Shown piece after piece: positions 1 through 64,000 of a DNA stretch of 64,000 nt. The notes beneath the pieces are model-generated. The model was not told the DNA's origin, searched no databases, and worked only from the letters and a program-made list of their open reading frames with translations. The translations under genes were made by a program, and so were the position numbers. How positions within the stretch are numbered: position 1 is the stretch's first letter; each line of letters opens with the position of its first letter. The stretch is from Geitlerinema sp. PCC 7407 (GTDB lineage Bacteria; Cyanobacteriota; Cyanobacteriia; PCC-7407): positions 2,716,501-2,780,500 of the forward strand of contig NC_019703.1 in the NCBI RefSeq assembly GCF_000317045.1. Reading direction: 5' to 3'.

Positions 1-2
1 AG

Positions 3-2153
3 CCAGATACATATAGTCTTCTTGAAAGTTTGTCTGAGGCTAGAAGCAATCAGTATTTTCGTGCAAACTCAAGACTAGCGAATCTCGAAGGAGAAGTCCG
101 TAAGGGTGATGCTCCAGATCTAGAAAAAATCATTCAGTGGCGTCAGACCTTAGAAAGTTGCTCCTTGCTAGGGCAGTTTATGACTCGCAGTCGTAAACGA
201 GATGTGCTTGAGAATCGGGTCAAGCGATCGCCACAGCCTCTAACTATCAGCTTTTCACTCATAGAAAAGCAAATTTATAATCACATTTCACATCAAATTC
301 GGAAACTTGCAAGAGATCAAACTGGAATAGCCCTGTTTAGCCTAATTGTACGGCAACGTCAGATGGCTAGTTGCATGGTTGCCGCTTTGAGAGAATGGAA
401 AGCAAAAGGCATATTAAGGCAATATGTAAATACCGACAATGAAAGCCTTGCAGAGAATCTTTGGGAAGACTTAGGGATTCTATTTGATGAAGAAGAAGCA
501 AGTGAATATCAATATCCGTTTTCAGAAATTGATTTTTCTGATGAAGATCTAGAACAGCTCAAAACAAATGACAGCAAATATCAAGAATTGATTAAGCTGC
601 TTCGCAAAGAGCTTTCAAGAAATCCCAAGGAAAAGTTTGTTCTTTTTGCCTATTTTCGAGGCACTTTAGAGTACTTGAGGGAACGTCTTGAGGAAGACAG
701 GATTTCGAGCTGCATCATTCATGGCGGTATTGCAAGCAGCAAGGATAGTATTCTCAAGCTTTTCAAAGACACAAATATTTCTGTGCTTCTTTCCTCTGAG
801 GTCGGAAGTGAAGGGATCGACTTGCAATTTTGTCGTTTTTTAATTAATTATGATCTGCCTTGGAATCCAATGCGTGTTGAACAGCGAATTGGACGTTTAG
901 ACAGATTAGGACAAACTGCCAATCGAATTTCAATTATTCATTATGTGATTAACGATACGGTTGAAGAGAGAATCTTGAACAAGCTCTACGATCGCATCGA
1001 TGTATTTAGAGAAAGCATAGGCGATCTTGAGGAGATTTTAGGAGATAAAACCGAGACCCTTATCTTGGATTTGCTGAATCCTGATCTTTCAGAACACGAG
1101 CGAGAAGTAAGAGCAAACCTCACACTGGCAGCGATTGAGACTAAGAAAAGGGAACAGGATAGGCTTGAACAGGAAGCTGGCAACATGATGGCCTTTGGGG
1201 AGTATATCTTGAATGAGATTACTCAAAGTCGCCAGCAGGGTAGATGGCTAAGACCAGCGGACTTAAAGTACTTCATCGACGATTTCTTTCAACTTTATTA
1301 CCCTGAAACAACGATCACTTCCAAACAGAATGGCTTTATTGAAATCAGTCTTTCTTCACAAGCGAGAATAGATCTCAGGCTGTTTTGTGACAAAAGGCGA
1401 CTTGCAACGCCAACAAGGCTTCAGGTAGCTCCTATCACTTGCTTTTTTGACCCCAAAGAAGTTGAGTCAATGGGCAAAGGTGGGTTTGAGTTTCTAGATT
1501 CAACACATCCTTTAATTCAATGGATTCGGGATGAATATGAGAAGAAAGTCAAAGATGCAGGAGTTTCTCATCCGTTCCATAGTGTCTCAGCATTAGAAGT
1601 TAGCAATGAACATGTGAATTGTATTCCGGGTACATACCTTTATGTTATACATCTTTGGGAATTTCAGGGAATACGGACAGAAACACGTCTTGCCTTTGAA
1701 GCAGTTCGAGTAGAAGACAAGTCAAGGTTACTGAATAACGATATAGAAGCTTTGCTTGACAAAGCTTTGGTTTATGGATCACCCAAGCCTAATGTGATTA
1801 ACTTCGTTAATCAAGACGAAATATTCAAATTATATGAAGAGTGCGAAGAGAGGCTCCAGCTAGACTTCTTAAAGTTTGGAGACGCCTTTGAGCAAGAAAA
1901 TACCGATCGATGCAATGTGCAAGAGCAAAGTATTAGAGCCTATACCAATAGGAAAATACGGGATCTGCGCGAAAGGATTGAGAAATTGCAGCTTGAAGGT
2001 AAGTTACGCCCTATTCCAGCTTTTGAAGGCCAATTAAAGAGAGTTCAGCAGGACTGCGAAGTCAATTTAAAGAAGATTGATCAGAAGCGAAAGTATCAAG
2101 ATAAAAATCCAGAACTGGCAGCAGGATTAATTTTCATCACTCAGGCAAGTTAA
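3..2153 (+). CDS. drmD: DrmD, SNF2-family helicase of class 1 DISARM (5' end outside the window)
   Basis: The frame is open to the left edge, so the gene starts upstream and the N-terminal ATPase lobe is missing; the TTG at 30 is only the first possible start inside the window. The visible part carries the C-terminal helicase lobe: a KFVLFAYFRGTLEYL segment near 634, IIHGG near 715, SSEVGSEGIDLQFC near 793 (motif V) and EQRIGRLDRLGQ near 880 (motif VI with arginine fingers). A long charged C-terminal tail follows. SNF2 proteins of this kind are the DrmD component of class 1 DISARM, thought to remodel or translocate on DNA during phage restriction. The family and the five-gene context support the name; the helicase call itself is firm. 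Base composition is AT-richer than drmMI, drmA and drmB. The next gene starts 3 nt after the stop. Confidence 0.85.
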   Translation, partial: PDTYSLLESLSEARSNQYFRANSRLANLEGEVRKGDAPDLEKIIQWRQTLESCSLLGQFMTRSRKRDVLENRVKRSPQPLTISFSLIEKQIYNHISHQIRKLARDQTGIALFSLIVRQRQMASCMVAALREWKAKGILRQYVNTDNESLAENLWEDLGILFDEEEASEYQYPFSEIDFSDEDLEQLKTNDSKYQELIKLLRKELSRNPKEKFVLFAYFRGTLEYLRERLEEDRISSCIIHGGIASSKDSILKLFKDTNISVLLSSEVGSEGIDLQFCRFLINYDLPWNPMRVEQRIGRLDRLGQTANRISIIHYVINDTVEERILNKLYDRIDVFRESIGDLEEILGDKTETLILDLLNPDLSEHEREVRANLTLAAIETKKREQDRLEQEAGNMMAFGEYILNEITQSRQQGRWLRPADLKYFIDDFFQLYYPETTITSKQNGFIEISLSSQARIDLRLFCDKRRLATPTRLQVAPITCFFDPKEVESMGKGGFEFLDSTHPLIQWIRDEYEKKVKDAGVSHPFHSVSALEVSNEHVNCIPGTYLYVIHLWEFQGIRTETRLAFEAVRVEDKSRLLNNDIEALLDKALVYGSPKPNVINFVNQDEIFKLYEECEERLQLDFLKFGDAFEQENTDRCNVQEQSIRAYTNRKIRDLRERIEKLQLEGKLRPIPAFEGQLKRVQQDCEVNLKKIDQKRKYQDKNPELAAGLIFITQAS

Positions 2154-2156
2154 ACT

Positions 2157-3632
2157 ATGGCTACATCAAGCTTAAGTCTCAATCTCGGCATTGACTTTGG
2201 AACCCAGTATACAAAGGTTTGCGTTCGAGATACCGATCATGACGAGTCCTGGGTTGTTATTCCTGGCAACCCTGCTACACGAATCGAGGGTGGCTTAATC
2301 ACCAGTCAAGTAGGGATACATTCAGATGGCCGTCTGATTGCTGGATTAACCCAACCTGAATGGAGACACTACCTTACAACTCATCCCGATTTATTCATCG
2401 TAGATTTTATAAAAATGCGGCTTGCACGCCTTGATCCAGGTCGTGAGGCAAGCAACTGGTACACCTCGAAGTTACCGACGGTACAAGGAGTTAATCTTTC
2501 AAATCCTGAATCCTATGAGAATCTGTGTGCGTTTTTTCTGTATCGAGTAATCAGGCGATCTAAAGACTGGATTTATCGATACAATGCGGATTTACTAAAA
2601 GGAGTTGAAGTTGATTGGAGTGCAATTGTAGGTGTACCTGTTGAATATTGCGATTCTCCTGCTCTAGCACGATTCCATCGGGTGCTTTGTCTTGCGTGGC
2701 ATTTGAGTGTTTACAACGTTGGTCAAGTCACTCTGTCGACGGTAGACAAATATCTGCGTAAACTGCGTTCTAGCCTTGATATTAGCGAGATGCCTTGCTT
2801 TACGGTTCCTGAAATGGCAGCAGCAGTTTATTCATATACATTTTCTCGTCAAGCTAAACGAGGCACCTATGTTTTTTTTGATATTGGGGGTGGCACTATG
2901 GAGGGCGCTGCCTTCCGGTTTCACAGAAACAATATTGATGAAACACCTCAAATCGACTTTCTATCAGGCTTGGTTGAACCCGTTGGCGTTAATGCTTTAG
3001 CCAAGAGAATCGCTCATAGCTCATTAGATCTTGAGAGAAAAATTGAATTTTCAATTATCAATAACAGTTCAGCATGGGTCGCCAAAATTGATGAGCTTTC
3101 TAAGCTCTATAAAAAGAGGCTGAAGATATCAGAGTCGGGGGATGTCATCGCTAACAAGCATGGAATTCCTGTCAGGGTTATTCAAAATGATCTCCGGCCT
3201 GATAACTTTAATATGTATGCCACTCAGATTTTGATACTGGCACAATCACTAATACACCGACAGGTAGCTGCTGTTCTAGGAGACTGTAGACGCAAGCTTC
3301 CTATGCATGAAATACAAAATATTTCTGTTTTCTTGGGTGGCGGCGGCATGGTGTCTAACTATTATATCGATACAATCGAATCTACTTATGACGCTTTTCA
3401 CCTAGGCTCTACTGGAATGCCCCGTTACAAAATGAGAAACATTCCTGTGCCTGGCGATTTTAGTATGAGTGGGCTAGAGGAGGACGACTTTCATCGCTTC
3501 TCAATCGCCTATGGGCTTTCTATTCCTGATTACGATGCCCCCGAGTTTAAGTTACCGACTCAAATGCCTCATACTCCTCCTCCAGCAAAGGGACCAAGAT
3601 GGATTCCTGAAAGTAGTGAGGATGATGGATAA
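2157..3632 (+). CDS. Actin/Hsp70-fold (ASKHA) ATPase inserted in the DISARM operon
   Basis: The 491-aa protein has the three nucleotide-binding signatures of the actin/Hsp70/sugar-kinase fold: phosphate-1 GIDFGTQYTKV at about residues 11-21, phosphate-2 FFDIGGGTMEG near 240-250, and the adenosine loop VFLGGGGMVSN near 392-402. It lacks the substrate-binding domain of a full DnaK. It starts 3 nt after the drmD stop, so it is almost certainly co-transcribed and perhaps translationally coupled. It shares the AT-rich composition of drmD and differs from the GC-rich methylase downstream. It is not one of the five genes of the class 1 DISARM set as I know it (drmD, drmMI, drmA, drmB, drmC). A regulatory or chaperone-like partner of DrmD is my inference; no function is shown. 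Confidence 0.8.
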   Translation: MATSSLSLNLGIDFGTQYTKVCVRDTDHDESWVVIPGNPATRIEGGLITSQVGIHSDGRLIAGLTQPEWRHYLTTHPDLFIVDFIKMRLARLDPGREASNWYTSKLPTVQGVNLSNPESYENLCAFFLYRVIRRSKDWIYRYNADLLKGVEVDWSAIVGVPVEYCDSPALARFHRVLCLAWHLSVYNVGQVTLSTVDKYLRKLRSSLDISEMPCFTVPEMAAAVYSYTFSRQAKRGTYVFFDIGGGTMEGAAFRFHRNNIDETPQIDFLSGLVEPVGVNALAKRIAHSSLDLERKIEFSIINNSSAWVAKIDELSKLYKKRLKISESGDVIANKHGIPVRVIQNDLRPDNFNMYATQILILAQSLIHRQVAAVLGDCRRKLPMHEIQNISVFLGGGGMVSNYYIDTIESTYDAFHLGSTGMPRYKMRNIPVPGDFSMSGLEEDDFHRFSIAYGLSIPDYDAPEFKLPTQMPHTPPPAKGPRWIPESSEDDG

Positions 3633-3681
3633 GAGTTGCCAATGGCGGCAACGTATCAATAGATATTGAGGTTTTAATGTA

Positions 3682-6600
3682 ATGGCAACCGATTTAGACA
3701 TTCTTAAGCATAAGGAATGGCTTGGGCTACTTCAGCCAATCGGTCTCGTCGTTTCACCGCCAGCCCTCATCAAGGCCCAGGCGGTAGTCGATCGCGGGAA
3801 ACTTGTTGATCTGCAAGATCGATTGCTGGGAGTCATTTCAACAGAGCCGATTTCTCGACATCCGGACGACAAGATCGCCTGGATCGAGAACTTCCCGGCC
3901 TTTACGCAGAAGGTGTTGGGATGGCGCGATCGCGATCTTGCTGGCGCTTTGTGCCCAGACGAGTTGCCCGAGAATCTATCGGTCGCTTTGCCTGGCTATG
4001 GGGAAGTGCTGCAACCGACCTATGCGGTTCGTGATCCTGATACTGAGCAATGGGTTCTCCTGATCCAGGAGGTTGCGCCGGGGTTGCCTTTTGATGAAGA
4101 TGATCCGGCATCGGTGGCTGGGCATGGTTGGCAGGCCAGCATTCAAGCGAAGTTTGAGCGGTTGCTGCGGGAGACGGGTGTATATGCCGGATTGCTGGTA
4201 AACGGCACAGAAATTCGATTGGTTTATGCACCCAAAGGAGAGTCTTCGGGGCATCTGACTTTTCCGGTACAGGCGATGACGGAGGTGCCGGGGCGGTTGA
4301 TTTTGGGTGCGATCGATCTGCTGCTGGGGGAAGATCGGCTGTTTAATGTGCCGGAGGATCAGCGGCTGACTCGGCTGCTGGAGGATAGTCGCAACTATCA
4401 GGCCGAAGTTTCTACCAAGCTATCTGGACAGGTTTTGGATGCGCTGTGGGAGCTGCTGCGCGGATTGCAGGCGGCGGATGCGGCGGTGAATGGAAAGATT
4501 TTCAGAGAGCTAGCTGAAACCGATCCACAGCATATCTACGGGGGACTGATTGCCACGCTGATGCGGCTGGTGTTTCTGCTGTATGCCGAGGATGAGGGGC
4601 TGATGCCGGATGATGAGGTGTATCAGCGCAACTACGCGGTGTCGGGCCTGTACGAGAAGCTGCGGGAGGATGCGGGCAACTACCCAGACACGATGGATCA
4701 GCGGTATGGAGCGTGGGCCGCTCTGTTGAGCCTGTTTCGGCTGGTGTATGACGGGGGAGGACCGACGGAGGAGTATCTCCCAGCACGGCATGGGCAGTTG
4801 TTTGATCCAGATGAGTATCCCTATCTAGAAGGCCGCTCCCTCGGTTCTCGCTTTGCGACCTGTGGCAGGATTGAAGCCCCTCGCGTCTCGGATGGGGTGA
4901 TCTACCGGATGCTGGATAAGCTGCTGGTGCTGGATGGAGAGCGGCTGTCCTATCGATCGCTGGACGTTGAGCAGATCGGCTCGGTCTATGAGGCAATCAT
5001 GGGCTATGAGGTAGAGATCGCTCGCGGACGATCGATCGCGGTGCGTCCAAAAGATGTGGTGGTGGATGTGGACGAAATCCTGGCGGCAAAGCCAGCCGAT
5101 CGCGCCAAGATGCTCAAGGAGGCAGAGTGTGAGCTAAAAGGGGGCGCTCTGAAGGAGCTGAAGGAGGCCAAAACGGCAGAGGAGATTGCCGCTGCCATTG
5201 GTCGGCGGGTTTCGCCTAGAACGCCAAACCTGTTGGCGGCGGGCAGTCTGTTTTTGCAGCCGGGAGAGGAGCGGCGGCGATCGGGGTCTCACTACACACC
5301 CCGGAAGCTGACGCAGCCGATCGTAGAGAAGACGCTGGAACCGGTGCTAAAAAATTTGGGTGAGCATCCCACGCCAGAGCAGCTATTGGATCTGAAGGTG
5401 TGCGATCTGGCGATGGGGTCGGCGGCGTTTTTGGTGGAAGCCTGTCGGCAGCTAGCAGACGAGCTGGTGGAAGCCTGGAACTACCACGGGAAGCCTGCGG
5501 ATCTGCCGGAGACGGTAGAGGATGTGGTGGTGGCGCGGCGACTGGTGGCGCAGCGGTGTTTGTATGGGGTGGATAAGAACCCCTTTGCAGTGAACCTGGC
5601 GCGGTTGTCGCTGTGGTTGGTGACGTTGGCAAAGGATTTGCCGTTTACGTTTTTGGATCATGCGCTGAAGTGTGGTGACTCGTTGGTGGGGCTGACCAGG
5701 GCGGAGATTGGCAGCTTTGGGGCGAGTGCGGCCTATGAGCCGACGGTTTTTGAAGAGCACAAGCGGTTGATGAAGCAGTCGGCAACAAGGGCGCTGGCGT
5801 ATCGGCAACAGATCCAAGGGTCGGATACCCGATCGGATGGGGATGCGGAGGCGAAACAGGCCCTGTTGCAGGATGTGGATCGATCGCTGGAGCCCACTCG
5901 ACTGGCGGCAAAAGTCGCTATTGCGGCGTTTTTCGCGGGGGGAAATGCGAAACAGCGGCAAAAGAATCGTGAGGAGTTTGGTGGGAAGCTGATCGGCTAT
6001 GAGAAGGGGTTGGTAGACGAATCCGAGGTGCAAGCGGTGGTTGCCAAGCTGACCACAGGGACAAAAGCCGTGTTGCCGTTTAACTGGGAATTGGAGTTTC
6101 CAGAGGTGTTTGAGCGGGAGAATCCAGGATTTGACGCGATCGTCGGCAATCCCCCATTCGCCGGAAAAAATACCACGATCAACGCCAACCCCGAGGGCTA
6201 TCTAGAGTGGCTCAAAGTGGTCCATCCAGAATCCCACGGCAATGCAGATCTGGTATCTCATTTTTTCCGTCGATCTTTTAACCTGATTCGCCAAAACGGC
6301 ACCTTTGGCCTGATCGCGACAAACACGATCGCCCAAGGAGATACTCGCAGCTCGGGACTTAGATTTATCTGTCAGAATGGCGGCACAATTTACAACGCGC
6401 AAAAGCGGGTGAAATGGCCCGGACTAGCGGCAGTAGTTGTAAGCGTGGTGAATATATTTAAAGGCAGGTATCAAGGCGTCAAGAGCCTGGACAATCGAGC
6501 ACTCGAAAGAATTACAGCGTTTCTATTTCACGATGGCGGACATGAAAATCCAGCCGTATTGATTGCCAATGCCAACAAGAGTTTTCAGGGCAGCATTGTA

Positions 6601-7626
6601 TTAGGCATGGGTTTTACTTTTGATGACTCAAACTCAGATGCAACCCCCATTGCAGAGATGCACCGCTTAATCGAAAGTGATCCACGCAATGCCGAGCGGA
6701 TTTTTCCTTACATCGGCGGCGAGGAAGTGAACAGCAGCCCTACTCATGCTCACCATCGCTACGTGATTAATTTTGGTGACATGAAGGAGGATGAGGCGCG
6801 GAAATATCCTGACTTGATGGCGATCGTTGAAGAGAAAGTTAAAGGAACTCGCGGAAAGCATTCAACCGCGCCTTGGTGGCAGTTTGAGCGATTACGAGAA
6901 GAGTTATTCAAAGCGATCGCCCAGTGCGATAGGGTACTAGTCACCAATGCTCAAGCATCAACTTATTTATCATTTATCTTCTACCGACCAGATGTAGTAT
7001 TTGCGAATAGCCTTAATATTTTTCCATTGCAGCGAGACTCAGATTTTGCTGTATTACAATCGCGGGTGCATGAAGTTTGGGCACGGTTCTTCAGTTCCTC
7101 AGTTAAGGATGATCTTCGCTACAATCCCTCCGACTGTTTTGAAACCTTTCCCTTCCCCCCTGACTGGGAAACCAACCCCACCCTCGAAGTCGCAGGCAAA
7201 ACCTACTACGAGTTCCGCGCCGATCTCATGATCCGCCACAACGAAGGACTCACCGCCACCTACAACCGCTTCCACGACCCCGACGAAACCAAGCCCGACA
7301 TCCTCAAACTGCGCGAACTCCATGCCCAAATGGATCGCGCCGTCCTCGATGCCTACGGTTGGGCAGATATCCCCACCGACTGCGAATTCCTGCTCGACTA
7401 CGAAGACGACGACCCCGCAGGCACCAGCAAACGCAAGAAGCCCTGGCGCTACCGCTGGCCCGAAGAAGTCCACGACGAAGTTCTCGCTCGCCTGCTAAAG
7501 CTCAACCAGGAACGGGCTGAAGAAGAGAAACGAGGAGGTCAAACCACTAGGAAACAGGCCAAGAAATCTCGCCCATCTCCGCCGCCAAAACCCTCCGAGC
7601 CTACGATTCCAGGACTCAATCTCTGA
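3682..7626 (+). CDS. drmMI: DrmMI, adenine-N6 DNA methyltransferase of class 1 DISARM
   Basis: The 1314-aa protein is a large Eco57I/type IIG-like N6-adenine methylase. The AdoMet-binding motif I is the CDLAMGSAAFLVEA segment near residue 572. The catalytic motif IV is NPPF near residue 823, followed by the expected target-recognition region and a charged Lys-rich tail. A long N-terminal region of about 500 residues precedes the methylase core. In DISARM the methylase marks self DNA. Length and position between drmD and drmA fit class 1 DrmMI. The gene is compositionally mosaic: a G-rich 5' two-thirds, an AT-richer stretch at about 6.2-7.1 kb covering the presumed target-recognition domain, and a C-rich 3' end. 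The start is the ATG at 3682, with only a weak ribosome-binding site upstream. Confidence 0.88.
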   Translation: MATDLDILKHKEWLGLLQPIGLVVSPPALIKAQAVVDRGKLVDLQDRLLGVISTEPISRHPDDKIAWIENFPAFTQKVLGWRDRDLAGALCPDELPENLSVALPGYGEVLQPTYAVRDPDTEQWVLLIQEVAPGLPFDEDDPASVAGHGWQASIQAKFERLLRETGVYAGLLVNGTEIRLVYAPKGESSGHLTFPVQAMTEVPGRLILGAIDLLLGEDRLFNVPEDQRLTRLLEDSRNYQAEVSTKLSGQVLDALWELLRGLQAADAAVNGKIFRELAETDPQHIYGGLIATLMRLVFLLYAEDEGLMPDDEVYQRNYAVSGLYEKLREDAGNYPDTMDQRYGAWAALLSLFRLVYDGGGPTEEYLPARHGQLFDPDEYPYLEGRSLGSRFATCGRIEAPRVSDGVIYRMLDKLLVLDGERLSYRSLDVEQIGSVYEAIMGYEVEIARGRSIAVRPKDVVVDVDEILAAKPADRAKMLKEAECELKGGALKELKEAKTAEEIAAAIGRRVSPRTPNLLAAGSLFLQPGEERRRSGSHYTPRKLTQPIVEKTLEPVLKNLGEHPTPEQLLDLKVCDLAMGSAAFLVEACRQLADELVEAWNYHGKPADLPETVEDVVVARRLVAQRCLYGVDKNPFAVNLARLSLWLVTLAKDLPFTFLDHALKCGDSLVGLTRAEIGSFGASAAYEPTVFEEHKRLMKQSATRALAYRQQIQGSDTRSDGDAEAKQALLQDVDRSLEPTRLAAKVAIAAFFAGGNAKQRQKNREEFGGKLIGYEKGLVDESEVQAVVAKLTTGTKAVLPFNWELEFPEVFERENPGFDAIVGNPPFAGKNTTINANPEGYLEWLKVVHPESHGNADLVSHFFRRSFNLIRQNGTFGLIATNTIAQGDTRSSGLRFICQNGGTIYNAQKRVKWPGLAAVVVSVVNIFKGRYQGVKSLDNRALERITAFLFHDGGHENPAVLIANANKSFQGSIVLGMGFTFDDSNSDATPIAEMHRLIESDPRNAERIFPYIGGEEVNSSPTHAHHRYVINFGDMKEDEARKYPDLMAIVEEKVKGTRGKHSTAPWWQFERLREELFKAIAQCDRVLVTNAQASTYLSFIFYRPDVVFANSLNIFPLQRDSDFAVLQSRVHEVWARFFSSSVKDDLRYNPSDCFETFPFPPDWETNPTLEVAGKTYYEFRADLMIRHNEGLTATYNRFHDPDETKPDILKLRELHAQMDRAVLDAYGWADIPTDCEFLLDYEDDDPAGTSKRKKPWRYRWPEEVHDEVLARLLKLNQERAEEEKRGGQTTRKQAKKSRPSPPPKPSEPTIPGLNL

Positions 7627-7744
7627 TTTTTAACTAATCAGCGCGGCATAAAAATCAAGGTAAAGCCCTCGGTGATTGCAAGACTGAGACGATCGGATCG
7701 GTGCAATGTATTCAACGTTTTTGCTCAAAATGTAACGCATTCCC

Positions 7745-10700
7745 ATGACAACTTCTGCTGAAATTCGCTCTGCCCTAGTCGATGCTCTCCAAATCGACCT
7801 AGTGGGGCCTAAACCTGACAACACAGAGCACGCTGAAGAAGTACTCCTTCAGGCTCCCTCTAGGCGATATCTCACCGGCTTCCTGGCTCCCTTTGGCGCA
7901 AAACTCGACGATCGCTCAGACGACGAAGGAGACATCGAACCACAAGAGCTAGGAGAGAAAGCCACCAGCGAAGATAGTCAACTGCCCGAGCCAACTCCCG
8001 CGCGCAAAGCACCATTTCCCTCCTCTATGGGAATGAGCTTTCTCATTTCCCCCCGGACCACAGAGCTGCTAGCGACAGTTCACTGGGCCGATTACAAACC
8101 CATTGAGAAAGACAGACCCCCTCTCGAAACAGAGGAGCCAGACGGCACTCAGCAGCCCAAATCGCGAGAATGGCGGCGGATTCCTCAATCGGTCTCCCGC
8201 AGCATCGCGATCCGAGCGTCGAAGGATTCGTTTACAACCGATCTTTCCGCAGGGAGTGGCCTTGCCCTCGTCGTCAACTGTCGCCCCGTGACGGATCATC
8301 GCTTTGAGGCAGGAACCCTTTCCGTTTCTATCTTTCTTGTCAATAACCGTCAGATGGCCTCTAGCGAGAAAGATACGTCCTTTGTCTTTCAAACTTGCCT
8401 CATGGTGCAGTGCTCAGAGGGATTTGTGCCCCGCGCAGACCCACGGGGCCTAGATAGCAGAGACCCCGATGAGGCGATCGCTAACCTCCAATATCGCCAC
8501 GAGTACGAGTTTGCCGTGGGGCACAACGTCTCCGTCATCGCCCATGCTGCCCTCATCCCTCGCCCCTCTCCCGTGTTGGGAGAGGGAAATCGTCCGTCTC
8601 CCATTTCCCCGAGTGAGAGACGGGTTGGAGATGTGGGGGCCATGTGCACCGAGGTCTGTACTACCTGGATTCCGATCGCTGAGGTGCCCAGGGTCGAAGC
8701 CGCCCCCTTGCCCATGGTCCAACTGGACATGGAGGCATTAGCCACGGCCAAAAATGCAGAGGTGATCCAGCAAATGCTCAGCCCCATGGTGGCAGAATAC
8801 CGCACCTGGATCGCCGCTCAGTACAACACCCCCATTGAGCCCCCCCAGGCCAACAACGTTGCCCAAGCCCTGCTGAACGATGCTCGCCGTGCCTGCGATC
8901 GCATTGAAGCAGGCATTCATTTGCTGGCTGACCCGCAGGTGCTAGAAGCCTTTCGGACTGCCAATCGAGTCGTGGCGATCGCGCGTCGTCGCCAACTCAG
9001 CCAAGAACAAAGCCAACCACCAGAAAGTTTCCAGCCTCCTGCATGGCGACCGTTCCAGCTTGCTTTTATCCTGCTCAATCTAGTGAGTATTGCCCAGCCC
9101 GAGTGTCTGGATCGAAGCATCGTTGATCTGCTGTTTTTCCCCACAGGGGGTGGTAAAACAGAAGCCTATCTCGGGCTAGCCGCCTTTACCCTAGTGCTGC
9201 GTCGCCTCAAGCATCCAGGCATTCGCTCTGCCGGCGTGAGCGTCCTCATGCGCTACACCCTGCGATTGCTCACCCTTGACCAGTTAGAGCGAGCCTCTCG
9301 TCTGATTTGTGCCCTAGAGCTAGAGCGACAAAAAGACCCGACAAAGCTGGGTCAGTGGCCTTTTGAGATTGGGCTTTGGGTGGGACGGGCCGCAACCCCC
9401 AACAGACTGGGCAAACGCGGGGAAAAAGACAAGTACTCTGCCCGTGAGCGGACCCTTACCTTCAAGCAAGATAGCAAAAACGAACCCTCGCCTATTCCCC
9501 TAGAGCGCTGCCCTTGGTGTGGCGAGAAGTTTTCGGCCAACTCCTTTCAGCTGCAACCGACCGAGGATACGCCGAAAAATCTCACGGTTGTGTGCGTCAA
9601 TCGAGACTGTGACTTTCGCAGCCGCAACCCCCTACCCATTCTCGCAGTCGATGAGCCGATTTATCGGCGCTTACCCTGCTTCATGATCGCCACGGTCGAT
9701 AAATTTGCTGCACTGCCTTGGGTGGGACAAACCGGGGCGTTGTTTGGTCGTGTCACCCATTACCAGAATGGTGAAGGCTTTTATAGCGCCGCTGATCCGA
9801 CGATCGCTGGTAAACCATTAGACAACTACCTCCCCCCTCCTGATTTAGTGATCCAGGATGAATTGCACCTGATCTCGGGTCCCCTTGGTACGATGGTCGG
9901 CCTATACGAAACGGCGATCGACACGCTCTGCTCCCATACCAGCGCCGACTCCGGTAAACCCATTCGCCCTAAAATCATTGCCTCAACCGCCACAGTGCGG
10001 CGAGCCAAACATCAGATTCAAGCCCTCTTCGGTCGGGGTCATGTCGATATCTTTCCGCCACCTAGCCCCGATCGCCACGATTCCTTCTTTGCCAAAACAG
10101 ACTTTACAGTTCCCGGACGGCTCTACCTGGGCGTTGCTGCCCAGGGACGCAGCCTCAAAGTTGTTTTGCTCAGAACCTATCTGGCGCTCATGTCAGCCGC
10201 CTACAAGCAATACGAAGAACAGGGCGGCAAACGGAACAAGGAGAACCCGGCTGACCCCTATATGACCCTGATGGGATACTTCAACTCCTTACGCGAACTG
10301 GGAGGAAGCCGTCGAATTGTTGAAGACGAGGTCGTCGCTCAACTGGCGAACTACGGCGATCGCCTACGGCCCGGTGAGCTCGTGGGACCATTTCTCAATC
10401 GGAAAATTGACGACGAGCCTGAAGAACTCACCTCGCGGGTCAGCACCAACAAAGTTGCCAATACCAAGCGTCGATTAGCCCTGCCATTTCACGAAAAAGA
10501 GCGAGTCGATGTGGCGCTGGCCACCAACATGATTTCCGTTGGTCTGGATATTGTGCGGTTAGGCTTAATGGTTGTTCTGGGACAACCCAAAACAGCCGCA
10601 GAATATATTCAGGCCACCAGTCGGGTGGGTCGAGATCCCAAGCGTCCTGGATTAGTCGTTACCCTGCTCAATGTTCATCGACCTCGCGATCGCTCTCACT

Positions 10701-11227
10701 ACGAACGCTTCCAAAGCTGGCACAACAGCTTCTACAGAGCAGTCGAGGCCACCAGTGTCACTCCCTTTTCGCCTCGTGCCTTAGACCGGGGGTTAGCAGG
10801 GATTGTTGTTGGGCTCACTCGCTTGAGTATTCCAGCAATGACCCCGGCGCTGGGAGCCGCAAACATCAATAGTCAGGAAGATGGAATCAAGGCAGTCGTG
10901 GAGGCGATCGCCTGTCGCGCTGAGAGTTACAGCCCGGACCTAGATGCTGCCGCAACGAGCAAGCTACGGCAGCAGGTCAGAGCACAGGTACTAGATCTAA
11001 TCGACACCTGGAGACAAATTGCGAATCGAGATAAGCAGCTGCAATACCAGAAGGAAGCCGATCTCGCTCCTCCGCTACTACTAGACGCACTCAGCCCAGA
11101 TGCTGACAAAGAGCCCCGCGAACGTCAAAAGTTCAAGGCTTACCGTAGCTTGCGCGATGTCGAAGCAACCGTCAATCTTTGGGTACGCGAGCCCTATGGA
11201 CTGGATATGGAGGACGAAAACCGATGA
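7745..11227 (+). CDS. drmA: DrmA, superfamily 2 helicase-domain protein of DISARM
   Basis: The 1160-aa protein has a Walker A motif, FFPTGGGKTEAY, near residue 464. A DELH Walker B follows near 704, SATVRRA (motif III) near 746, and QATSRVGRDP (motif VI) near 955. Two paired-cysteine zinc-finger half-sites sit between the lobes (CPWC near 588, CVNRDC near 617). This arrangement, followed directly by a DUF1998 protein and a phospholipase D protein, is the conserved drmA-drmB-drmC core of DISARM; DrmA and DrmB form the DNA-engaging complex. The gene ends in an ATGA overlap with drmB. About 30 residues near position 269-298 come from a palindromic repeat inserted in frame (see that entry). Confidence 0.92.
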   Translation: MTTSAEIRSALVDALQIDLVGPKPDNTEHAEEVLLQAPSRRYLTGFLAPFGAKLDDRSDDEGDIEPQELGEKATSEDSQLPEPTPARKAPFPSSMGMSFLISPRTTELLATVHWADYKPIEKDRPPLETEEPDGTQQPKSREWRRIPQSVSRSIAIRASKDSFTTDLSAGSGLALVVNCRPVTDHRFEAGTLSVSIFLVNNRQMASSEKDTSFVFQTCLMVQCSEGFVPRADPRGLDSRDPDEAIANLQYRHEYEFAVGHNVSVIAHAALIPRPSPVLGEGNRPSPISPSERRVGDVGAMCTEVCTTWIPIAEVPRVEAAPLPMVQLDMEALATAKNAEVIQQMLSPMVAEYRTWIAAQYNTPIEPPQANNVAQALLNDARRACDRIEAGIHLLADPQVLEAFRTANRVVAIARRRQLSQEQSQPPESFQPPAWRPFQLAFILLNLVSIAQPECLDRSIVDLLFFPTGGGKTEAYLGLAAFTLVLRRLKHPGIRSAGVSVLMRYTLRLLTLDQLERASRLICALELERQKDPTKLGQWPFEIGLWVGRAATPNRLGKRGEKDKYSARERTLTFKQDSKNEPSPIPLERCPWCGEKFSANSFQLQPTEDTPKNLTVVCVNRDCDFRSRNPLPILAVDEPIYRRLPCFMIATVDKFAALPWVGQTGALFGRVTHYQNGEGFYSAADPTIAGKPLDNYLPPPDLVIQDELHLISGPLGTMVGLYETAIDTLCSHTSADSGKPIRPKIIASTATVRRAKHQIQALFGRGHVDIFPPPSPDRHDSFFAKTDFTVPGRLYLGVAAQGRSLKVVLLRTYLALMSAAYKQYEEQGGKRNKENPADPYMTLMGYFNSLRELGGSRRIVEDEVVAQLANYGDRLRPGELVGPFLNRKIDDEPEELTSRVSTNKVANTKRRLALPFHEKERVDVALATNMISVGLDIVRLGLMVVLGQPKTAAEYIQATSRVGRDPKRPGLVVTLLNVHRPRDRSHYERFQSWHNSFYRAVEATSVTPFSPRALDRGLAGIVVGLTRLSIPAMTPALGAANINSQEDGIKAVVEAIACRAESYSPDLDAAATSKLRQQVRAQVLDLIDTWRQIANRDKQLQYQKEADLAPPLLLDALSPDADKEPRERQKFKAYRSLRDVEATVNLWVREPYGLDMEDENR
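8551..8640 (+). repeat. Double-hairpin palindromic repeat inserted in frame in drmA
   Basis: A 9-bp perfect stem, CCCTCTCCC at 8564-8572 and GGGAGAGGG at 8578-8586, encloses a 5-nt loop. It is followed by a second inverted repeat, CCGTCTC at 8594-8600 and GAGACGG at 8617-8623. The frame stays open and adds the low-complexity peptide LIPRPSPVLGEGNRPSP plus about 13 more residues to DrmA. Such CCCTCTCCC/GGGAGAGGG palindromes are widespread intergenic repeats in bacteria, so this one looks like a miniature repeat that landed inside a coding region without breaking it. Confidence 0.75.
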
Positions 11228-13116
11228 GCAATAAGAAAAGCCAGCCTAAACCCAGTGGCGAATTGCGGCAGAGCCAAGTGCTAACCACCTTCGGTCCTGG
11301 CTCAATGGTCGATTTACCGACCCACTCTGTCGTCATTGCGGGATTGACCTACTGGAAAGGCGATCGCCAAACTATTTGGGAGGATCGGCTCCGCTACAAA
11401 GTCGCCAAAAGCCTGGACATCGATCCTCAGACAATCCAACTCTGCACACCACCTCAACAATCTAGCGATCCCCGAGCTGCCCTCAGTGGCATTGATGCCT
11501 TTGTCTTCCCCACTTGGTTTCTGGGACAAGTAGACAGAACCTATCAACACAAGGATGGCAAAGTTTACCGAACTCGACCGCTAGTGAGGTGGAGCGCAGT
11601 CAGAAGCGGGTTCAAGCATGAAGGCAGAAAAACTCAAGCAGTCCCTGTCCGCTTCGTCCAGGCTTGTACCAATGGTCATCTCAGCGATATCGATTGGTAC
11701 GCCTTTGCTCACAATGATTTCAATACCCGCTGCTGCAAACCACTTTGGTTAGATGAGGGCGGCTCCGGCAACGACTTCGAAGAAATTTTCGTTCGCTGTG
11801 AATGTGGCAAGCGGCGTCCTCTTTCCAACGCCAAACTAAAAGATTCCAAAGTACTGGGTAAGTGTCAGGGACTTCGCCCTTGGTTAGGTCCCCGTGGTCA
11901 AGAGTCTTGCACTACACACAAAATCAATAGCAATGGTGACACTACAGAGCAACCTGAATACAATCGTTTGCTCGTGCGCTCTGCCAGCAATACCTACTTC
12001 AGCCAAACCCTTAGCGTCATTTCCATGCCCGACCAGGCGGCTGAGCTGAAGAAGGCAGTCGATTGCTTCTATGAGGAAGATTTACAGTTTGCTGAAGACT
12101 TGGCAGATATTCAAAAAGAATTCAAGAAGCCGAAGTTTGCTGAACTGGCCAACTTTGGAGCAGAGGTTGTCTGGACAGAAGTGAAGCGGCGTAAAAGTGG
12201 GTTAACGATTCCAGACAAAAGTATTAAGCAAGTAGAACTGGAGGCACTACTCGCCTGCCCTGACGAAATGGGCAAAGAAGTTCCAACGGCAGATCAGGAT
12301 TTTCAGGGATATGCTCGTCGTTTGGATACGCTAGATGCGAAATGGCGATCGGCCATCGATCGGGTCGTGCTGGTGCATCGTTTACGGGAAGTTACGGCGT
12401 TGATTGGCTTTACCCGCTTTGAGGCTGCCATGCCGAATATTGAGGGTGAGATTGATGACTTAGCGATCAATGTTCGTAGGGCCAAGCTAGACTTCGAACC
12501 CAAGTGGGTGCCTGCGATCGAAAACTTGGGTGAAGGTGTTTTCATCAGCATCTCGAGAGACGCAATCCGCAAATGGTTGGAACGCCCGGAGGTTAAAGCC
12601 CGGGAAAAGAAGCTTGAGCAGGGATTTTACAAATGGCTCGACACGAGGGGCATTCCCCGCGACAGGACAAAGTTTCCCGGCACACCATACATCATGCTGC
12701 ACTCTCTTTCTCACTTACTCATCACAGCCGTGTCTCTCGATTGCGGCTATGCCTCCAGCGCCATCCGCGAGCGGATTTATGCCTTTGATGATATTGGCTA
12801 CGGTATTCTGCTCCACACGGGCACTTCAGGCTCAGAAGGGACTCTAGGTGGCTTGGTTGAGGTCGGTAGGCGGATTGAAGAACACCTCGGCAGAGCCTTA
12901 GAGTACGGTCGGCTATGCTCCAATGACCCCGTATGCGCCCAGCACCAACCGGATGACGCACAGGAGGATCGTTTACTGCACGGAGCGGCCTGTCACGGGT
13001 GCTTACTCATTGCCGAGACTTCCTGCGAACGCCGGAATGAAATGCTGGATCGCGCATTAGTCGTGAACACCGTAGCAGGACTGGGAACAGAATTTTTCCC
13101 AGATATTGTCTCATGA
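11224..13116 (+). CDS. drmB: DrmB, DUF1998 protein of DISARM
   Basis: Starting at ATG 11224 gives 630 aa; this ATG overlaps the drmA stop as ATGA. A longer reading from 11179 would run deep into drmA and is less likely. Near the N-terminus is the FGPGSMVDLP motif typical of DrmB. The C-terminal 150 residues form the DUF1998 domain: LHSLSHLLITAVSLDCGY, then GYGILLHTGTSGSEGTLGGL, then a cysteine-rich end (CSNDPVC, CHGC) that probably binds zinc. DrmB partners with the DrmA helicase in DISARM. The stop overlaps the drmC start by ATGA, so drmA, drmB and drmC form one translationally coupled unit. Confidence 0.92.
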   Translation: MSNKKSQPKPSGELRQSQVLTTFGPGSMVDLPTHSVVIAGLTYWKGDRQTIWEDRLRYKVAKSLDIDPQTIQLCTPPQQSSDPRAALSGIDAFVFPTWFLGQVDRTYQHKDGKVYRTRPLVRWSAVRSGFKHEGRKTQAVPVRFVQACTNGHLSDIDWYAFAHNDFNTRCCKPLWLDEGGSGNDFEEIFVRCECGKRRPLSNAKLKDSKVLGKCQGLRPWLGPRGQESCTTHKINSNGDTTEQPEYNRLLVRSASNTYFSQTLSVISMPDQAAELKKAVDCFYEEDLQFAEDLADIQKEFKKPKFAELANFGAEVVWTEVKRRKSGLTIPDKSIKQVELEALLACPDEMGKEVPTADQDFQGYARRLDTLDAKWRSAIDRVVLVHRLREVTALIGFTRFEAAMPNIEGEIDDLAINVRRAKLDFEPKWVPAIENLGEGVFISISRDAIRKWLERPEVKAREKKLEQGFYKWLDTRGIPRDRTKFPGTPYIMLHSLSHLLITAVSLDCGYASSAIRERIYAFDDIGYGILLHTGTSGSEGTLGGLVEVGRRIEEHLGRALEYGRLCSNDPVCAQHQPDDAQEDRLLHGAACHGCLLIAETSCERRNEMLDRALVVNTVAGLGTEFFPDIVS

Positions 13117-13916
13117 TGTCTCCGTTGATGAAATTGAGCCGTCCTGCTCTGGTTGGTCTGGCTTCCGCCCTGGAAACCGAGCGGTTCAGCTTCCCAATTT
13201 ATCCATTCGCTCTGGCAAGCTATGTACCAGAGCAACTGACAGGGGCGATCGCGTCTGAGCTCAATCAGCTACAGCAGGAGGGCATGAGCCCAGTGCATAT
13301 GGCCTATATGCTAGAACTACTGGCACAGGAGCGCGCGATCACCCACCAAAAACAAGACCAAATCGATCTAGTCTGGACAGGCCCTGAACTTTCTGGGAGC
13401 GAGAGCCGCGATACAGCGGTAGTTGTGCAAGAGCTTTTCAGCAGCGCACAACACAGCGTCTTAGTTTCCAGTTTTGCAATTGATCAAGGCAACAAAGGGC
13501 GCAAGCTGTTTCATCCCCTGGTGAGACAGATGGACTTAAATCCCAACCTAAGCGTCCGCCTATTTCTAAACATCAAGCAAAATTATAGAAACGCAAAACC
13601 TGCCTCTATCCTGCTAGAAGAGTTCTCTCATAATTTTCGTCAGCATGTTTGGTCAGGGTGTCAACTACCAGAAATTTTCTATGATCCCCGATCGCTAGAA
13701 TTATCGACCCAGACAAACGCCTGTCTACATGCAAAGTGCATCATCATTGATGAAGAGAAAGCCTTTATTACATCTGCAAATTTCACAGAAGCAGCCCATC
13801 AACGCAACATTGAGGCAGGAGTTTTAGTGCGTGATCAAATTACTGCAAGAGCAATCTTGTCACAATTCGAGATGCTAGTCACTCAAGGCATTCTCTATCG
13901 AGTTCCAGGATTCTAG
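13113..13916 (+). CDS. drmC: DrmC, phospholipase D-fold protein of DISARM
   Basis: The 267-aa protein has one clear HKD motif, HAKCIIIDEEKAFITSANF near residues 207-225, with the invariant His, Lys and Asp and the following Asn of the phospholipase D/nuclease superfamily. An upstream half with SSFAID near residue 112 lacks a second full HKD, as expected for a protein that would dimerise to form its active site. The start overlaps the drmB stop by ATGA. DrmC is the third core gene of DISARM; its exact role is unsettled in the family. It is the last gene of the defence operon. Confidence 0.9.
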   Translation: MMSPLMKLSRPALVGLASALETERFSFPIYPFALASYVPEQLTGAIASELNQLQQEGMSPVHMAYMLELLAQERAITHQKQDQIDLVWTGPELSGSESRDTAVVVQELFSSAQHSVLVSSFAIDQGNKGRKLFHPLVRQMDLNPNLSVRLFLNIKQNYRNAKPASILLEEFSHNFRQHVWSGCQLPEIFYDPRSLELSTQTNACLHAKCIIIDEEKAFITSANFTEAAHQRNIEAGVLVRDQITARAILSQFEMLVTQGILYRVPGF

Positions 13917-14379
13917 ACCTTATCAATAAGATTTAAATTAGACAATATTTAACATCTCGAACTTGATATTTTCTCAAAATCATTTTTCAGAAATTCATGT
14001 TTACTCAGCACTCAACCGTTTCTACTACCAACCTTCGTGAATCAGTTCATTAAAAAGTCAGCCATCGAAGGCTTCTGAGCTAAAAGCAGAAAGGCGATGG
14101 AACCTTGAAATTCATATCAAGCAAGACTTTGAGCCAGCATAACAACACCACAAAAGCATTGATTCAAAAATCACTCTTTGGAAGGAAGACACATAAAACA
14201 TCCATCTTTTTGCAGATGCTTTTATGGACATAAATGTTAGCCTTCTAAGATTTCGAGAATGAAATATTAATCTACTTTAATTTCTATTGATTTTATTCTC
14301 AGCTTTTTATGATTGCGATCGCCAATGTCCCGAAACGCGGTATTACTTTGTTAGAGAATTTCAAACTTAATACACCATC
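13917..14379. other. AT-rich intergenic region between the DISARM operon and ggtB
   Basis: No coding frame is convincing here. An imperfect inverted repeat built on CCATCG and CGATGG (about 14064-14102) could be a weak terminator for drmC. The last 150 bp are AT-rich and should carry the ggtB promoter, but I cannot pick -35/-10 boxes with confidence. Composition changes from AT-rich to GC-rich near 14.37 kb, which marks the right edge of the defence locus. No integrase, tRNA or direct repeat is visible at this edge. Confidence 0.5.
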
Positions 14380-15693
14380 GTGACTGTCTTCACGCGGATT
14401 AAGCAACGGCTTGTCTCCTTTGCAACATCCTTTCGGCGATCGCGATCGCCTCGATTGGCGATCGCTGCCTTTTTGGTAGGACTCAGCATTACATTCGCCA
14501 GTTGGGTTTTGGCCCAGCAGCCCGTCACCGTGACGGTGCTGCTCCAAACCCTGGAGGCCTCTCAGTGGAGTTCTCTGATTGAGGACTTTGAGGCTGAAAA
14601 CCCCAATATTCGCATCAGCATCATCGAAGGACCCAACGCAACGGACGCCATTTCCGATCTCTATACCTCGTCATTTCTCTTAGGAGATTCTCCCTATGAC
14701 CTGGTTTATATGGATATTGTCTGGGTGCCCAAGTATGCCGCTGCGGGATGGCTTTTGCCCCTCTCCGACCGCGTCACAGACGAAGATCTCAATGACTATC
14801 TGGAAGCCGATCTCGAGGGGGGACGCTACGATGGCGAGCTCTACCGCATCCCGTTTCGGACCGATGCTGGGATGCTCTACTATCGGCGCGATCTCTTAGA
14901 AGAGGCGGGCTTTGAGCCGCCAGAGACCTTTGATGATTTGATGCGTATCTCCAAAGCGCTCCAAAACGCTGGAGAGGCAACCTGGGGATTTGTCTGGCAG
15001 GGCAATCAGTACGAGGGATTGGTTGCTGACTATGTCGAGATCCTAGAAGGATATGGCGGGTTCTGGATTGATCCGGATACTCGAGAAATAGGCCTCGATC
15101 AGCCTGCGGCGATCGCCTCTGTCGAGTTTCTGCTCAGCACCATTCGCGAAGGCATTTCTCCCCCCGGCGTCACCACCTACCAAGAAGAAGAGACCCTCCG
15201 TCTTTTCCAAAATGGCTCGACGGTCTTCCTACGAAACTGGCCCTACGTCTGGCCAGAAGTCAACCGAGAAGACTCACCCATTGCGGGCAAAGTCGCCCTC
15301 AAAGCCATGGTCCACGCTCCGGGCGAGAACAGCGGGGCCTGCAAGGGAGGCTGGGGCTTTGGCATTGCCAAGTCCAGTCGCCACCCCGACGAAGCTTGGA
15401 AAGTCGTCGAGTTTTTCAGCCGAGCAGAGTCGCAAAAACAGTTTGTGCTAGAGAACGGCTATGTTCCCAGCCGCAAATCTCTCTTTCGAGATGCGGATAT
15501 CTTGGCGAAATATAGCTATTACGACGAGCTAATCGATGTTGTCGAGCAGTCTGTTTTGCGCCCCCCGATTGGTCAGTATGACCAAGCTTCAGACATTCTT
15601 CAGCGCTATCTCAGCTCTGCGCTCACTGGCATCCAGACGCCTGAGCAGGCCATGCGGGCGGCAGCCGCCGAGACGCGCCGACTCTTGAGCTAA
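14380..15693 (+). CDS. ggtB: GgtB, periplasmic binding protein of the glucosylglycerol ABC importer
   Basis: The 437-aa extracellular solute-binding protein starts with GTG. It has an Arg-rich n-region, a hydrophobic segment (about residues 26-44) and a likely signal-peptidase site after VLAQ; no lipobox cysteine is present. The rest matches the sugar-binding family 1 fold of maltose/trehalose-type binding proteins (YDLVYMDIVWVPKYAAAGWL near 105, KGGWGFGIAKSS near 324). It is followed by two binding-protein-dependent permeases, and the matching ATPase lies near 32 kb. The surrounding ggpS, glpK, gghA and glpD point to glucosylglycerol as substrate, as for the Ggt system of Synechocystis, which also takes sucrose and trehalose. 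The substrate is inferred from context. Confidence 0.82.
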   Translation: MTVFTRIKQRLVSFATSFRRSRSPRLAIAAFLVGLSITFASWVLAQQPVTVTVLLQTLEASQWSSLIEDFEAENPNIRISIIEGPNATDAISDLYTSSFLLGDSPYDLVYMDIVWVPKYAAAGWLLPLSDRVTDEDLNDYLEADLEGGRYDGELYRIPFRTDAGMLYYRRDLLEEAGFEPPETFDDLMRISKALQNAGEATWGFVWQGNQYEGLVADYVEILEGYGGFWIDPDTREIGLDQPAAIASVEFLLSTIREGISPPGVTTYQEEETLRLFQNGSTVFLRNWPYVWPEVNREDSPIAGKVALKAMVHAPGENSGACKGGWGFGIAKSSRHPDEAWKVVEFFSRAESQKQFVLENGYVPSRKSLFRDADILAKYSYYDELIDVVEQSVLRPPIGQYDQASDILQRYLSSALTGIQTPEQAMRAAAAETRRLLS

Positions 15694-15780
15694 GGGGTCT
15701 GGGCGATCGCCTTTTTGGGGCGCTTCTCACTTCTCTACTGGTCATATCTACTTTTTGATAACCTCACTTTTGTCAGGCGC

Positions 15781-16692
15781 ATGGTACAGCCCAACAGCAC
15801 AATTCGATCGCGGGAGAAGATGACCGGCTGGTTCTTGGTGATACCCGCCCTGCTCATCTTGCTGCTCGTCTATGCCTTTCCCATTGGGCGAGCCTTTTGG
15901 CTCAGCTTTCTCACCCAGAACCTTGGAACCGAGCTTCAGCCAGAGTTTAACGGCATCGGCAACTATATTCGAATGATCGGGGATGGACGCTTTTGGCAAA
16001 CCATCCTCAACACCACTGTTTTTACCCTTTCATCGCTGGTCCTGGAGTTGGTGCTAGGAATGGGAGTCGCGCTGATGCTCAACCAAGCCTTTCGCGGGCG
16101 GGGCATCGTGCGGACGATCGCCATCATTCCCTGGGCCTTGCCCACCGCCCTGATCGCCCTCACCTGGCGCTGGATCTTCAATGATCAGTATGGAGTTTGG
16201 AATGATATTTTGCTTCGCCTCGGGATCATCGACCAAGGCATTAACTGGCTCGGCCAGCCCACCACGGCCATGATGGCAGTGATCGCCGCCGACGTTTGGA
16301 AAACCACATCCTTTGTGAGCATTTTGCTCCTAGCGGGTCTCCAGTCGATCCCCGAAGATCTCTACGAAGCCCACTCCATTGACGGCGCGTCCACGTGGCA
16401 GAGTTTCCGGCAGATTACCCTGCCGCTGCTGCTGCCCCAGATTCTGATCGCTACGCTGTTTCGCTTTGCCCAGGCCTTTGGCATCTTCGACCTCGTGCAG
16501 GTGATGACCGGGGGAGGTCCAGCGGGTTCGACAGAGATGGTTTCGCTGTATATCTACTCCACCGTGATGCGCTATCTCGACTTTGGCTATGGGGCCGCGC
16601 TGGTGGTCGTTACCTTCTTGATCTTGCTAGGCGTGGTGCTGCTGGCCAACTATCTTCTGTCCCGAGCCCGCAACGTCACTGGTGTAGAGTAG
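15781..16692 (+). CDS. ggtC: GgtC, permease of the glucosylglycerol ABC importer
   Basis: This is a MalF-type permease with six predicted membrane segments. The cytoplasmic EAA loop reads YEAHSIDGASTWQSFRQITLP, the site that docks the ATPase. I use the ATG at 15781 (304 aa), which has an AGG-like ribosome-binding site. The frame is open back to a TTG at 15715, which would add 22 hydrophobic residues and is less likely. It lies 87 bp downstream of ggtB and 13 bp upstream of ggtD, so the three form an operon. A partner ATPase is not adjacent; GgtA at 31.9-32.9 kb is the obvious candidate. Confidence 0.83.
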   Translation: MVQPNSTIRSREKMTGWFLVIPALLILLLVYAFPIGRAFWLSFLTQNLGTELQPEFNGIGNYIRMIGDGRFWQTILNTTVFTLSSLVLELVLGMGVALMLNQAFRGRGIVRTIAIIPWALPTALIALTWRWIFNDQYGVWNDILLRLGIIDQGINWLGQPTTAMMAVIAADVWKTTSFVSILLLAGLQSIPEDLYEAHSIDGASTWQSFRQITLPLLLPQILIATLFRFAQAFGIFDLVQVMTGGGPAGSTEMVSLYIYSTVMRYLDFGYGAALVVVTFLILLGVVLLANYLLSRARNVTGVE

Positions 16693-16705
16693 CGCAGAAA
16701 AAATC

Positions 16706-17590
16706 ATGACAACGACTCATCAACCCACCCCTACTCAAACCGAGAATCCCTACGAAAAGCGCCAGCGCATTCGCAATATCGCGATCGCCCTTGGCGTGTT
16801 TTTGACCGTGGTGATCAGCCTTGCCCCCATCCTGTGGCAGGTGCTGACGTCGATCAAGGTCAACGCGGATATCTCTGCTGTCCCCAATGTCTATATTCCC
16901 AGTCGCTATACCCTCGAGCACTATATTTTGCTGTTTGAGCGGCGGCCTTTCCTGCGCTATATCTTCAACAGCGCTTTTGTCGCCATTGTCTCTACGGTGC
17001 TTGCTTTGGGACTGGGTGCTCCCGCTGCCTACGCTCTGGCGCGTATGCGGATCCCGGGAGAGCGCATCATTTTGGGAATTATTTTAATTGTCGTTTTGTT
17101 CCCTTATATTTTGCTGTTCTTGGGTCTGCTGCAAGTGGTGCAGGCCTTGGGCATCGGCAACAACTATCTGGTGCTGATCGTGCCCTACACCGCCATTAAC
17201 CTGCCCTTGACCATTCTCACCCTGCGCAGCTTCTTTCTTCAGTTGCCCAAAGATCTCGAAGATGCAGCCAAAGTGGACGGCTACAGCACCCTGGGCATGC
17301 TGCTGAAAATCGTGCTGCCCATGACCCTCCCCGCGCTGGTCACCACAGGCATTTTGGCCTTTATCTTTGCCTGGAATGAGTATATTTTCGCGCTGACCTT
17401 CGTGACGCGAGAGTCTCTCAAAACGATCCCCGTTGCAGCGGCCCAGCTCAGCGGCGCGACGCTATTCAGCATTCCCTACGGTCCCCTGGCCGCCGCGACG
17501 TCTCTGGGAACCTTTCCGTTGATTATTCTGGTGCTGATCTTCCAGCGCAAGATCGTTCAGGGTCTCACCTCCGGCGCGGTTAAGGGATAG
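16706..17590 (+). CDS. ggtD: GgtD, second permease of the glucosylglycerol ABC importer
   Basis: This 294-aa MalG-type permease has a hydrophilic N-terminus, then six membrane spans starting near residue 25. The EAA loop is EDAAKVDGYSTLGMLLKIVLP, and the C-terminal FQRKIVQGLTSGAVKG end is characteristic of the family. It starts 13 bp after ggtC. Together GgtC and GgtD would form the transmembrane channel that receives solute from GgtB. Retrieval of leaked glucosylglycerol is the main job of the homologous system in Synechocystis; here that is inference from gene content. Confidence 0.84.
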   Translation: MTTTHQPTPTQTENPYEKRQRIRNIAIALGVFLTVVISLAPILWQVLTSIKVNADISAVPNVYIPSRYTLEHYILLFERRPFLRYIFNSAFVAIVSTVLALGLGAPAAYALARMRIPGERIILGIILIVVLFPYILLFLGLLQVVQALGIGNNYLVLIVPYTAINLPLTILTLRSFFLQLPKDLEDAAKVDGYSTLGMLLKIVLPMTLPALVTTGILAFIFAWNEYIFALTFVTRESLKTIPVAAAQLSGATLFSIPYGPLAAATSLGTFPLIILVLIFQRKIVQGLTSGAVKG

Positions 17591-17698
17591 CGGTGGACGA
17601 TGGCGAACTTGTTCGCCTATCTTTGACCGACTCAAGCAAAGATACCTGTTGAGATATCCCGCTGAGTTTATCCTTCCGCCCCCTCAGGAGAGTCGTTC

Positions 17699-18052
17699 AT
17701 GGCTGAGATTACCGATCCAGAAGGCGAGCACCGCAGAATACACTGGGCCGCTGAGCAAACTGACGTGGCGACATTGATCAACGCCTACAGAGGCTGGTAT
17801 CACTGGGCAGATGCCAAGGAATGGGCCTCAGGCGCTGCTTTTTTGCGCAGACTTAGTCAAGTAGGCGCTGGCAGTCCGGAGGCGATCGCCCTTTTTATCG
17901 AGCAGATGAATTTCCACGCCCAGAGCCGAACTAAATCAGGGAAATATATTTACAGCGCCGCGAAGGATGCCCTGAAAGCGCTGGCTGAGCAGGGAGATCC
18001 CTCGGCGATCGCCGCTTGGGAGGAGATGCAATCTTCCAGCGAGAAACCCTAG
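17699..18052 (+). CDS. Hypothetical 117-aa protein
   Basis: I do not recognise this protein. It is small, soluble, rich in Ala and Trp, and mostly helical by composition, with an acidic C-terminus. A good ribosome-binding site, AGGAGAG, sits 7 nt before the ATG. It lies 108 bp after ggtD on the same strand and before a 32-bp palindrome, so it may be the last gene of the ggt transcript. It has no signal peptide and no cysteine motif. Confidence 0.65.
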   Translation: MAEITDPEGEHRRIHWAAEQTDVATLINAYRGWYHWADAKEWASGAAFLRRLSQVGAGSPEAIALFIEQMNFHAQSRTKSGKYIYSAAKDALKALAEQGDPSAIAAWEEMQSSSEKP

Positions 18053-18101
18053 GTAGACATTCTCTAACTGGGCTTAGGGCGATCGCCCCATTTCTCAAAG
18101 A

Positions 18102-18133
18102 AAATCCCTCGAAGAGATCTCTTCGAGGGATTT
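18102..18133. terminator. Perfect 32-bp palindrome between convergent genes
   Basis: The 16-bp half-site AAATCCCTCGAAGAGA is followed immediately by its exact reverse complement. It lies between the end of the 117-aa gene (+) and the end of the porin gene (-), and each arm ends in A or T runs. This is what a bidirectional rho-independent terminator looks like. Confidence 0.75.
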
Positions 18134-18196
18134 GATGGCTGTCGAAACGGTTGTAAGGAAACTTTGTGTGAGGTCTCTCCGTAAGGGAAGGGAACG

Positions 18197-19774
18197 CTAG
18201 AACGTGAAGGTGGTGCGCAAGGTACCGATCACCACGTCACTGTTATCTTCGTTTTGGTTAGGCGCGGTGAGCCAGATGACCCCCGGCGTGATGGAGACAT
18301 TGTCATTGAGCTGATACTTGTACAGCGCCTCGATGTGGAAGGGGATATCCTCGCTGAAGTTGGGATCTCCAGGAACATTGAGGTCGGTGAGATAGGGCTC
18401 AGCTCCCACGATGATCGCGCCGAGGTTGCCTTCTTTGCCCAGGTCGGGGAAGCCCAGGGCCACCGCATAGGTGAGCAGGTCGGCGTCTCCCCGGTTGATC
18501 AGCTGGGCCTTGGTCAGGCCGACCCAGCCGCGCACATCAAACTTGGGGCTGACCCGGAAGTAGGCCTGAGCGCCGTAGGCGTTGCTGGAAACGGGGGTGT
18601 TGAGGCCGCCGAGGGCTGCGGGGGCGAGGTTGCCCAGGTTGGTGCCGGTGCCGCCAAAGGAGAAGCGGCGGGCGGTGCCGTCGTAGGAGTGGATGTAGGT
18701 GAGGCCAACCTTGAAGCTGTCGCTGGGCTTGAAGACGAGCTGAGCGAGGGCCGAGTAGTTGCCGTCAAAGAGGCCCGCCTTTTCGCTGGGGTTATCACCG
18801 CCGCGCGCCATGTAGCCCGCCGACGCTTCGATGGAGTTGCTGACCTTGTAGCGCAGACCGATGCCCTGACCGCCGAGACCAAAGCGATAGATGGGGTTGC
18901 GTTCTCCAAAGCGCGAGAGGGCACCGGTGGCGCCGCCGCCCGCTTCGAGGCCGGGGTTGAAGGTGTCGGCGTAGAAGTGGTGGCCTGCGAGGCTGGCCAT
19001 GGCGGTCACCTGGAGGCGATCGCCCACTGGAAACACGTAGTGCAGACGGTCAATCAAGACGTCATTGTCAACTGCGCCGTCGAAGGCATAGCGGCCTTCG
19101 TTGGTACCCAGGGTCGGCGCAAAGGAGGTGCCGAGGTTTCCAGCATAGAGACGGGTGTAGAGGCGATCTTTGCCATTGAAGGTGCTGGTGAGCTGGAGCC
19201 GCACTCTGTCATGAAAGACGGTCTCGGCATCCACGTCATCCCCGAAGGCATCGGCCAAGGTGAAAGCGGCTTCTCCGTTCAGCTTGGTGGTGGTGGAGAA
19301 CTGGTTAGCCTCGAGTTCAGCAGTGCGAGCCTCCAGGGAGTCCACGCGGCCGCGCAGGGTGGCCAGCTCAGCGGCGAATTCTTCTTGCAGGCGTTGCAGG
19401 GCGGCCAGATCCTCCTGGGTAGCGAGGTCGGCAGTTCCGGCGGCGATGAGTTCATTCACGCGATCGAGGCAGGCGTTGAGGCCGGCGGCGAACTCGTAGC
19501 GGGTCATGGCCCGGTTGCCGCGATAGGTACCGTCGGGGTAGCCTGCGATACAGCCGTAGCGCTCGACGAGGGACTGCAGTGCCTGAAAGGCCCAGTCCGT
19601 AGGCTGGACGTCCGAGAGCTGCGAGACAGAGGTGACCTGGGTGAGGGCCGGAGAGACGGTCGCCTCGGGCAGGGGCTCCGCTGCGATCGCCCCCGGCACA
19701 GCGGCGCTACCAAGGGCGATCGCCCCCCACAGGACCGGACTGATCTTGAGTCCATGAGCCAGCAATTTCATCAT
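18197..19774 (-). CDS. SLH-domain OprB-type outer-membrane porin
   Basis: The 525-aa protein has a signal peptide (about 31 residues, ending AIAA), then an S-layer-homology domain (QPTDWAFQALQSLVERYGC, residues about 57-110) that anchors to peptidoglycan. A short coiled coil follows (about 115-160), then a beta-barrel of the carbohydrate-selective OprB family. The protein ends in Phe (TLRTTFTF), the usual outer-membrane barrel signature. This is the standard cyanobacterial porin architecture. Its place inside the glucosylglycerol cluster, convergent with ggtBCD, suggests a route for the solute or other small organics across the outer membrane; that is inference. The long open frame on the other strand is a codon-bias shadow. 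Confidence 0.88.
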   Translation of the reverse strand: MMKLLAHGLKISPVLWGAIALGSAAVPGAIAAEPLPEATVSPALTQVTSVSQLSDVQPTDWAFQALQSLVERYGCIAGYPDGTYRGNRAMTRYEFAAGLNACLDRVNELIAAGTADLATQEDLAALQRLQEEFAAELATLRGRVDSLEARTAELEANQFSTTTKLNGEAAFTLADAFGDDVDAETVFHDRVRLQLTSTFNGKDRLYTRLYAGNLGTSFAPTLGTNEGRYAFDGAVDNDVLIDRLHYVFPVGDRLQVTAMASLAGHHFYADTFNPGLEAGGGATGALSRFGERNPIYRFGLGGQGIGLRYKVSNSIEASAGYMARGGDNPSEKAGLFDGNYSALAQLVFKPSDSFKVGLTYIHSYDGTARRFSFGGTGTNLGNLAPAALGGLNTPVSSNAYGAQAYFRVSPKFDVRGWVGLTKAQLINRGDADLLTYAVALGFPDLGKEGNLGAIIVGAEPYLTDLNVPGDPNFSEDIPFHIEALYKYQLNDNVSITPGVIWLTAPNQNEDNSDVVIGTLRTTFTF

Positions 19775-20054
19775 GAGCGTTCTCTCTCCACACCGAGTAA
19801 AGGCTTTGGCAAGGGCCTGGGCAATCAGGCTTTGAGAGAGACGCTAAGCAAAAATACTAGGTCAATTAGTATTGCCCATTACAAATCTCAGGGGCGATCG
19901 CTCCCACTGCATGTCCTTGATGCAAAAGACGCATTTTTCGGCCCCAAAACGTCCGGAAATAGGCTAAGAAGTCAGGATTTCTTGATTTTTGAAAGTTTTG
20001 CGACATGGCGGGCAGTCAGGCGGCACGCTGCTCAACGGTGCACCGGATAGTGAA

Positions 20055-21698
20055 TCAACTTTCTTCGTCTCGCTCTTGTTCCTGCATCTGCTGCCGCAAC
20101 GCAGACAAACTTTCCAGAATATTGAGCGTGCTTGAGTGCTGAGATCCCAACCGACGCTGAGCTATCCTAAGAGCCTCTTCATACAGCGGCTTGGCTTCCT
20201 CATATCGCCCTTGCGATTTGTAGAGACCCGCTAGGTTGTTCAAACTAATTGCGACATCCGGGTGTTCCTCGCCCAGCAATCGCTTCCGCAAAGACAGTGA
20301 CTCTTGGTACAACAGCTCTGCTTTGTCATATCGTTCTTGTGACCGGTAGAGACCCGCTAGGTTGTTCAAACCAAGCGCCACATCCGGATGCTCCTTTCCC
20401 AGCAGGCGCTTCCACAAAGACAGTGACTCTTGGTACAACAGCTCTGCTTTGTCATATCGTTCTTGTGACCGGTAGAGACCCGCTAGGTTGTTCAAACCAA
20501 GCGCCACATCCGGATGCTCCTCTCCCAGCAGGCGCTTCCACAAAGACAGAGACTCCTGGTACAAAGGCTCTGCTTCGTCATACCGCCCTTGCGAATCGTA
20601 GAGACTCGCTAGGTTGTTCAAACCAAGCGCCACATCCGGATGCTCCTCTCCCAGCAGGCGCTTCCGCAAAGACAGTGACTCTTGGTACAACAGCTCTGCT
20701 CTGTCATATCGTTCTTGCGAACAGTAGAGATGCGCTAGGTTATTCAAACCAGTCGCCACATCCGGATGCTGCTTTCCTAGCAAACGCTTCTTTAAAGACA
20801 AGGACTCCTGGTACAGCAGTTCAGCTTCGTCATACCGCCCTTGCGAAGAGTAGAGACTCGCTAGGTTGTTCAAACCAAGCGCCACATACGGATGCTCCTC
20901 TCCCAGCAAGCGCTTCCACAAAGACAGAGACTCCTGGTACAAAGGCTCTGCTTCGTCATACCGCCCTTGCGAACAGTAGAGATTCGCTAGATCGTTCAAA
21001 CTAGTCGCGACATCCGGATGCTCCTCTCCCAGCAAGCGCTTCCGCAAAGATAGCGACTCCTGGTACAAAGGCTCTGCTTCGTCATACCGCCCTTGCGAAC
21101 AGTAGAGATTCGCTAGGTTGTTCAAACTAGTCGCGACATCCGGATGCTCCTCTCCCAGCAGGCGCTTCCACAAAGACAGAGACTTCTGGTACAAAGGCTC
21201 TGCTTCGTCATACCGCCCTTGCGAATCGTAGAGATGCGCTAGGTTATTCAAACCAGCCGCTACATCCAGATGCTTCTCTCCCAGCAATCGCCTCCGCAAA
21301 GACAGCGACTCCAGGTACAAAGGCTCTGCCTCGTTATAGCGTCCTTGCGACTCGTAGAGACTCGCGAGGTTATTCAAACTAGTTGCGACATCTGGATGAT
21401 TCTCTCCTAGCAATCGCTTCCGCAAAGACAGCGACTCCTGGTACAAAGGCTCTGCTTCGTCATACCGCCCTTGATAATAATAGAGACATCCTAAGTTGTT
21501 CAAACTAGTCGCTACATCCGGATGATCCGCTCCTAGCGCACGCTTTCTTACAGCTAGAAGCTCTTGGAGCAGAGGCTCGGCTTCGGCATATCGCGATCGC
21601 GATATGTGGGAATCCACTAGTTGCTGCAAGCAAGCAACCGCCACTGGGTTTTCCTCGCCGAGAAACCGTTTCGTGAGATTCCACAAGGCTCTATACAC
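20055..21698 (-). CDS. Tetratricopeptide-repeat protein of the kinesin-light-chain type
   Basis: The 547-aa protein is almost entirely twelve consecutive 42-residue TPR units with consensus HPDVATSLNNLA...GRYDEAEPLYQESL. The last unit runs into a charged tail of about 30 residues with a Gln/Glu-rich end. TPR_12/kinesin-light-chain arrays are protein-interaction scaffolds. No effector domain, signal peptide or P-loop is visible. The start is a GTG at 21698 with GGAGG 10-15 nt upstream on the coding strand; the AGGAAACGGAG context makes this plausible. A role in the osmolyte cluster is unknown. Confidence 0.8.
   Translation of the reverse strand: MYRALWNLTKRFLGEENPVAVACLQQLVDSHISRSRYAEAEPLLQELLAVRKRALGADHPDVATSLNNLGCLYYYQGRYDEAEPLYQESLSLRKRLLGENHPDVATSLNNLASLYESQGRYNEAEPLYLESLSLRRRLLGEKHLDVAAGLNNLAHLYDSQGRYDEAEPLYQKSLSLWKRLLGEEHPDVATSLNNLANLYCSQGRYDEAEPLYQESLSLRKRLLGEEHPDVATSLNDLANLYCSQGRYDEAEPLYQESLSLWKRLLGEEHPYVALGLNNLASLYSSQGRYDEAELLYQESLSLKKRLLGKQHPDVATGLNNLAHLYCSQERYDRAELLYQESLSLRKRLLGEEHPDVALGLNNLASLYDSQGRYDEAEPLYQESLSLWKRLLGEEHPDVALGLNNLAGLYRSQERYDKAELLYQESLSLWKRLLGKEHPDVALGLNNLAGLYRSQERYDKAELLYQESLSLRKRLLGEEHPDVAISLNNLAGLYKSQGRYEEAKPLYEEALRIAQRRLGSQHSSTLNILESLSALRQQMQEQERDEES
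20160..21590 (-). repeat. About 11 tandem copies of a 126-bp unit coding TPRs
   Basis: The TPR gene consists of in-frame 126-bp repeats, several nearly identical over long stretches (for example the units around 20.33-20.52 kb). Such arrays change copy number easily by recombination, so the repeat number may vary between strains or be misassembled. Confidence 0.85.
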
Positions 21699-21811
21699 TG
21701 GCTCCGTTTCCTCCGTGGCGGTGTTTCCCTAGCGGCTATGCTTCACGCGATCGCGCCATGGGTAGATACCGTACGTCCTGCCAGTTTTTCGCAAGATTAT
21801 TCTCTCAGCCC

Positions 21812-23317
21812 TTAGTCTTCGGTCCAGTGCTTGGCCCGCTCCAGCGCCCGCTGCCAGATCTCCGCCTGGGCCTGCACCTGGGCCGCCGCCTTCCCCGGTC
21901 GGAAGACCCGATCGACTTGGCGAGCCGACACCAGCGCGCCGTAGTCGTCCCAGAAGCCCGCCGCTAGCCCCGCCGCAAAGGCAGCCCCTTGGGCCGTCGC
22001 GTCTAGGACCGCTGGCCGCTCCACCTCGATGCCCAGAGCATCCGCCTGAAACTGCATCAGGAAGTCGTTTTGGCAGGCTCCGCCATCGACCTTGAGGCGC
22101 TGGATCTGGGTGCCGCCGTCCTGGTTCATGGCCTCGACCACTTCCTTGACCTGGAAGGCGATCGCCTCCAGCACCGATCGCACCAGGTGCTCGCGCCGAG
22201 CCGCCCCCGTCAGGCCCAGAAACGCCCCCCGCGCGCTCATATCCCAGTGGGGAGCCCCCAAGCCGCTCAGGGCCGGGACAAAATAGACGCCGCCATTGTC
22301 GCTGACGCTCTCGGCCATGGGCTGGGTGTCTGCGGCCGAGGTGATCAGCTTGAGGCCGTCCCGCAGCCACTGGATGCAGGCCCCGGCGGTGAACATACTG
22401 CCCTCCAGGGCGAAGCCCACGCTGCGATCGCGGCTCCAGGCCACCGTGGACAAAAGCTGGTGATCCGAGCGGGTCAGGGTCTCGCCGGTGTGGGCAATCA
22501 AGAAACACCCGGTGCCGTAGGTACACTTCAGCAGGCCGGGGCGATCGCAGCCGTGGGCCAGCAGCGCCGCCTGCTGATCGCCCAAGATCGCCATAATCGG
22601 GATCTCCGCCCCCACGATCGCCTTGTCCGTGTGCCCGAAGTAGCCAAAACTGGGGCGGATCTCGGGCATCAGCGACGCCGGAATGCCAAACAGCTCCAGC
22701 AGCTTTTCGTCCCAGGCGAGGGACTCCAGATTCATCAGCATGGTGCGGCTGGCGTTGCTGTGGTCCGTGGCGTGGACCTTGCCGCCGGTCAGGTTCCACA
22801 GCACCCAGCTGTCCACCGTACCCGCCAGGATATTTGACCAGTCCACCGGCGGCTGCTCCGGCTGCACCCGGTCGATCAGCCAGGCGATCTTGGTGGCGGA
22901 GAAGTAGGCATCGAGGACCAGGCCAGTGCGATCGCGCACCATCTCGGCGTAGCCGTCGGCGCGGAGCTGGTTGCAGCGGTAAGCGGTGCGGCGGTCCTGC
23001 CAGACGATGGCGTTGTGGAGCGGGCGGCCCGTGGTTTTGTCCCACAGCAGACAGGTTTCGCGCTGCACCGTCAGGCCCACGGCGGCGATCGCCTCTGGCG
23101 CGATTTGGGCCTTCTGGATTGCCGTTTGGATGGCCCAGTGAGTCTGCTCCCAGATCTCTCGGGGGTCATGCTCTAGCCATCCGGGCTGGGGATAATACTG
23201 GGTCATCTCGCGGTAGGCCTGACTGACCACACGGCCCTCGCGATCAAACAGCAGCGCCCGATTCCCCGTCGTTCCCAGATCCAGGGCCAGGATATAGGCA
23301 GCAGAAGCGTGAGTCAT
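21812..23317 (-). CDS. glpK: Glycerol kinase
   Basis: The protein is a FGGY-family kinase that phosphorylates glycerol to sn-glycerol-3-phosphate with ATP. Motifs are LALDLGTTGNRALLF at the N-terminus, GLTVQRETCLLWD, and the substrate region LDAYFSATKIAWLID. The phosphate-2/adenosine region is GGACQNDFLMQFQAD near the C-terminus. I choose the ATG at 23317 (501 aa); the frame continues 28 codons upstream, but that extension has no family similarity I can see. It lies 126 bp downstream of gghA on the same strand. With that hydrolase it would recycle the glycerol released from glucosylglycerol, mirroring the gghA-glpK neighbourhood of Synechocystis. Confidence 0.92.
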   Translation of the reverse strand: MTHASAAYILALDLGTTGNRALLFDREGRVVSQAYREMTQYYPQPGWLEHDPREIWEQTHWAIQTAIQKAQIAPEAIAAVGLTVQRETCLLWDKTTGRPLHNAIVWQDRRTAYRCNQLRADGYAEMVRDRTGLVLDAYFSATKIAWLIDRVQPEQPPVDWSNILAGTVDSWVLWNLTGGKVHATDHSNASRTMLMNLESLAWDEKLLELFGIPASLMPEIRPSFGYFGHTDKAIVGAEIPIMAILGDQQAALLAHGCDRPGLLKCTYGTGCFLIAHTGETLTRSDHQLLSTVAWSRDRSVGFALEGSMFTAGACIQWLRDGLKLITSAADTQPMAESVSDNGGVYFVPALSGLGAPHWDMSARGAFLGLTGAARREHLVRSVLEAIAFQVKEVVEAMNQDGGTQIQRLKVDGGACQNDFLMQFQADALGIEVERPAVLDATAQGAAFAAGLAAGFWDDYGALVSARQVDRVFRPGKAAAQVQAQAEIWQRALERAKHWTED

Positions 23318-23443
23318 GATATCTACGATGCAAACAGCAAACTTTTTATTTAAACGAAAGAGAAAAGCCCGCCAATCTCCAGCTGATATCTCCCAAAGCA
23401 AACGGATCGGTGGAATCAGCGGGCAATTTAGAAATACCTTAAA

Positions 23444-25909
23444 TTAGGCTCGCACCAGCAAAACCGCCTGACTGTCTTTCAATTCGAAGAGACGCAGATC
23501 GTCGATCGCGCCGCTCTCTTGGAGACCGGGAGAGGCGATCGCCACTTTCCACTCGCCCAAGTCGAGCTGGAGCCAGTCCCCCAGCGTCACCGTCAGGGGC
23601 TCGCCGCCCATGTGGGCCGCCATCACCACCTGATCCTCGGGCTGCTCCGGGTTGGCCCGCCAGCCATAAAAGAGACTCTGCTTCTCTTCGCTAATGCGGT
23701 TGAAGCGATCGCCCCCCGAGAGGTTTTCGCGCAGCCAGGGGCGCGATCGCCGAAACTTGCGCAGCGACCGGTTAAAGGCCGTCTGCTCCGGGCTCAGGTG
23801 CGCCTCATCCCGCGAGACATTGCACGCCTCATAGCAGTCTTCCATAAACATCAGCGCAAAGGCCTTGAGCTTGGGAATGTCGAGCTGCTCGGCAAAGGGC
23901 ACCTGCTGAGACTGGCGCAGACTCTTGAGGGCCGAGACGCCGCAGGCCGCCGAGTCGCTATCGAGGCAGGTTTGGCAGGCCTCCACCACCGCGTTTAGGT
24001 TGCAGTCCGTCTCCACCATGGTGGTCTGGAGTGCCTTGGCAAACTCGCGCAGCGGCCCCAGCGTCTCAAAGCCCAGAGACTTGAGTCGGGGAAAGAGATC
24101 GGCGTGATCGTAGAGCTCGGGCGTCACCTGCCAGTCCAAAAAGCCCACCTCCTCCGACACCACCTTCACGCCGTAGCGCTCATCGGTATTGCGGAAAAAC
24201 AGCCAGGGCGATCGCATCAGCGCATTCAAAAAGTCCATGGGTAGCCCCGGACTAAAGCCGTAGACCCACAGGGTCACCGCCGGGTTGTCGTAGGCATTGT
24301 CCAGCACCTCCGGCAGGGTCTCACCCAGGTTCCGATTGACCGGCCCCTGGGGATCGACCTGGTTGCCGCGCCGCACCGTGTCGTGGTTGGCGCAGCCGGT
24401 AATCCAGCGATCGCCCTGATACATCACCTCGCACACCCGCCGCCACTTCTGATCCCAGAACTTCTCTAGGGTCGGCGTATTGTGGGCAAAAATCAGCGGC
24501 CCCCACTGATAGGACTCAGGCCGCAGCTCCGTTAGCTCCCGATAGGTCGAGGTCTCCTCCCAGCCTTCCTGGGGCCAGGGACGCCCGTCTTCAAAGATCG
24601 TGAACATCAGCCGCTGGTATCCGCCTATCTCCTGCACCACATCACTCATGGCCAGGAGATAGGCATCGTCATACTCTATGCGCCCCGAGAGGGGATTAAA
24701 GAAGCGGAAATCCTGGCCCCCATCCACCCGAATGCCATCCGCGCCGGTATTAATTTTGCGGCGCTGCATTTCTAATAAAATGGCCCGCACCGTCGGCAGC
24801 TGGTGGTTGAGATCCTGGCCGTACATATTCGGCCCCTTGAGAAACTGGCGATTGATCAGCTGCTCGGCTTGGTTATCGGCGTGGCCATACACCAAGTCAT
24901 AAATTAGCTGGATTGGCCCAGCCGAAAAGGTATGAAGCGTAGAAATAAATTCGATCGCCTCGTCCGGGCGCAAACTCCCCAGCAGAGCCGGATTGGTCGC
25001 TGCCGACCCCAAAATTGGGACATCATAGCCCCAGTCTTGGGTGATGGGTTTGCGCAGACGCACTTCGACTTGGTCCGAGTCGTCGTCTACGGGCAGCTGG
25101 GCGAAAAACTCACTCTCGGGACTATTATCATCGCGATATTCAATCGTGGGCTCCACGGGCAACAGCTGCACCGCATCGTAGCCAATATAGTTTTCTTCCG
25201 CTGGGGTGAGAGTTTCACCCGCCGCTAGCTTCTCTGAGATTCGCCGAAAAATCGCCGTGATTCCTTCAAAGGTTCCTTCGGGGGAGGCGGTGCCAACGTG
25301 GAGCTGCAAGATGTTCAGCGGGGCCGGTACGCGAGGCAACTCAGAGTTTTCTGGGCTTTCGGCGATCGCCCGTCCGGTGCGCCGGAAATAGTCGAGGTCC
25401 GCGCGCTCAGCCTGAAGCGTCTCCCAGTCATAGACCTCCGCCGGGGCAAAAACACCAAAGGGGAGAGACTCCGCCAGACTATCTCGAATGATTTGCAAGT
25501 TGCCGTGGGGATCTTCGAAGCGCATCCAGTAGAGCGATCCCAGGCGATCGCGCCTGCCCGCGCGCAGTCCTCCCACCACGCCCCAGAAATACTCTCCCTG
25601 CTGACGCAGCCGCAGGCGATCGCGACGAAACACCACCGTCTGTTCGGGCGATCGCAGATCCACCTCATCGACGGGCGTGAACACCTCTAGGTAGATCTCT
25701 CGCGGCCGCAAAACCTCCGCCAGCAGCTCCGGCGTCCAAAATCCAAAGGCCGTTAGTCCGTCGGCGCGATAGTGGGCTCCTAGTCGCCTTGCCAAAGTCT
25801 GGGCTTTACCAAAGTAGGTGTCGTCCGACTGCTCAACACTCGCCGCCCAGTCCAGAAGTGCCTGGGTCTCTTCCTCGATCAGCTTTAGGTGGGAGGCTTT
25901 GACTGTCAC
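23444..25909 (-). CDS. gghA: Glucosylglycerol hydrolase (GH13-like)
   Basis: The 821-aa protein has the (beta/alpha)8 catalytic barrel of glycoside hydrolase family 13. The three acids are in place: nucleophile D396 in GIRVDGG, acid/base E440 in TIFEDG, and D510 in CANHDT. Length, the long N-terminal region and the location next to glpK and ggpS match Slr1670 (GghA) of Synechocystis, which hydrolyses glucosylglycerol to glucose and glycerol. No signal peptide is visible, consistent with a cytoplasmic enzyme that reassimilates the osmolyte after salt downshift. Substrate is inferred from family and context; another alpha-glucoside remains possible. Confidence 0.82.
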   Translation of the reverse strand: MTVKASHLKLIEEETQALLDWAASVEQSDDTYFGKAQTLARRLGAHYRADGLTAFGFWTPELLAEVLRPREIYLEVFTPVDEVDLRSPEQTVVFRRDRLRLRQQGEYFWGVVGGLRAGRRDRLGSLYWMRFEDPHGNLQIIRDSLAESLPFGVFAPAEVYDWETLQAERADLDYFRRTGRAIAESPENSELPRVPAPLNILQLHVGTASPEGTFEGITAIFRRISEKLAAGETLTPAEENYIGYDAVQLLPVEPTIEYRDDNSPESEFFAQLPVDDDSDQVEVRLRKPITQDWGYDVPILGSAATNPALLGSLRPDEAIEFISTLHTFSAGPIQLIYDLVYGHADNQAEQLINRQFLKGPNMYGQDLNHQLPTVRAILLEMQRRKINTGADGIRVDGGQDFRFFNPLSGRIEYDDAYLLAMSDVVQEIGGYQRLMFTIFEDGRPWPQEGWEETSTYRELTELRPESYQWGPLIFAHNTPTLEKFWDQKWRRVCEVMYQGDRWITGCANHDTVRRGNQVDPQGPVNRNLGETLPEVLDNAYDNPAVTLWVYGFSPGLPMDFLNALMRSPWLFFRNTDERYGVKVVSEEVGFLDWQVTPELYDHADLFPRLKSLGFETLGPLREFAKALQTTMVETDCNLNAVVEACQTCLDSDSAACGVSALKSLRQSQQVPFAEQLDIPKLKAFALMFMEDCYEACNVSRDEAHLSPEQTAFNRSLRKFRRSRPWLRENLSGGDRFNRISEEKQSLFYGWRANPEQPEDQVVMAAHMGGEPLTVTLGDWLQLDLGEWKVAIASPGLQESGAIDDLRLFELKDSQAVLLVRA

Positions 25910-26386
25910 GGGGTATTAAAAATCTAAAGTCTGTTTCATTAAGCTTCATAATATCAATTGTTTTTCTCGAGTTTGGGATCTGGAAGCTTGCAACACAGGT
26001 TTTCAGGCAAAAATATGTCGAAAGATATAAAAATCCGATAAAAGTAGCAATCAATACAGGCAAAATTTATCAATTCAATGGTACTCTGTTAAAGTCAAAC
26101 AAGCGTTAATCTTCCCAGTATTGATTTTTGGCCTCAAAGCCTGCTTGGGAAGCCATTTCTGGCGTCTTCTATCCCAATTGAGTAGATCACGAGACCTCGA
26201 AACCTACGGAGAGGCCCTTTGCCAAATGCAACCCATTAACCCCTTCGAGGCTGGTTTTACTCCCTGGATGAAGTTCCCTCGACCGGCTGAGGCGCTCCGG
26301 TTCTCTGCCCCAGCGCAGTCCCTATCTCTTAGAGACTTTGAGCACCCGAGTTCATCGAGTTTGTGACGAGTTCTTTTCAACTATCC
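25910..26386. promoter_or_regulatory. Divergent control region between gghA and the phosphatase-ggpS pair
   Basis: This 477-bp region separates the degradation operon (leftward) from the synthesis operon (rightward), so both promoters must lie here. The left part is AT-rich and contains A/T tracts; the right part is GC-richer. A short ATG frame at 26226-26366 (46 codons) ends at the start of the phosphatase gene. In Synechocystis a small repressor ORF, GgpR, overlaps the ggpS promoter region, but I cannot show this frame is related. I see no confident -35/-10 pair. Confidence 0.5.
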
Positions 26387-27130
26387 ATGCGTTCCAACTA
26401 CTCGCTAGTTCTTGCCACTGATCTAGACGGCACGTTTCTAGGAGGATCCAGTCAGCAGCGCGCTGAATTCTACCAATCCATTCAGGCCTGCCGCGACGAT
26501 ATACTACTCGTCTTTGTCACCGGGCGCGATCTCGGTTTCGTTCGCAGCCTCTGCGAAGATCCCCTTTTTCCCCATCCTGATTACATCATTGGCGACGTGG
26601 GCACCACCATTGTGGATGGGCGCACCCACGAGCCCCTGCGCGAAGTCCAAGACTGGGTGAGCGATCGCTGGCAAGACGCAGGCGATCGCGTCAAAGCCAT
26701 GCTGGCCGACGAGCCCGGCCTCGAGCTGCAGCCCGTCCCCACCGAGCGGCGCATCTCCTACTATTACAAGCCTGACGAACTGCAGCCCAGCACCGTTCAA
26801 AAGGTGATCGATGCCGGGTTTGACTGCATTCTCTCCGCCGATTTGTACCTTGACGTGATGCCCAAAGGCATTGCTAAAGGCCCCACGCTGCTGAAATTTA
26901 TCGACGCTCTCAGCCTCGATCCCGACAGCGTGATTCCCTGCGGCGACACCCTCAACGATCTCTCTCTCTTTGAGACCGGCCTCAAAAGCGTTGCGGTCGG
27001 CAACTCCGAGCCCAAGCTGGTCAAAGCAATTCAAACGATGGACAACGTTTATCACAGTCCCCATCCCGGCGTTGCGGGCATCCGGGACGGACTCACGGTC
27101 TATGGCAAACAACTAGAGGTTGCTGCATGA
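26387..27130 (+). CDS. HAD-superfamily sugar phosphatase, probable glucosylglycerol-phosphate phosphatase
   Basis: The 247-aa protein is of the sucrose-6-phosphate-phosphatase-like HAD type. Motif I is DLDGT with both aspartates, motif II is the Thr in VTGRD, motif III the Lys in MPKGIAKG, and motif IV is GDTLND. The stop overlaps the ggpS start by ATGA, so phosphatase and synthase are translationally coupled. In some proteobacteria glucosylglycerol synthesis uses a fused phosphatase-synthase (GgpPS); this pair looks like the unfused form. That it removes phosphate from glucosylglycerol-phosphate is inferred from coupling. I start at ATG 26387; a GTG at 26363 would add 8 residues. Confidence 0.78.
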   Translation: MRSNYSLVLATDLDGTFLGGSSQQRAEFYQSIQACRDDILLVFVTGRDLGFVRSLCEDPLFPHPDYIIGDVGTTIVDGRTHEPLREVQDWVSDRWQDAGDRVKAMLADEPGLELQPVPTERRISYYYKPDELQPSTVQKVIDAGFDCILSADLYLDVMPKGIAKGPTLLKFIDALSLDPDSVIPCGDTLNDLSLFETGLKSVAVGNSEPKLVKAIQTMDNVYHSPHPGVAGIRDGLTVYGKQLEVAA

Positions 27131-28638
27131 AATCTTCCCTCGTCATTCTCTATCACCGGGAACCCTACGATGAGGTCATCGAAGATGGCCGGGTTCACTA
27201 CCGCGAGAAGAAGAGCCCCAACGGTATCGTGCCCACCCTCAAAAGTTTCTTTTCTGGAGTCCAGCAAGGCACCTGGATCGCCTGGAAGCAGATCAGCTCC
27301 AAGCAGCAGGCCACCTTCGAGGAGCGCATCGTCGTTGAAGACGGCGGCAACTACAATGTGCGCCGGATCCCGCTCACGGCGGACCAGGTGAAGCACTTCT
27401 ATCACATCACCTCCAAAGAGTCTTTTTGGCCGATTCTCCACTCTTTTCCCTGGCACTTTACCTACGAGACCGCCGACTGGGAAAACTTCAAAACCATCAA
27501 CCGTCTCTTTGCGGAAGCCGCCTGTGAAGAAGCCGCCGATGACGCGCTGATTTGGGTCCACGACTATAATTTGTGGCTCGTTCCCAAATATATTCGCGAA
27601 CTCAAGCCCAACGCGAAGATCGCTTTCTTCCACCACACGCCCTTCCCTTCGGTGGATATCTTTAATATCTTGCCGTGGCGTGAAGCCATTATCGACAGCC
27701 TGCTGTGCTGTGATATCTGCGGCTTCCACATTCCCCGCTACTCCGAGAATTTCGTCAATGTGGCGAAGAGTCTCCGGCCCGTTGAGATCGTCAAGAAAGA
27801 AGCGGTCCCCGACCATCTCACATCGGTGGGTACGGCGCTGGCGGAGCCTGAGATGACGACTCAGATTCGCTATAAGGGGCAGCTGGTTCATGTGGACGCG
27901 TTCCCGGTGGGCACCAATCCCCAGCAGATCTTCTCGGTGCTGCGGCGATCGGAGACGGAGGAAAGGCTGGCCAAGATTCGCCAAGAGCTGGGCGATCGCA
28001 AGCTGATCATCTCCGCTGGCCGCGTGGACTATGTCAAAGGCACCCGAGAAACCCTCGAGGCCTACGGTCGTCTACTGGAGCGCCGCCCCGATCTCCACAG
28101 CAAGATCATTTTGCTGGTGACCTCGGTGACGCCCGCCGCCGGCATGCGCGTTTACAAGACCGCCCAGAGCCAGATCGAGCAGCTAGTCGGCAAGATCAAC
28201 GGCCGCTTTGCCAAGCTCGACTGGACGCCGATCCTGCTGTTTACCCAGCCGGTTCCCTTCAACGATCTCATGGCCTACTACAAGGCCGCCGATATCTGCT
28301 GGACCACGCCTCTGCGCGACGGTCTCAACCTGGTCGCCAAGGAGTACATCGTGGCTCAGGAGAAGGGCGGCGGCGCGCTGGTGCTGTCGGAGTTTGTGGG
28401 CGCGGCGGTGGAGCTGCCTGACGCCATCCAGACCAATCCCTACTCGATTGATCGGATGGATGAAGCCATCGATCAGGCGATCGCCATGTCTCCTGAGGAG
28501 CGCAAAGCCCGCATGGAAAAAATGTACGACGTGGTGACGCGCTACGACGTCCAGTGCTGGGCCGATCACCTTTTTGAGCTGTTCCAATCCCTCGACAACA
28601 AGACGCCCAAAAAAGAAGAAGTGCTGACAACGGTCTAA
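27127..28638 (+). CDS. ggpS: Glucosylglycerol-phosphate synthase
   Basis: The 503-aa GT20-family glycosyltransferase joins ADP-glucose and sn-glycerol-3-phosphate to make glucosylglycerol-phosphate, the committed step of osmolyte synthesis. It opens with SSLVILYHREPYDEV and contains REKKSPNGI, FYHITSKESFWPILHSFPW, FFHHTPFPSVDIFNILPWR, AGRVDYVKGT and TPLRDGLNLVAKEY, which match cyanobacterial GgpS closely rather than trehalose-phosphate synthase. ATGA overlap with the upstream phosphatase gives a two-gene synthesis operon. No transmembrane segment is present, so it is cytoplasmic. In Synechocystis GgpS activity responds to salt; nothing in this sequence alone shows that control. Confidence 0.95.
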   Translation: MKSSLVILYHREPYDEVIEDGRVHYREKKSPNGIVPTLKSFFSGVQQGTWIAWKQISSKQQATFEERIVVEDGGNYNVRRIPLTADQVKHFYHITSKESFWPILHSFPWHFTYETADWENFKTINRLFAEAACEEAADDALIWVHDYNLWLVPKYIRELKPNAKIAFFHHTPFPSVDIFNILPWREAIIDSLLCCDICGFHIPRYSENFVNVAKSLRPVEIVKKEAVPDHLTSVGTALAEPEMTTQIRYKGQLVHVDAFPVGTNPQQIFSVLRRSETEERLAKIRQELGDRKLIISAGRVDYVKGTRETLEAYGRLLERRPDLHSKIILLVTSVTPAAGMRVYKTAQSQIEQLVGKINGRFAKLDWTPILLFTQPVPFNDLMAYYKAADICWTTPLRDGLNLVAKEYIVAQEKGGGALVLSEFVGAAVELPDAIQTNPYSIDRMDEAIDQAIAMSPEERKARMEKMYDVVTRYDVQCWADHLFELFQSLDNKTPKKEEVLTTV

Positions 28639-28924
28639 GATCTTCTGCCGGTTCCCCATATTAGTTCCGTGAGCAGAGTCTCTCTTGAGGTGAGAGATCG
28701 ATTTTCCCAGTTCTCACCAAGCGGTCTAGCAAACGTTCTAGTTCTTTCTTGGTTCTTCTAGAGAGCTCTGCTTTTCTTTCAGTCTCTGGGTCACTTTTGG
28801 CTCAAGATCTCTTTTCAAGGCACTTCAAAACCCCTCGCGGGAAAGTGGGCAGCGTGTGTGAACTGAATTACCCTCGAATCAGGGATTCGTTTCATTCCCG
28901 CTGGCAAAAATACACCATCAAACC

Positions 28925-30619
28925 ATGCGAGATTTTTCATCTTTATCAAATACGCCCTATGACCTTGTCATCATTGGCGGCGGCATTAATGGTGCTGGGG
29001 TCGCTCGAGATGCGGCTCTCCGCGGTTTAAAGACACTCTTGTTAGAAAAAGGAGATTTTGCCAGCGGCACCACCAGCTGGTCTACTCGATTAGTTCACGG
29101 CGGCTTGCGCTACCTCGAGTATTTTGAGTTTTCGCTGGTGCGAGAGTCTCTACGAGAGCGCGAGATCCTGCTCAATACCGCGCCTCACCTCGTCGAGGCC
29201 CTCAAACTCACAATCCCGATCTATACCCACAGCGATCGCCCCTATTGGAAGATCTGGGCCGGGATGATTTTGTACGATGTCTTTAGCTATGACAAGACGC
29301 TGCCGTGGCACCAGATGCTTCCCCAGCGCAACTTCCAGCAGCTTTTTCGATCTTTAGACGATCGCGATCTCAAGGGCGGAGCGCAGTACTATGACGCCCA
29401 GGTGGCACAAGCAGAGCGCCTGTGCCTTGAGAATCTCTGGGATGCCCAAGCCGCGGGAGCGACGATCCTCAACTATGCCTGCGTTACGGAGCTGGCGCGA
29501 GAGGGCGATCGCCTTCAGGGGCTGACGGTGAGAGATGAATTAACGGGAGAGACATTTAATCTTGAGCTGGGCGATCGCACTGTGGTGATCAACACCAGCG
29601 GCCCCTGGGTCGACCAGGTGTGTGGCTTGGGGACCGAGCACCATCAGGCAGCACCCATCGGCGCTCGCCAAAAGATGGGCGGCACTAAGGGTAGCCATAT
29701 CATCGTAGAGACGTTTCCGGGGGCTCCCGAGACCGCGCTCTACACCGAGGCACGCCGCGACCAGCGCCCTATTTTTATCGTGCCCTGGCTCGGCATGTAT
29801 CTCATTGGCACCACCGATCTGCCCTACTCCGGAGACCTCGATCGCATCAAGGCCAGCGATGATGAAGTCGACTATCTCCTCGCCGAAGCCAACGCCCTGA
29901 TTCCCAGCGCTCAGCTCACTCGGCAAGACGTGAAATTCACCTACTCCGGAGTGCGGCCGCTGCCCAATGAAGCGGGCAAAAAGCCCGGCAGTATCACTCG
30001 CCGACATATTTTGGTTGATCATGCCTCTGAAGGGGTCAGGAACCTGATCTCTCTGGTGGGGGGCAAGCTCACCACCTATCGCAGCGTTGGCGAAGAGATG
30101 GTCGACGCAGTCTATCAAAAGCGGGGAGAGACAGCGCCTCCCTGCCCCACGCAGCAGCGGCCGCTGCCGGGAGCAATTTTGCCCAAAGATCCCCTGATTG
30201 GCCAAACCATTCAGCGCTATCGCGATCGCGTTTCGCTAGCTTCCATTGACTATCTCTTTTCGGTCTATGGTCGGCAGGCAGAAGACGTGCTGGCCCTGGT
30301 TGATGAGGCTCCAGATTTGGCCCAGCCGATCGCTGAAGACCTGCCGGATATCCGGGCCCAGATCGTCTACAGCGTCCGATCGGAGATGGCCCAAACTCTG
30401 GTGGATATTCTGCGGCGGCGGACGCTCCTAGCAGTCAAGGGCAGCTACGGGCGGGAGCTCTTGCCAGTCATCACCGACGTACTCGCTGCTCACTGCGGCT
30501 GGAGCCGAGAAGCGTGCGATCGCCAGCAGGCTGACTACCACGCCTACATTGAGGCTAACTGCTTGCCCGATTATGCCATTGCCCGCAAGCCTGCTCGCGC
30601 AGCCTCTCTCTCTGCCTAA
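28925..30619 (+). CDS. glpD: Glycerol-3-phosphate dehydrogenase, FAD-dependent
   Basis: The 564-aa flavoprotein oxidises glycerol-3-phosphate to dihydroxyacetone phosphate at the membrane, passing electrons to quinone. The FAD-binding dinucleotide fold is DLVIIGGGINGAGVARDAAL near residue 13, followed by the family signatures LLLEKGDFASGTTSWSTRL and HGGLRYLEY. A DAO-type C-terminal domain completes it. It is 286 bp downstream of ggpS and 52 bp upstream of gpsA. With glpK it drains glycerol from glucosylglycerol breakdown into central metabolism. Confidence 0.94.
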   Translation: MRDFSSLSNTPYDLVIIGGGINGAGVARDAALRGLKTLLLEKGDFASGTTSWSTRLVHGGLRYLEYFEFSLVRESLREREILLNTAPHLVEALKLTIPIYTHSDRPYWKIWAGMILYDVFSYDKTLPWHQMLPQRNFQQLFRSLDDRDLKGGAQYYDAQVAQAERLCLENLWDAQAAGATILNYACVTELAREGDRLQGLTVRDELTGETFNLELGDRTVVINTSGPWVDQVCGLGTEHHQAAPIGARQKMGGTKGSHIIVETFPGAPETALYTEARRDQRPIFIVPWLGMYLIGTTDLPYSGDLDRIKASDDEVDYLLAEANALIPSAQLTRQDVKFTYSGVRPLPNEAGKKPGSITRRHILVDHASEGVRNLISLVGGKLTTYRSVGEEMVDAVYQKRGETAPPCPTQQRPLPGAILPKDPLIGQTIQRYRDRVSLASIDYLFSVYGRQAEDVLALVDEAPDLAQPIAEDLPDIRAQIVYSVRSEMAQTLVDILRRRTLLAVKGSYGRELLPVITDVLAAHCGWSREACDRQQADYHAYIEANCLPDYAIARKPARAASLSA

Positions 30620-30671
30620 AGCGGCGATCGCCCACTTGCATCAAATTCTTTATTGAGTTCAAAGAGAACGG

Positions 30672-31679
30672 ATGGTCAGCAATCTAACCCAAGTCCAATC
30701 CACTCCCAAAACTTCCTTTAGCAAAGGGGCGATCGCTCCCCTCAATCCCTTTCCCTCCCGAACTTCTACAGCAACGGCCACAGTCCTTGGGGCCGGAGCC
30801 TGGGGCAGCGCCCTGGCTACCCTCCTGCGCCGCAACGGCCACGATGTCCGGGTATGGTCCCGGCGCTCGAACGAAACCCTAGAAGAGGCGATCGCGGGCG
30901 TCGATGTGATCGTTTCTGCAATTCCCATGAAGGGCGTCAGCGCCACGGTAGAGGCTCTCCAAGAGTTCACCTTACCGGCCAATATGCTGGTGGTTACAGC
31001 CACCAAGGGACTAGATCCCAACACCGCCGAAACGCCCTCCCAGATTTGGCAGCAGGCCTTTCCCGAGCATCCGGTTGTAGTGCTTTCCGGCCCCAATCTC
31101 TCTAAGGAGATTCAGCAGGGTCTCCCCGCCGCCAGCGTGGCCGCCAGCACCAGCCCCCAGGCCGCCGAAGAAGTGCAGAAACTCTTTTCTTCGGACGCTT
31201 TTCGGGTCTATACCAATGACGATCCCCTCGGCACAGAGCTCGGGGGCACCCTCAAAAACGTCATCGCGATCGCCGCTGGCATCTGCGACGGCCTCGAGCT
31301 CGGCACCAACGCCAAAGCCGCCCTGATCAGCCGCGCCCTCGCCGAGATGGTGCGGGTCGGTCTCCACTTTGGCGCGAAAGCAGAGACATTTTGTGGCCTA
31401 TCGGGCCTAGGAGATTTGCTGGCCACCTGTGACGGCCCCCTCAGCCGCAACTACCGCGTCGGCCAGGGTCTGGCCACCGGCAAATCTCTCACCCAGGTGC
31501 TCGAAGATCTCAAGAGCACAGCTGAAGGTGTGAACACCACTCAGGTTCTGATGGGTATCGCCCAGGAGAACCAGTTAGATCTGCCGATCGCCCGGTGCGT
31601 CTACAGTGTCATTCGCGGGAAAGTCTCTCCCCAAAGAGCTGTAGAAGGCCTAATGGGGCGAGAGCTGACGGCTGAGTAA
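30672..31679 (+). CDS. gpsA: Glycerol-3-phosphate dehydrogenase [NAD(P)+]
   Basis: The protein reduces dihydroxyacetone phosphate to sn-glycerol-3-phosphate, the acceptor for GgpS and for lipid synthesis. Motifs are VLGAGAWGSALA (Rossmann loop near residue 38), VLSGPNLSKEI, the catalytic region LKNVIAIAAGICDGLELG, and GLSGLGDLLATC. The N-terminal extension of about 35 residues, compared with the usual family start, includes a GAIAPLNPFP stretch coded by a HIP1-containing repeat. Its position next to ggpS and glpD couples precursor supply to osmolyte synthesis. Confidence 0.94.
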   Translation: MVSNLTQVQSTPKTSFSKGAIAPLNPFPSRTSTATATVLGAGAWGSALATLLRRNGHDVRVWSRRSNETLEEAIAGVDVIVSAIPMKGVSATVEALQEFTLPANMLVVTATKGLDPNTAETPSQIWQQAFPEHPVVVLSGPNLSKEIQQGLPAASVAASTSPQAAEEVQKLFSSDAFRVYTNDDPLGTELGGTLKNVIAIAAGICDGLELGTNAKAALISRALAEMVRVGLHFGAKAETFCGLSGLGDLLATCDGPLSRNYRVGQGLATGKSLTQVLEDLKSTAEGVNTTQVLMGIAQENQLDLPIARCVYSVIRGKVSPQRAVEGLMGRELTAE

Positions 31680-31784
31680 ACGAGCTTTGGGAGAGCCCGT
31701 TTCTTCTATCGTTTCTCATGTTAGAAACTCTCACTTCAGAGCATCTTAAAGCATAGGCTTTTTGTTAGCTCAATCAGATCAATT

Positions 31785-31824
31785 AAGACAAAAGAGAGAG
31801 GGCGATCGCTCTCTCTTTTGTCTT
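31785..31824. terminator. Bidirectional terminator with a HIP1 loop between gpsA and ggtA
   Basis: A 16-bp perfect stem has AAGACAAAAGAGAGAG at 31785-31800 and its reverse complement at 31809-31824. The HIP1 core GCGATCGC lies in the loop region, and T-rich sequence follows on both strands. It separates convergent gpsA (+) and ggtA (-). Confidence 0.85.
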
Positions 31825-31857
31825 TTATTTTTGTGCAATCTTGTTGACTGAAAGACT

Positions 31858-32931
31858 CTAGCCCACGCGATCGCCCGATTTGACATCAAACCAATAGATC
31901 GCAGATGGCACGAGCGCCAGAGCTACGTGGTCTCCGCTCCAAGACTGGTCGATCGGCACCAGAGCCCGCACGATCTCAGCTTTTTGACCCTCTCCTTTTA
32001 CTTCCATGCTGATGAGATTGCTCATCCCCAAGTTTTCCACCAAGAATACGCGCCCCTCGACTTTTAGATCATCGCCGGGCTGAGGAAAGCGGAGATTTTC
32101 GGGGCGAATCCCCAGCACAATCTCCGGCGGCGGCGTAAGGTTATCAGGCAATGGGATCTTGGTGGAGCCCAGCACCGCGTAGGGTCCCTGGCAGGGGAGC
32201 GTCAGCAAGTTCATCTGGGGACTACCCACAAAGCCCGCCACAAACTGATTGGCCGGATCAGAGTAGATCTGGGCTGGCGGCGCGAGCTGCTGCACCAGTC
32301 CCTGATTCAGCACAGCTACCTTTGTCGACAGCGTCATGGCCTCGGTTTGGTCGTGGGTCACGTAGACCACCGGCACCTGCTGAGACTCAAACAGCTGCTT
32401 GATGTCAGCCCGCACCCGCTCCCGCAGCAGGGCATCCAGGTTACTCAGGGGCTCATCTAACAGAAAGACATCTGGACGGCGCACAAGCGCCCGCCCCAGG
32501 GCTACCCGCTGACGCTGCCCGCCGGAGAGCTGGCTCGGCTTGCGATCCATCAGGCCTTCGAGGCCGAGCACCCGCGTCGCGTCTCCAATTCGCTGATGGA
32601 TCTCATCCGAGGGAGTTTTGCGCAGCTTCAGGCTAGAGGCCATATTCTCAAACACGCTCATGTGTGGATACAGCGCATAGCTCTGAAACACCATGGCGAT
32701 ATTGCGATCGCCCGGCCGCAAATTCGTGACATCCTGGGAGCCGATCAGAACCTGACCTCGCGTTGGCTGTTCCAGACCAGCAATTAGTCTCAGAGTCGTG
32801 GATTTGCCGCAGCCTGAAGGCCCCAAAAGCGTCAGAAATTCATTGTCGCTAACATCAAGACTGATATCTTTGACCGGAACCGTTTTGCGATTATAAGTTT
32901 TATTGAGGTTACGAATTTCTAGTTTTGCCAT
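31858..32931 (-). CDS. ggtA: GgtA, ATPase of the glucosylglycerol ABC importer
   Basis: The 357-aa MalK/UgpC-type ATPase has Walker A GPSGCGKST, a Q-loop in AMVFQSYALYPHM, signature LSGGQRQRVALGRAL, Walker B VFLLDEPLSNLDA, and a switch His in VYVTHDQTEAM. A C-terminal TOBE/regulatory domain of about 120 residues follows. I choose ATG 32931, where the MAKLEIRNL start matches the family; a longer frame to 32976 has no similarity. In Synechocystis ggtA is separate from ggtBCD and sits by ggpP; here too it lies about 14 kb from ggtBCD, at the other end of the cluster. It is the only sugar-type ABC ATPase in the window. Confidence 0.87.
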   Translation of the reverse strand: MAKLEIRNLNKTYNRKTVPVKDISLDVSDNEFLTLLGPSGCGKSTTLRLIAGLEQPTRGQVLIGSQDVTNLRPGDRNIAMVFQSYALYPHMSVFENMASSLKLRKTPSDEIHQRIGDATRVLGLEGLMDRKPSQLSGGQRQRVALGRALVRRPDVFLLDEPLSNLDALLRERVRADIKQLFESQQVPVVYVTHDQTEAMTLSTKVAVLNQGLVQQLAPPAQIYSDPANQFVAGFVGSPQMNLLTLPCQGPYAVLGSTKIPLPDNLTPPPEIVLGIRPENLRFPQPGDDLKVEGRVFLVENLGMSNLISMEVKGEGQKAEIVRALVPIDQSWSGDHVALALVPSAIYWFDVKSGDRVG

Positions 32932-33440
32932 TGTTGGAATTGCAAATACTTCGTACAGCCAAGGCCAGCGTCCCACGCTTCATCAAAGCCAAGTTTCGCA
33001 AGCTATTGCCTGTATTTAGCAAAACTTACTGGGCAGCCAGCGAGGAAGAAACTTGGGAAATTTCGAGTTTTCAGAGCACTATCGCCCTCATTCGAAAGCC
33101 TTGTGCTGAAATCTCGCAAATTTTGCTCTATTTAGTTGGAAATTTTGAAATCAGACAAAATTAGCATAGCGAACAACAGCAAAACACCGGGTTTCTTGCT
33201 GAGTGATTTTCACAAACAGAAACAAAAAGTTATTTTTTGAATCGCTTTTATCGGGTAATAAATTAAAGTTTTTCTCTGTCAACTGTCCTGCGACAGAGTT
33301 CTTTTCAGCCTTTGGTTTAGTATTTTCTTAACTCTGTTTTGAGAGCAGGCCTAAAGGCGATCGCCCTCTTGAATTCATGGATGTTTTCGCTAGGCTGCGA
33401 TCGCCGGAATCGCTCTAAAGTGCGTTATCAGTGACGCAGG
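32932..33440. other. Intergenic region upstream of ggtA
   Basis: About 500 bp lie between the ggtA start (leftward) and the end of the cupin gene. The part nearest ggtA is AT-rich and must carry its promoter. Two HIP1-like octamers lie near 33.36 and 33.40 kb. Open frames here have no recognisable features or codon bias, and I see no RNA gene. Confidence 0.45.
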
Positions 33441-34076
33441 CTATTGCGCCAGGTAGAAAACACATCCTGCTTCAGTCATGTATTCCATCGAGCAAGTCTC
33501 ACCGTGACGAATCCAGGTTCTAGCAGGATGATTCAGAACGCGATCGCCCATCTCACCTTCGACAATGAAAATCTCACTGTGGGGCAGGAGGGTCTCTCTC
33601 ACCCCTGGCTGCCAGCGCACGAGCTGCATCCGCTCAGGATATCCCGCCTGGGCATAGAGAGAGATCAAAAAGATACCCGGGCGATCGCCCGTTTGCCAAG
33701 CCGCGGTCTGGGTATCGATAGAGCACTGAAGCCGCCCAGGACCGCCGTACTGAAGCAGCTTCACGAAGATCACGCAGCCCGACCGCGAGAAGGGAGCGTG
33801 GGCAAATCCAGGGGGATTGAGGAGATAGGAGCCCGCTGGATAGTCACCATATTCGTCTGAGAACACGCCGTCTAGCACTAATATCTCTTCGCCTGCGGGG
33901 TGCTCATGGGTCGGAAAGGCAGAGCTGGAATCGTAGCGCACCACAGAGGTCACCTGGCCTTTTTCGGTGTCTCCTAGGAGATGCAGCCGCTTGCGCCAGA
34001 CAGTGGGACTGGGGCTGGGCTGCCAGTCCATAGCGTTCGTGTTGTGAATAAGGCGATCGCCCGCAGTGATAGTCAT
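33441..34076 (-). CDS. Cupin-domain protein, ChrR-like
   Basis: The 211-aa protein contains two cupin half-barrels. The first has FPTHEHPAGEEILVLDGVFSD, with the metal-ligand pattern H-x-H plus E and a downstream His in NPPGFAHAPF (about residues 54-95). The second, around LLPHSEIFIVEGEMGD, keeps the fold but fewer ligands. This arrangement resembles the ChrR/anti-sigma cupin family, but the zinc-binding anti-sigma N-terminus is absent. Function is unknown; a metal-dependent dioxygenase or sensor role is possible. It is a single gene with a HIP1 octamer near the start codon. Confidence 0.7.
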   Translation of the reverse strand: MTITAGDRLIHNTNAMDWQPSPSPTVWRKRLHLLGDTEKGQVTSVVRYDSSSAFPTHEHPAGEEILVLDGVFSDEYGDYPAGSYLLNPPGFAHAPFSRSGCVIFVKLLQYGGPGRLQCSIDTQTAAWQTGDRPGIFLISLYAQAGYPERMQLVRWQPGVRETLLPHSEIFIVEGEMGDRVLNHPARTWIRHGETCSMEYMTEAGCVFYLAQ

Positions 34077-34168
34077 AATCGATAGTTTTTAGGAGTACTT
34101 TTTTATATCAAGCGTCTGAGAAGCGATCGCTATATATCCAGAAACTTTGTATGTCTAGAAATTCGTTA

Positions 34169-34208
34169 TCACCTTCTCCTTCTCTAATTGCAAAGAAGGA
34201 GAAGGTGA
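34169..34208 (-). terminator. Terminator hairpin after the zinc dehydrogenase gene
   Basis: A 15-bp perfect stem has TCACCTTCTCCTTCT at 34169-34183 and its reverse complement at 34194-34208, around a 10-nt loop. It lies 13 bp beyond the stop of the leftward dehydrogenase gene. Confidence 0.75.
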
Positions 34209-34220
34209 TACGCAAAAAGT

Positions 34221-35276
34221 CTATCCCAATTCCGGATAGATCAAGATCTTGTAGGTCTCCTCTGTGGGCTTCACAGCACGCTCCACTGCTGCGGCCAAGT
34301 CCTTGAGCGGATAGCGATCGCTCACCAGCGCATCTACATCAATGCGCTTATTAAAGACAATATCCGCAGCCAGGTTTTGCAAGCGGTAAGACGAGCTGTA
34401 GCTGCCCATCAGGTCGATTTCTCGGCGATAGAGGACATTGGGATTGATGGGGATCTCCACTTCATCCGGGAACTCCGCAAAGAAGAGAATCTTTCCACCC
34501 TTGCGCGTGCAGTCCAGCGCCTGGAAAAAGGCCTTATCACTGGGCACCGCCAGCAGCGTCGTATCGACGCCCATGCCATTGGTGAGAGCCTGGATCTTTT
34601 GAGCTAGCTCCGGATCGCGCGCGTCAAAGGCTGCCTCTGCGCCGACTTCTTTGGCTTTGGCAATGCGCGAGGGCAGGAGATCTGTCGCGATCGCGCGTCC
34701 ACCAAAGTATTTCACCAGCATCACAAACATCAGACCAATGGGACCAGCCCCCGTCACCAGCACCGTCTGGCCGGGCTGCACCTGGGCTTTTTTGACCGCT
34801 TTCAGGCAGCAGTTGGTCGGCTCCACAAAGCTGGCCTGCTCGAAGGTGATCTCGTCCGGGATCTCCATCAGGCCACCATGGCGCACGATATGTCCCGGCA
34901 CCTTCACATAGTCCGCGAAGCCGCCACCACTGGGCGTGAAGCCTGCGGAAGTCGTGATGTTTTTGTAGACATCACACATCGAGAAATTGTCATTGAGACA
35001 GTAGTCGCAGTGCATACAGGGGATGTGGTGGAGCACCACCACGCGCTGACCGACTTGCCATCCTTTGACGTCTTTGCCCACTGCGGCGATCGTGCCCGCT
35101 GTCTCATGACCAAAAATCCGGGGCGGCTCATACAGCGGATAGAGAATTTTTTTGATGTCCGACTGGCACAGGCCTACCACGCGGACCTGGACGAGCACTT
35201 CGTCATCTCCTAGCTCAGGCTTGGGAACCTCTTCATAGCTGAGCTGATTCACACCGCGAAATACCTGCGCTTTCAT
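34221..35276 (-). CDS. Zinc-dependent alcohol/polyol dehydrogenase (MDR family)
   Basis: The 351-aa protein is a medium-chain dehydrogenase. The catalytic zinc site comes from LCQSD and FGHE. The structural zinc lobe has four cysteines spaced C-x2-C-x2-C-x7-C (CMHCDYC then C after NDNFSM). The NAD(P)-binding fold starts at VLVTGAGPIGLMFV near residue 170. It is close to the threonine/sorbitol dehydrogenase branch, but substrate cannot be read from sequence. I choose ATG 35276; the frame runs 5 codons further upstream. Neighbours do not reveal a pathway. Confidence 0.8.
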   Translation of the reverse strand: MKAQVFRGVNQLSYEEVPKPELGDDEVLVQVRVVGLCQSDIKKILYPLYEPPRIFGHETAGTIAAVGKDVKGWQVGQRVVVLHHIPCMHCDYCLNDNFSMCDVYKNITTSAGFTPSGGGFADYVKVPGHIVRHGGLMEIPDEITFEQASFVEPTNCCLKAVKKAQVQPGQTVLVTGAGPIGLMFVMLVKYFGGRAIATDLLPSRIAKAKEVGAEAAFDARDPELAQKIQALTNGMGVDTTLLAVPSDKAFFQALDCTRKGGKILFFAEFPDEVEIPINPNVLYRREIDLMGSYSSSYRLQNLAADIVFNKRIDVDALVSDRYPLKDLAAAVERAVKPTEETYKILIYPELG

Positions 35277-35525
35277 GGGATATACCTGCAATGCCCTACA
35301 ACGCCGACGTTATCGACTTTATCATTTGGCTCGGGACAGCCCGCGATCGCGCCTTGGAGGCGCTTTGCCTTCGTTTTGCCAAACACCCCACCCCTGTTTA
35401 GGGTGAACATTGTGCCTAGAAAATTCCTAGACCACAATGGAGGCAGTTTGGAGCTGCGCTGGGAGTGGCCTGTCCCAAACCTCTGGGTGCGCGATCGCGG
35501 CCAATCAATCGCCAAACCATTGTGA

Positions 35526-37172
35526 ATGGCTGGTGAGAATATGTCTCAACCCCCCCAAGAAAACAGCCCCCCTCCACGAGATCGCCATCTGGGACATCTC
35601 CAGCGCTGGCTCATGCATCACAGCCTCTGGGCGATTTGCCTAGCACCCCTGGTTACCCAAATTGTGGGCAGCGTCTTTAATATTTGGTACAACCTCAGCC
35701 ACATCAAGCCGCTGCTGACCTCGGCGCAGCTCAGCACCTTCATCCGGGCCATCGGCCTTTTTAATGGGCTGGTCTATCCGGTTGCGATCGCCCTTTGGAT
35801 GAGCCAGATCTGGAGCTTTCGGCGGCCCCTAGCGCAGCTCCTGCGGGGGCAGGAGATCTCGCCTCGGCAGCTTTTGCGGGCTCAGCAGCGGGCCATCAAC
35901 CTGCCGTGGTATGGCAGCTTCCTAGCGGGAATCTGCTGGCTGCTGTGCATCCCGGTCTTTCTGATCGCCCTGGGCACCACCTCCGAGCCTCTCGACAGCC
36001 GCCTGTTTCTGCACCTGCCCGTCTCGATTTTGGTGGCCGCTTTCATTGCGGTCACCCACGGATTTTTCGCCATTGAGCTGGTCAGCCAGTGGCTTCTCTA
36101 TCCGATCTTTTTCCCGACCAATCAGCCCGCCGATACCCCTGGTGCTTTTCCCTTGTCGCTGCGCGGGCGGGGCCTCATGTGGGCCATTTCCGCAGGCGTC
36201 TGTCCCATTACGTCGCTGCTGCTGCTCATGCTGGCCGATCAGCCGGTTGGTGGACCGCTGCCTTGGTTCGAGCTGACGGTTGGAGCGCTGAGCATGGTTT
36301 TTGGGCTGACAACGGCCTGGATGGTGAGTCAGCAGGTGATCGAGCCCGTGCAGGCGCTGCAAAAAGCCGCGAAGTCTGTCTCCGAAGGCGATCTGGGCGT
36401 CGAGCTGACGGTGCTGCGAGCGGATGAATTTGGTCCCCTGATCGAGGAGTTCCAGGCCATGGTCAGCGAGCTACAGGAGAAACAGCGGCTCCAGGAGACC
36501 TTTGGTCGTCACGTGGGCCAGCAGGTGGCAGCGCAGATCCTGCGGCGAGATCCCAGCCTAAATGGAGTAGAGCAGGAAATCACGGTGCTTTTTGCCGATA
36601 TTCGCAACTTTACCGCTCGCTGCGCCCTCGCCTCGCCCCAGCAGATCGTGATGATGCTCAATCTCTTTTTGACGGAGATGGTGGACGTGGTGGAGGGGCA
36701 CAACGGCATGGTGAATAAGTTTTTGGGGGATGGGTTTATGGCGCTGTTTGGCATCGGCGAGGGCCAGGGCAATCACGCGGCTGACGCGGTGGCGGCGGGC
36801 CAAAGAATGCTGGCGCGGCTGGAGCCGATCAATGCTCAGCTGATGGCCCTGGGTCAGCCGCCACTGGCGATCGGCATTGGCATCCACACGGGGCGGGCCG
36901 TGGTAGGCAGCATTGGGTCCTCTCGGCGGCTGGAGTACACGGCGATCGGCGATACGGTGAATGTGGCGTCCCGCATTGAGGGCTTGACCAAGGTCCTAGA
37001 TCGGCCGCTGCTCATGAGTGAGGCGACGCGGCGATCGCTGCCTGCCAGCACCGTCACCGAGGCCCTAGCGCCGCAGCGGGTCAAGGGACAACCCCAACCC
37101 ATCGCGGTATACTGCCTCCCGGCCCCCCAAGGGGCGATCGCCCCCTTGAGCCCTTTTCCAGACCGGAGTTAG
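35526..37172 (+). CDS. Class III adenylate/guanylate cyclase with membrane and HAMP domains
   Basis: The 548-aa protein has about six membrane spans in residues 30-270. A HAMP linker follows (VIEPVQALQKAAKSVSEGDLGVEL, about 273-296), then a catalytic cyclase domain from about 345. Metal-binding aspartates are in VLFADIRNFT and in NKFLGDGFMALFG; the transition-state region is YTAIGDTVNVASRIEG. This is the usual cyanobacterial CyaA-like layout, making cAMP (or cGMP) in response to an unknown membrane-sensed cue. The last 18 residues (GAIAPLSPFPDRS) are coded by a HIP1-centred repeat similar to one in gpsA. A second in-frame ATG lies at 35541. Confidence 0.88.
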   Translation: MAGENMSQPPQENSPPPRDRHLGHLQRWLMHHSLWAICLAPLVTQIVGSVFNIWYNLSHIKPLLTSAQLSTFIRAIGLFNGLVYPVAIALWMSQIWSFRRPLAQLLRGQEISPRQLLRAQQRAINLPWYGSFLAGICWLLCIPVFLIALGTTSEPLDSRLFLHLPVSILVAAFIAVTHGFFAIELVSQWLLYPIFFPTNQPADTPGAFPLSLRGRGLMWAISAGVCPITSLLLLMLADQPVGGPLPWFELTVGALSMVFGLTTAWMVSQQVIEPVQALQKAAKSVSEGDLGVELTVLRADEFGPLIEEFQAMVSELQEKQRLQETFGRHVGQQVAAQILRRDPSLNGVEQEITVLFADIRNFTARCALASPQQIVMMLNLFLTEMVDVVEGHNGMVNKFLGDGFMALFGIGEGQGNHAADAVAAGQRMLARLEPINAQLMALGQPPLAIGIGIHTGRAVVGSIGSSRRLEYTAIGDTVNVASRIEGLTKVLDRPLLMSEATRRSLPASTVTEALAPQRVKGQPQPIAVYCLPAPQGAIAPLSPFPDRS

Positions 37173-37216
37173 CCCCCTATGTCGCTGCTGTTCACTGCCC
37201 CCAAGGATCGATTTTT

Positions 37217-38989
37217 ATGCGCATGATCACCACCGAGGTTTTGGTTGTCGGGGGGGGCACCGGCGGCACAGCAGCAGCGATTCAGGCAGCCCGGCAGGGC
37301 GCGAAAACGGTCTTGGTGAGCGAGTTTCCCTGGCTGGGCGGCATGCTGACCAGCGCGGGCGTCCCGGCCCCGGATGGTCACGAGCTAGCCGCCTTCCAGA
37401 CGGGGCTGTGGGGGGCTTTCTTGCAGGCGCTGCGACAGCGGCAGCCCGAGGGCCTGGATCACGCCTGGGTGAGCTTTTTCACCTACGATCCGCGCGTTGG
37501 CGCCCAGATTTTTCGGGACTGGGCGGCGGCCCTGCCCAATCTCCAGTGGATTGTCGATTCGGCGCCCCGGGCCGTGCTGCGGGAGGGCGATCGCGTGGTG
37601 GGGGTGGAGTTTGAAGGGCTGACGGTGCGATCGCAGATCACTCTGGACGGCACCGAGCTGGGCGACCTGCTGGCCCTGGGAGACATTCCCCACCGCTGGG
37701 GCTGGGAGTGGCGCAGCCAGTGGCAAGAGCCCAGCGCTCCCGAGGAGCCGATTTCCCTTTCGGATCTGTACTCGGTGCAGGCCCCCACCTGGATCACGAT
37801 TTTGCAGGACTTTGGGGAGGGGGCGATCGCGCCAGAGATCCCCGCGCCGCCCAACTACAGCGCCCACGGCTTCGACGGCACCTGGGACTACTGGGGGCCG
37901 GAGAAATTTCTCGACTATGGCCGCCTGCCGGGCGATCGCTTCATGCTCAACTGGCCCTTTCGCGGCAATGACTACGGCATCGGCCTCGATCGCCTGATCG
38001 AGAGCCCCACCGCGCGATCGCAGTTTTATCAAGAGGCCCGCTGGTACACTCAGGGCTTTGCCCACTACCTCCAGAGCCAGCTCGGGCGGCGCTACAGTCT
38101 GGCCGAGATTTTCCCCGCCCTGCCCAACTCCCTCGGCGGAGGCGGCTACGCGCTGCACCCCTACTTCCGCGAAAGCCGACGCCTTCAGGGTCTGGCCACG
38201 GTGCGCGAGCAGGATATTTTGCCCTTGCCCGAGGGCCAAGTCGCCCCGCTGCCCTTTGATGACAGCGGCCGGTCTAGCGCGATCGCCCTGGGCAACTACG
38301 CCAACGACCACCACTATCCCGGCTACGATCTGCGCCTCCAGCCCAAATCGATTCGCTGGGGGGGGCGCTGGACCGGCACCCCCTTTGCCTTGCCCTACGG
38401 CTGCCTAGTGCCTGCCGCCGTCGACGGCCTGCTGGTGTGCGAAAAAAATATTGCTGTGTCCCACATCGCCAATGGCGCGACCCGTCTCCAGCCCGCCGTG
38501 CTGAGCCTGGGTCAGGCCGCCGGCATGGCCGCCGCCCTCTGCGTCCAGGCTGGCTGTCAGCCCCGCGATCTGCCGGTAGCCTCTCTCCAAGAGGCCCTGC
38601 TGACGGATCCTGTCGCGCCCGTGGCGATCGCCCCTCTGTTCAATCTCCTGCCCGACCATCCTGAATGGCTGCGCTGGCAGCGGCACTATCTGGCGAATCC
38701 AGACACCTACCCTGCCACCGGCTACGCTCCCATCGCTGAAGGCAAGCCGCCTGAAATTCAGCGGGCGATCGCCCCGGCCCAGTCCACCACAGGCCAGTTT
38801 CAGCGCCTCGGTCCCCAGGAGTATCAGCTTTCTACCCCTGACCAAACCTGGCAGCTCGTCACCCTCTGGGCCGACCTCGATCGCCAGCTCGCCGAGTACC
38901 CCGACCAGCAGCCAGCGACGGTCTGGGGCCACCGCAATCTCGCTGGTCCCTGGATCGTCGTCGAGGCTCTCAGCGCCCCGGGCTCCTAG
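37217..38989 (+). CDS. FAD-dependent oxidoreductase
   Basis: The 590-aa protein starts with a clear FAD dinucleotide-binding motif, VLVVGGGTGGTAAAIQAARQG, and a second flavin contact in TLDGTELGDLLALG. The C-terminal part contains GATRLQPAVLSLGQAAGMAAA, typical of the FAD_oxidored (PF12831) family. No signal peptide is present. The substrate is unknown. It ends 4 bp inside the convergent 149-aa gene on the other strand. Confidence 0.8.
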   Translation: MRMITTEVLVVGGGTGGTAAAIQAARQGAKTVLVSEFPWLGGMLTSAGVPAPDGHELAAFQTGLWGAFLQALRQRQPEGLDHAWVSFFTYDPRVGAQIFRDWAAALPNLQWIVDSAPRAVLREGDRVVGVEFEGLTVRSQITLDGTELGDLLALGDIPHRWGWEWRSQWQEPSAPEEPISLSDLYSVQAPTWITILQDFGEGAIAPEIPAPPNYSAHGFDGTWDYWGPEKFLDYGRLPGDRFMLNWPFRGNDYGIGLDRLIESPTARSQFYQEARWYTQGFAHYLQSQLGRRYSLAEIFPALPNSLGGGGYALHPYFRESRRLQGLATVREQDILPLPEGQVAPLPFDDSGRSSAIALGNYANDHHYPGYDLRLQPKSIRWGGRWTGTPFALPYGCLVPAAVDGLLVCEKNIAVSHIANGATRLQPAVLSLGQAAGMAAALCVQAGCQPRDLPVASLQEALLTDPVAPVAIAPLFNLLPDHPEWLRWQRHYLANPDTYPATGYAPIAEGKPPEIQRAIAPAQSTTGQFQRLGPQEYQLSTPDQTWQLVTLWADLDRQLAEYPDQQPATVWGHRNLAGPWIVVEALSAPGS

Positions 38990-39435
38990 GCTCCGGCTTG
39001 TTGTTTGCGGCGGGCCTCCGCCTCAAACCACGCAATGATTTGATCCACCGTCAGAGCAGCCACCGTTGTTTCAGCCATTTCTGCCGCCGCCGTCAGGGGG
39101 CGCACCGACGCCAAGATTAGTCGGCTATAGAACGACTGAAATGACTCGTCTAGGTCTAGAGATTCTTGGGCCGCTGGGTCCTGGGCCAGCCAGTCGGTGA
39201 TTTGCTCCGGGGTCACCTGGGCGATCGCCGCGTCCGCCGCCGCGACTTGGCGCAGCACCCGCAGCGAATAGATCGCAACCCGCGCCGAAAACTTGTCTCG
39301 CGACGACATCAGCGCCCCATCTACCTGAGCCGACTCCTCAGGCAGCAGCATCTGGGAAAACGAAGATTGCACATCAAACATAGAATTTACGAGGAAAAGG
39401 TCCTGTGGGCCGAGAGCCGCCAAGCGCCCCAGCAT
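38986..39435 (-). CDS. Hypothetical 149-aa protein next to sufR
   Basis: I do not recognise the family. The protein is acidic and helical, with Ala-rich segments and no membrane span. The start is set by a GGGAGGT ribosome-binding site just before the ATG at 39435. It lies immediately downstream of sufR on the same strand (14 bp gap), so it is probably co-transcribed with it. Its 3' end overlaps the end of the FAD oxidoreductase gene by 4 bp. Confidence 0.7.
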   Translation of the reverse strand: MLGRLAALGPQDLFLVNSMFDVQSSFSQMLLPEESAQVDGALMSSRDKFSARVAIYSLRVLRQVAAADAAIAQVTPEQITDWLAQDPAAQESLDLDESFQSFYSRLILASVRPLTAAAEMAETTVAALTVDQIIAWFEAEARRKQQAGA

Positions 39436-39449
39436 CCGACCTCCCAAGC

Positions 39450-40100
39450 TTAGCGCGCCCGGATCAAATAGCCGCAGCGGTGCTCCCCGTCGATCAGCCA
39501 GTGCGTTCGCTCCACCGCGCAGTCAGGCAGCGCCGCGCTAAACATCTCTAGCTCGTGGCCGCACACGCTCGGAAACGACTCCGCAATATCAGAAATCGCG
39601 CAGTTGTATTCTGTAATGACGTAGCCCTCTGCTTCATCGCCGCTGGCATCGGCCGGATACCACTCCGCCATATAGCCCTCGGCCCGCCGCAACTCCACCA
39701 GCAGCGCCACGCGATCGCGCACCGAGCCCCCATTGTGCAGGCGATCGCGATATTCTTGGGCCTTGCGCTCCCACTGCTTGCGCAAAATGCTGCTCACCTG
39801 CTCCTGGCCCACCGTCTGCGCCAGCGTGTCCAGCAGCGACATCGCAAACTCCCCGTAGCGATCGGGAAAGCGATCGCGCCCCTGGCGACTCAGCTGATAC
39901 ACGTGCTGCGGTCGGCCCATCCCCGCCTGCACACTCTGGTACTGGATCAGCCCCTCCGCCTCCAGATCCTTTAGGTGGCGACGGATCGCCTGAGGACTAA
40001 TCTCAAGGGTCTCAGCCAGTTCCTGGGCCGTCGCTTGACCCTGCTTCAGCAAACGTTGGAGGATATCTTGCTTAGTAGAAGGATGCTGCGAAGTCGCCAT
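39450..40100 (-). CDS. sufR: SufR, iron-sulfur-sensing repressor of the suf operon
   Basis: The 216-aa DeoR/ArsR-like winged-helix regulator has its DNA-binding helix in ATAQELAETLEISPQAIRRHL. The C-terminal third carries four cysteines spaced C-x12-C-x13-C-x14-C (YNC, SVC, PDC, HRC), exactly the SufR Fe-S ligand pattern. SufR represses sufBCDS when it holds its cluster. I start at ATG 40100 (MATSQHPSTKQDIL), matching known SufR; the frame continues 13 codons upstream. It is transcribed divergently from ftrC and suf, as in other cyanobacteria. Confidence 0.95.
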   Translation of the reverse strand: MATSQHPSTKQDILQRLLKQGQATAQELAETLEISPQAIRRHLKDLEAEGLIQYQSVQAGMGRPQHVYQLSRQGRDRFPDRYGEFAMSLLDTLAQTVGQEQVSSILRKQWERKAQEYRDRLHNGGSVRDRVALLVELRRAEGYMAEWYPADASGDEAEGYVITEYNCAISDIAESFPSVCGHELEMFSAALPDCAVERTHWLIDGEHRCGYLIRAR

Positions 40101-40213
40101 CGTTTTCCTTGCCATAATCGCTGCCCCGGCGCCCAACAACCCACTGTGAACTGCAACCGGCTGATTACTTTGACAACTTGAACATTTCCAAAGTAACCTA
40201 CAATGGAGTTAAG

Positions 40214-40227
40214 CAACAAATAAGTTG
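40214..40227. promoter_or_regulatory. SufR-type operator, CAAC-N6-GTTG
   Basis: The inverted repeat CAAC (40214-40217), six A/T bases, GTTG (40224-40227) matches the high-affinity SufR site described between sufR and sufB in Synechocystis. It lies 114 bp upstream of the sufR start and 54 bp upstream of ftrC, so it can control both directions. The repeat is symmetric one base further on one side (CAACAA/TTGTT). A TACAAT box at 40199-40204 lies just beside it. Confidence 0.8.
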
Positions 40228-40280
40228 TTTTAACCCAAGATTATCACGCAAGCCAACCGTTCGTTCCACTTCTTGACTCG

Positions 40281-40643
40281 ATGACCTCACAGACCCAGAC
40301 CACTCAAGCCACAGAGAAAAGCCTGGAAGCCATGCGGCACTTCGCTGAGACCTATGCCAAGCGAACAGGCACCTACTTTTGTGCGGATCTGAGCATCACC
40401 GCCGTCGTCATAGAAGGTCTTGCCAAGCACAAAGACGACCTCGGCGCTCCGCTGTGTCCCTGTCGGCACTACGACGACAAAGAAGCTGAAGCTTCAGCAG
40501 CCTTTTGGAACTGCCCCTGCGTCCCCATGCGCGAGCGCAAAGAGTGCCACTGCATGCTCTTTTTGACGCCCGAAAACGAGTTCGCAGGCCAGCAGCAAGA
40601 GATCTCTTTCGAGCAGATCCGCCAAACCACGAGCCAATACTAA
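40281..40643 (+). CDS. ftrC: Ferredoxin-thioredoxin reductase, catalytic beta chain
   Basis: The 120-aa protein carries the [4Fe-4S] and redox-disulfide cysteines of FTR: C34, the pair C59-P-C61, C78-P-C80 and C89-H-C91, i.e. the CPC-x16-CPC-x8-CHC pattern. It passes electrons from photosynthetic ferredoxin to thioredoxin, activating Calvin-cycle enzymes in light. It sits between the SufR operator and sufB, so it may be under SufR control. The variable alpha chain is not in this window. Confidence 0.94.
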
Positions 40644-40866
40644 CGGGTGTATCCAGCCCTGGATACCCACCCACCCCAATCTTTACACAGCTTTTTCTTG
40701 TGCCGAACGGGCGGTTTCTCCCGCGCTAGGCCGGTGGTTTTCTAGGTCTCGTCCGCCAGCGGTCTTTTCCCAAAGCCGTTTCCAGAGGAACCTTCCATTC
40801 CATTCCATTCCACGCCCGCCTTCACGATCCTTTGAGACACTCGCAGCGAATCAGAGAACACCCGCG

Positions 40867-42303
<1,437 letters not shown>

Positions 42304-42400
42304 GGTTTTGCATTGAGGGGCGATCGCGGTTTGTGGCTTTGCGGCCCGGGCGATCGCCCTTTTCCCTCTCCCGATTGCACATCACGTTTGTCGTTCAGCA

Positions 42401-43192
42401 ATGATTATCGAGAACAGCGAAGTAATTTTGTCGGTGCGGGACCTGACCGCCGAGGTAGACGGGACGCCCATTCTCAAGGGGCTCAACCTGGAGATCAAGG
42501 CCGGAGAAATCCACGCCATCATGGGACCGAACGGCTCGGGCAAGAGCACCTTTTCCAAGATCCTGGCCGGTCACCCCGCCTACACGGTCACCGGCGGTGA
42601 CATCCTCTACAAAGGGCAGAGCCTGGTGGAGCTGGAACCGGAGGACCGGGCGCGGGCTGGGGTGTTTTTGGCCTTCCAGTATCCCATCGAGATTCCTGGC
42701 GTGAGCAATCTGGACTTTTTGCGGGTCGCCTACAACAGCCGCCGGAAGGCCCAGGGCCTCGAAGAGCTGGACGCGTTTGACTTTGATGACCTGGTGCAGA
42801 CGAAGCTGGACGTGGTGAAAATGAACCCCAACTTCCTGAGCCGCAGCGTCAATGAAGGGTTCTCGGGCGGGGAGAAAAAGCGCAACGAGATCCTGCAAAT
42901 GGCGATCCTGGAGCCCACCCTGGCGATCCTGGATGAGACCGATTCGGGTCTGGATATTGACGCGCTGAAGATTGTCGCCAACGGAGTCAATCAGCTGACC
43001 AATGAAACCAACGGCACGATCGTGATTACTCACTATCAGCGCCTGCTGGACTACATCGTGCCGGACTTTGTGCACGTGATGGAGGGAGGCCGGATCGTGA
43101 CGACGGGCGGCAAGGAACTGGCGCTAGAGCTGGAGTCCCGCGGCTACGACTGGGTGGTGGAAGAGGAAACCGCTGAGGTGGGGGCGCGATGA
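42401..43192 (+). CDS. sufC: SufC, ATPase of the Fe-S assembly complex
   Basis: The 263-aa ABC-type ATPase has Walker [10 protein letters not shown], signature [14 protein letters not shown], Walker [13 protein letters not shown] and the switch His in [11 protein letters not shown]. It powers the SufB-SufD scaffold rather than transport. The stop overlaps the sufD start (ATGATG), giving translational coupling. Confidence 0.97.
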
Positions 43193-44526
43193 TGACAGTG
43201 TCTGACGTAGCAACCACGCCCCAGGCGAATGCTGAGGAAGCGCTGAGCGGATGGCTCGCCCAGGCCCCCCGCATTGACGAGGCGCGCTTTGGGGCAGAGG
43301 CGATCGCCTGGCTTCAGGGTCTGCGCGATCAGGGAGCTGCCTTCCTCAAGGAGCAGTCCTTTCCCAGTCGCCGGGATGAAGACTGGCGCTTTACCGATCT
43401 TTCGCCGCTGCTGGCGGTGCCTTTCCAGGCGGCCACGGCGTCACGGCTGACGCCGGAGGCGATCGCCCCCTTTGCAGTATCGGAGGCCGAGCAGAGCCGC
43501 TTGGTCCTGGTCAATGGCGTCTACGCGCCGGAGCTATCGGCGATCGCAGGTTTGCCCGCCGGGGCCTTTGTTGGCAGCCTGGCGGATTTGCCCGCTGAGC
43601 GGCAAAGCGCCCTCCAAGATTATCTGGCCAAGCAGCACGGGGGCGAAGAGCGCTTCACCGCCCTCAACACCAGCCATTTTCAGGACGTGGCGGTGGTATG
43701 GCTGCCCCACAATGCCGTGATCGAGGCCCCGATTCATCTGCTGCTGGTGGCTACGGCCTCTGAAGCGGCGCTGATTTCCCCTCGGTGCCTGGTGGTGGCC
43801 GAAACCGGCAGCGCCTTGACCCTGGTGGAGGACTTTGTGACGGTGGGCGATGGGCCGCACTGGACCAATGCGGTCACCGAGGTGTGGGTCCAAGCAAACG
43901 CTCAGGTCAATCACACCCGGATTCAGCGGGAGGCGATCGCCGCCTTTCACATCGGCAAAACCGCCGTCTCCCAGGGGCGCGACAGCCGCTACACCTGCAA
44001 CGCCATCAGCCTCGGCGGCCAAATCTCGCGCCACCATCTGGAGGTCTTGCAGCAGGGTGAGCAAACCCATCTGGCCCTCAACGGCCTCACCGTCGCCAGC
44101 GGTACCCAGCTCGCCGACACCCACAGCCTGATCCAGTACACCCAGCCCTACGGCGCCAGCGATCAGCTCCACAAGTGCATCGTGGGCGATCGCGCTCGCG
44201 CCGTGTTTAATGGCCGCATCTCGGTTCCCAAGGCCGCTCAGCTCACCAACGCCGCCCAGCTTAGCCGCAACTTGCTGCTCTCGCCCAAGGCGCGGGTCGA
44301 CACCAAGCCCCAGCTAGAAATCGTGGCAGACAACGTGAAATGCTCCCACGGCGCTACGGTCAGCCAGCTAGACACCGACGAGGTGTTTTATCTGCAAAGC
44401 CGCGGCATTGACCAGGGGAGTGCCCAGGAGCTGCTGATCTACGCCTTCGCGGCCGAGATCCTCGAGCGCGTGCCGGTTCCCTCGATCCGCCAGGCCCTCG
44501 CCGCCCAAGCCACCCAAAATCACTAA
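43189..44526 (+). CDS. sufD: SufD, Fe-S assembly scaffold partner of SufB
   Basis: This 445-aa SufB/D-family protein carries [13 protein letters not shown] near the N-terminus. The C-terminal beta-helix has [21 protein letters not shown] and [17 protein letters not shown]. It forms the SufB-SufC2-SufD complex. It starts 4 bp inside sufC and is followed by a hairpin before sufS. Confidence 0.96.
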
Positions 44527-44532
44527 ACTGGA

Positions 44533-44570
44533 GGCAAAGGCCGATCCTGGGTCAAGGATCGCCTTTTGCC
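44533..44570 (+). terminator. Hairpin between sufD and sufS
   Basis: Arms GGCAAAGGCCGATCC and GGATCGCCTTTTGCC pair at 13 of 15 positions around an 8-nt loop. There is no long T tract after it, so it may be an attenuator or processing site rather than a full terminator. Confidence 0.5.
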
Positions 44571-44600
44571 GCTTCATGTCCCCCTCCACGCTTCCCCGCC

Positions 44601-45863
44601 ATGACCTTCACCCAAGCTAGAAGCCTCGCAGAAGCAGTCCGCAAAGACTTTCCGATTCTCAATCAGGAAGTCCACGGCAAGCCCCTGGTCTACCTCGACA
44701 ACGCTGCCACTTCCCAAAAGCCCCAGGCGGTGCTGGACGCGCTCCGGCACTACTATGAACGCGACAACGCCAACGTCCATCGGGGCGTCCATACCCTGAG
44801 CGCTCGGGCCACCGATGCCTACGAAGGGGCGCGGGAGAAGGTCGCGCGCTTTGTGAATGCGGCGTCGTCCCAGGAGATTGTCTACACGCGCAACGCGACG
44901 GAGGCGATCAACTTGGTGGCCTACGCCTGGGGACAGCAAAATCTGGGGCCAGGAGACGAAATCATTCTGTCGGTGATGGAGCACCACAGCAACCTGATTC
45001 CGTGGCAGATGGTAGCCCAGCGGACCGGGGCGGTGCTGAAGTTTGTCGGTCTCGACAGCAATGAAGGCTTTGACTTGGAGCAGTATCGCGCTCTGGTGGG
45101 CGATCGCACCAAGCTGGTGTCTGTGGTCCACGTTTCCAATACCCTAGGCTGCGTCAATCCGGTGAAAGAAATCGCCGCGATCGCCCATCAGCACGGGGCG
45201 CGGGTGCTCATCGACGCCTGCCAGAGCGTGCCCCACATGCCCATTGATGTCCAAGACATCGACTGCGACTGGCTGGTCGCCTCGGGCCACAAGATGTGCG
45301 CGCCGACCGGGATCGGCTTCCTCTACGGCAAGCGCGAGGTGCTGCGCGCCATGCCGCCCTTTTTGGGCGGCGGCGAAATGATCGCCGATGTGTTCCTCGA
45401 CCACGCCACCTACGCGGACCTGCCCCACAAGTTCGAAGCAGGCACTCCGGCCATCGGGGAGGCGATCGCCCTGGGAGCCGCCGTCGACTACCTAATGGGC
45501 CTAGGCATGGACACCATCTACGCCTACGAAAAAGAGCTGACCCGCTATTTGTTTGACCAGTTGCAGCCCCTCTCCCAGGTGCGCATCTATGGTCCCAAAC
45601 CCGCCGCCGACGGCAGCGGTCGAGCCGCTCTTGCCTCCTTTACTGCAGGGGACGTCCATCCCCACGACCTATCGACCATCCTGGACCAAGCAGGCGTCGC
45701 CATTCGGGCTGGCCACCACTGCACCCAGCCCCTGCACCGCCACATCCAGGCCCAGTCCACCGCCCGGGCTAGCCTCTACTTCTACAACACCCGTGAAGAA
45801 GTAGACGTCTTTATTGCGGCCCTCAATGAGGCGATCGAGTTCTTCGGGGGCATCTTCGGCTAG
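44601..45863 (+). CDS. sufS: SufS, group II cysteine desulfurase
   Basis: The 420-aa PLP enzyme takes sulfur from cysteine for cluster assembly. The N-terminus has [18 protein letters not shown]. The PLP lysine lies in [18 protein letters not shown], and the catalytic cysteine in [14 protein letters not shown], a SufS-type (not NifS-type) active site. It ends the suf gene string, followed by a strong terminator. Confidence 0.97.
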
Positions 45864-45888
45864 CGTCCGCTCACCTGAGAAAACGCTG

Positions 45889-45915
45889 GGGCATCGCGAT
45901 GGCGATGCCCTTTTT
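45889..45915 (+). terminator. Rho-independent terminator after sufS
   Basis: A 9-bp perfect stem GGGCATCGC / GCGATGCCC surrounds a 4-nt loop and is followed by five T's. Confidence 0.9.
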
Positions 45916-46074
45916 ATTGCGAAAATGGGGCGAAAACGCCGCTGCGACCGAGATTATGTCAAGTTGTTTGAAGTTTTGTCGCTCTATCGACAAGGCGGTC
46001 AAAACCCTGCGGTACACTACCCTTAACTTCGCAGCGATCGCGGCCAAGCCTTGTGTTTAGCCGCTTTGCTGTGA

Positions 46075-46362
<288 letters not shown>

Positions 46363-46483
46363 TTCGCCAACGCTCGTTTCCTTAGTCAAATGTTCGGACC
46401 AGGGTTGTTCTGAACTTAAAAATCCGTTTAAACGCAATTTCTTTACCAAGCCTGCGTTTTACAACGATTCTCGCAGTCAGATT

Positions 46484-46556
46484 CGGGGGAGTTTCCACCC
46501 CCGCTTTTTTATGCCCAAAAATTGGGTGCGCCGCAACCGCTGGGGCACCCAATTTT
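46484..46556 (+). terminator. Two consecutive terminator hairpins after psaC
   Basis: The first is CGGGGG (46484-46489) and CCCCCG (46498-46503) followed by six T's. The second has 12-bp arms AAAATTGGGTGC (46518-46529) and GCACCCAATTTT (46545-46556). The rest of the 410-bp gap before glmS has no convincing gene. Confidence 0.85.
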
Positions 46557-46773
46557 GTTTGGTCTCCGTCGCTCACCCTTGACGCTGGCCAAATTTCCCC
46601 GCCATGATCCAAGGCAGCTTGGGACAGCCCCCTGCCCCCCAGGCCCCCGCGCTGACGCTCCGCTTTCAGCCTCTCTCCAGAGCCTGAAACAGTCTCCCCG
46701 ACAGGGCTCCAGGGTATATAATGCGTAGCGTCAACGGCGGGAGCAGATCGCCCATCAACGGAGTTAGATTTCC

Positions 46774-48687
46774 ATGTGCGGAATCGTCGGCTACATTGGC
46801 ACCCAGGCAGCCAGCGGAATTCTCCTCGAAGGATTGCGGAAACTTGAGTACCGGGGCTACGATTCGGCCGGTATCGCGACGGTCTGGGACGGCGAGCTCC
46901 AGTGCGTGCGGGCCAAGGGCAAGCTCTACAACCTTCAGGAAAAGCTAGAGAGCGTCGCCACCCCCTCCCACATCGGCATTGGTCACACCCGCTGGGCAAC
47001 CCACGGCAAACCCGAGGAACACAATGCCCACCCCCACCTCGACACGGACATGCGCGTCGCCGTGGTCCAAAACGGCATCGTCGAGAACTATCGAGAGCTG
47101 CGAGACGCATTACGCAGCCGCGGCGTGGAGTTTCGCTCGGAAACCGACACGGAAGTCATTCCCCACCTGATCGCCGAGCACCTGCAAGCGCTGTCGCCTG
47201 ACGAAAATCTGCCCGCCGGATCGCGGCTCCTAGAGGCGGTGCGGCGCACCGTCAACCAGCTAGAGGGGGCGTTTGCGATCGCCGTTGTGTCTGCCGACTA
47301 TCCCAACGAGCTGGTGGTTGCGCGCCAGCAGGCTCCCTTGTCCCTGGGCTTTGGCCAAGGGGAGTTTTTCTGCGCGTCAGACACCCCGGCCCTGATTCCC
47401 CACACCCGGGCGGTCCTGACCCTCGACAATGGCGAAATGGCCCGCCTCACCTCCCTGGGGGCAGAAGTGTATACCTTTGGCGGCAAGCGCCTCATGAAGT
47501 CGCCGCGCCTGCTGAACTGGAACCCCGTCTTGGTGGAAAAGCAGGGCTTCAAGCACTTCATGCTCAAGGAAATCTATGAGCAGCCCGGAGTGGTGCGGAC
47601 CTGCCTGGAGTCCTATCTCAACAGTCAGTGGCAGCCAGAAACCGACTCCCCCGAAGACGGGCGATCGCCCCTGACCCTGGGTCTGTCGCCAGACCTCTAT
47701 GAAGACCTCGAGCGCGTGCAGATCGTCGCCTGCGGCACCAGCTGGCACGCCAGCCTGGTCGGCAAGTACCTGATCGAGCAGCTCGCTGGCATCCCGACGA
47801 TGGTCCAGTACGCCTCGGAGTTTCGCTACTCTCCCTCGCCCCTGACGCCCAACACCCTGACCATCGGCGTCACCCAGTCCGGCGAAACCGCCGACACGCT
47901 GGCAGCTCTGGACATGGAGCAGCAGCGCCGCGCCGATCGCCCCCCGGAGTTTCGCGCGCGCCTCTTGGGCATCACCAACCGCCCCGAGAGCTCTCTGGGC
48001 CACCTGGTTCCCCACATCATCGATACCCACGCGGGCATCGAGATCGGCGTGGCCGCCACGAAAACTTTCCTCGGCCAGCTGATGGCTTTCTATGGGCTGG
48101 CCCTGGAGCTGGCCTACCGCCGCAAGACCCTCACGCCGCCTCAAATCGCGGAGATTATTGCTGGTCTGCGCCAGCTGCCAGCTTCTATCGAGCTGATCCT
48201 GGAAACCCAGGAGCGCTATATCGAGGATCTGGCGCACCATTTTGCTGAAACCCAGGACTTCATCTTCTTGGGCCGGGGGGTCAATTTCCCGATCGCTCTG
48301 GAGGGAGCCCTGAAGCTCAAGGAGATCAGCTACATCCACGCGGAGGGTTATCCGGCTGGGGAGATGAAGCATGGCCCGATCGCGCTGCTGGATGCCAAGG
48401 TGCCGGTGGTGGCGATCGCCGTTCCGGGGTCGGTCTACGACAAGGTGCTCTCCAACGCCCAAGAGGCCAAGGCGCGGGACTCCAGGCTGATCGGGGTCAC
48501 GGCCACCAGCGACGCCCACGCTGCCGAGATCTTTGACGACATGCTGCCGATTCCGGAGGTGCCGGAGCTGCTGTCGCCGGTGCTGACGGTGATTCCACTA
48601 CAGCTCTTGGCGTACCACATCGCAGCTCGCCGAGGCCTCGACGTCGATCAGCCCCGCAACCTCGCCAAATCAGTCACAGTCGAGTAG
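46774..48687 (+). CDS. glmS: Glucosamine-6-phosphate synthase (isomerizing)
   Basis: The 637-aa enzyme makes glucosamine-6-phosphate from fructose-6-phosphate and glutamine for cell-wall synthesis. It has the N-terminal glutaminase with nucleophile Cys2 (MCGIVGYIG), the LRKLEYRGYDSAGIA loop, two SIS sugar-isomerase domains (CGTSWHAS; TQSGETADT) and the terminal [11 protein letters not shown]. The 3' 277 bp, from a HIP1 octamer at 48411 to the stop, are duplicated at 52248-52524. In the intact gene eight differences from that copy have A where the copy has C or G, so the 3' end may have been replaced by incoming DNA. Confidence 0.98.
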   Translation: MCGIVGYIGTQAASGILLEGLRKLEYRGYDSAGIATVWDGELQCVRAKGKLYNLQEKLESVATPSHIGIGHTRWATHGKPEEHNAHPHLDTDMRVAVVQNGIVENYRELRDALRSRGVEFRSETDTEVIPHLIAEHLQALSPDENLPAGSRLLEAVRRTVNQLEGAFAIAVVSADYPNELVVARQQAPLSLGFGQGEFFCASDTPALIPHTRAVLTLDNGEMARLTSLGAEVYTFGGKRLMKSPRLLNWNPVLVEKQGFKHFMLKEIYEQPGVVRTCLESYLNSQWQPETDSPEDGRSPLTLGLSPDLYEDLERVQIVACGTSWHASLVGKYLIEQLAGIPTMVQYASEFRYSPSPLTPNTLTIGVTQSGETADTLAALDMEQQRRADRPPEFRARLLGITNRPESSLGHLVPHIIDTHAGIEIGVAATKTFLGQLMAFYGLALELAYRRKTLTPPQIAEIIAGLRQLPASIELILETQERYIEDLAHHFAETQDFIFLGRGVNFPIALEGALKLKEISYIHAEGYPAGEMKHGPIALLDAKVPVVAIAVPGSVYDKVLSNAQEAKARDSRLIGVTATSDAHAAEIFDDMLPIPEVPELLSPVLTVIPLQLLAYHIAARRGLDVDQPRNLAKSVTVE

Positions 48688-49139
48688 GGTTGCAGCCAAT
48701 TTCGGACAGATGACCAATGGGAATAGAGCTTTTTGCTGAGAAGTAAAGTTCTTGGTCGACTGGCACAGAGCATAAATACTTAGTCACAGAGTTCTTGATA
48801 TCCAAGCTTTGTGAGTAGAAACAGTGTTCCTATTTGTTGAGTTACCTTGTATCGACTGTTAGATCTCGGGAACCCTATAGAGCAACCGGAATCCCAACTC
48901 TGCGTTGGAGCCGATGAACACCGTTAGCTCAACAACGCGATCTTAGCGGTGTTTGCGGCTCAACTTAGCTGTTAGACAGCTTTAAGCCATCTATTTGAGC
49001 AGATGTTGCAGACGCCTTTGAAAGCTAGAGCAATCAGACTATCCGTAGCAGATTGGAACATTCTAAGCAACCTACCGACAAAGAGTAGTTATTGTTTTCT
49101 AGAGTTTGGGAAATCTATGGCTATGTAGAAACACAAAAA
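48688..49139. other. Gap after glmS: left edge of the accessory region
   Basis: The first 70 bp resemble the sequence after the glmS copy at 52525-52595, at lower identity. Beyond that it is AT-rich and unrelated. It contains three GTTAG pentamers (about 48861, 48923, 48968) in GTTAGAT, GTTAGCT and GTTAGAC contexts, as in attC right boxes. A hairpin pairs AACACCGTTA with TAGCGGTGTT (48915-48952). These may be degenerate attC remnants; I see no gene. Confidence 0.45.
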
Positions 49140-49481
49140 ATGAAATGTGTCATGGATGACAAATTTACAACTACAGCCTTTGATTTACCAGGATACAAAA
49201 TCGTAAGGAATCTTGGTGTTGCTCGTGGAGTTACTGTTCGATCTCGTAGTTTGGCAGGTAATTTTATAATATCTTTACAACTTTTGTTCGGAGGAAATAT
49301 TACACTCTTTACTCAATTATGTATTCTTACTCGACAAGAAGCATATGAATTAATGATTCAACAGGCAAAGAAACTAGGTGCAAATGCTGTAATTGGTATC
49401 CGCTATGATTCAACAGAGATTTCGGCTGGTGTAGCTGAATGCTTATGTTACGGAACAGCAGTCTTTGTTGAGCCTAAGTAA
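49140..49481 (+). CDS. YbjQ/UPF0145-family protein
   Basis: About 113 aa from the ATG at 49140 (another ATG is at 49152; the frame is open from a TTG at 49092). The segments [18 protein letters not shown] and [17 protein letters not shown], with the final AYGTAV-like CYGTAVFVE, match the YbjQ family of small pentameric proteins of unknown function. AT-rich with no HIP1, unlike neighbouring core genes. It is the first cargo gene of the accessory region; 26 bp separate it from the membrane protein gene. Confidence 0.7.
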
Positions 49482-49507
49482 TAATTCAAAGAAGGCAAAA
49501 ACAAAAA

Positions 49508-50491
49508 ATGACGCTCTTTTTCAGGAATATTTTCTTCGTCGTTGGTTTCCCATTAATTTTCACTGGACTAGCACTTTTAACGACTTTTTTTTATTACATT
49601 ATGATAGTTTTCATTCTGAGACCACTTATTAGTACACTATTAGGATGGATATGGGGAGCAATCAGTTTTTGGATAATACCTACTAACTTTTTTAATGTAT
49701 TTCAGTTTACAGGACTAGACTGGATTGACTTTTTAATAGGTTGTTTTATTTATATTTTCATAATATTTTCCTGTATCTGCGGAATACTAATAGCTGCTGG
49801 AATAGAAGATGAGTTCCGCAGAGATTCCGATATCCAACAATTTGTCTTGTCTATACTTTTATTACCTTTTGTACTAATTGGAATAGGATTTTCAAACTTG
49901 TACATATTGAGCAATAAAGCTATATTCTTGATTCTTGTTTTAGGTAGCACAATCATATTTTGTTTCTTGACAACAGTTTTAGACTTTGTTCAAGTCGCAA
50001 CTCTTGGATCCGAAAGTCTTTACACAATTAATATTTTTACAGATCATGCAAGCTATACACTTGGCCATCTTACTGGAAATGTCATTTATACAAAAAGCTT
50101 TTTAAGTTGGATCAAAGAAGATCAAATATATATCAGTAGCTTTTTTGATTATTGGTTATATAGCTTAAATGCATCCATAGGAGGGTACAGAGTATCGGGC
50201 TTTGGTCATTTCGTTGCAAGAGTCTTCAATCTTATCTGTAGCATTCTTTATTTTATTTTAGGCTACTTCACTATCATCTCCACTTTAAATAACTCGTTAG
50301 ATAATTTAGGCGGAATTAAAAGTATTCAAGAAGCAATAGAGATAAACAAGAGTATTTTGAGACTTGAAAGATTTTTAAGCAACGTTATTTCTTCATTGGT
50401 GATTTTTGTGTTATTCCGTCTAATTTTTTGGTGGGTTTCACAAGGTTCATTGGTTAATATATCTGTCACACAGATAATTCTTCTTGGGTAA
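49508..50491 (+). CDS. Polytopic membrane protein of unknown function
   Basis: The 327-aa protein is very hydrophobic and AT-rich at the DNA level. I count about seven likely membrane segments: two near the N-terminus (FVVGFPLIFTGLALLTTFFY and the next), then FLIGCFIYIFIIFSCICG, two around VLSILLLPFVLIGIGFS and IFLILVLGSTIIFCFLTTVL, one near LICSILYFILGYFTII, and one at the C-terminus. No family is recognised. It lies between the YbjQ-like and pentapeptide genes, apparently in one transcript. Confidence 0.6.
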   Translation: MTLFFRNIFFVVGFPLIFTGLALLTTFFYYIMIVFILRPLISTLLGWIWGAISFWIIPTNFFNVFQFTGLDWIDFLIGCFIYIFIIFSCICGILIAAGIEDEFRRDSDIQQFVLSILLLPFVLIGIGFSNLYILSNKAIFLILVLGSTIIFCFLTTVLDFVQVATLGSESLYTINIFTDHASYTLGHLTGNVIYTKSFLSWIKEDQIYISSFFDYWLYSLNASIGGYRVSGFGHFVARVFNLICSILYFILGYFTIISTLNNSLDNLGGIKSIQEAIEINKSILRLERFLSNVISSLVIFVLFRLIFWWVSQGSLVNISVTQIILLG

Positions 50492-50557
50492 TCTCAGTCA
50501 GAATAACAATGCAAATTCCCAGGCTTAAAAACTTTCAATAAATAGTGGATTAAGCAG

Positions 50558-51787
50558 GTGATAAATTCAGTTCAGTTATTTCTTCTGAGAATGGGTATAC
50601 CTATTTGGAATCAGTGGAGAAGCCATTTTATAGGGCAAATCGATTTCAGCAAGGCAGATCTGAGAGATGCTTATCTTAGTAGTGCTGACTTAACAAAGGT
50701 AAAACTCAAAGATGCTAAACTTGATAGAGCTTATCTACCTCATGCAGATCTCAGCCACGCAGATCTCAGTCATGCCAACTTGAGCGGGGCAAACCTTTCT
50801 GGGGCTAACTTAAGTGAAGCAAAGTTGATTGGCTCTGACCTCACCGGAGCAAATTTAACCAGAACCATTTTAAGTAAAACTAATTTTACTGGAGCTGATC
50901 TTTCCAATGTCAATCTCAGTAAAGCTCAATGCTCTGCAACTATCTTTTCCAAAGCAACATTGACTGGATCGTGTCTTCAAGACTGGATTTTAGATACTGA
51001 AACACAATTTTTTGAAGTTATCTGTGACTATTTTTATGGAGTAGAAGGTTGTCAAAAACGTCGGCCTCAATCTTCCTCTTTTGCTCCTGGTGAGTTTTCA
51101 GCATTAATTCATAAAGTGTCAGATACAATTGATTTGATTTTTGTTGATGGTATTGATTGGAAACCCTTTCTTCTTTCTTTTCAAGAATTGAGAGACAAGT
51201 ATGGAGATGCTAATCTCTCTGTACAAGCTATTGAAAAGAAAAAGGATGAAGCTTTCATAATTCGACTAGAGGTTGCAGCAGAAGTAAATAAGACGGAGAT
51301 CGAAAAAACACTAAAGCAGGAGTATAATTACAAACTTAAAGCACAAGAGAAACTGTTGACACTTCAAGATCAGCAATTGGTAGAATATAGACAGCACAAT
51401 ACAGAATTATTAAGGATTATTCGAGTAATGGCTGAGAAAGAAGAATCGAGAAGAAATATTAACACTGGTGGTGGTAATTATATCGAATCTAACTCTGGTG
51501 GTTATGCTGAGGGAAACTATGTTAACTACATTAATATGAACCAAAATTTGACTCATGCAGCTTCCCAGATTCAAGCTTTGATTGATCAGTTACAAAGTCA
51601 AGGAATGGACGTTGACGTGGCAAAGGAGAAGGTTGCGGCAGATATAGCAAATCAAGCTAAAAATAATCCGAGTATGCAAGCCAAGCTTCTTAAGTGGGGA
51701 CAATCCGTAGGAAATGCCACGGTGAGTGACGTTGTACAGGGAGTTGTAAAGCTGGCTATTCGCTCTGCTGGTCTCCCTCTACCATAA
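50558..51787 (+). CDS. Pentapeptide-repeat protein with a Gly/Asn-rich linker
   Basis: The 409-aa protein begins at a GTG with AGCAGG upstream. Residues about 28-145 form a pentapeptide-repeat beta-helix (ADLSHADLSHANLSGANLSG and similar). A helical region with a short coiled coil follows (about 220-300), then NTGGGNYIESNSGGYAEGNY. The last 90 residues are helical (AASQIQALIDQLQSQGMDV ... AKLLKWGQSVGNATVSDVV). Similar Gly/Asn linkers and helical ends occur in cyanobacterial proteins linked to signalling or conflict systems; that link is only a guess here. It is the last gene before an attC-like site. Confidence 0.7.
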   Translation: MINSVQLFLLRMGIPIWNQWRSHFIGQIDFSKADLRDAYLSSADLTKVKLKDAKLDRAYLPHADLSHADLSHANLSGANLSGANLSEAKLIGSDLTGANLTRTILSKTNFTGADLSNVNLSKAQCSATIFSKATLTGSCLQDWILDTETQFFEVICDYFYGVEGCQKRRPQSSSFAPGEFSALIHKVSDTIDLIFVDGIDWKPFLLSFQELRDKYGDANLSVQAIEKKKDEAFIIRLEVAAEVNKTEIEKTLKQEYNYKLKAQEKLLTLQDQQLVEYRQHNTELLRIIRVMAEKEESRRNINTGGGNYIESNSGGYAEGNYVNYINMNQNLTHAASQIQALIDQLQSQGMDVDVAKEKVAADIANQAKNNPSMQAKLLKWGQSVGNATVSDVVQGVVKLAIRSAGLPLP

Positions 51788-51825
51788 TTGGGAAGCAGAT
51801 AAATTCGAATTCTTGAAACTGTGCT

Positions 51826-51914
51826 GTCTAGCAAACCTGCTGAAGCGGACTAGCGGGAACTTCTAGTCATTATTGCAAAGGCTATTTGTAACCGATCAGC
51901 AGGAATATTAAAGC
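51826..51914 (+). repeat. attC-like integron recombination site A
   Basis: An 89-bp imperfect palindrome has R''-like GTCTAGC, L'' AACCTGCTGAAGCGG (51834-51848), L' CCGATCAGCAGGAAT (51892-51906) and a degenerate R' near 51908. L'' and L' pair over TCAGCAGG and CCG with unpaired bases between, the bulged geometry of attC sites. It follows the pentapeptide gene directly. The R boxes are decayed, so it may be inactive. Confidence 0.6.
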
Positions 51915-51917
51915 AGA

Positions 51918-52190
51918 AATTGGAGGTGTAAAAGAAGATAGTCCTTAGCAGTGTGCGATCAATTATGTTTGCTCTGGTACAAATCTCCATAGATGACCGT
52001 CAGAGCTGTTATTTCGGTTGTCTCCTAGAACAAAGTACTGGTGCTACAGAACCATTACAGGTCCATAGTTGGAAGTTAGTTTTTTCTTCACGTTGGGTTC
52101 TGTAATAACCTTGCCGTTGAGGCCTATCTGACCACTACGGAAACATCGGGCTACGATTGTTGACTCACTTTCTTACTGCACAAGAGATCC
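51918..52190 (-). pseudogene. Dead fragment of a signal peptidase I gene, copy A
   Basis: Read leftward, it codes NGKVITEP, then SNYGPVMVL, a TAG stop, HQYFVLGDNRNNSSDGH and LWRFVPEQ. GDNRNNSxD (52005-52025) is the C-terminal box E of type I signal peptidase, and NYGPxTV...QYFVLGD precedes it in intact enzymes. The catalytic Ser/Lys part is absent. The in-frame stop and later shifts make it non-functional. Related fragments occur at 55.6 and 57.1 kb. Confidence 0.8.
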
Positions 52191-52205
52191 AAGTACATAA
52201 AAACA

Positions 52206-52256
52206 GCGATCGCCCAGTAGAAGGTTTTAGGAAGCCTTGATCTACTGGGCGATCGC
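52206..52256. repeat. HIP1-armed 51-bp hairpin, copy A
   Basis: Arms GCGATCGCCCAGTAGA (52206-52221) and TCTACTGGGCGATCGC (52241-52256) are perfect 16-bp complements around a 19-nt loop. The same hairpin recurs at 55884-55934 and 57368-57418. Here the sequence after the right-arm HIP1 switches to glmS instead of the TTTTTGGGATTA seen in the other copies. Confidence 0.9.
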
Positions 52257-52595
52257 CGTTCCGGGGTCGGTCTACGACAAGGTGCTCTCCAATGCCCAAG
52301 AGGCCAAGGCGCGGGACTCCCGGCTGATCGGGGTCACGGCCACCAGCGACGCCCACGCTGCCGAGATCTTTGACGACATGCTGCCGATTCCGGCGGTGCC
52401 GGAGCTGCTGTCGCCGGTGCTGACGGTGATTCCGCTCCAGCTCTTGGCGTACCACATCGCGGCTCGCCGGGGCCTCGACGTCGATCAGCCCCGCAACCTC
52501 GCCAAATCGGTCACGGTCGAGTAGGCTTACTGTCCACTTTTGGGCAGAGAATCAATGGGAATAATGTTCTTTGCTAAACAATAAAGTCCTTTACC
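52248..52595 (+). pseudogene. 3'-terminal copy of glmS
   Basis: From GGCGATCGCC at 52248 to the stop at 52524 it matches the glmS 3' end (48411-48687) with 9 mismatches in 277 bp and no indels; one changes an amino acid (Glu to Ala in IPEVPE). Another 70 bp past the stop align more weakly. The copy has no start and no promoter of its own. Confidence 0.95.
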
Positions 52596-52683
52596 AGTAA
52601 GTTTCTTCAGGGCGGTAGGCGTAATGCTTGAAACGAATTGCATTCCGCACCTGATCCAGCAATTTTTTAGGAGGTGACTGCAT
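52594..52683 (-). pseudogene. Remnant of an integron-type tyrosine integrase (first 30 codons)
   Basis: From ATG at 52683 leftward the frame reads MQSPPKKLLDQVRNAIRF, continues KHYAYRPEETYW and hits a stop. KLLDQVRxAIRxKHYxYRxExTY is the N-terminal signature of IntI-family integrases. After the stop, KDFIV in a shifted frame may be the next piece of the same domain. The catalytic Arg-His-Arg-Tyr part is missing. Homology to the glmS downstream region starts right where this fragment ends. Confidence 0.75.
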
Positions 52684-53042
52684 AGAGACAAGCAGATGTA
52701 CTGTGTACCCAATAGTACATCTGCTCATTTCCGCAAGGAATCTGAAATTATGCGGAAAGATTCTCGCTAATCAGCTCAAACGACGTAATTATGCGGAAAT
52801 AATCGGCATAAGTAGTAATTTGGGATCTTAGGCTGAATCATTCTGCCTAACTATCCCTATTGAGATCTTAGGCAGAAAAATTCCGTCTATTAATAGTTGG
52901 GCTGCTTTAGGTTGTCTGTGAGCACACTACGCCAGCTTTATCTACTCGATTGGGAAACAAGCCAAGGCTAAGGCAGAATTTTTGCAAGTAAGTTACACTC
53001 TAAAACCAGTTCTAGGTTATACCTCATTGTAAATTTGTGTTT
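52684..53042. repeat. attI-like region: array of 10-bp motifs in both orientations
   Basis: Directly upstream of the integrase remnant is a hairpin (arms AGCAGATGTACT and AGTACATCTGCT, about 52691-52725). It is followed by about nine variants of TTA(T/G)GCNGAA at 52728, 52748, 52789, 52803 (as TCGGCATAA), 52828, 52841 (inverted), 52868, 52881 (inverted, degenerate) and 52969. Several form facing pairs with 3-15 bp between them. The place between a leftward integrase and a rightward cassette gene is that of attI. The array is probably a recombinase- or regulator-binding site; which protein binds it is unknown. Confidence 0.6.
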
Positions 53043-55484
53043 ATGGATATTGACTTAGCCAAAGAAAGGTTTGACAGTTTACATGAAGAATTGGTTCAAA
53101 ATAATATTCCTCTTGAGACTGAACAAGATGCACGGCTCCACATCATTGATCGCATCTTGATTGAGGTCTTGGGATGGGAAAGACAAGGAATAAAAACTGA
53201 GCCTCATACGGAATCGGGTTATGTTGACTATTTACTCTCCGTTAGTGGTCGAGCGAGACTTGTTGTAGAAGCTAAGCGAATTTCTAAACTGCTGATTGAT
53301 ACTCGTCAATCCCGTATGTCTTGGTACAAAGTTAGTGGACCAGCGATTCAGTCAGCAAATGAAGGGTTAGAACAGGCAAAACGTTATTGTGCAGATACTG
53401 CTGTTTTCTTTTCAGCCTTAACCACAGGTCTGGAATGGATTGGATTTTGGGCAGTTCGTACAGATGGAGTACCACCTAGAGAAGGAAAAGCAGTAGTATT
53501 TCCAAATCTTGAATCTATTAAACAAAACTTTGCACTATTCTACGATCTCTTTTCCCCAGAAGGGGTGATGGAGAACTTATATCAAGTTCATATTCATGAA
53601 GCAGAAGGGTTACATGTTAATCAAAGTGAAATTTTAGATACAGTTATAGATCCATCTGAAAGGCGTTTGCTTCATAAATCACCTCTATTGAGAGATTTAG
53701 AAGGTGTTTATCGCAGTTTTTTCAGCACCATATCTGGAGAAGATCCAGATATGCTTGCCGAGTGTTTTGTTGAGTCAAAAGAGAGCCGTGCAGCGGACGA
53801 AAGTTTAGAGAAAATAACAAGAAATTTATTAAACAGGATTGATATTGTCAACTCAGAACGAGGAGAAGAGTTGGAAGAGCAAATTCGGAGTGCCATAGAA
53901 ATAGAAAAGGGTGACTTTATTTTAATCATAGGTAACAAAGGCGCAGGAAAATCTACTTTTATTGATCGGTTTTTCCGTCTGATTCTAGATAAGAAACTAT
54001 CTGAGCTATGCTTGATCCTTCGTATCGATTTGGCAGATTCAGATGGTAACGAGTCTACCATCTCTACTTGGCTTATCGATCAATTAAAAAATGAGTTAGA
54101 GGCAAAGTTATTTGATGATAGTTTTCCTACATATAATGATCTCCAAGGAGTTTTCATATCAGAATATAGACGATGGAGTTCTGGGCAATACAAACCACTT
54201 TACGAGAGGGATAAGAATGCGTTTAAGGAGAAGTTTGGTGAACTAATTAATGAATTAATGACGCAAAAGCCCAGAGATTATGTAACAAAGTTGCTTAAAC
54301 ACTCAATTTCCTCAAGAAAATTAATGCCCTGCATCGTATTTGACAATACTGATCATTTCCCTCAATCTTTTCAAGAATCTGTTTTTCAATTCGCACAATC
54401 AATTTATAGAGAGTGTTTTTCATTCATTATCTGTCCAATTACTGATCGTACTGTTTGGCAGCTTTCGAAATCAGGACCATTACAATCATATGATCATCGA
54501 GATTTTTATTTGCCTGTGCCTTCAACTAAAGAAGTTCTAACAAAACGAGTTGAATTCATTAAGGCAAAAATTCAGGAAAACTCTGGAAACAGCGGGGATT
54601 ATTTTACAAAAAGAGGTATTCGCCTTTCAATACCAGATGTTAAGGCATTTGCTCTGTCAGTAGAAGGCATATTTGTTAATGAAGATTATGTAGGACGTAT
54701 GGTTGGATGGCTTGCAAATTTTGATATACGCAGGGGGCTTCAAATTGCCCAAAGAATTGTTATATCGCCAATTGTAGATATTTCTGTTCTAATTAAAGCC
54801 TATACTATCGGCGAAAGTTTTCGACCTGGATATCGAAACATAAAGAAAGCTCTCTTGCTAGGGGAATATAACTATTTTTCTCAACAAGAAAGTAGTTTTA
54901 TTTTGAATCTTTTTGAGATTGATTCTAACTCTATAACTAGTCCATTACTGAGATTGTCAATTTTACGTCTTTTAATGGACGTCTATTCTGATACAGCATC
55001 TGATACAGAAAAAATATACCTTTCTGCGGATGATATTCTCAATTATTTTGAACCTGCAACCGTCAGTCGCACGATTGTTAAAGAACATCTTAAATCTCTT
55101 CTTGATCGTCGCCTTATCGAACCTTATGATCCGACAGATATAAATATTTATGAGTCGCAAAGATTTAAGGTGACTCATTGTGGTCGTATTCATTATGAAT
55201 TCGTTACTGAAGACAAAAGCGGCACATATATGGGCGAAATGGCACTAGTTACTCCTGTTGTTAGCCATGAATATGCCTCAAAGATTAGACAGGTACTAGA
55301 AGAGAATGACAAATTAAGTGATCAAGACTTACAGAAGAATATTAATGAGCAGAAGATTGTCAGATTTTTTGTTGAATACTGTTTAGAGCAGGATAAGCTT
55401 CACATATCACTACCAAAATCAACGGCATACCGAAGTCAAGAGATTTTAAGGGAAGTCCTCTTTAGAAATTGGATTGAGAGTTAA
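53043..55484 (+). CDS. PD-(D/E)xK-like nuclease fused to a P-loop ATPase, candidate defence protein
   Basis: From ATG 53043 (813 aa; a GTG lies 6 bp upstream). The N-terminus resembles type I restriction subunit R nuclease domains: LHIIDRILIEVLGWE, then YVDYLL and LVVEAKR, i.e. D-x(n)-E-x-K (about residues 35-80). A P-loop follows (IIGNKGAGKST near 298), with a Walker B-like CIVFDNTDHF near 430 and a long helical C-terminus. The layout resembles single-protein defence ATPases of the STAND/AAA type, but no named system is matched. It is AT-rich, sits just after the attI-like region and is followed by an attC site at 22 bp, so it is probably an integron cassette gene. Confidence 0.75.
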   Translation: MDIDLAKERFDSLHEELVQNNIPLETEQDARLHIIDRILIEVLGWERQGIKTEPHTESGYVDYLLSVSGRARLVVEAKRISKLLIDTRQSRMSWYKVSGPAIQSANEGLEQAKRYCADTAVFFSALTTGLEWIGFWAVRTDGVPPREGKAVVFPNLESIKQNFALFYDLFSPEGVMENLYQVHIHEAEGLHVNQSEILDTVIDPSERRLLHKSPLLRDLEGVYRSFFSTISGEDPDMLAECFVESKESRAADESLEKITRNLLNRIDIVNSERGEELEEQIRSAIEIEKGDFILIIGNKGAGKSTFIDRFFRLILDKKLSELCLILRIDLADSDGNESTISTWLIDQLKNELEAKLFDDSFPTYNDLQGVFISEYRRWSSGQYKPLYERDKNAFKEKFGELINELMTQKPRDYVTKLLKHSISSRKLMPCIVFDNTDHFPQSFQESVFQFAQSIYRECFSFIICPITDRTVWQLSKSGPLQSYDHRDFYLPVPSTKEVLTKRVEFIKAKIQENSGNSGDYFTKRGIRLSIPDVKAFALSVEGIFVNEDYVGRMVGWLANFDIRRGLQIAQRIVISPIVDISVLIKAYTIGESFRPGYRNIKKALLLGEYNYFSQQESSFILNLFEIDSNSITSPLLRLSILRLLMDVYSDTASDTEKIYLSADDILNYFEPATVSRTIVKEHLKSLLDRRLIEPYDPTDINIYESQRFKVTHCGRIHYEFVTEDKSGTYMGEMALVTPVVSHEYASKIRQVLEENDKLSDQDLQKNINEQKIVRFFVEYCLEQDKLHISLPKSTAYRSQEILREVLFRNWIES

Positions 55485-55506
55485 ATCTTGACCACGAGCA
55501 CACGCT

Positions 55507-55593
55507 GCCCAACAATTCAAATGCAGCGGACATATTGCAATGCTTTCTGCTTCGTTTTTAGTTTTTGGCTGCCGCTGATTTGAGCCGTTCAAA
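55507..55593 (+). repeat. attC integron recombination site B
   Basis: An 87-bp imperfect palindrome has R'' GCCCAAC (fits RYYYAAC), L'' AATTCAAATGCAGCGG (55514-55529), L' CCGCTGATTTGAGC (55572-55585) and R' GTTCAAA. L'' and L' pair as CCGCTG and ATTTGA with one unpaired base between, the extrahelical base typical of attC. It lies 22 bp after the nuclease-ATPase gene. Confidence 0.8.
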
Positions 55594-55596
55594 CAA

Positions 55597-55870
55597 AACT
55601 TGAAAGTGCAAAAGAGGATAGCTCCGTAGCAGTTTTCAACCAATTTGTTTTGCTCTGGTGCAAATCCCCGTAGATGACTGTCATAGCTGTTATTCCTGTT
55701 GTCTCCCACGAAGAAGTACTGATTTTACAGAACAGTTATAGGTCCGTAGTTGTAAGTTGTTTTCTCCTTCACATAGGGTTCTGCAACTTTCCCGTTGATA
55801 ACTGTCTACCCATTATGGAAATATCGGGCTACGATTGTTGACTCGCTTTCTTACTGCACAAGAGATCCAA
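55597..55870 (-). pseudogene. Dead fragment of a signal peptidase I gene, copy B
   Basis: Read leftward: INGKVAEPYVKEKTTYNYGP, then ITVL, TAA stop (55725-55727), NQYFFVGDNRNNSYDSH and LRGFAPEQNKLVE. The box E motif GDNRNNSYDSH is intact at 55686-55706. It is the best preserved of the three copies and begins a few bases after the attC R' box. Confidence 0.85.
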
Positions 55871-55883
55871 GTACATAAAAACA

Positions 55884-55934
55884 GCGATCGCCCAGTAGAG
55901 GGTTTTAGAGAACCTTGATCTACTGGGCGATCGC
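55884..55934. repeat. HIP1-armed 51-bp hairpin, copy B
   Basis: It has the same perfect 16-bp arms as copies A and C around a 19-nt loop. The right arm is followed by CTTTTTGGGATTA, so on the plus strand it also reads as a rho-independent terminator. Confidence 0.9.
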
Positions 55935-55940
55935 CTTTTT

Positions 55941-56003
55941 GGGATTACGTTAGAGCCAATTAGACGCCAAAAGGAACCGATTCGCGGATAAAGTAGCAGC
56001 GAT
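55941..56003 (-). pseudogene. 3'-end fragment of a relative of the 57.4-kb secreted-protein gene
   Basis: Read leftward it codes YFIRESVPFG and a stop. This matches the last codons of the gene at 57444-57875, and the noncoding 20 bp between stop and hairpin also match. Similarity fades near 56003. It shows that the repeat unit here was joined to a copy of the same border gene. The following 56004-56351 is AT-rich and shows no gene. Confidence 0.75.
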
Positions 56004-56351
56004 ATTGTGTCTTATGACAGTTTTTTGTTTCTCCCGAACTTTTGGGCTAAGGATTTTTAGCAATGGACTGAACAATTATCAGTAAGTTGATAGATTCTTT
56101 ACCAATCACCGGGATATCCATCTTATTTTATTCGCCTTCATGAAATGGATCTCATGTGGCTATCCAAATGAAGGCTTGAAGATGGAGTGATCGATCTTCT
56201 GAATCATTACACTCGCACACTCGGCGGAGAAGTTTTTTCGCTTGTGAAAGAAGTTGAATTTCCATATAAAAAGCTACTTCTTTGTCCCGTTTCTATAACT
56301 GAGTGTTAGTTTATTGATCAACAATGTTTTAGTTAGACAGAGGTTGGAATT

Positions 56352-56978
56352 GTGCGTATTCTCACAGATGATGAATATTATTCTGAGGCCGAACCTAAAT
56401 TGAGACAAGTATTTCTCAACGAGAATCCCAAGCTACCTCAATTCGGATCTAATGCTGAAGAAGTTAAACTCTTATATGAGTATTTTCCCCCAAATGTAGA
56501 AGTTGTTAATGCTCTTGTAAGTACTGCCTCACATATGGGAGATTCAAGCTTATACCTATCTATTGTTAATGTTGTTGATTTCAATTCATCTATGACAAAG
56601 CATTGGTGGATTCCTTTTGAAGAAATATCTACATATTTGTCTATTGATACCAACACTTTTGGCTTATCTTATCAATTAGAGAGTGTAATTTTTTCACCTC
56701 AAGGGAAGTGGGCTCTGATGAGCAGTTTTGAAAGGTATGCAATACTAGCAGGAACCCAAGATTTTATTCAAAACTTTTCAGAGCATTTTTCTGACATAGA
56801 TAGACAGATACTTGGCTATTTGAAAATATTTAGAGAATGCATTAATAAGGACGGAATAGAAAAGGCTAATATTGCTTGGTTAGGCAATTTTTTAAAGAGC
56901 GTATATACAATAGAGGAGGCTAAAGAGATCTTAAAAATATCTGAGTTAGAAAAACATGTTAATTTAGCACCTCGATGA
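56352..56978 (+). CDS. Unknown 208-aa protein, cassette gene
   Basis: I do not recognise the family. The protein starts with GTG, is acidic and soluble, has no signal peptide and no metal motif. GKWALMSSFERYAILAG in the middle resembles wording found in small SMI1/immunity-like proteins, but this is not enough for a call. It is AT-rich like other cargo and is followed after 36 bp by an attC site, so I read it as an integron cassette gene. Confidence 0.65.
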   Translation: MRILTDDEYYSEAEPKLRQVFLNENPKLPQFGSNAEEVKLLYEYFPPNVEVVNALVSTASHMGDSSLYLSIVNVVDFNSSMTKHWWIPFEEISTYLSIDTNTFGLSYQLESVIFSPQGKWALMSSFERYAILAGTQDFIQNFSEHFSDIDRQILGYLKIFRECINKDGIEKANIAWLGNFLKSVYTIEEAKEILKISELEKHVNLAPR

Positions 56979-57014
56979 AACTGAATAAATACTTCGGAAG
57001 TTGATGTGCCCGAA

Positions 57015-57100
57015 ATCTAACAAATCGCTGCACCGGGACGCAAAAAGCCAGTCGGTGAGCATCAAAGGCTATCTGCGTTCGGTGAGCTTGATCGTTAAAA
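57015..57100 (+). repeat. attC integron recombination site C
   Basis: An 86-bp imperfect palindrome has R'' ATCTAAC (perfect RYYYAAC), L'' AATCGCTGCACCGG (57024-57037), L' CGGTGAGCTTGAT (57080-57092) and R' GTTAAAA. L'' and L' pair through CCGGTG/AGC with an unpaired base. It is the most canonical of the three sites. Confidence 0.8.
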
Positions 57101-57107
57101 TAAAACT

Positions 57108-57355
57108 TGGAAGTGCAAAAGAGGATAGCTCAGTAGCAGTTTGAAGCCAATTTGTTTTGCTCTGGTGCAAATCCCCGTAGATAGCTGTCATAGCTGTTAT
57201 TCCTGTTGTCTCCCAGGAAGAAGTACTGATTCTACAGAACAGTTATAGGTCCGTAAGGGTTCTGTAATAACTTTCCCGTTGATGACTGTCTACCCATTAT
57301 GGAAACATTGGGCTAGAGTTATTAATCCGCTTTTTTACTGCACAAGGCATACAAG
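57108..57355 (-). pseudogene. Dead fragment of a signal peptidase I gene, copy C
   Basis: The box E coding stretch lies at 57193-57213, with an in-frame TAG at 57232-57234. Compared with copy B about 26 bp of the VKEKTTYNY region are deleted, which also shifts the frame. Otherwise it is closer to copy B than to copy A. Confidence 0.8.
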
Positions 57356-57367
57356 TACATAAAAGCA

Positions 57368-57418
57368 GCGATCGCCCAGTAGAGGGTTTTAGAGAACCTT
57401 GATCTACTGGGCGATCGC
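57368..57418. terminator. HIP1-armed 51-bp hairpin, copy C, terminator of the secreted-protein gene
   Basis: The 16-bp arms and 19-nt loop match copies A and B. It lies 26 bp past the stop of the leftward gene at 57444, with T-rich sequence on both sides, so this is probably the original location and the hairpin a bidirectional terminator. Confidence 0.8.
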
Positions 57419-57443
57419 CTTTTTGGGATTAGGTTAGAGCCAG

Positions 57444-57875
57444 TTAGCCGCCAAAAGGAACCGATTCGCGGATAAAGTAGCGCGCGGTGTCTTCGAGGGG
57501 CGAGCGATAGAGGAAGAGTTCATTGCCGTTGTCGAGGGTGAAGACGGTATAGACCACGTCGGTGCGGGGAAGCTGGCGATCGCGGGGGATGCCGGCATTT
57601 TCGGGGAAGACGCCACCCCGATCGACCACCGTGTAGTCATTCAAGATGCCGCTGGCATAGTCAAAAATCTGTTGATAGTCCCCACCAAAGTTCTCATCGG
57701 TTTCCAGGTCTGCCAGCACTCCGCTCGAAAACACCGTCGAGCGGTTGGCCAAAGCGTCGACCAGCACATTGCGCATCAGGCCGGTCCGCATCAGCGTCTG
57801 AGCCTCAGCGCCAGTCCCCGATAGAGCGATCGCCGCTGCCGTGACCAATCCCGACACCAAAAGTTTGAACCTCAT
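57444..57875 (-). CDS. Small secreted protein of unknown function
   Basis: The 143-aa protein begins at ATG 57875 with a GAGAGGA ribosome-binding site 8 nt upstream. A signal peptide covers about 25 residues (LVTAAAIALSGTGAEA). The mature part is acidic, without cysteines, and ends RYFIRESVPFGG. The family is not recognised; the composition is host-like with HIP1 sites. It forms the right border of the accessory region, and a copy of its 3' end recurs at 55.94 kb. Confidence 0.75.
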   Translation of the reverse strand: MRFKLLVSGLVTAAAIALSGTGAEAQTLMRTGLMRNVLVDALANRSTVFSSGVLADLETDENFGGDYQQIFDYASGILNDYTVVDRGGVFPENAGIPRDRQLPRTDVVYTVFTLDNGNELFLYRSPLEDTARYFIRESVPFGG

Positions 57876-58141
57876 TGTTGTATCCTCTCTTTCTCTATAA
57901 ATTCGGTGACATCTAGCAAAACAGGACTCTAGGTACAGTCCGCTCTTGCCTAGTGTATAAGGGCAATTTCGAGGCGAAAAGTTCCTTAGGAAGCATTTTT
58001 TCGCCAAAATCGCCGCTGGAGTCATTGTCCTCGGTTTCCCTGAGCAGAAAAAGGACAAATAGCCAAAAACCGAGGCTTCTCAAGGATTTTGAGGATTTAA
58101 GATGGTTCAGCAGCCAAGATTGAGATCAACAGCAGAGACCG

Positions 58142-58891
58142 ATGACGATAAGGCGATCGCACATTCACCAAAAATTCCTTCAACGCCTGGGACGGGCGAT
58201 CGCACTTTTGGGCTTGCTGTGGGTGGCTTTTGGGGAGCCGGTTTGGGCGCTGACCTGGAGCTACCAGGAGCCCACCGACCCAGCCCACTGGGCCGAGATC
58301 GACCCGGCCTACAAGCTGTGCGCCACGGGCCATACCCAATCCCCCGTTGATCTGGTGACGGCCAAAATGGGCGCTTCTGTAGGCGCTTCTGGGGATCTCA
58401 CCTTGGACTATGGCGTCGCACCCAGCGCTGTCGTGGAGCCCGGCACCACGCTTCAGGTGCGCTATCCCGCTGGCAATCAGCTCACAGTTGGCAACCAGTC
58501 CTACGGCCTCCAACAATTTCATTTCCACGTCCCCAGCGAGCACTGGATCGATCACCGGCCCCACGCCATGGAGGTGCACTGGGTCCATCGCAGCGAGGCA
58601 GGGGATCTGGCTGTGCTGGCCGTGCTGGTGGACGCGGGGCGCGAAAATCCTGCCCTAGAGCAGCTGTGGCGATCGCTCACCGATGACACCGCACTGGCGG
58701 CCTTTGACGGGCAATCGCTGTTGCCCCATGACCTAGCGCACTACCGCTACAGCGGCTCTTTGACCACGCCGCCGTGCTCCGAAGGGGTCCAGTGGCTCGT
58801 GCTGAGCCAGCCGATCCAGGCATCTGCCGCCCAGATCGCTCGCTTCACCGCCCGCTACGGCCCAAATGTCCGACCCTTGCAGCGGCAATAG
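58142..58891 (+). CDS. Alpha-type carbonic anhydrase, secreted
   Basis: The 249-aa enzyme interconverts CO2 and bicarbonate. A signal peptide ends near PVWA (residue 36). The zinc ligands are H127 and H129 in QFHFHVPSEH and H146 in MEVHWVH. The conserved GSLTTPPCSEGVQW follows, and C60 with the Cys in TTPPC should form the usual disulfide. It is of the EcaA type found in the periplasm or outer layers of cyanobacteria. Confidence 0.93.
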   Translation: MTIRRSHIHQKFLQRLGRAIALLGLLWVAFGEPVWALTWSYQEPTDPAHWAEIDPAYKLCATGHTQSPVDLVTAKMGASVGASGDLTLDYGVAPSAVVEPGTTLQVRYPAGNQLTVGNQSYGLQQFHFHVPSEHWIDHRPHAMEVHWVHRSEAGDLAVLAVLVDAGRENPALEQLWRSLTDDTALAAFDGQSLLPHDLAHYRYSGSLTTPPCSEGVQWLVLSQPIQASAAQIARFTARYGPNVRPLQRQ

Positions 58892-58928
58892 GCAACGCCT
58901 TTGGCCCAGACCCAGAAATTATTGGGGC

Positions 58929-59885
58929 TTATTGGGGCGTTGTGCCCGCTAGCTTCACAATGGAGCCGTCTCGGGTCGTGTGGTAGGTCCACTGCTGCCG
59001 CGCGTCTTCGAGGGTGACGCGCCAGCCCGCAAACAGGACGGCATTGCACGGCTCGTCTTCCTTGGCCAATCCCAAGCAGCCATCCCAGCTCTGGGGCTCC
59101 ACCGCCACCACTTTGAGGTCCGTTTCAGTCAGGGTAGGTTGGCGCTGGGTCAGATCGCTCAGGATGGCGCGCGTCACATTTTTCGGCAAATTCTGGGCGT
59201 CGGTCTGGGGCTCGATGCGCACGGTTTCGCCGGTTTCGTCCGTGCGATAGGACCAGGTCTGGCCACGGGCCGCGACGGTGACCCGCCAGCCATTGACGGT
59301 CCGACCGGCGCAGCGCTCGGTGGGACGCTGAAGCTCTAGGCAGCTATTTTGCCACTCGCGGGGCTGGGCCTCGACAACGCGAATCTGGTCAACGGGCACC
59401 ATCACCCAGTTGGCAAACTGCTGCTGGACGGCTTCGGCGATCGCCCCAGGCAGCTTGGGCGCAGTGTTCGCCTCCGCCAGGCGCAGCAGCTGGCCCTCGC
59501 GGTTGGTGTGATAGATCCACTGCTGCTCTCCATCCGACAAGGTAATCACCCAGCCGTCCACCAGGACTTGGAGACAGATTTCTTCGGGCTGAGCGAGGCC
59601 CAGGCAGGCATCATTCCAGCGCTGGGGCTGCGCATCAACGATGCGAAACTGGCCCGGCGCAGCGCCTGTGCGCTCTGCCAAGGCACGGCGCACTCGGTTG
59701 ACCAGGGGGCGAGGCAAGCGGCTGTCCGGAGATGGGCCGAGCTGGGCGATCGCTCGGGGCAAGTCGGCGCTGGGAGCGGCGATCGCCCCCGACGGGGCCA
59801 CACTCACCGGTCCCAAGGACATCATTCCCAGGCACAACCAAGCCGCAAGGGAGCCAGCTCGAGAGGACAAACGCGCGTATTTCAT
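58929..59885 (-). CDS. Secreted protein with three repeats of about 90 residues
   Basis: The 318-aa protein has a signal peptide (about 37 residues, ending AIAA). Three homologous units follow, each with a W-x(n)-CLGL/CLEL segment, a second Cys, GWxVT, and WxYHT/WxYRT before a Gly. The paired cysteines could form one disulfide per unit. No catalytic motif is visible; it resembles cyanobacterial periplasmic proteins of unknown function. It is convergent with the carbonic anhydrase gene. Confidence 0.75.
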   Translation of the reverse strand: MKYARLSSRAGSLAAWLCLGMMSLGPVSVAPSGAIAAPSADLPRAIAQLGPSPDSRLPRPLVNRVRRALAERTGAAPGQFRIVDAQPQRWNDACLGLAQPEEICLQVLVDGWVITLSDGEQQWIYHTNREGQLLRLAEANTAPKLPGAIAEAVQQQFANWVMVPVDQIRVVEAQPREWQNSCLELQRPTERCAGRTVNGWRVTVAARGQTWSYRTDETGETVRIEPQTDAQNLPKNVTRAILSDLTQRQPTLTETDLKVVAVEPQSWDGCLGLAKEDEPCNAVLFAGWRVTLEDARQQWTYHTTRDGSIVKLAGTTPQ

Positions 59886-60081
59886 GGGCGACCCGTCTCT
59901 GAAAAATCGTCAGCAGAAAATTTTGGCCCCATCTGCGGCAAAGGGCTGCACACTCCTGCGCGAAAACCAGGGAGAATGCAACACGCCCAGTCAGGCGATC
60001 GCCGCAGAGGCTCTTGGGGTTAGAGACTACCCCAGAAACAGTTGGTTCCGCCCGATTTCCTCAGAAACCGAATTCCACGCA

Positions 60082-60107
60082 AAAGCCCCCAAAATTTCGG
60101 GGGCTTT
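60082..60107 (-). terminator. Terminator after msrA
   Basis: Arms AAAGCCCCC and GGGGGCTTT enclose an 8-nt loop, followed on the minus strand by a T run. It lies 40 bp past the msrA stop. Confidence 0.85.
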
Positions 60108-60146
60108 CGATCAAGCGCGATCGCGGGCCGGAGACGGGCGATCGCC

Positions 60147-60797
60147 CTACACCCCTAGCCCAATGGGACACGCCACATTCGTGCCGCCCAGACCGCAGTA
60201 GCCATTGGGATTCTTGGCCAGGTACTGCTGGTGGTACTCCTCGGCGTAGTAGAACTCCGGAGCATCCAGGATTTCCGTCGTGATCTTGCCGTAGCCCGCC
60301 GCGCTCAGGGCCTTTTGGTAGGCGTCGCGGGAGGCCTCCGCCTCGCGGCGCTGAGCCTCGCCAAAGGTATAGATGCCCGAGCGGTACTGCGTCCCGACGT
60401 CGTTTCCTTGGCGCATGCCCTGGGTCGGGTCGTGGCCCTCCCAAAACACCTTCAGCACCTGGGCAAAGGAAATTACCTGCGGATCGAACACCACGTGCAC
60501 CACCTCATTGTGCCCCGTCATGCCGGAGCACACCTCTTGGTAGGTCGGGTTGGGGGTCAGACCCGCCGCGTAGCCCACCGCCGTCACGAAAACGCCCTCT
60601 TGCTGCCAGAATTTGCGCTCGGCGCCCCAAAAGCAGCCCATGCCCACGATCACCTGGACCAAACCCTCGGGATAGGGGGGCTTGAGGGGGTTGCCGTTGA
60701 CATAGTGCCGCTGGGGGACTGGCATGGCCGTCGAGCGACCCGGCAGAGCCTCGGCCTGGGTCGGCAGCTTCAGTTTCTTTCCAAATCCAAATAGCAT
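60147..60797 (-). CDS. msrA: Peptide methionine-S-sulfoxide reductase
   Basis: The 216-aa enzyme repairs oxidised methionine (S-sulfoxide) in proteins. The active-site GCFWGAE has Cys55; VGYAGG-like [13 protein letters not shown] and GTQYRSGIY are family motifs. It includes an N-terminal extension of about 45 residues, as in plant/cyanobacterial MsrA, and C-terminal Cys residues (GYCGLGG, VACPIG) for resolving the disulfide. Confidence 0.95.
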
Positions 60798-61009
60798 GGA
60801 GCGCGATTGCCCTCTTGTGAAACGAAGATGGTGAACTTACTTCACATTTTAAAGTTTCGGCGGGGGTTGCGCAGGGCGGGGCACAGTCCTGAGGGGATCA
60901 AGGGGCGATCGCCGCCGAGAGGACCAAACTTCTTAAGAATCCTTTCCTCGGAATTCACGGCGAAAAATGCTATGGAATGTCAAAGGTTAACCATCAATAG
61001 GATTCAAAC

Positions 61010-61543
61010 TTGCCCCTAGGCAACCTCAATCGACGATGGTGGTTTTTGGGAGTTGCAGCAGGCGTTTTGGCCCTCGGGTTTAGTGTCCGCCTCGAAAGGG
61101 CCTGCGGCTGCGGCTCCGAGGCAAAAACCACGATTGGTGCCCTAACGCGATCGCAAAAAGCCCACTACCAAACCTACCAGCGCTTTGCCACCGCCTCAGC
61201 AGCTTTACGGGAATTTACGGGCCTGCCAAGTTCCCCAGATAACTCCAACTACCTCTATCGGGTCCACGCTACTCCCCAAGCTGCTTTTCAAAGCGCCACA
61301 CCGCGCCAGCTTCGCCGCCCCCTGACGCTGCGCCTAGGCCCCTTGCGCCAGACCATCCCCTTCCAGGAAGTCGCCCCTACCTGGGTTAGCGGGGTTTTCA
61401 TCACAGGTGCCTCGCCCCCCGAGACTGTCTCGATCACCTGTGTGGGATCCTGGCTAGAGGAGCGCTCAGATCCCCCTGCGCCGTCTTTGCAAGCTACCGG
61501 CCAGCCTGCCTGCCCAGCAGGCTTTGCGCCCGTAGCTCCCTAG
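61010..61543 (+). CDS. Type IV pilin-like protein (atypical N-terminus)
   Basis: The 177-aa protein has one N-terminal hydrophobic helix (about residues 10-26). The segment TIGALTRSQKAHYQTYQRFA and the following GLPSSPDNSNYLYRV match the alpha-beta core of cyanobacterial pilin-like proteins. The usual prepilin cleavage site (G/A then F-x3-E) is not seen; GFSVRLERACGCGSE takes its place. The start is TTG 61010 with GGAT upstream. It could be a minor pilin relic or a membrane-anchored pseudopilin. Confidence 0.65.
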   Translation: MPLGNLNRRWWFLGVAAGVLALGFSVRLERACGCGSEAKTTIGALTRSQKAHYQTYQRFATASAALREFTGLPSSPDNSNYLYRVHATPQAAFQSATPRQLRRPLTLRLGPLRQTIPFQEVAPTWVSGVFITGASPPETVSITCVGSWLEERSDPPAPSLQATGQPACPAGFAPVAP

Positions 61544-61710
61544 GCCTCTAGACTCGGTCTTCACCGCCGGCCAGGGATTAACCTTTACGTCAAAATCTAT
61601 CAATTCAGGTGCGTGCTTATTAGGGTTGTAGTAGTCACAATATTGACAACCCCTCAAGATTTCAGTGGAAGCGTGGTGCTGCTCAGAGGCAGCGAGCTTG
61701 GCGTGGAAAT

Positions 61711-64000
61711 ATGTCAGAATTGCTCGATTTGACGAATGTTTCTGTTTCCAGTCTTCTTCAAACTCAACCCTTAACGGCCACGCCTGATACCACGGTGGCA
61801 TCGGCGATCGCCCAAATGCACCGACAGCAAGCTCGCTACGTCCTCGTGACCCAAGATCAGGTTCTCCACGGCATCCTCACAGAAAACGACGTCGTGCGCG
61901 CCCTGGCCTCTGGACAGTCCCTGGCAACGTTGCGCGTCGTGGATCTGATGGATGCGGAGGTGATCACCCTCGCTGAGGCCGATCTCGAGAGCCTGCTGGA
62001 GGTGCTGCACAAGCTTCAGGCCTATGGGGTACCCCATTTGCCGGTGGTCAATGACCAGGGACATCCCATTGGCGTGATCTCGCGGACGGCGCTGCGCGGG
62101 ATGCTCAAGCCGCTGGATCTGCTGCGCTTTCGGCGGGTTGCTGAGGTGATGGGCTCCCCCGGACTCTACGCCCAGGCCGAGCAGCCCCTCCAGCAAATTG
62201 TCCAGATGATGGCCCAGGATTCAGCCAGTTTTGTTGTGATTGTGGGTTCCGCTTCGCCCCCGATGGCCGGAGCCCAAGGGCGCTTGCAGCCGTTGAGTCC
62301 CGTCGGGATCATCACTGAGCACGATGTGCTGCGCTGGTACGCTCGGCGGGTAAATTTTGCGACGACCCTGGCTCAGGACGTGATGAGCGCTCCGGTTTTG
62401 ACGATCGGATCTGAGGCTTCTTTGGGGGAAGTCCACGCAGCGATGCAGCATCACCAAATTCAGCAGCTGGTCGTGACGGGCGATCGCGGCGAGTGGGTGG
62501 GGACGATCACGCAAACTCGGGTCTTGAGCGCCTATGACCCGGTCGAGATGCACCTGCTGATCGCCGAGTTGCAGCAAACGGTCCAACATCAAGCGGCCGA
62601 TCTCGAACACGAAAAGCAGCAGCGGCAGAGCCTCCAGCAATCTTTGGCCGATTATGAGGCACGCTACCACAGCATTTTGAATAACTTGCCGGATTTGGTG
62701 TCCTGCTGCCAGCCCGACGGCACCTTGACCTTTGTCAATCAGGCCTACTGCAACTACTTTCAGCGATCGCCCGAAGCGCTGCTCGGCCAGAGCTTTCTCT
62801 CCTTCATTCCCCCCGAGGACCACGCCCTCGTCCAGAGCAGCCTCCAGCGCCTCGCCGAAACCTGCCAGTCACTGCTCTGCGAGCACCGCATCACGGCCCC
62901 CGACGGCACGCTGCGCTGGCATCAGTGGAACAATCAGGTCGTTTGCGACGCCCAGGGCAACATCCTAGAAATCCAGTCCGTCGGGCGAGACATTACGACG
63001 TTCAAGCAGGCCGAGGCCTCCCTCAAGGCCAATGAAACTCGGTTTCGCGCCCTGGTGCAGAACTCCTTCGACATCCTGCAGCTGATGGATGCCGAGTTTA
63101 ACGTGCTCTATACCAATCCCGCCCTGGAGCGTATCCTCGGCCCCCTGCCTCAGCCCTTCACGTCCCACGCTCTCTGCCGCCAGCTCCACGAAGAAGACGC
63201 TCCCCTGATGCATCGGGTGATGGCCGCCAGCCTGGGGCAGCCCGAGACCCCATTAACCGTTCAGTACCGCATGCGGCGGACCGACGGCTCCTGGGTCTGG
63301 ATCGAGACTGTTTTGACCAACTGGCTCCATCATCCGGACGTCCGGGCGATCGTCCTCAACTCCCGCAACATCAGCGAGCACAAAGCCACAGAGGAGGCGC
63401 TGCACCAGCGGGAGCGAGAGTTTCGCGCCCTGGTCGAAAATGCGCCCGACGTGATCGCCCGCTTCAATCAGCGCTGCGAGTTTCTCTATATCAATCCCCG
63501 AGTCGAGCAGACCACGGGCATTCCGCCTCACCGATTTATCCATCAGACCCCTCAGGCGCTGGGCTTTCCGGGCCATATTGTGCAGCTGTGGGACCAGACC
63601 GTCGCGTCGGTCTACCAGACGGGCCAAGAAGAGGTAGTGGAGTATCAGTGCAGCTCCCCCGATCACCCCCCGAGGTACTACTCTGCGCGGATCGTGCCGG
63701 AGTTTGGCGATCGCCATCAGGTCGAGTCGGTGCTAATGGTGGCCCGGGATGTCACCCAGCGCCGTCTCGCCGAAGCAGCCGTCCTGCGGCAGGCCCAGCG
63801 AGAGAAGGCCCTCAACCGGGTGATTCAGGCGATCCATCATTCGCTGGATGTCAGCACCCTGTTTGCGACGGCGGTGCGATCGGTGACGGAGCTGCTGGAA
63901 AGCGAGCAAACGGTGCTGACCCAGTTTCTGCCGGAGCAGCGGCTCTGGCGCAACGTGGCCTGGCACGGGGCCAACGCCGAGGCACCCGATCTGACGGGCC
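61711..64000 (+). CDS. Multi-domain sensor protein: CBS pairs, PAS domains, GAF (3' end outside the window)
   Basis: This frame runs from ATG 61711 to the right edge without a stop (763 codons). Residues about 10-275 hold two CBS-domain pairs (TTVASAIAQMHRQQARYVLV, then VMSAPVLTIGSEAS), which often bind adenosyl ligands. A short coiled coil follows (about 280-310), then three PAS domains with PAC ends (about 315-430, 440-560, 570-690; e.g. ILNNLPDLVSCCQPDGTLTF). The start of a GAF domain follows (ALNRVIQAIHHSLDVSTLF). Cyanobacterial proteins of this layout usually end in a histidine kinase or diguanylate cyclase; the output domain is not visible. Minus-strand frames here are shadows. Confidence 0.85.
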   Translation, partial: MSELLDLTNVSVSSLLQTQPLTATPDTTVASAIAQMHRQQARYVLVTQDQVLHGILTENDVVRALASGQSLATLRVVDLMDAEVITLAEADLESLLEVLHKLQAYGVPHLPVVNDQGHPIGVISRTALRGMLKPLDLLRFRRVAEVMGSPGLYAQAEQPLQQIVQMMAQDSASFVVIVGSASPPMAGAQGRLQPLSPVGIITEHDVLRWYARRVNFATTLAQDVMSAPVLTIGSEASLGEVHAAMQHHQIQQLVVTGDRGEWVGTITQTRVLSAYDPVEMHLLIAELQQTVQHQAADLEHEKQQRQSLQQSLADYEARYHSILNNLPDLVSCCQPDGTLTFVNQAYCNYFQRSPEALLGQSFLSFIPPEDHALVQSSLQRLAETCQSLLCEHRITAPDGTLRWHQWNNQVVCDAQGNILEIQSVGRDITTFKQAEASLKANETRFRALVQNSFDILQLMDAEFNVLYTNPALERILGPLPQPFTSHALCRQLHEEDAPLMHRVMAASLGQPETPLTVQYRMRRTDGSWVWIETVLTNWLHHPDVRAIVLNSRNISEHKATEEALHQREREFRALVENAPDVIARFNQRCEFLYINPRVEQTTGIPPHRFIHQTPQALGFPGHIVQLWDQTVASVYQTGQEEVVEYQCSSPDHPPRYYSARIVPEFGDRHQVESVLMVARDVTQRRLAEAAVLRQAQREKALNRVIQAIHHSLDVSTLFATAVRSVTELLESEQTVLTQFLPEQRLWRNVAWHGANAEAPDLTG

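Follow-up and report, generated by a model that had tools for sequence, protein, structure and literature searches.

We analysed a 64,000-nucleotide stretch of the genome of Geitlerinema sp. PCC 7407 (contig NC_019703.1, positions 2,716,501 to 2,780,500; hereafter the window), together with the genome sequence to its left. At positions 2157-3632 on the plus strand lies an ORF of 491 aa that starts 3 nt past the stop codon of an ORF encoding a SNF2 helicase, here called Hel2, and that is separated from drmMI by 49 nt. The product of the 491-aa ORF is referred to below as ASKHA, after the superfamily of actin/Hsp70-fold ATPases to which we assign it. The gene order is drmD, Hel2, ASKHA, drmMI, drmA, drmB, drmC, with Hel2 and ASKHA forming a pair between drmD and drmMI. 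The host operon is a complete class 1 DISARM, with all five canonical genes on one strand and in canonical order, and its drmMI, drmA, drmB and drmC genes give strong matches to the PADLOC and NCBIfam DISARM models. It thus has the same five genes in the same order as class 1 DISARM elsewhere (DrmD, DrmMI, DrmA, DrmB, DrmC), and differs in the two extra genes at the drmD/drmMI junction, which the 31 comparison loci lack. The features are as follows (window positions, except where L007 or genome coordinates are given).

L007:8217-11474 (genome 2712216-2715473), directly upstream of Hel2 and outside the window: true drmD (PDLC02621, NF038317)
L007:11478 or 11487-14654, plus strand: whole Hel2 gene, its start approximately 1 kb to the left of the window
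1..3681, plus strand: section, within the window, of the insert of 4,708 bp that separates the stop codon of drmD (L007 base 11474) from the start of drmMI
1..2153, plus strand: 3' two thirds of Hel2, a predicted RapA-like Swi2/Snf2 ATPase and partner of ASKHA; not the drmD of DISARM
2157..3632, plus strand: second gene of the pair, encoding a predicted ASKHA ATPase that consists solely of a nucleotide-binding domain of Hsp70 type
3682..7626, plus strand: drmMI of the host operon (PDLC02640/02643)
7745..11227, plus strand: drmA of the host operon (NF038325, 1218 bits)
11224..13116, plus strand: drmB of the host operon (NF038324, 593 bits)
13113..13916, plus strand: drmC of the host operon (PDLC02587, 434 bits; NF038319)

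The original prediction took the helicase encoded 3 nt upstream of ASKHA to be DrmD. Inspection of the sequence left of the window revealed two Swi2/Snf2 helicases in tandem, and the outer of these is the true DrmD (1142 bits with PDLC02621 and 1178 bits with NF038317, for which the cut-off is 610). Hel2, the inner helicase, scored 1632 bits with PDLC02623 and 656 bits with NF038317, the latter above the cut-off; four stand-alone relatives of Hel2 that are likewise partners of an ASKHA scored 423-469 bits with NF038317, which is below it. Moreover, in a tree of 51 proteins a single branch with a support of 100 and very long stems separated 31 Hel2-type proteins from 20 DrmD proteins. The identification of the window helicase as the DrmD of DISARM was therefore rejected, since Hel2 falls in a separate clade and an intact copy of the true drmD directly precedes it. 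Judged by sequence, Hel2 belongs to a separate RapA-like Swi2/Snf2 family, though databases also name it DrmD. DrmD (PDLC02621, NF038317) and Hel2 are both Swi2/Snf2 ATPases, and the Hel2-family model PDLC02623 is labelled DrmD, but Hel2 differs from DrmD in its separate clade and in being paired with ASKHA and not with DrmMI. (Note that the PADLOC model PDLC02572, labelled DrmA, fits DrmD proteins (637 bits; L007:8217-11474) and not DrmA here, which suggests that this model is mislabelled.)

The Swi2/Snf2 motor motifs (Walker A, DEAH and QRIGR) are invariant in 22 aligned Hel2 sequences, and the copy in the window has the same motifs. When an AF2 model of a Hel2 homologue, which is of moderate confidence (pLDDT 76), was compared with known folds, RapA was the top match: 724 residues could be aligned with a Z of 20.5, residues 65-1052 of the homologue corresponding to residues 110-967 of E. 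coli RapA, and the rmsd of 12.8 points to a different placement of the domains. In this model Hel2 comprises a small N-terminal beta domain, the motor, alpha+beta domains and long C-terminal helices. RapA and BrxHII share the same domain architecture, and their extra alpha+beta domain has been called a degenerate nuclease fold (PMC12839542). Hel2 is like these ATPases along its length in both fold and architecture, but it is of a different sequence family and has an ASKHA gene adjoining it in all loci examined. We conclude that Hel2 is, by prediction, a Swi2/Snf2 ATPase of the RapA type whose motor motifs are intact. In neither Hel2 nor ASKHA did we recognise an active nuclease domain.

For ASKHA itself, an AF2 model with a pLDDT of 85.8 and a pTM of 0.88 was obtained. 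Its best fold matches were the nucleotide-binding domains of DnaK and BiP (Z about 26 over 326 residues, rmsd 3.5), and MreB matched with a Z of 23.3. Consistent with this, Hsp70 was the best match when an ASKHA profile was compared with the PDB (E 6e-8; approximately 17% identity to Hsp70), whereas a single-sequence phmmer search of the PDB gave no match. Searches of Pfam, PADLOC and NCBIfam found no family for ASKHA, and no match to PF00012 up to an E of 0.1. The protein has a two-lobed fold and carries, in order, the phosphate-1, phosphate-2 and adenosine motifs that together define the ASKHA superfamily. The motifs and putative catalytic residues are located as follows.

2184..2204, plus strand: phosphate-1 motif LGIDFGT, residues 10-16; D13 invariant
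2412..2414, plus strand: invariant K86, within FIKMRLA; corresponds in position to the catalytic K70 of DnaK, judged by motif and by the order of secondary-structure elements
2811..2813, plus strand: invariant E219, within VPEMAAA; corresponds in position to the Hsp70 catalytic glutamate (NEPTAAA)
2877..2897, plus strand: phosphate-2 motif FDIGGGT, residues 241-247; D242 and T247 invariant
3336..3347, plus strand: adenosine motif GGGG, residues 394-397

D13, K86, E219, D242 and T247 do not vary among 20 ASKHA sequences and match, by motif, residues D8, K70, E171, D194 and T199 of DnaK. (Because hhalign, run with the ASKHA profile against the DnaK of the same genome, aligned the first motif only, the assignment of K86 rests on motif and secondary structure.) A substrate-binding domain is absent; the ASKHA model ends with the nucleotide-binding domain, and residues 474-491 are disordered. 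ASKHA is therefore like the nucleotide-binding domain of Hsp70 (DnaK/BiP) in fold, in sequence profile and, by motif, in its catalytic residue set, and differs from Hsp70 in having no substrate-binding domain, in its low sequence identity and in being gene-linked to a Swi2/Snf2 motor. Its identification as an Hsp70 chaperone was rejected for want of a substrate-binding domain, and the protein is best described, as far as its sequence and predicted fold allow, as a stand-alone Hsp70-type nucleotide-binding domain that has, by motif, kept the catalytic set. The presence of an ASKHA ATPase inside a class 1 DISARM operon and before drmMI, as originally predicted, is thus borne out by the ORF, the Hsp70 profile matches, the AF2 fold and the DISARM models.

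Two groups of ASKHA proteins depart from this pattern. In a diverged subclade from Aminobacter and Sphingobium (L005:11458-13227, L127:12105-13868) the phosphate-2 motif reads DVGA(M/S)TLD instead of D(I/V)GGGT, so that catalysis may be altered, and is perhaps dispensable in some copies. Leptolyngbya-type ASKHA proteins (L044, L045, L046, L047, L049, L050, L033, L035, L004) have 250-630 additional N-terminal residues, with a possible hydrophobic hairpin, whose hydropathy is mostly under the usual membrane threshold, followed by a long coiled coil.

Hel2 and ASKHA are adjacent in 36 loci, which come from cyanobacteria, proteobacteria and spirochaetes and in most cases have no DISARM (note that this count pools several searches and that a few of the loci contain frameshifts or are truncated by a contig end). 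Searched against plasmids by tblastn, ASKHA yielded four full-length relatives, each beside a Hel2-type helicase and without DISARM. A scan of genome contigs with the single ASKHA protein detected no relatives; a scan of bacterial genomes with an alignment-based profile brought up 27 loci, at which, with two exceptions, Hel2 lay immediately beside ASKHA. The exceptions are L063, which is cut by a contig end, and L053, which has a relative of Hel2 without a motor (see below). Searches that began from the helicase gave a similar picture, with ASKHA adjoining in 5/5 strong hits from 386 cyanobacterial genomes, in 2/2 from 289 genomes of another class (one of them L062's own genome) and in 6/6 on plasmids, the sixth of which, a second Sphingobium plasmid, was assigned by identical match only. 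(The Sphingobium ASKHA is too diverged for tblastn, but is found by profile with an E of 2e-26.) Where Hel2 comes first, the gap between the two genes is mostly -8 to +13 nt, and in Leptolyngbya-type cyanobacteria the order is reversed, with ASKHA before Hel2. A mirror-tree comparison gave a distance correlation between Hel2 and ASKHA of r = 0.957, to which species history contributes and which none of 2000 permutations equalled. Viral contigs and phage records contained no relative. (The DrmD-like helicase of L042, which scored 439 bits and lies next to PDC-S68, was not counted as part of a pair since no ASKHA was recognised there.) These genomic data indicate that Hel2 and ASKHA constitute a near-obligate genetic unit that is usually independent of DISARM. 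A search of open-access papers found no described pair of a helicase with an Hsp70-like or actin-like protein.

At three cyanobacterial loci ASKHA occurs without the Hel2 motor, and a Hel2-related protein of 478-544 aa is encoded directly upstream of it.

L053:3362-4798, L040:7498-9003 and L041:7141-8775: motor-less Hel2 relatives, directly upstream of ASKHA

The C-terminal part of Hel2 is kept in 3/3 of these relatives and the N-terminal part in 2/3, and the Swi2/Snf2 motifs are gone. At L053 the ASKHA gene is intact and begins 3 nt after that of the motor-less protein; at L041 it is frameshifted. If ASKHA needs a partner, the N- and C-terminal parts kept in this sample of three loci may be its docking site, and such natural motor-less variants would provide a handle on where Hel2 and ASKHA meet. 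The same variants bear on the idea that ASKHA is a dedicated assembly chaperone that folds the large Hel2 or stops it from aggregating and has no role in target recognition. Although the Hsp70-type fold, the catalytic residues and the strict pairing with one client are what would be expected of such a protein, ASKHA persists beside partners that have no motor and lacks a substrate-binding domain, the genes beside the pair include no recognised partner of the J-protein or GrpE type, and the long N-terminal coiled coil of some cyanobacterial ASKHA proteins would be odd for a folding helper. We regard this explanation as rather unlikely.

How the pair came to lie within DISARM is suggested by a comparison with the closest operon that we found, that of Phormidesmis priestleyi BC1401, whose DrmD is 84% and whose DrmMI is about 73% identical to the proteins encoded here. 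In BC1401 only 12 bp separate the stop codon of drmD from the start codon of drmMI, as against 4,708 bp in the Geitlerinema operon, and in Calothrix PCC 7716 the same junction measures 11 bp. It is probable that the old coupling site of the drmD/drmMI junction now serves the pair, because the 12 bp that precede drmMI in BC1401, GGAGAGAGAACA, resemble GTGGAGAAA, which is found just before the likely ATG of Hel2. Base composition likewise sets the pair apart from the host operon: GC3 is 0.358 in Hel2 and 0.364 in ASKHA versus 0.517 in drmD, 0.608 in drmMI, 0.579 in drmA, 0.536 in drmB and 0.474 in drmC. The AT-richness that the original prediction saw as common to ASKHA and drmD hence holds for the adjoining helicase, Hel2, and not for the true drmD. 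(Another AT-rich gene block, with a GC3 of 0.27-0.30, is present at window positions 49508-55484; the window otherwise has a GC3 of 0.6-0.8.) None of the 31 other loci with drmD and drmMI in the comparison set contains the pair, which rules against ASKHA as a member of the conserved DISARM gene set and agrees with its earlier placement outside the canonical class 1 genes. The further proposal of a helicase-chaperone pair that was added to DISARM as a unit can be retained as far as the unit is concerned, given the many copies without DISARM, the shared composition and the 12-bp empty site; the word chaperone is too strong for a protein that has no substrate-binding domain. As a separate observation, GNAT genes, a gene for an ATP-binding protein with DUF4435, MqsA with SecB, XRE genes and IS elements were seen at drmD/drmMI and drmMI/drmA junctions (L077-L088, L094-L113).

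In trees, the window's Hel2 and ASKHA fall together with those of Spirulina subsalsa, which form a stand-alone pair. A DISARM operon of Afipia has Hel2, ASKHA and PDC-S68 ahead of drmD, drmMI, drmA and drmB, and the Afipia Hel2 groups with that of Microvirga. Because the two pairs group differently, the capture in the window is separate from that in Afipia. DISARM linkage of the pair was found in these two loci only, so that the link between ASKHA and drmD sought by the original prediction in other genomes is rare, whereas a link between ASKHA and a DrmD-like helicase is nearly universal. A BREX operon of a spirochaete also contains the pair, in the order BrxB, BrxC, PglX, Hel2, ASKHA, three ORFs, PglZ, BrxL and PsyrT. 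(The spirochaete BREX operon has further extras (L124:6402-16484, L068:4831-20350): a PD-Lambda-2 B-like gene splits the pglX ORF, and PsyrT follows brxL.) By tree grouping and gene order, at least two DISARM operons and one BREX operon have each acquired the pair independently. Two other candidates were set aside. At Nodosilinea L049 the pair is flanked by a DrmMI-like fragment, approximately 5 kb upstream, and by a DrmA-like fragment, approximately 4 kb downstream; this locus was rejected as a DISARM capture since it has only part of the DISARM set, at the ends of contigs. The L060 genome has a gammaproteobacterial BREX, which was not counted since it is on another contig.

These distributions also weigh on the possibility that Hel2 and ASKHA are integral extra subunits of DISARM that work only with DrmA and DrmB, be it in loading, in regulation or in replacing DrmD. 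The pair shares the strand and the tight spacing of the operon, and its second, independent association with DISARM in Afipia could be read in the same way; nevertheless, most copies have no DISARM nearby, the 31 comparison loci do without the pair, a further copy sits within BREX, and the native drmD has been retained, all of which makes this possibility quite improbable. The original prediction that ASKHA is an accessory controlling DISARM's own DrmD has the position of the gene inside the operon in its favour, as well as the fact that the true DrmD is itself a Swi2/Snf2 ATPase. That prediction did not hold up, and we consider it very improbable, since the neighbouring helicase is Hel2, the operon's own drmD is intact upstream, and no other drmD-drmMI locus examined has an ASKHA except that of Afipia, which has Hel2 too. 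Finally, a ParM/MreB-like filament system for segregating plasmids or islands, linked to a helicase by chance, would fit the MreB match in the fold comparison and the location of several pairs on plasmids, but Hsp70 is the better match in both fold and sequence, most loci are chromosomal or on contigs without a partition locus, and the obligate partner is a Swi2/Snf2 ATPase and not a centromere-binding protein, so that we give this idea almost no credence.

Defence genes adjoin the pair at many loci but not at all: its frequent neighbours include Hachiman, CRISPR I-D, PDC-S68, HmaC, BREX and DISARM, and no recognised defence gene was found near it at Spirulina L043 or Mycoplana L054. Such neighbours support, by association, a possible defence role for the pair. 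In proteobacteria PDC-S68, a PADLOC candidate with a RecD-like helicase, is recurrent next to the pair, sometimes with an HmaC-like ATPase upstream, and PDC-S68, Hel2 and ASKHA possibly make up a three-gene system.

L057:11400-15218, L058, L059, L063, L065:11362-15075, L126:13210-16977 and L067:2718-6524: loci at which the pair is associated with PDC-S68

We think it reasonably probable that Hel2 and ASKHA make up a mobile module of two genes that works autonomously, most likely against phages, and that is nested as cargo in the drmD/drmMI junction of this operon. The two proteins would form a complex in which Hel2 acts as a RapA-type DNA translocase and ASKHA as its nucleotide-dependent regulatory subunit, docked on the N-terminal and/or C-terminal parts of Hel2 that the motor-less variants keep. 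By analogy with the actin-related proteins of Snf2 remodelers, the ATP/ADP state of ASKHA could serve as a clutch for the Hel2 motor. On foreign DNA the motor might strip or block the transcription or replication complexes of phages; because no nuclease was recognised, the effect of the pair would be to remove or stall DNA-bound protein complexes of the phage. Beside DISARM, the pair would then provide a second layer of defence and would not steer DrmD.

Several described systems resemble parts of this arrangement. Arp7/9 regulate a Snf2-family ATPase (PMC5969521), and the likeness of Arp7/9 and related subunits to ASKHA lies in an actin/Hsp70-fold protein that serves one Snf2-family motor; this is a functional analogy only, and no homology of arrangement is claimed. 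BrxU, which is inserted in a BREX operon and is active alone (PMC8565348), is likewise the product of an extra gene nested in a methylation-based defence operon and defends by itself, but BrxU is a type IV nuclease, whereas Hel2-ASKHA is a nuclease-free pair. Of the Hsp70-like ATPases described from defence operons in the literature searched, the nearest is CnuD, which belongs to the CoCoNuT type IV restriction systems and has an Hsp70-like nucleotide-binding domain and a substrate-binding domain, with degenerate motifs reported, and McrBC-like GTPase partners (PMC11090510). ASKHA shares with CnuD its place in a defence operon with NTP-driven motors, and differs from it in consisting of the nucleotide-binding domain only, in its intact motifs and in its Swi2/Snf2 ATPase partner. 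(Membership of the pair in CoCoNuT, which would call for linkage to a McrB-type GTPase with coiled coil and to McrC, was rejected since the partner of ASKHA is Hel2 in all loci examined.)

For annotation, the findings correct that of this DISARM operon and indicate that current tools hide a two-gene candidate by labelling its helicase 'DrmD'. They name Hel2-ASKHA as a candidate of the helicase-centred kind of defence module, a pair that is undescribed in the open-access literature searched, and they portray DISARM and BREX operons as hosts for smaller nested modules. More tentatively, and by analogy, it is possible that the pair is a bacterial counterpart of the Arp-regulated Snf2 remodelers, in which an obligate RapA-like motor would be gated by an Hsp70/actin-fold ATPase and the whole traded as an anti-phage plug-in among DISARM, BREX and other islands. 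The question thereby raised is whether Swi2/Snf2 motors in bacteria, as in eukaryotes, are run with a regulatory subunit of the actin/Hsp70 fold.
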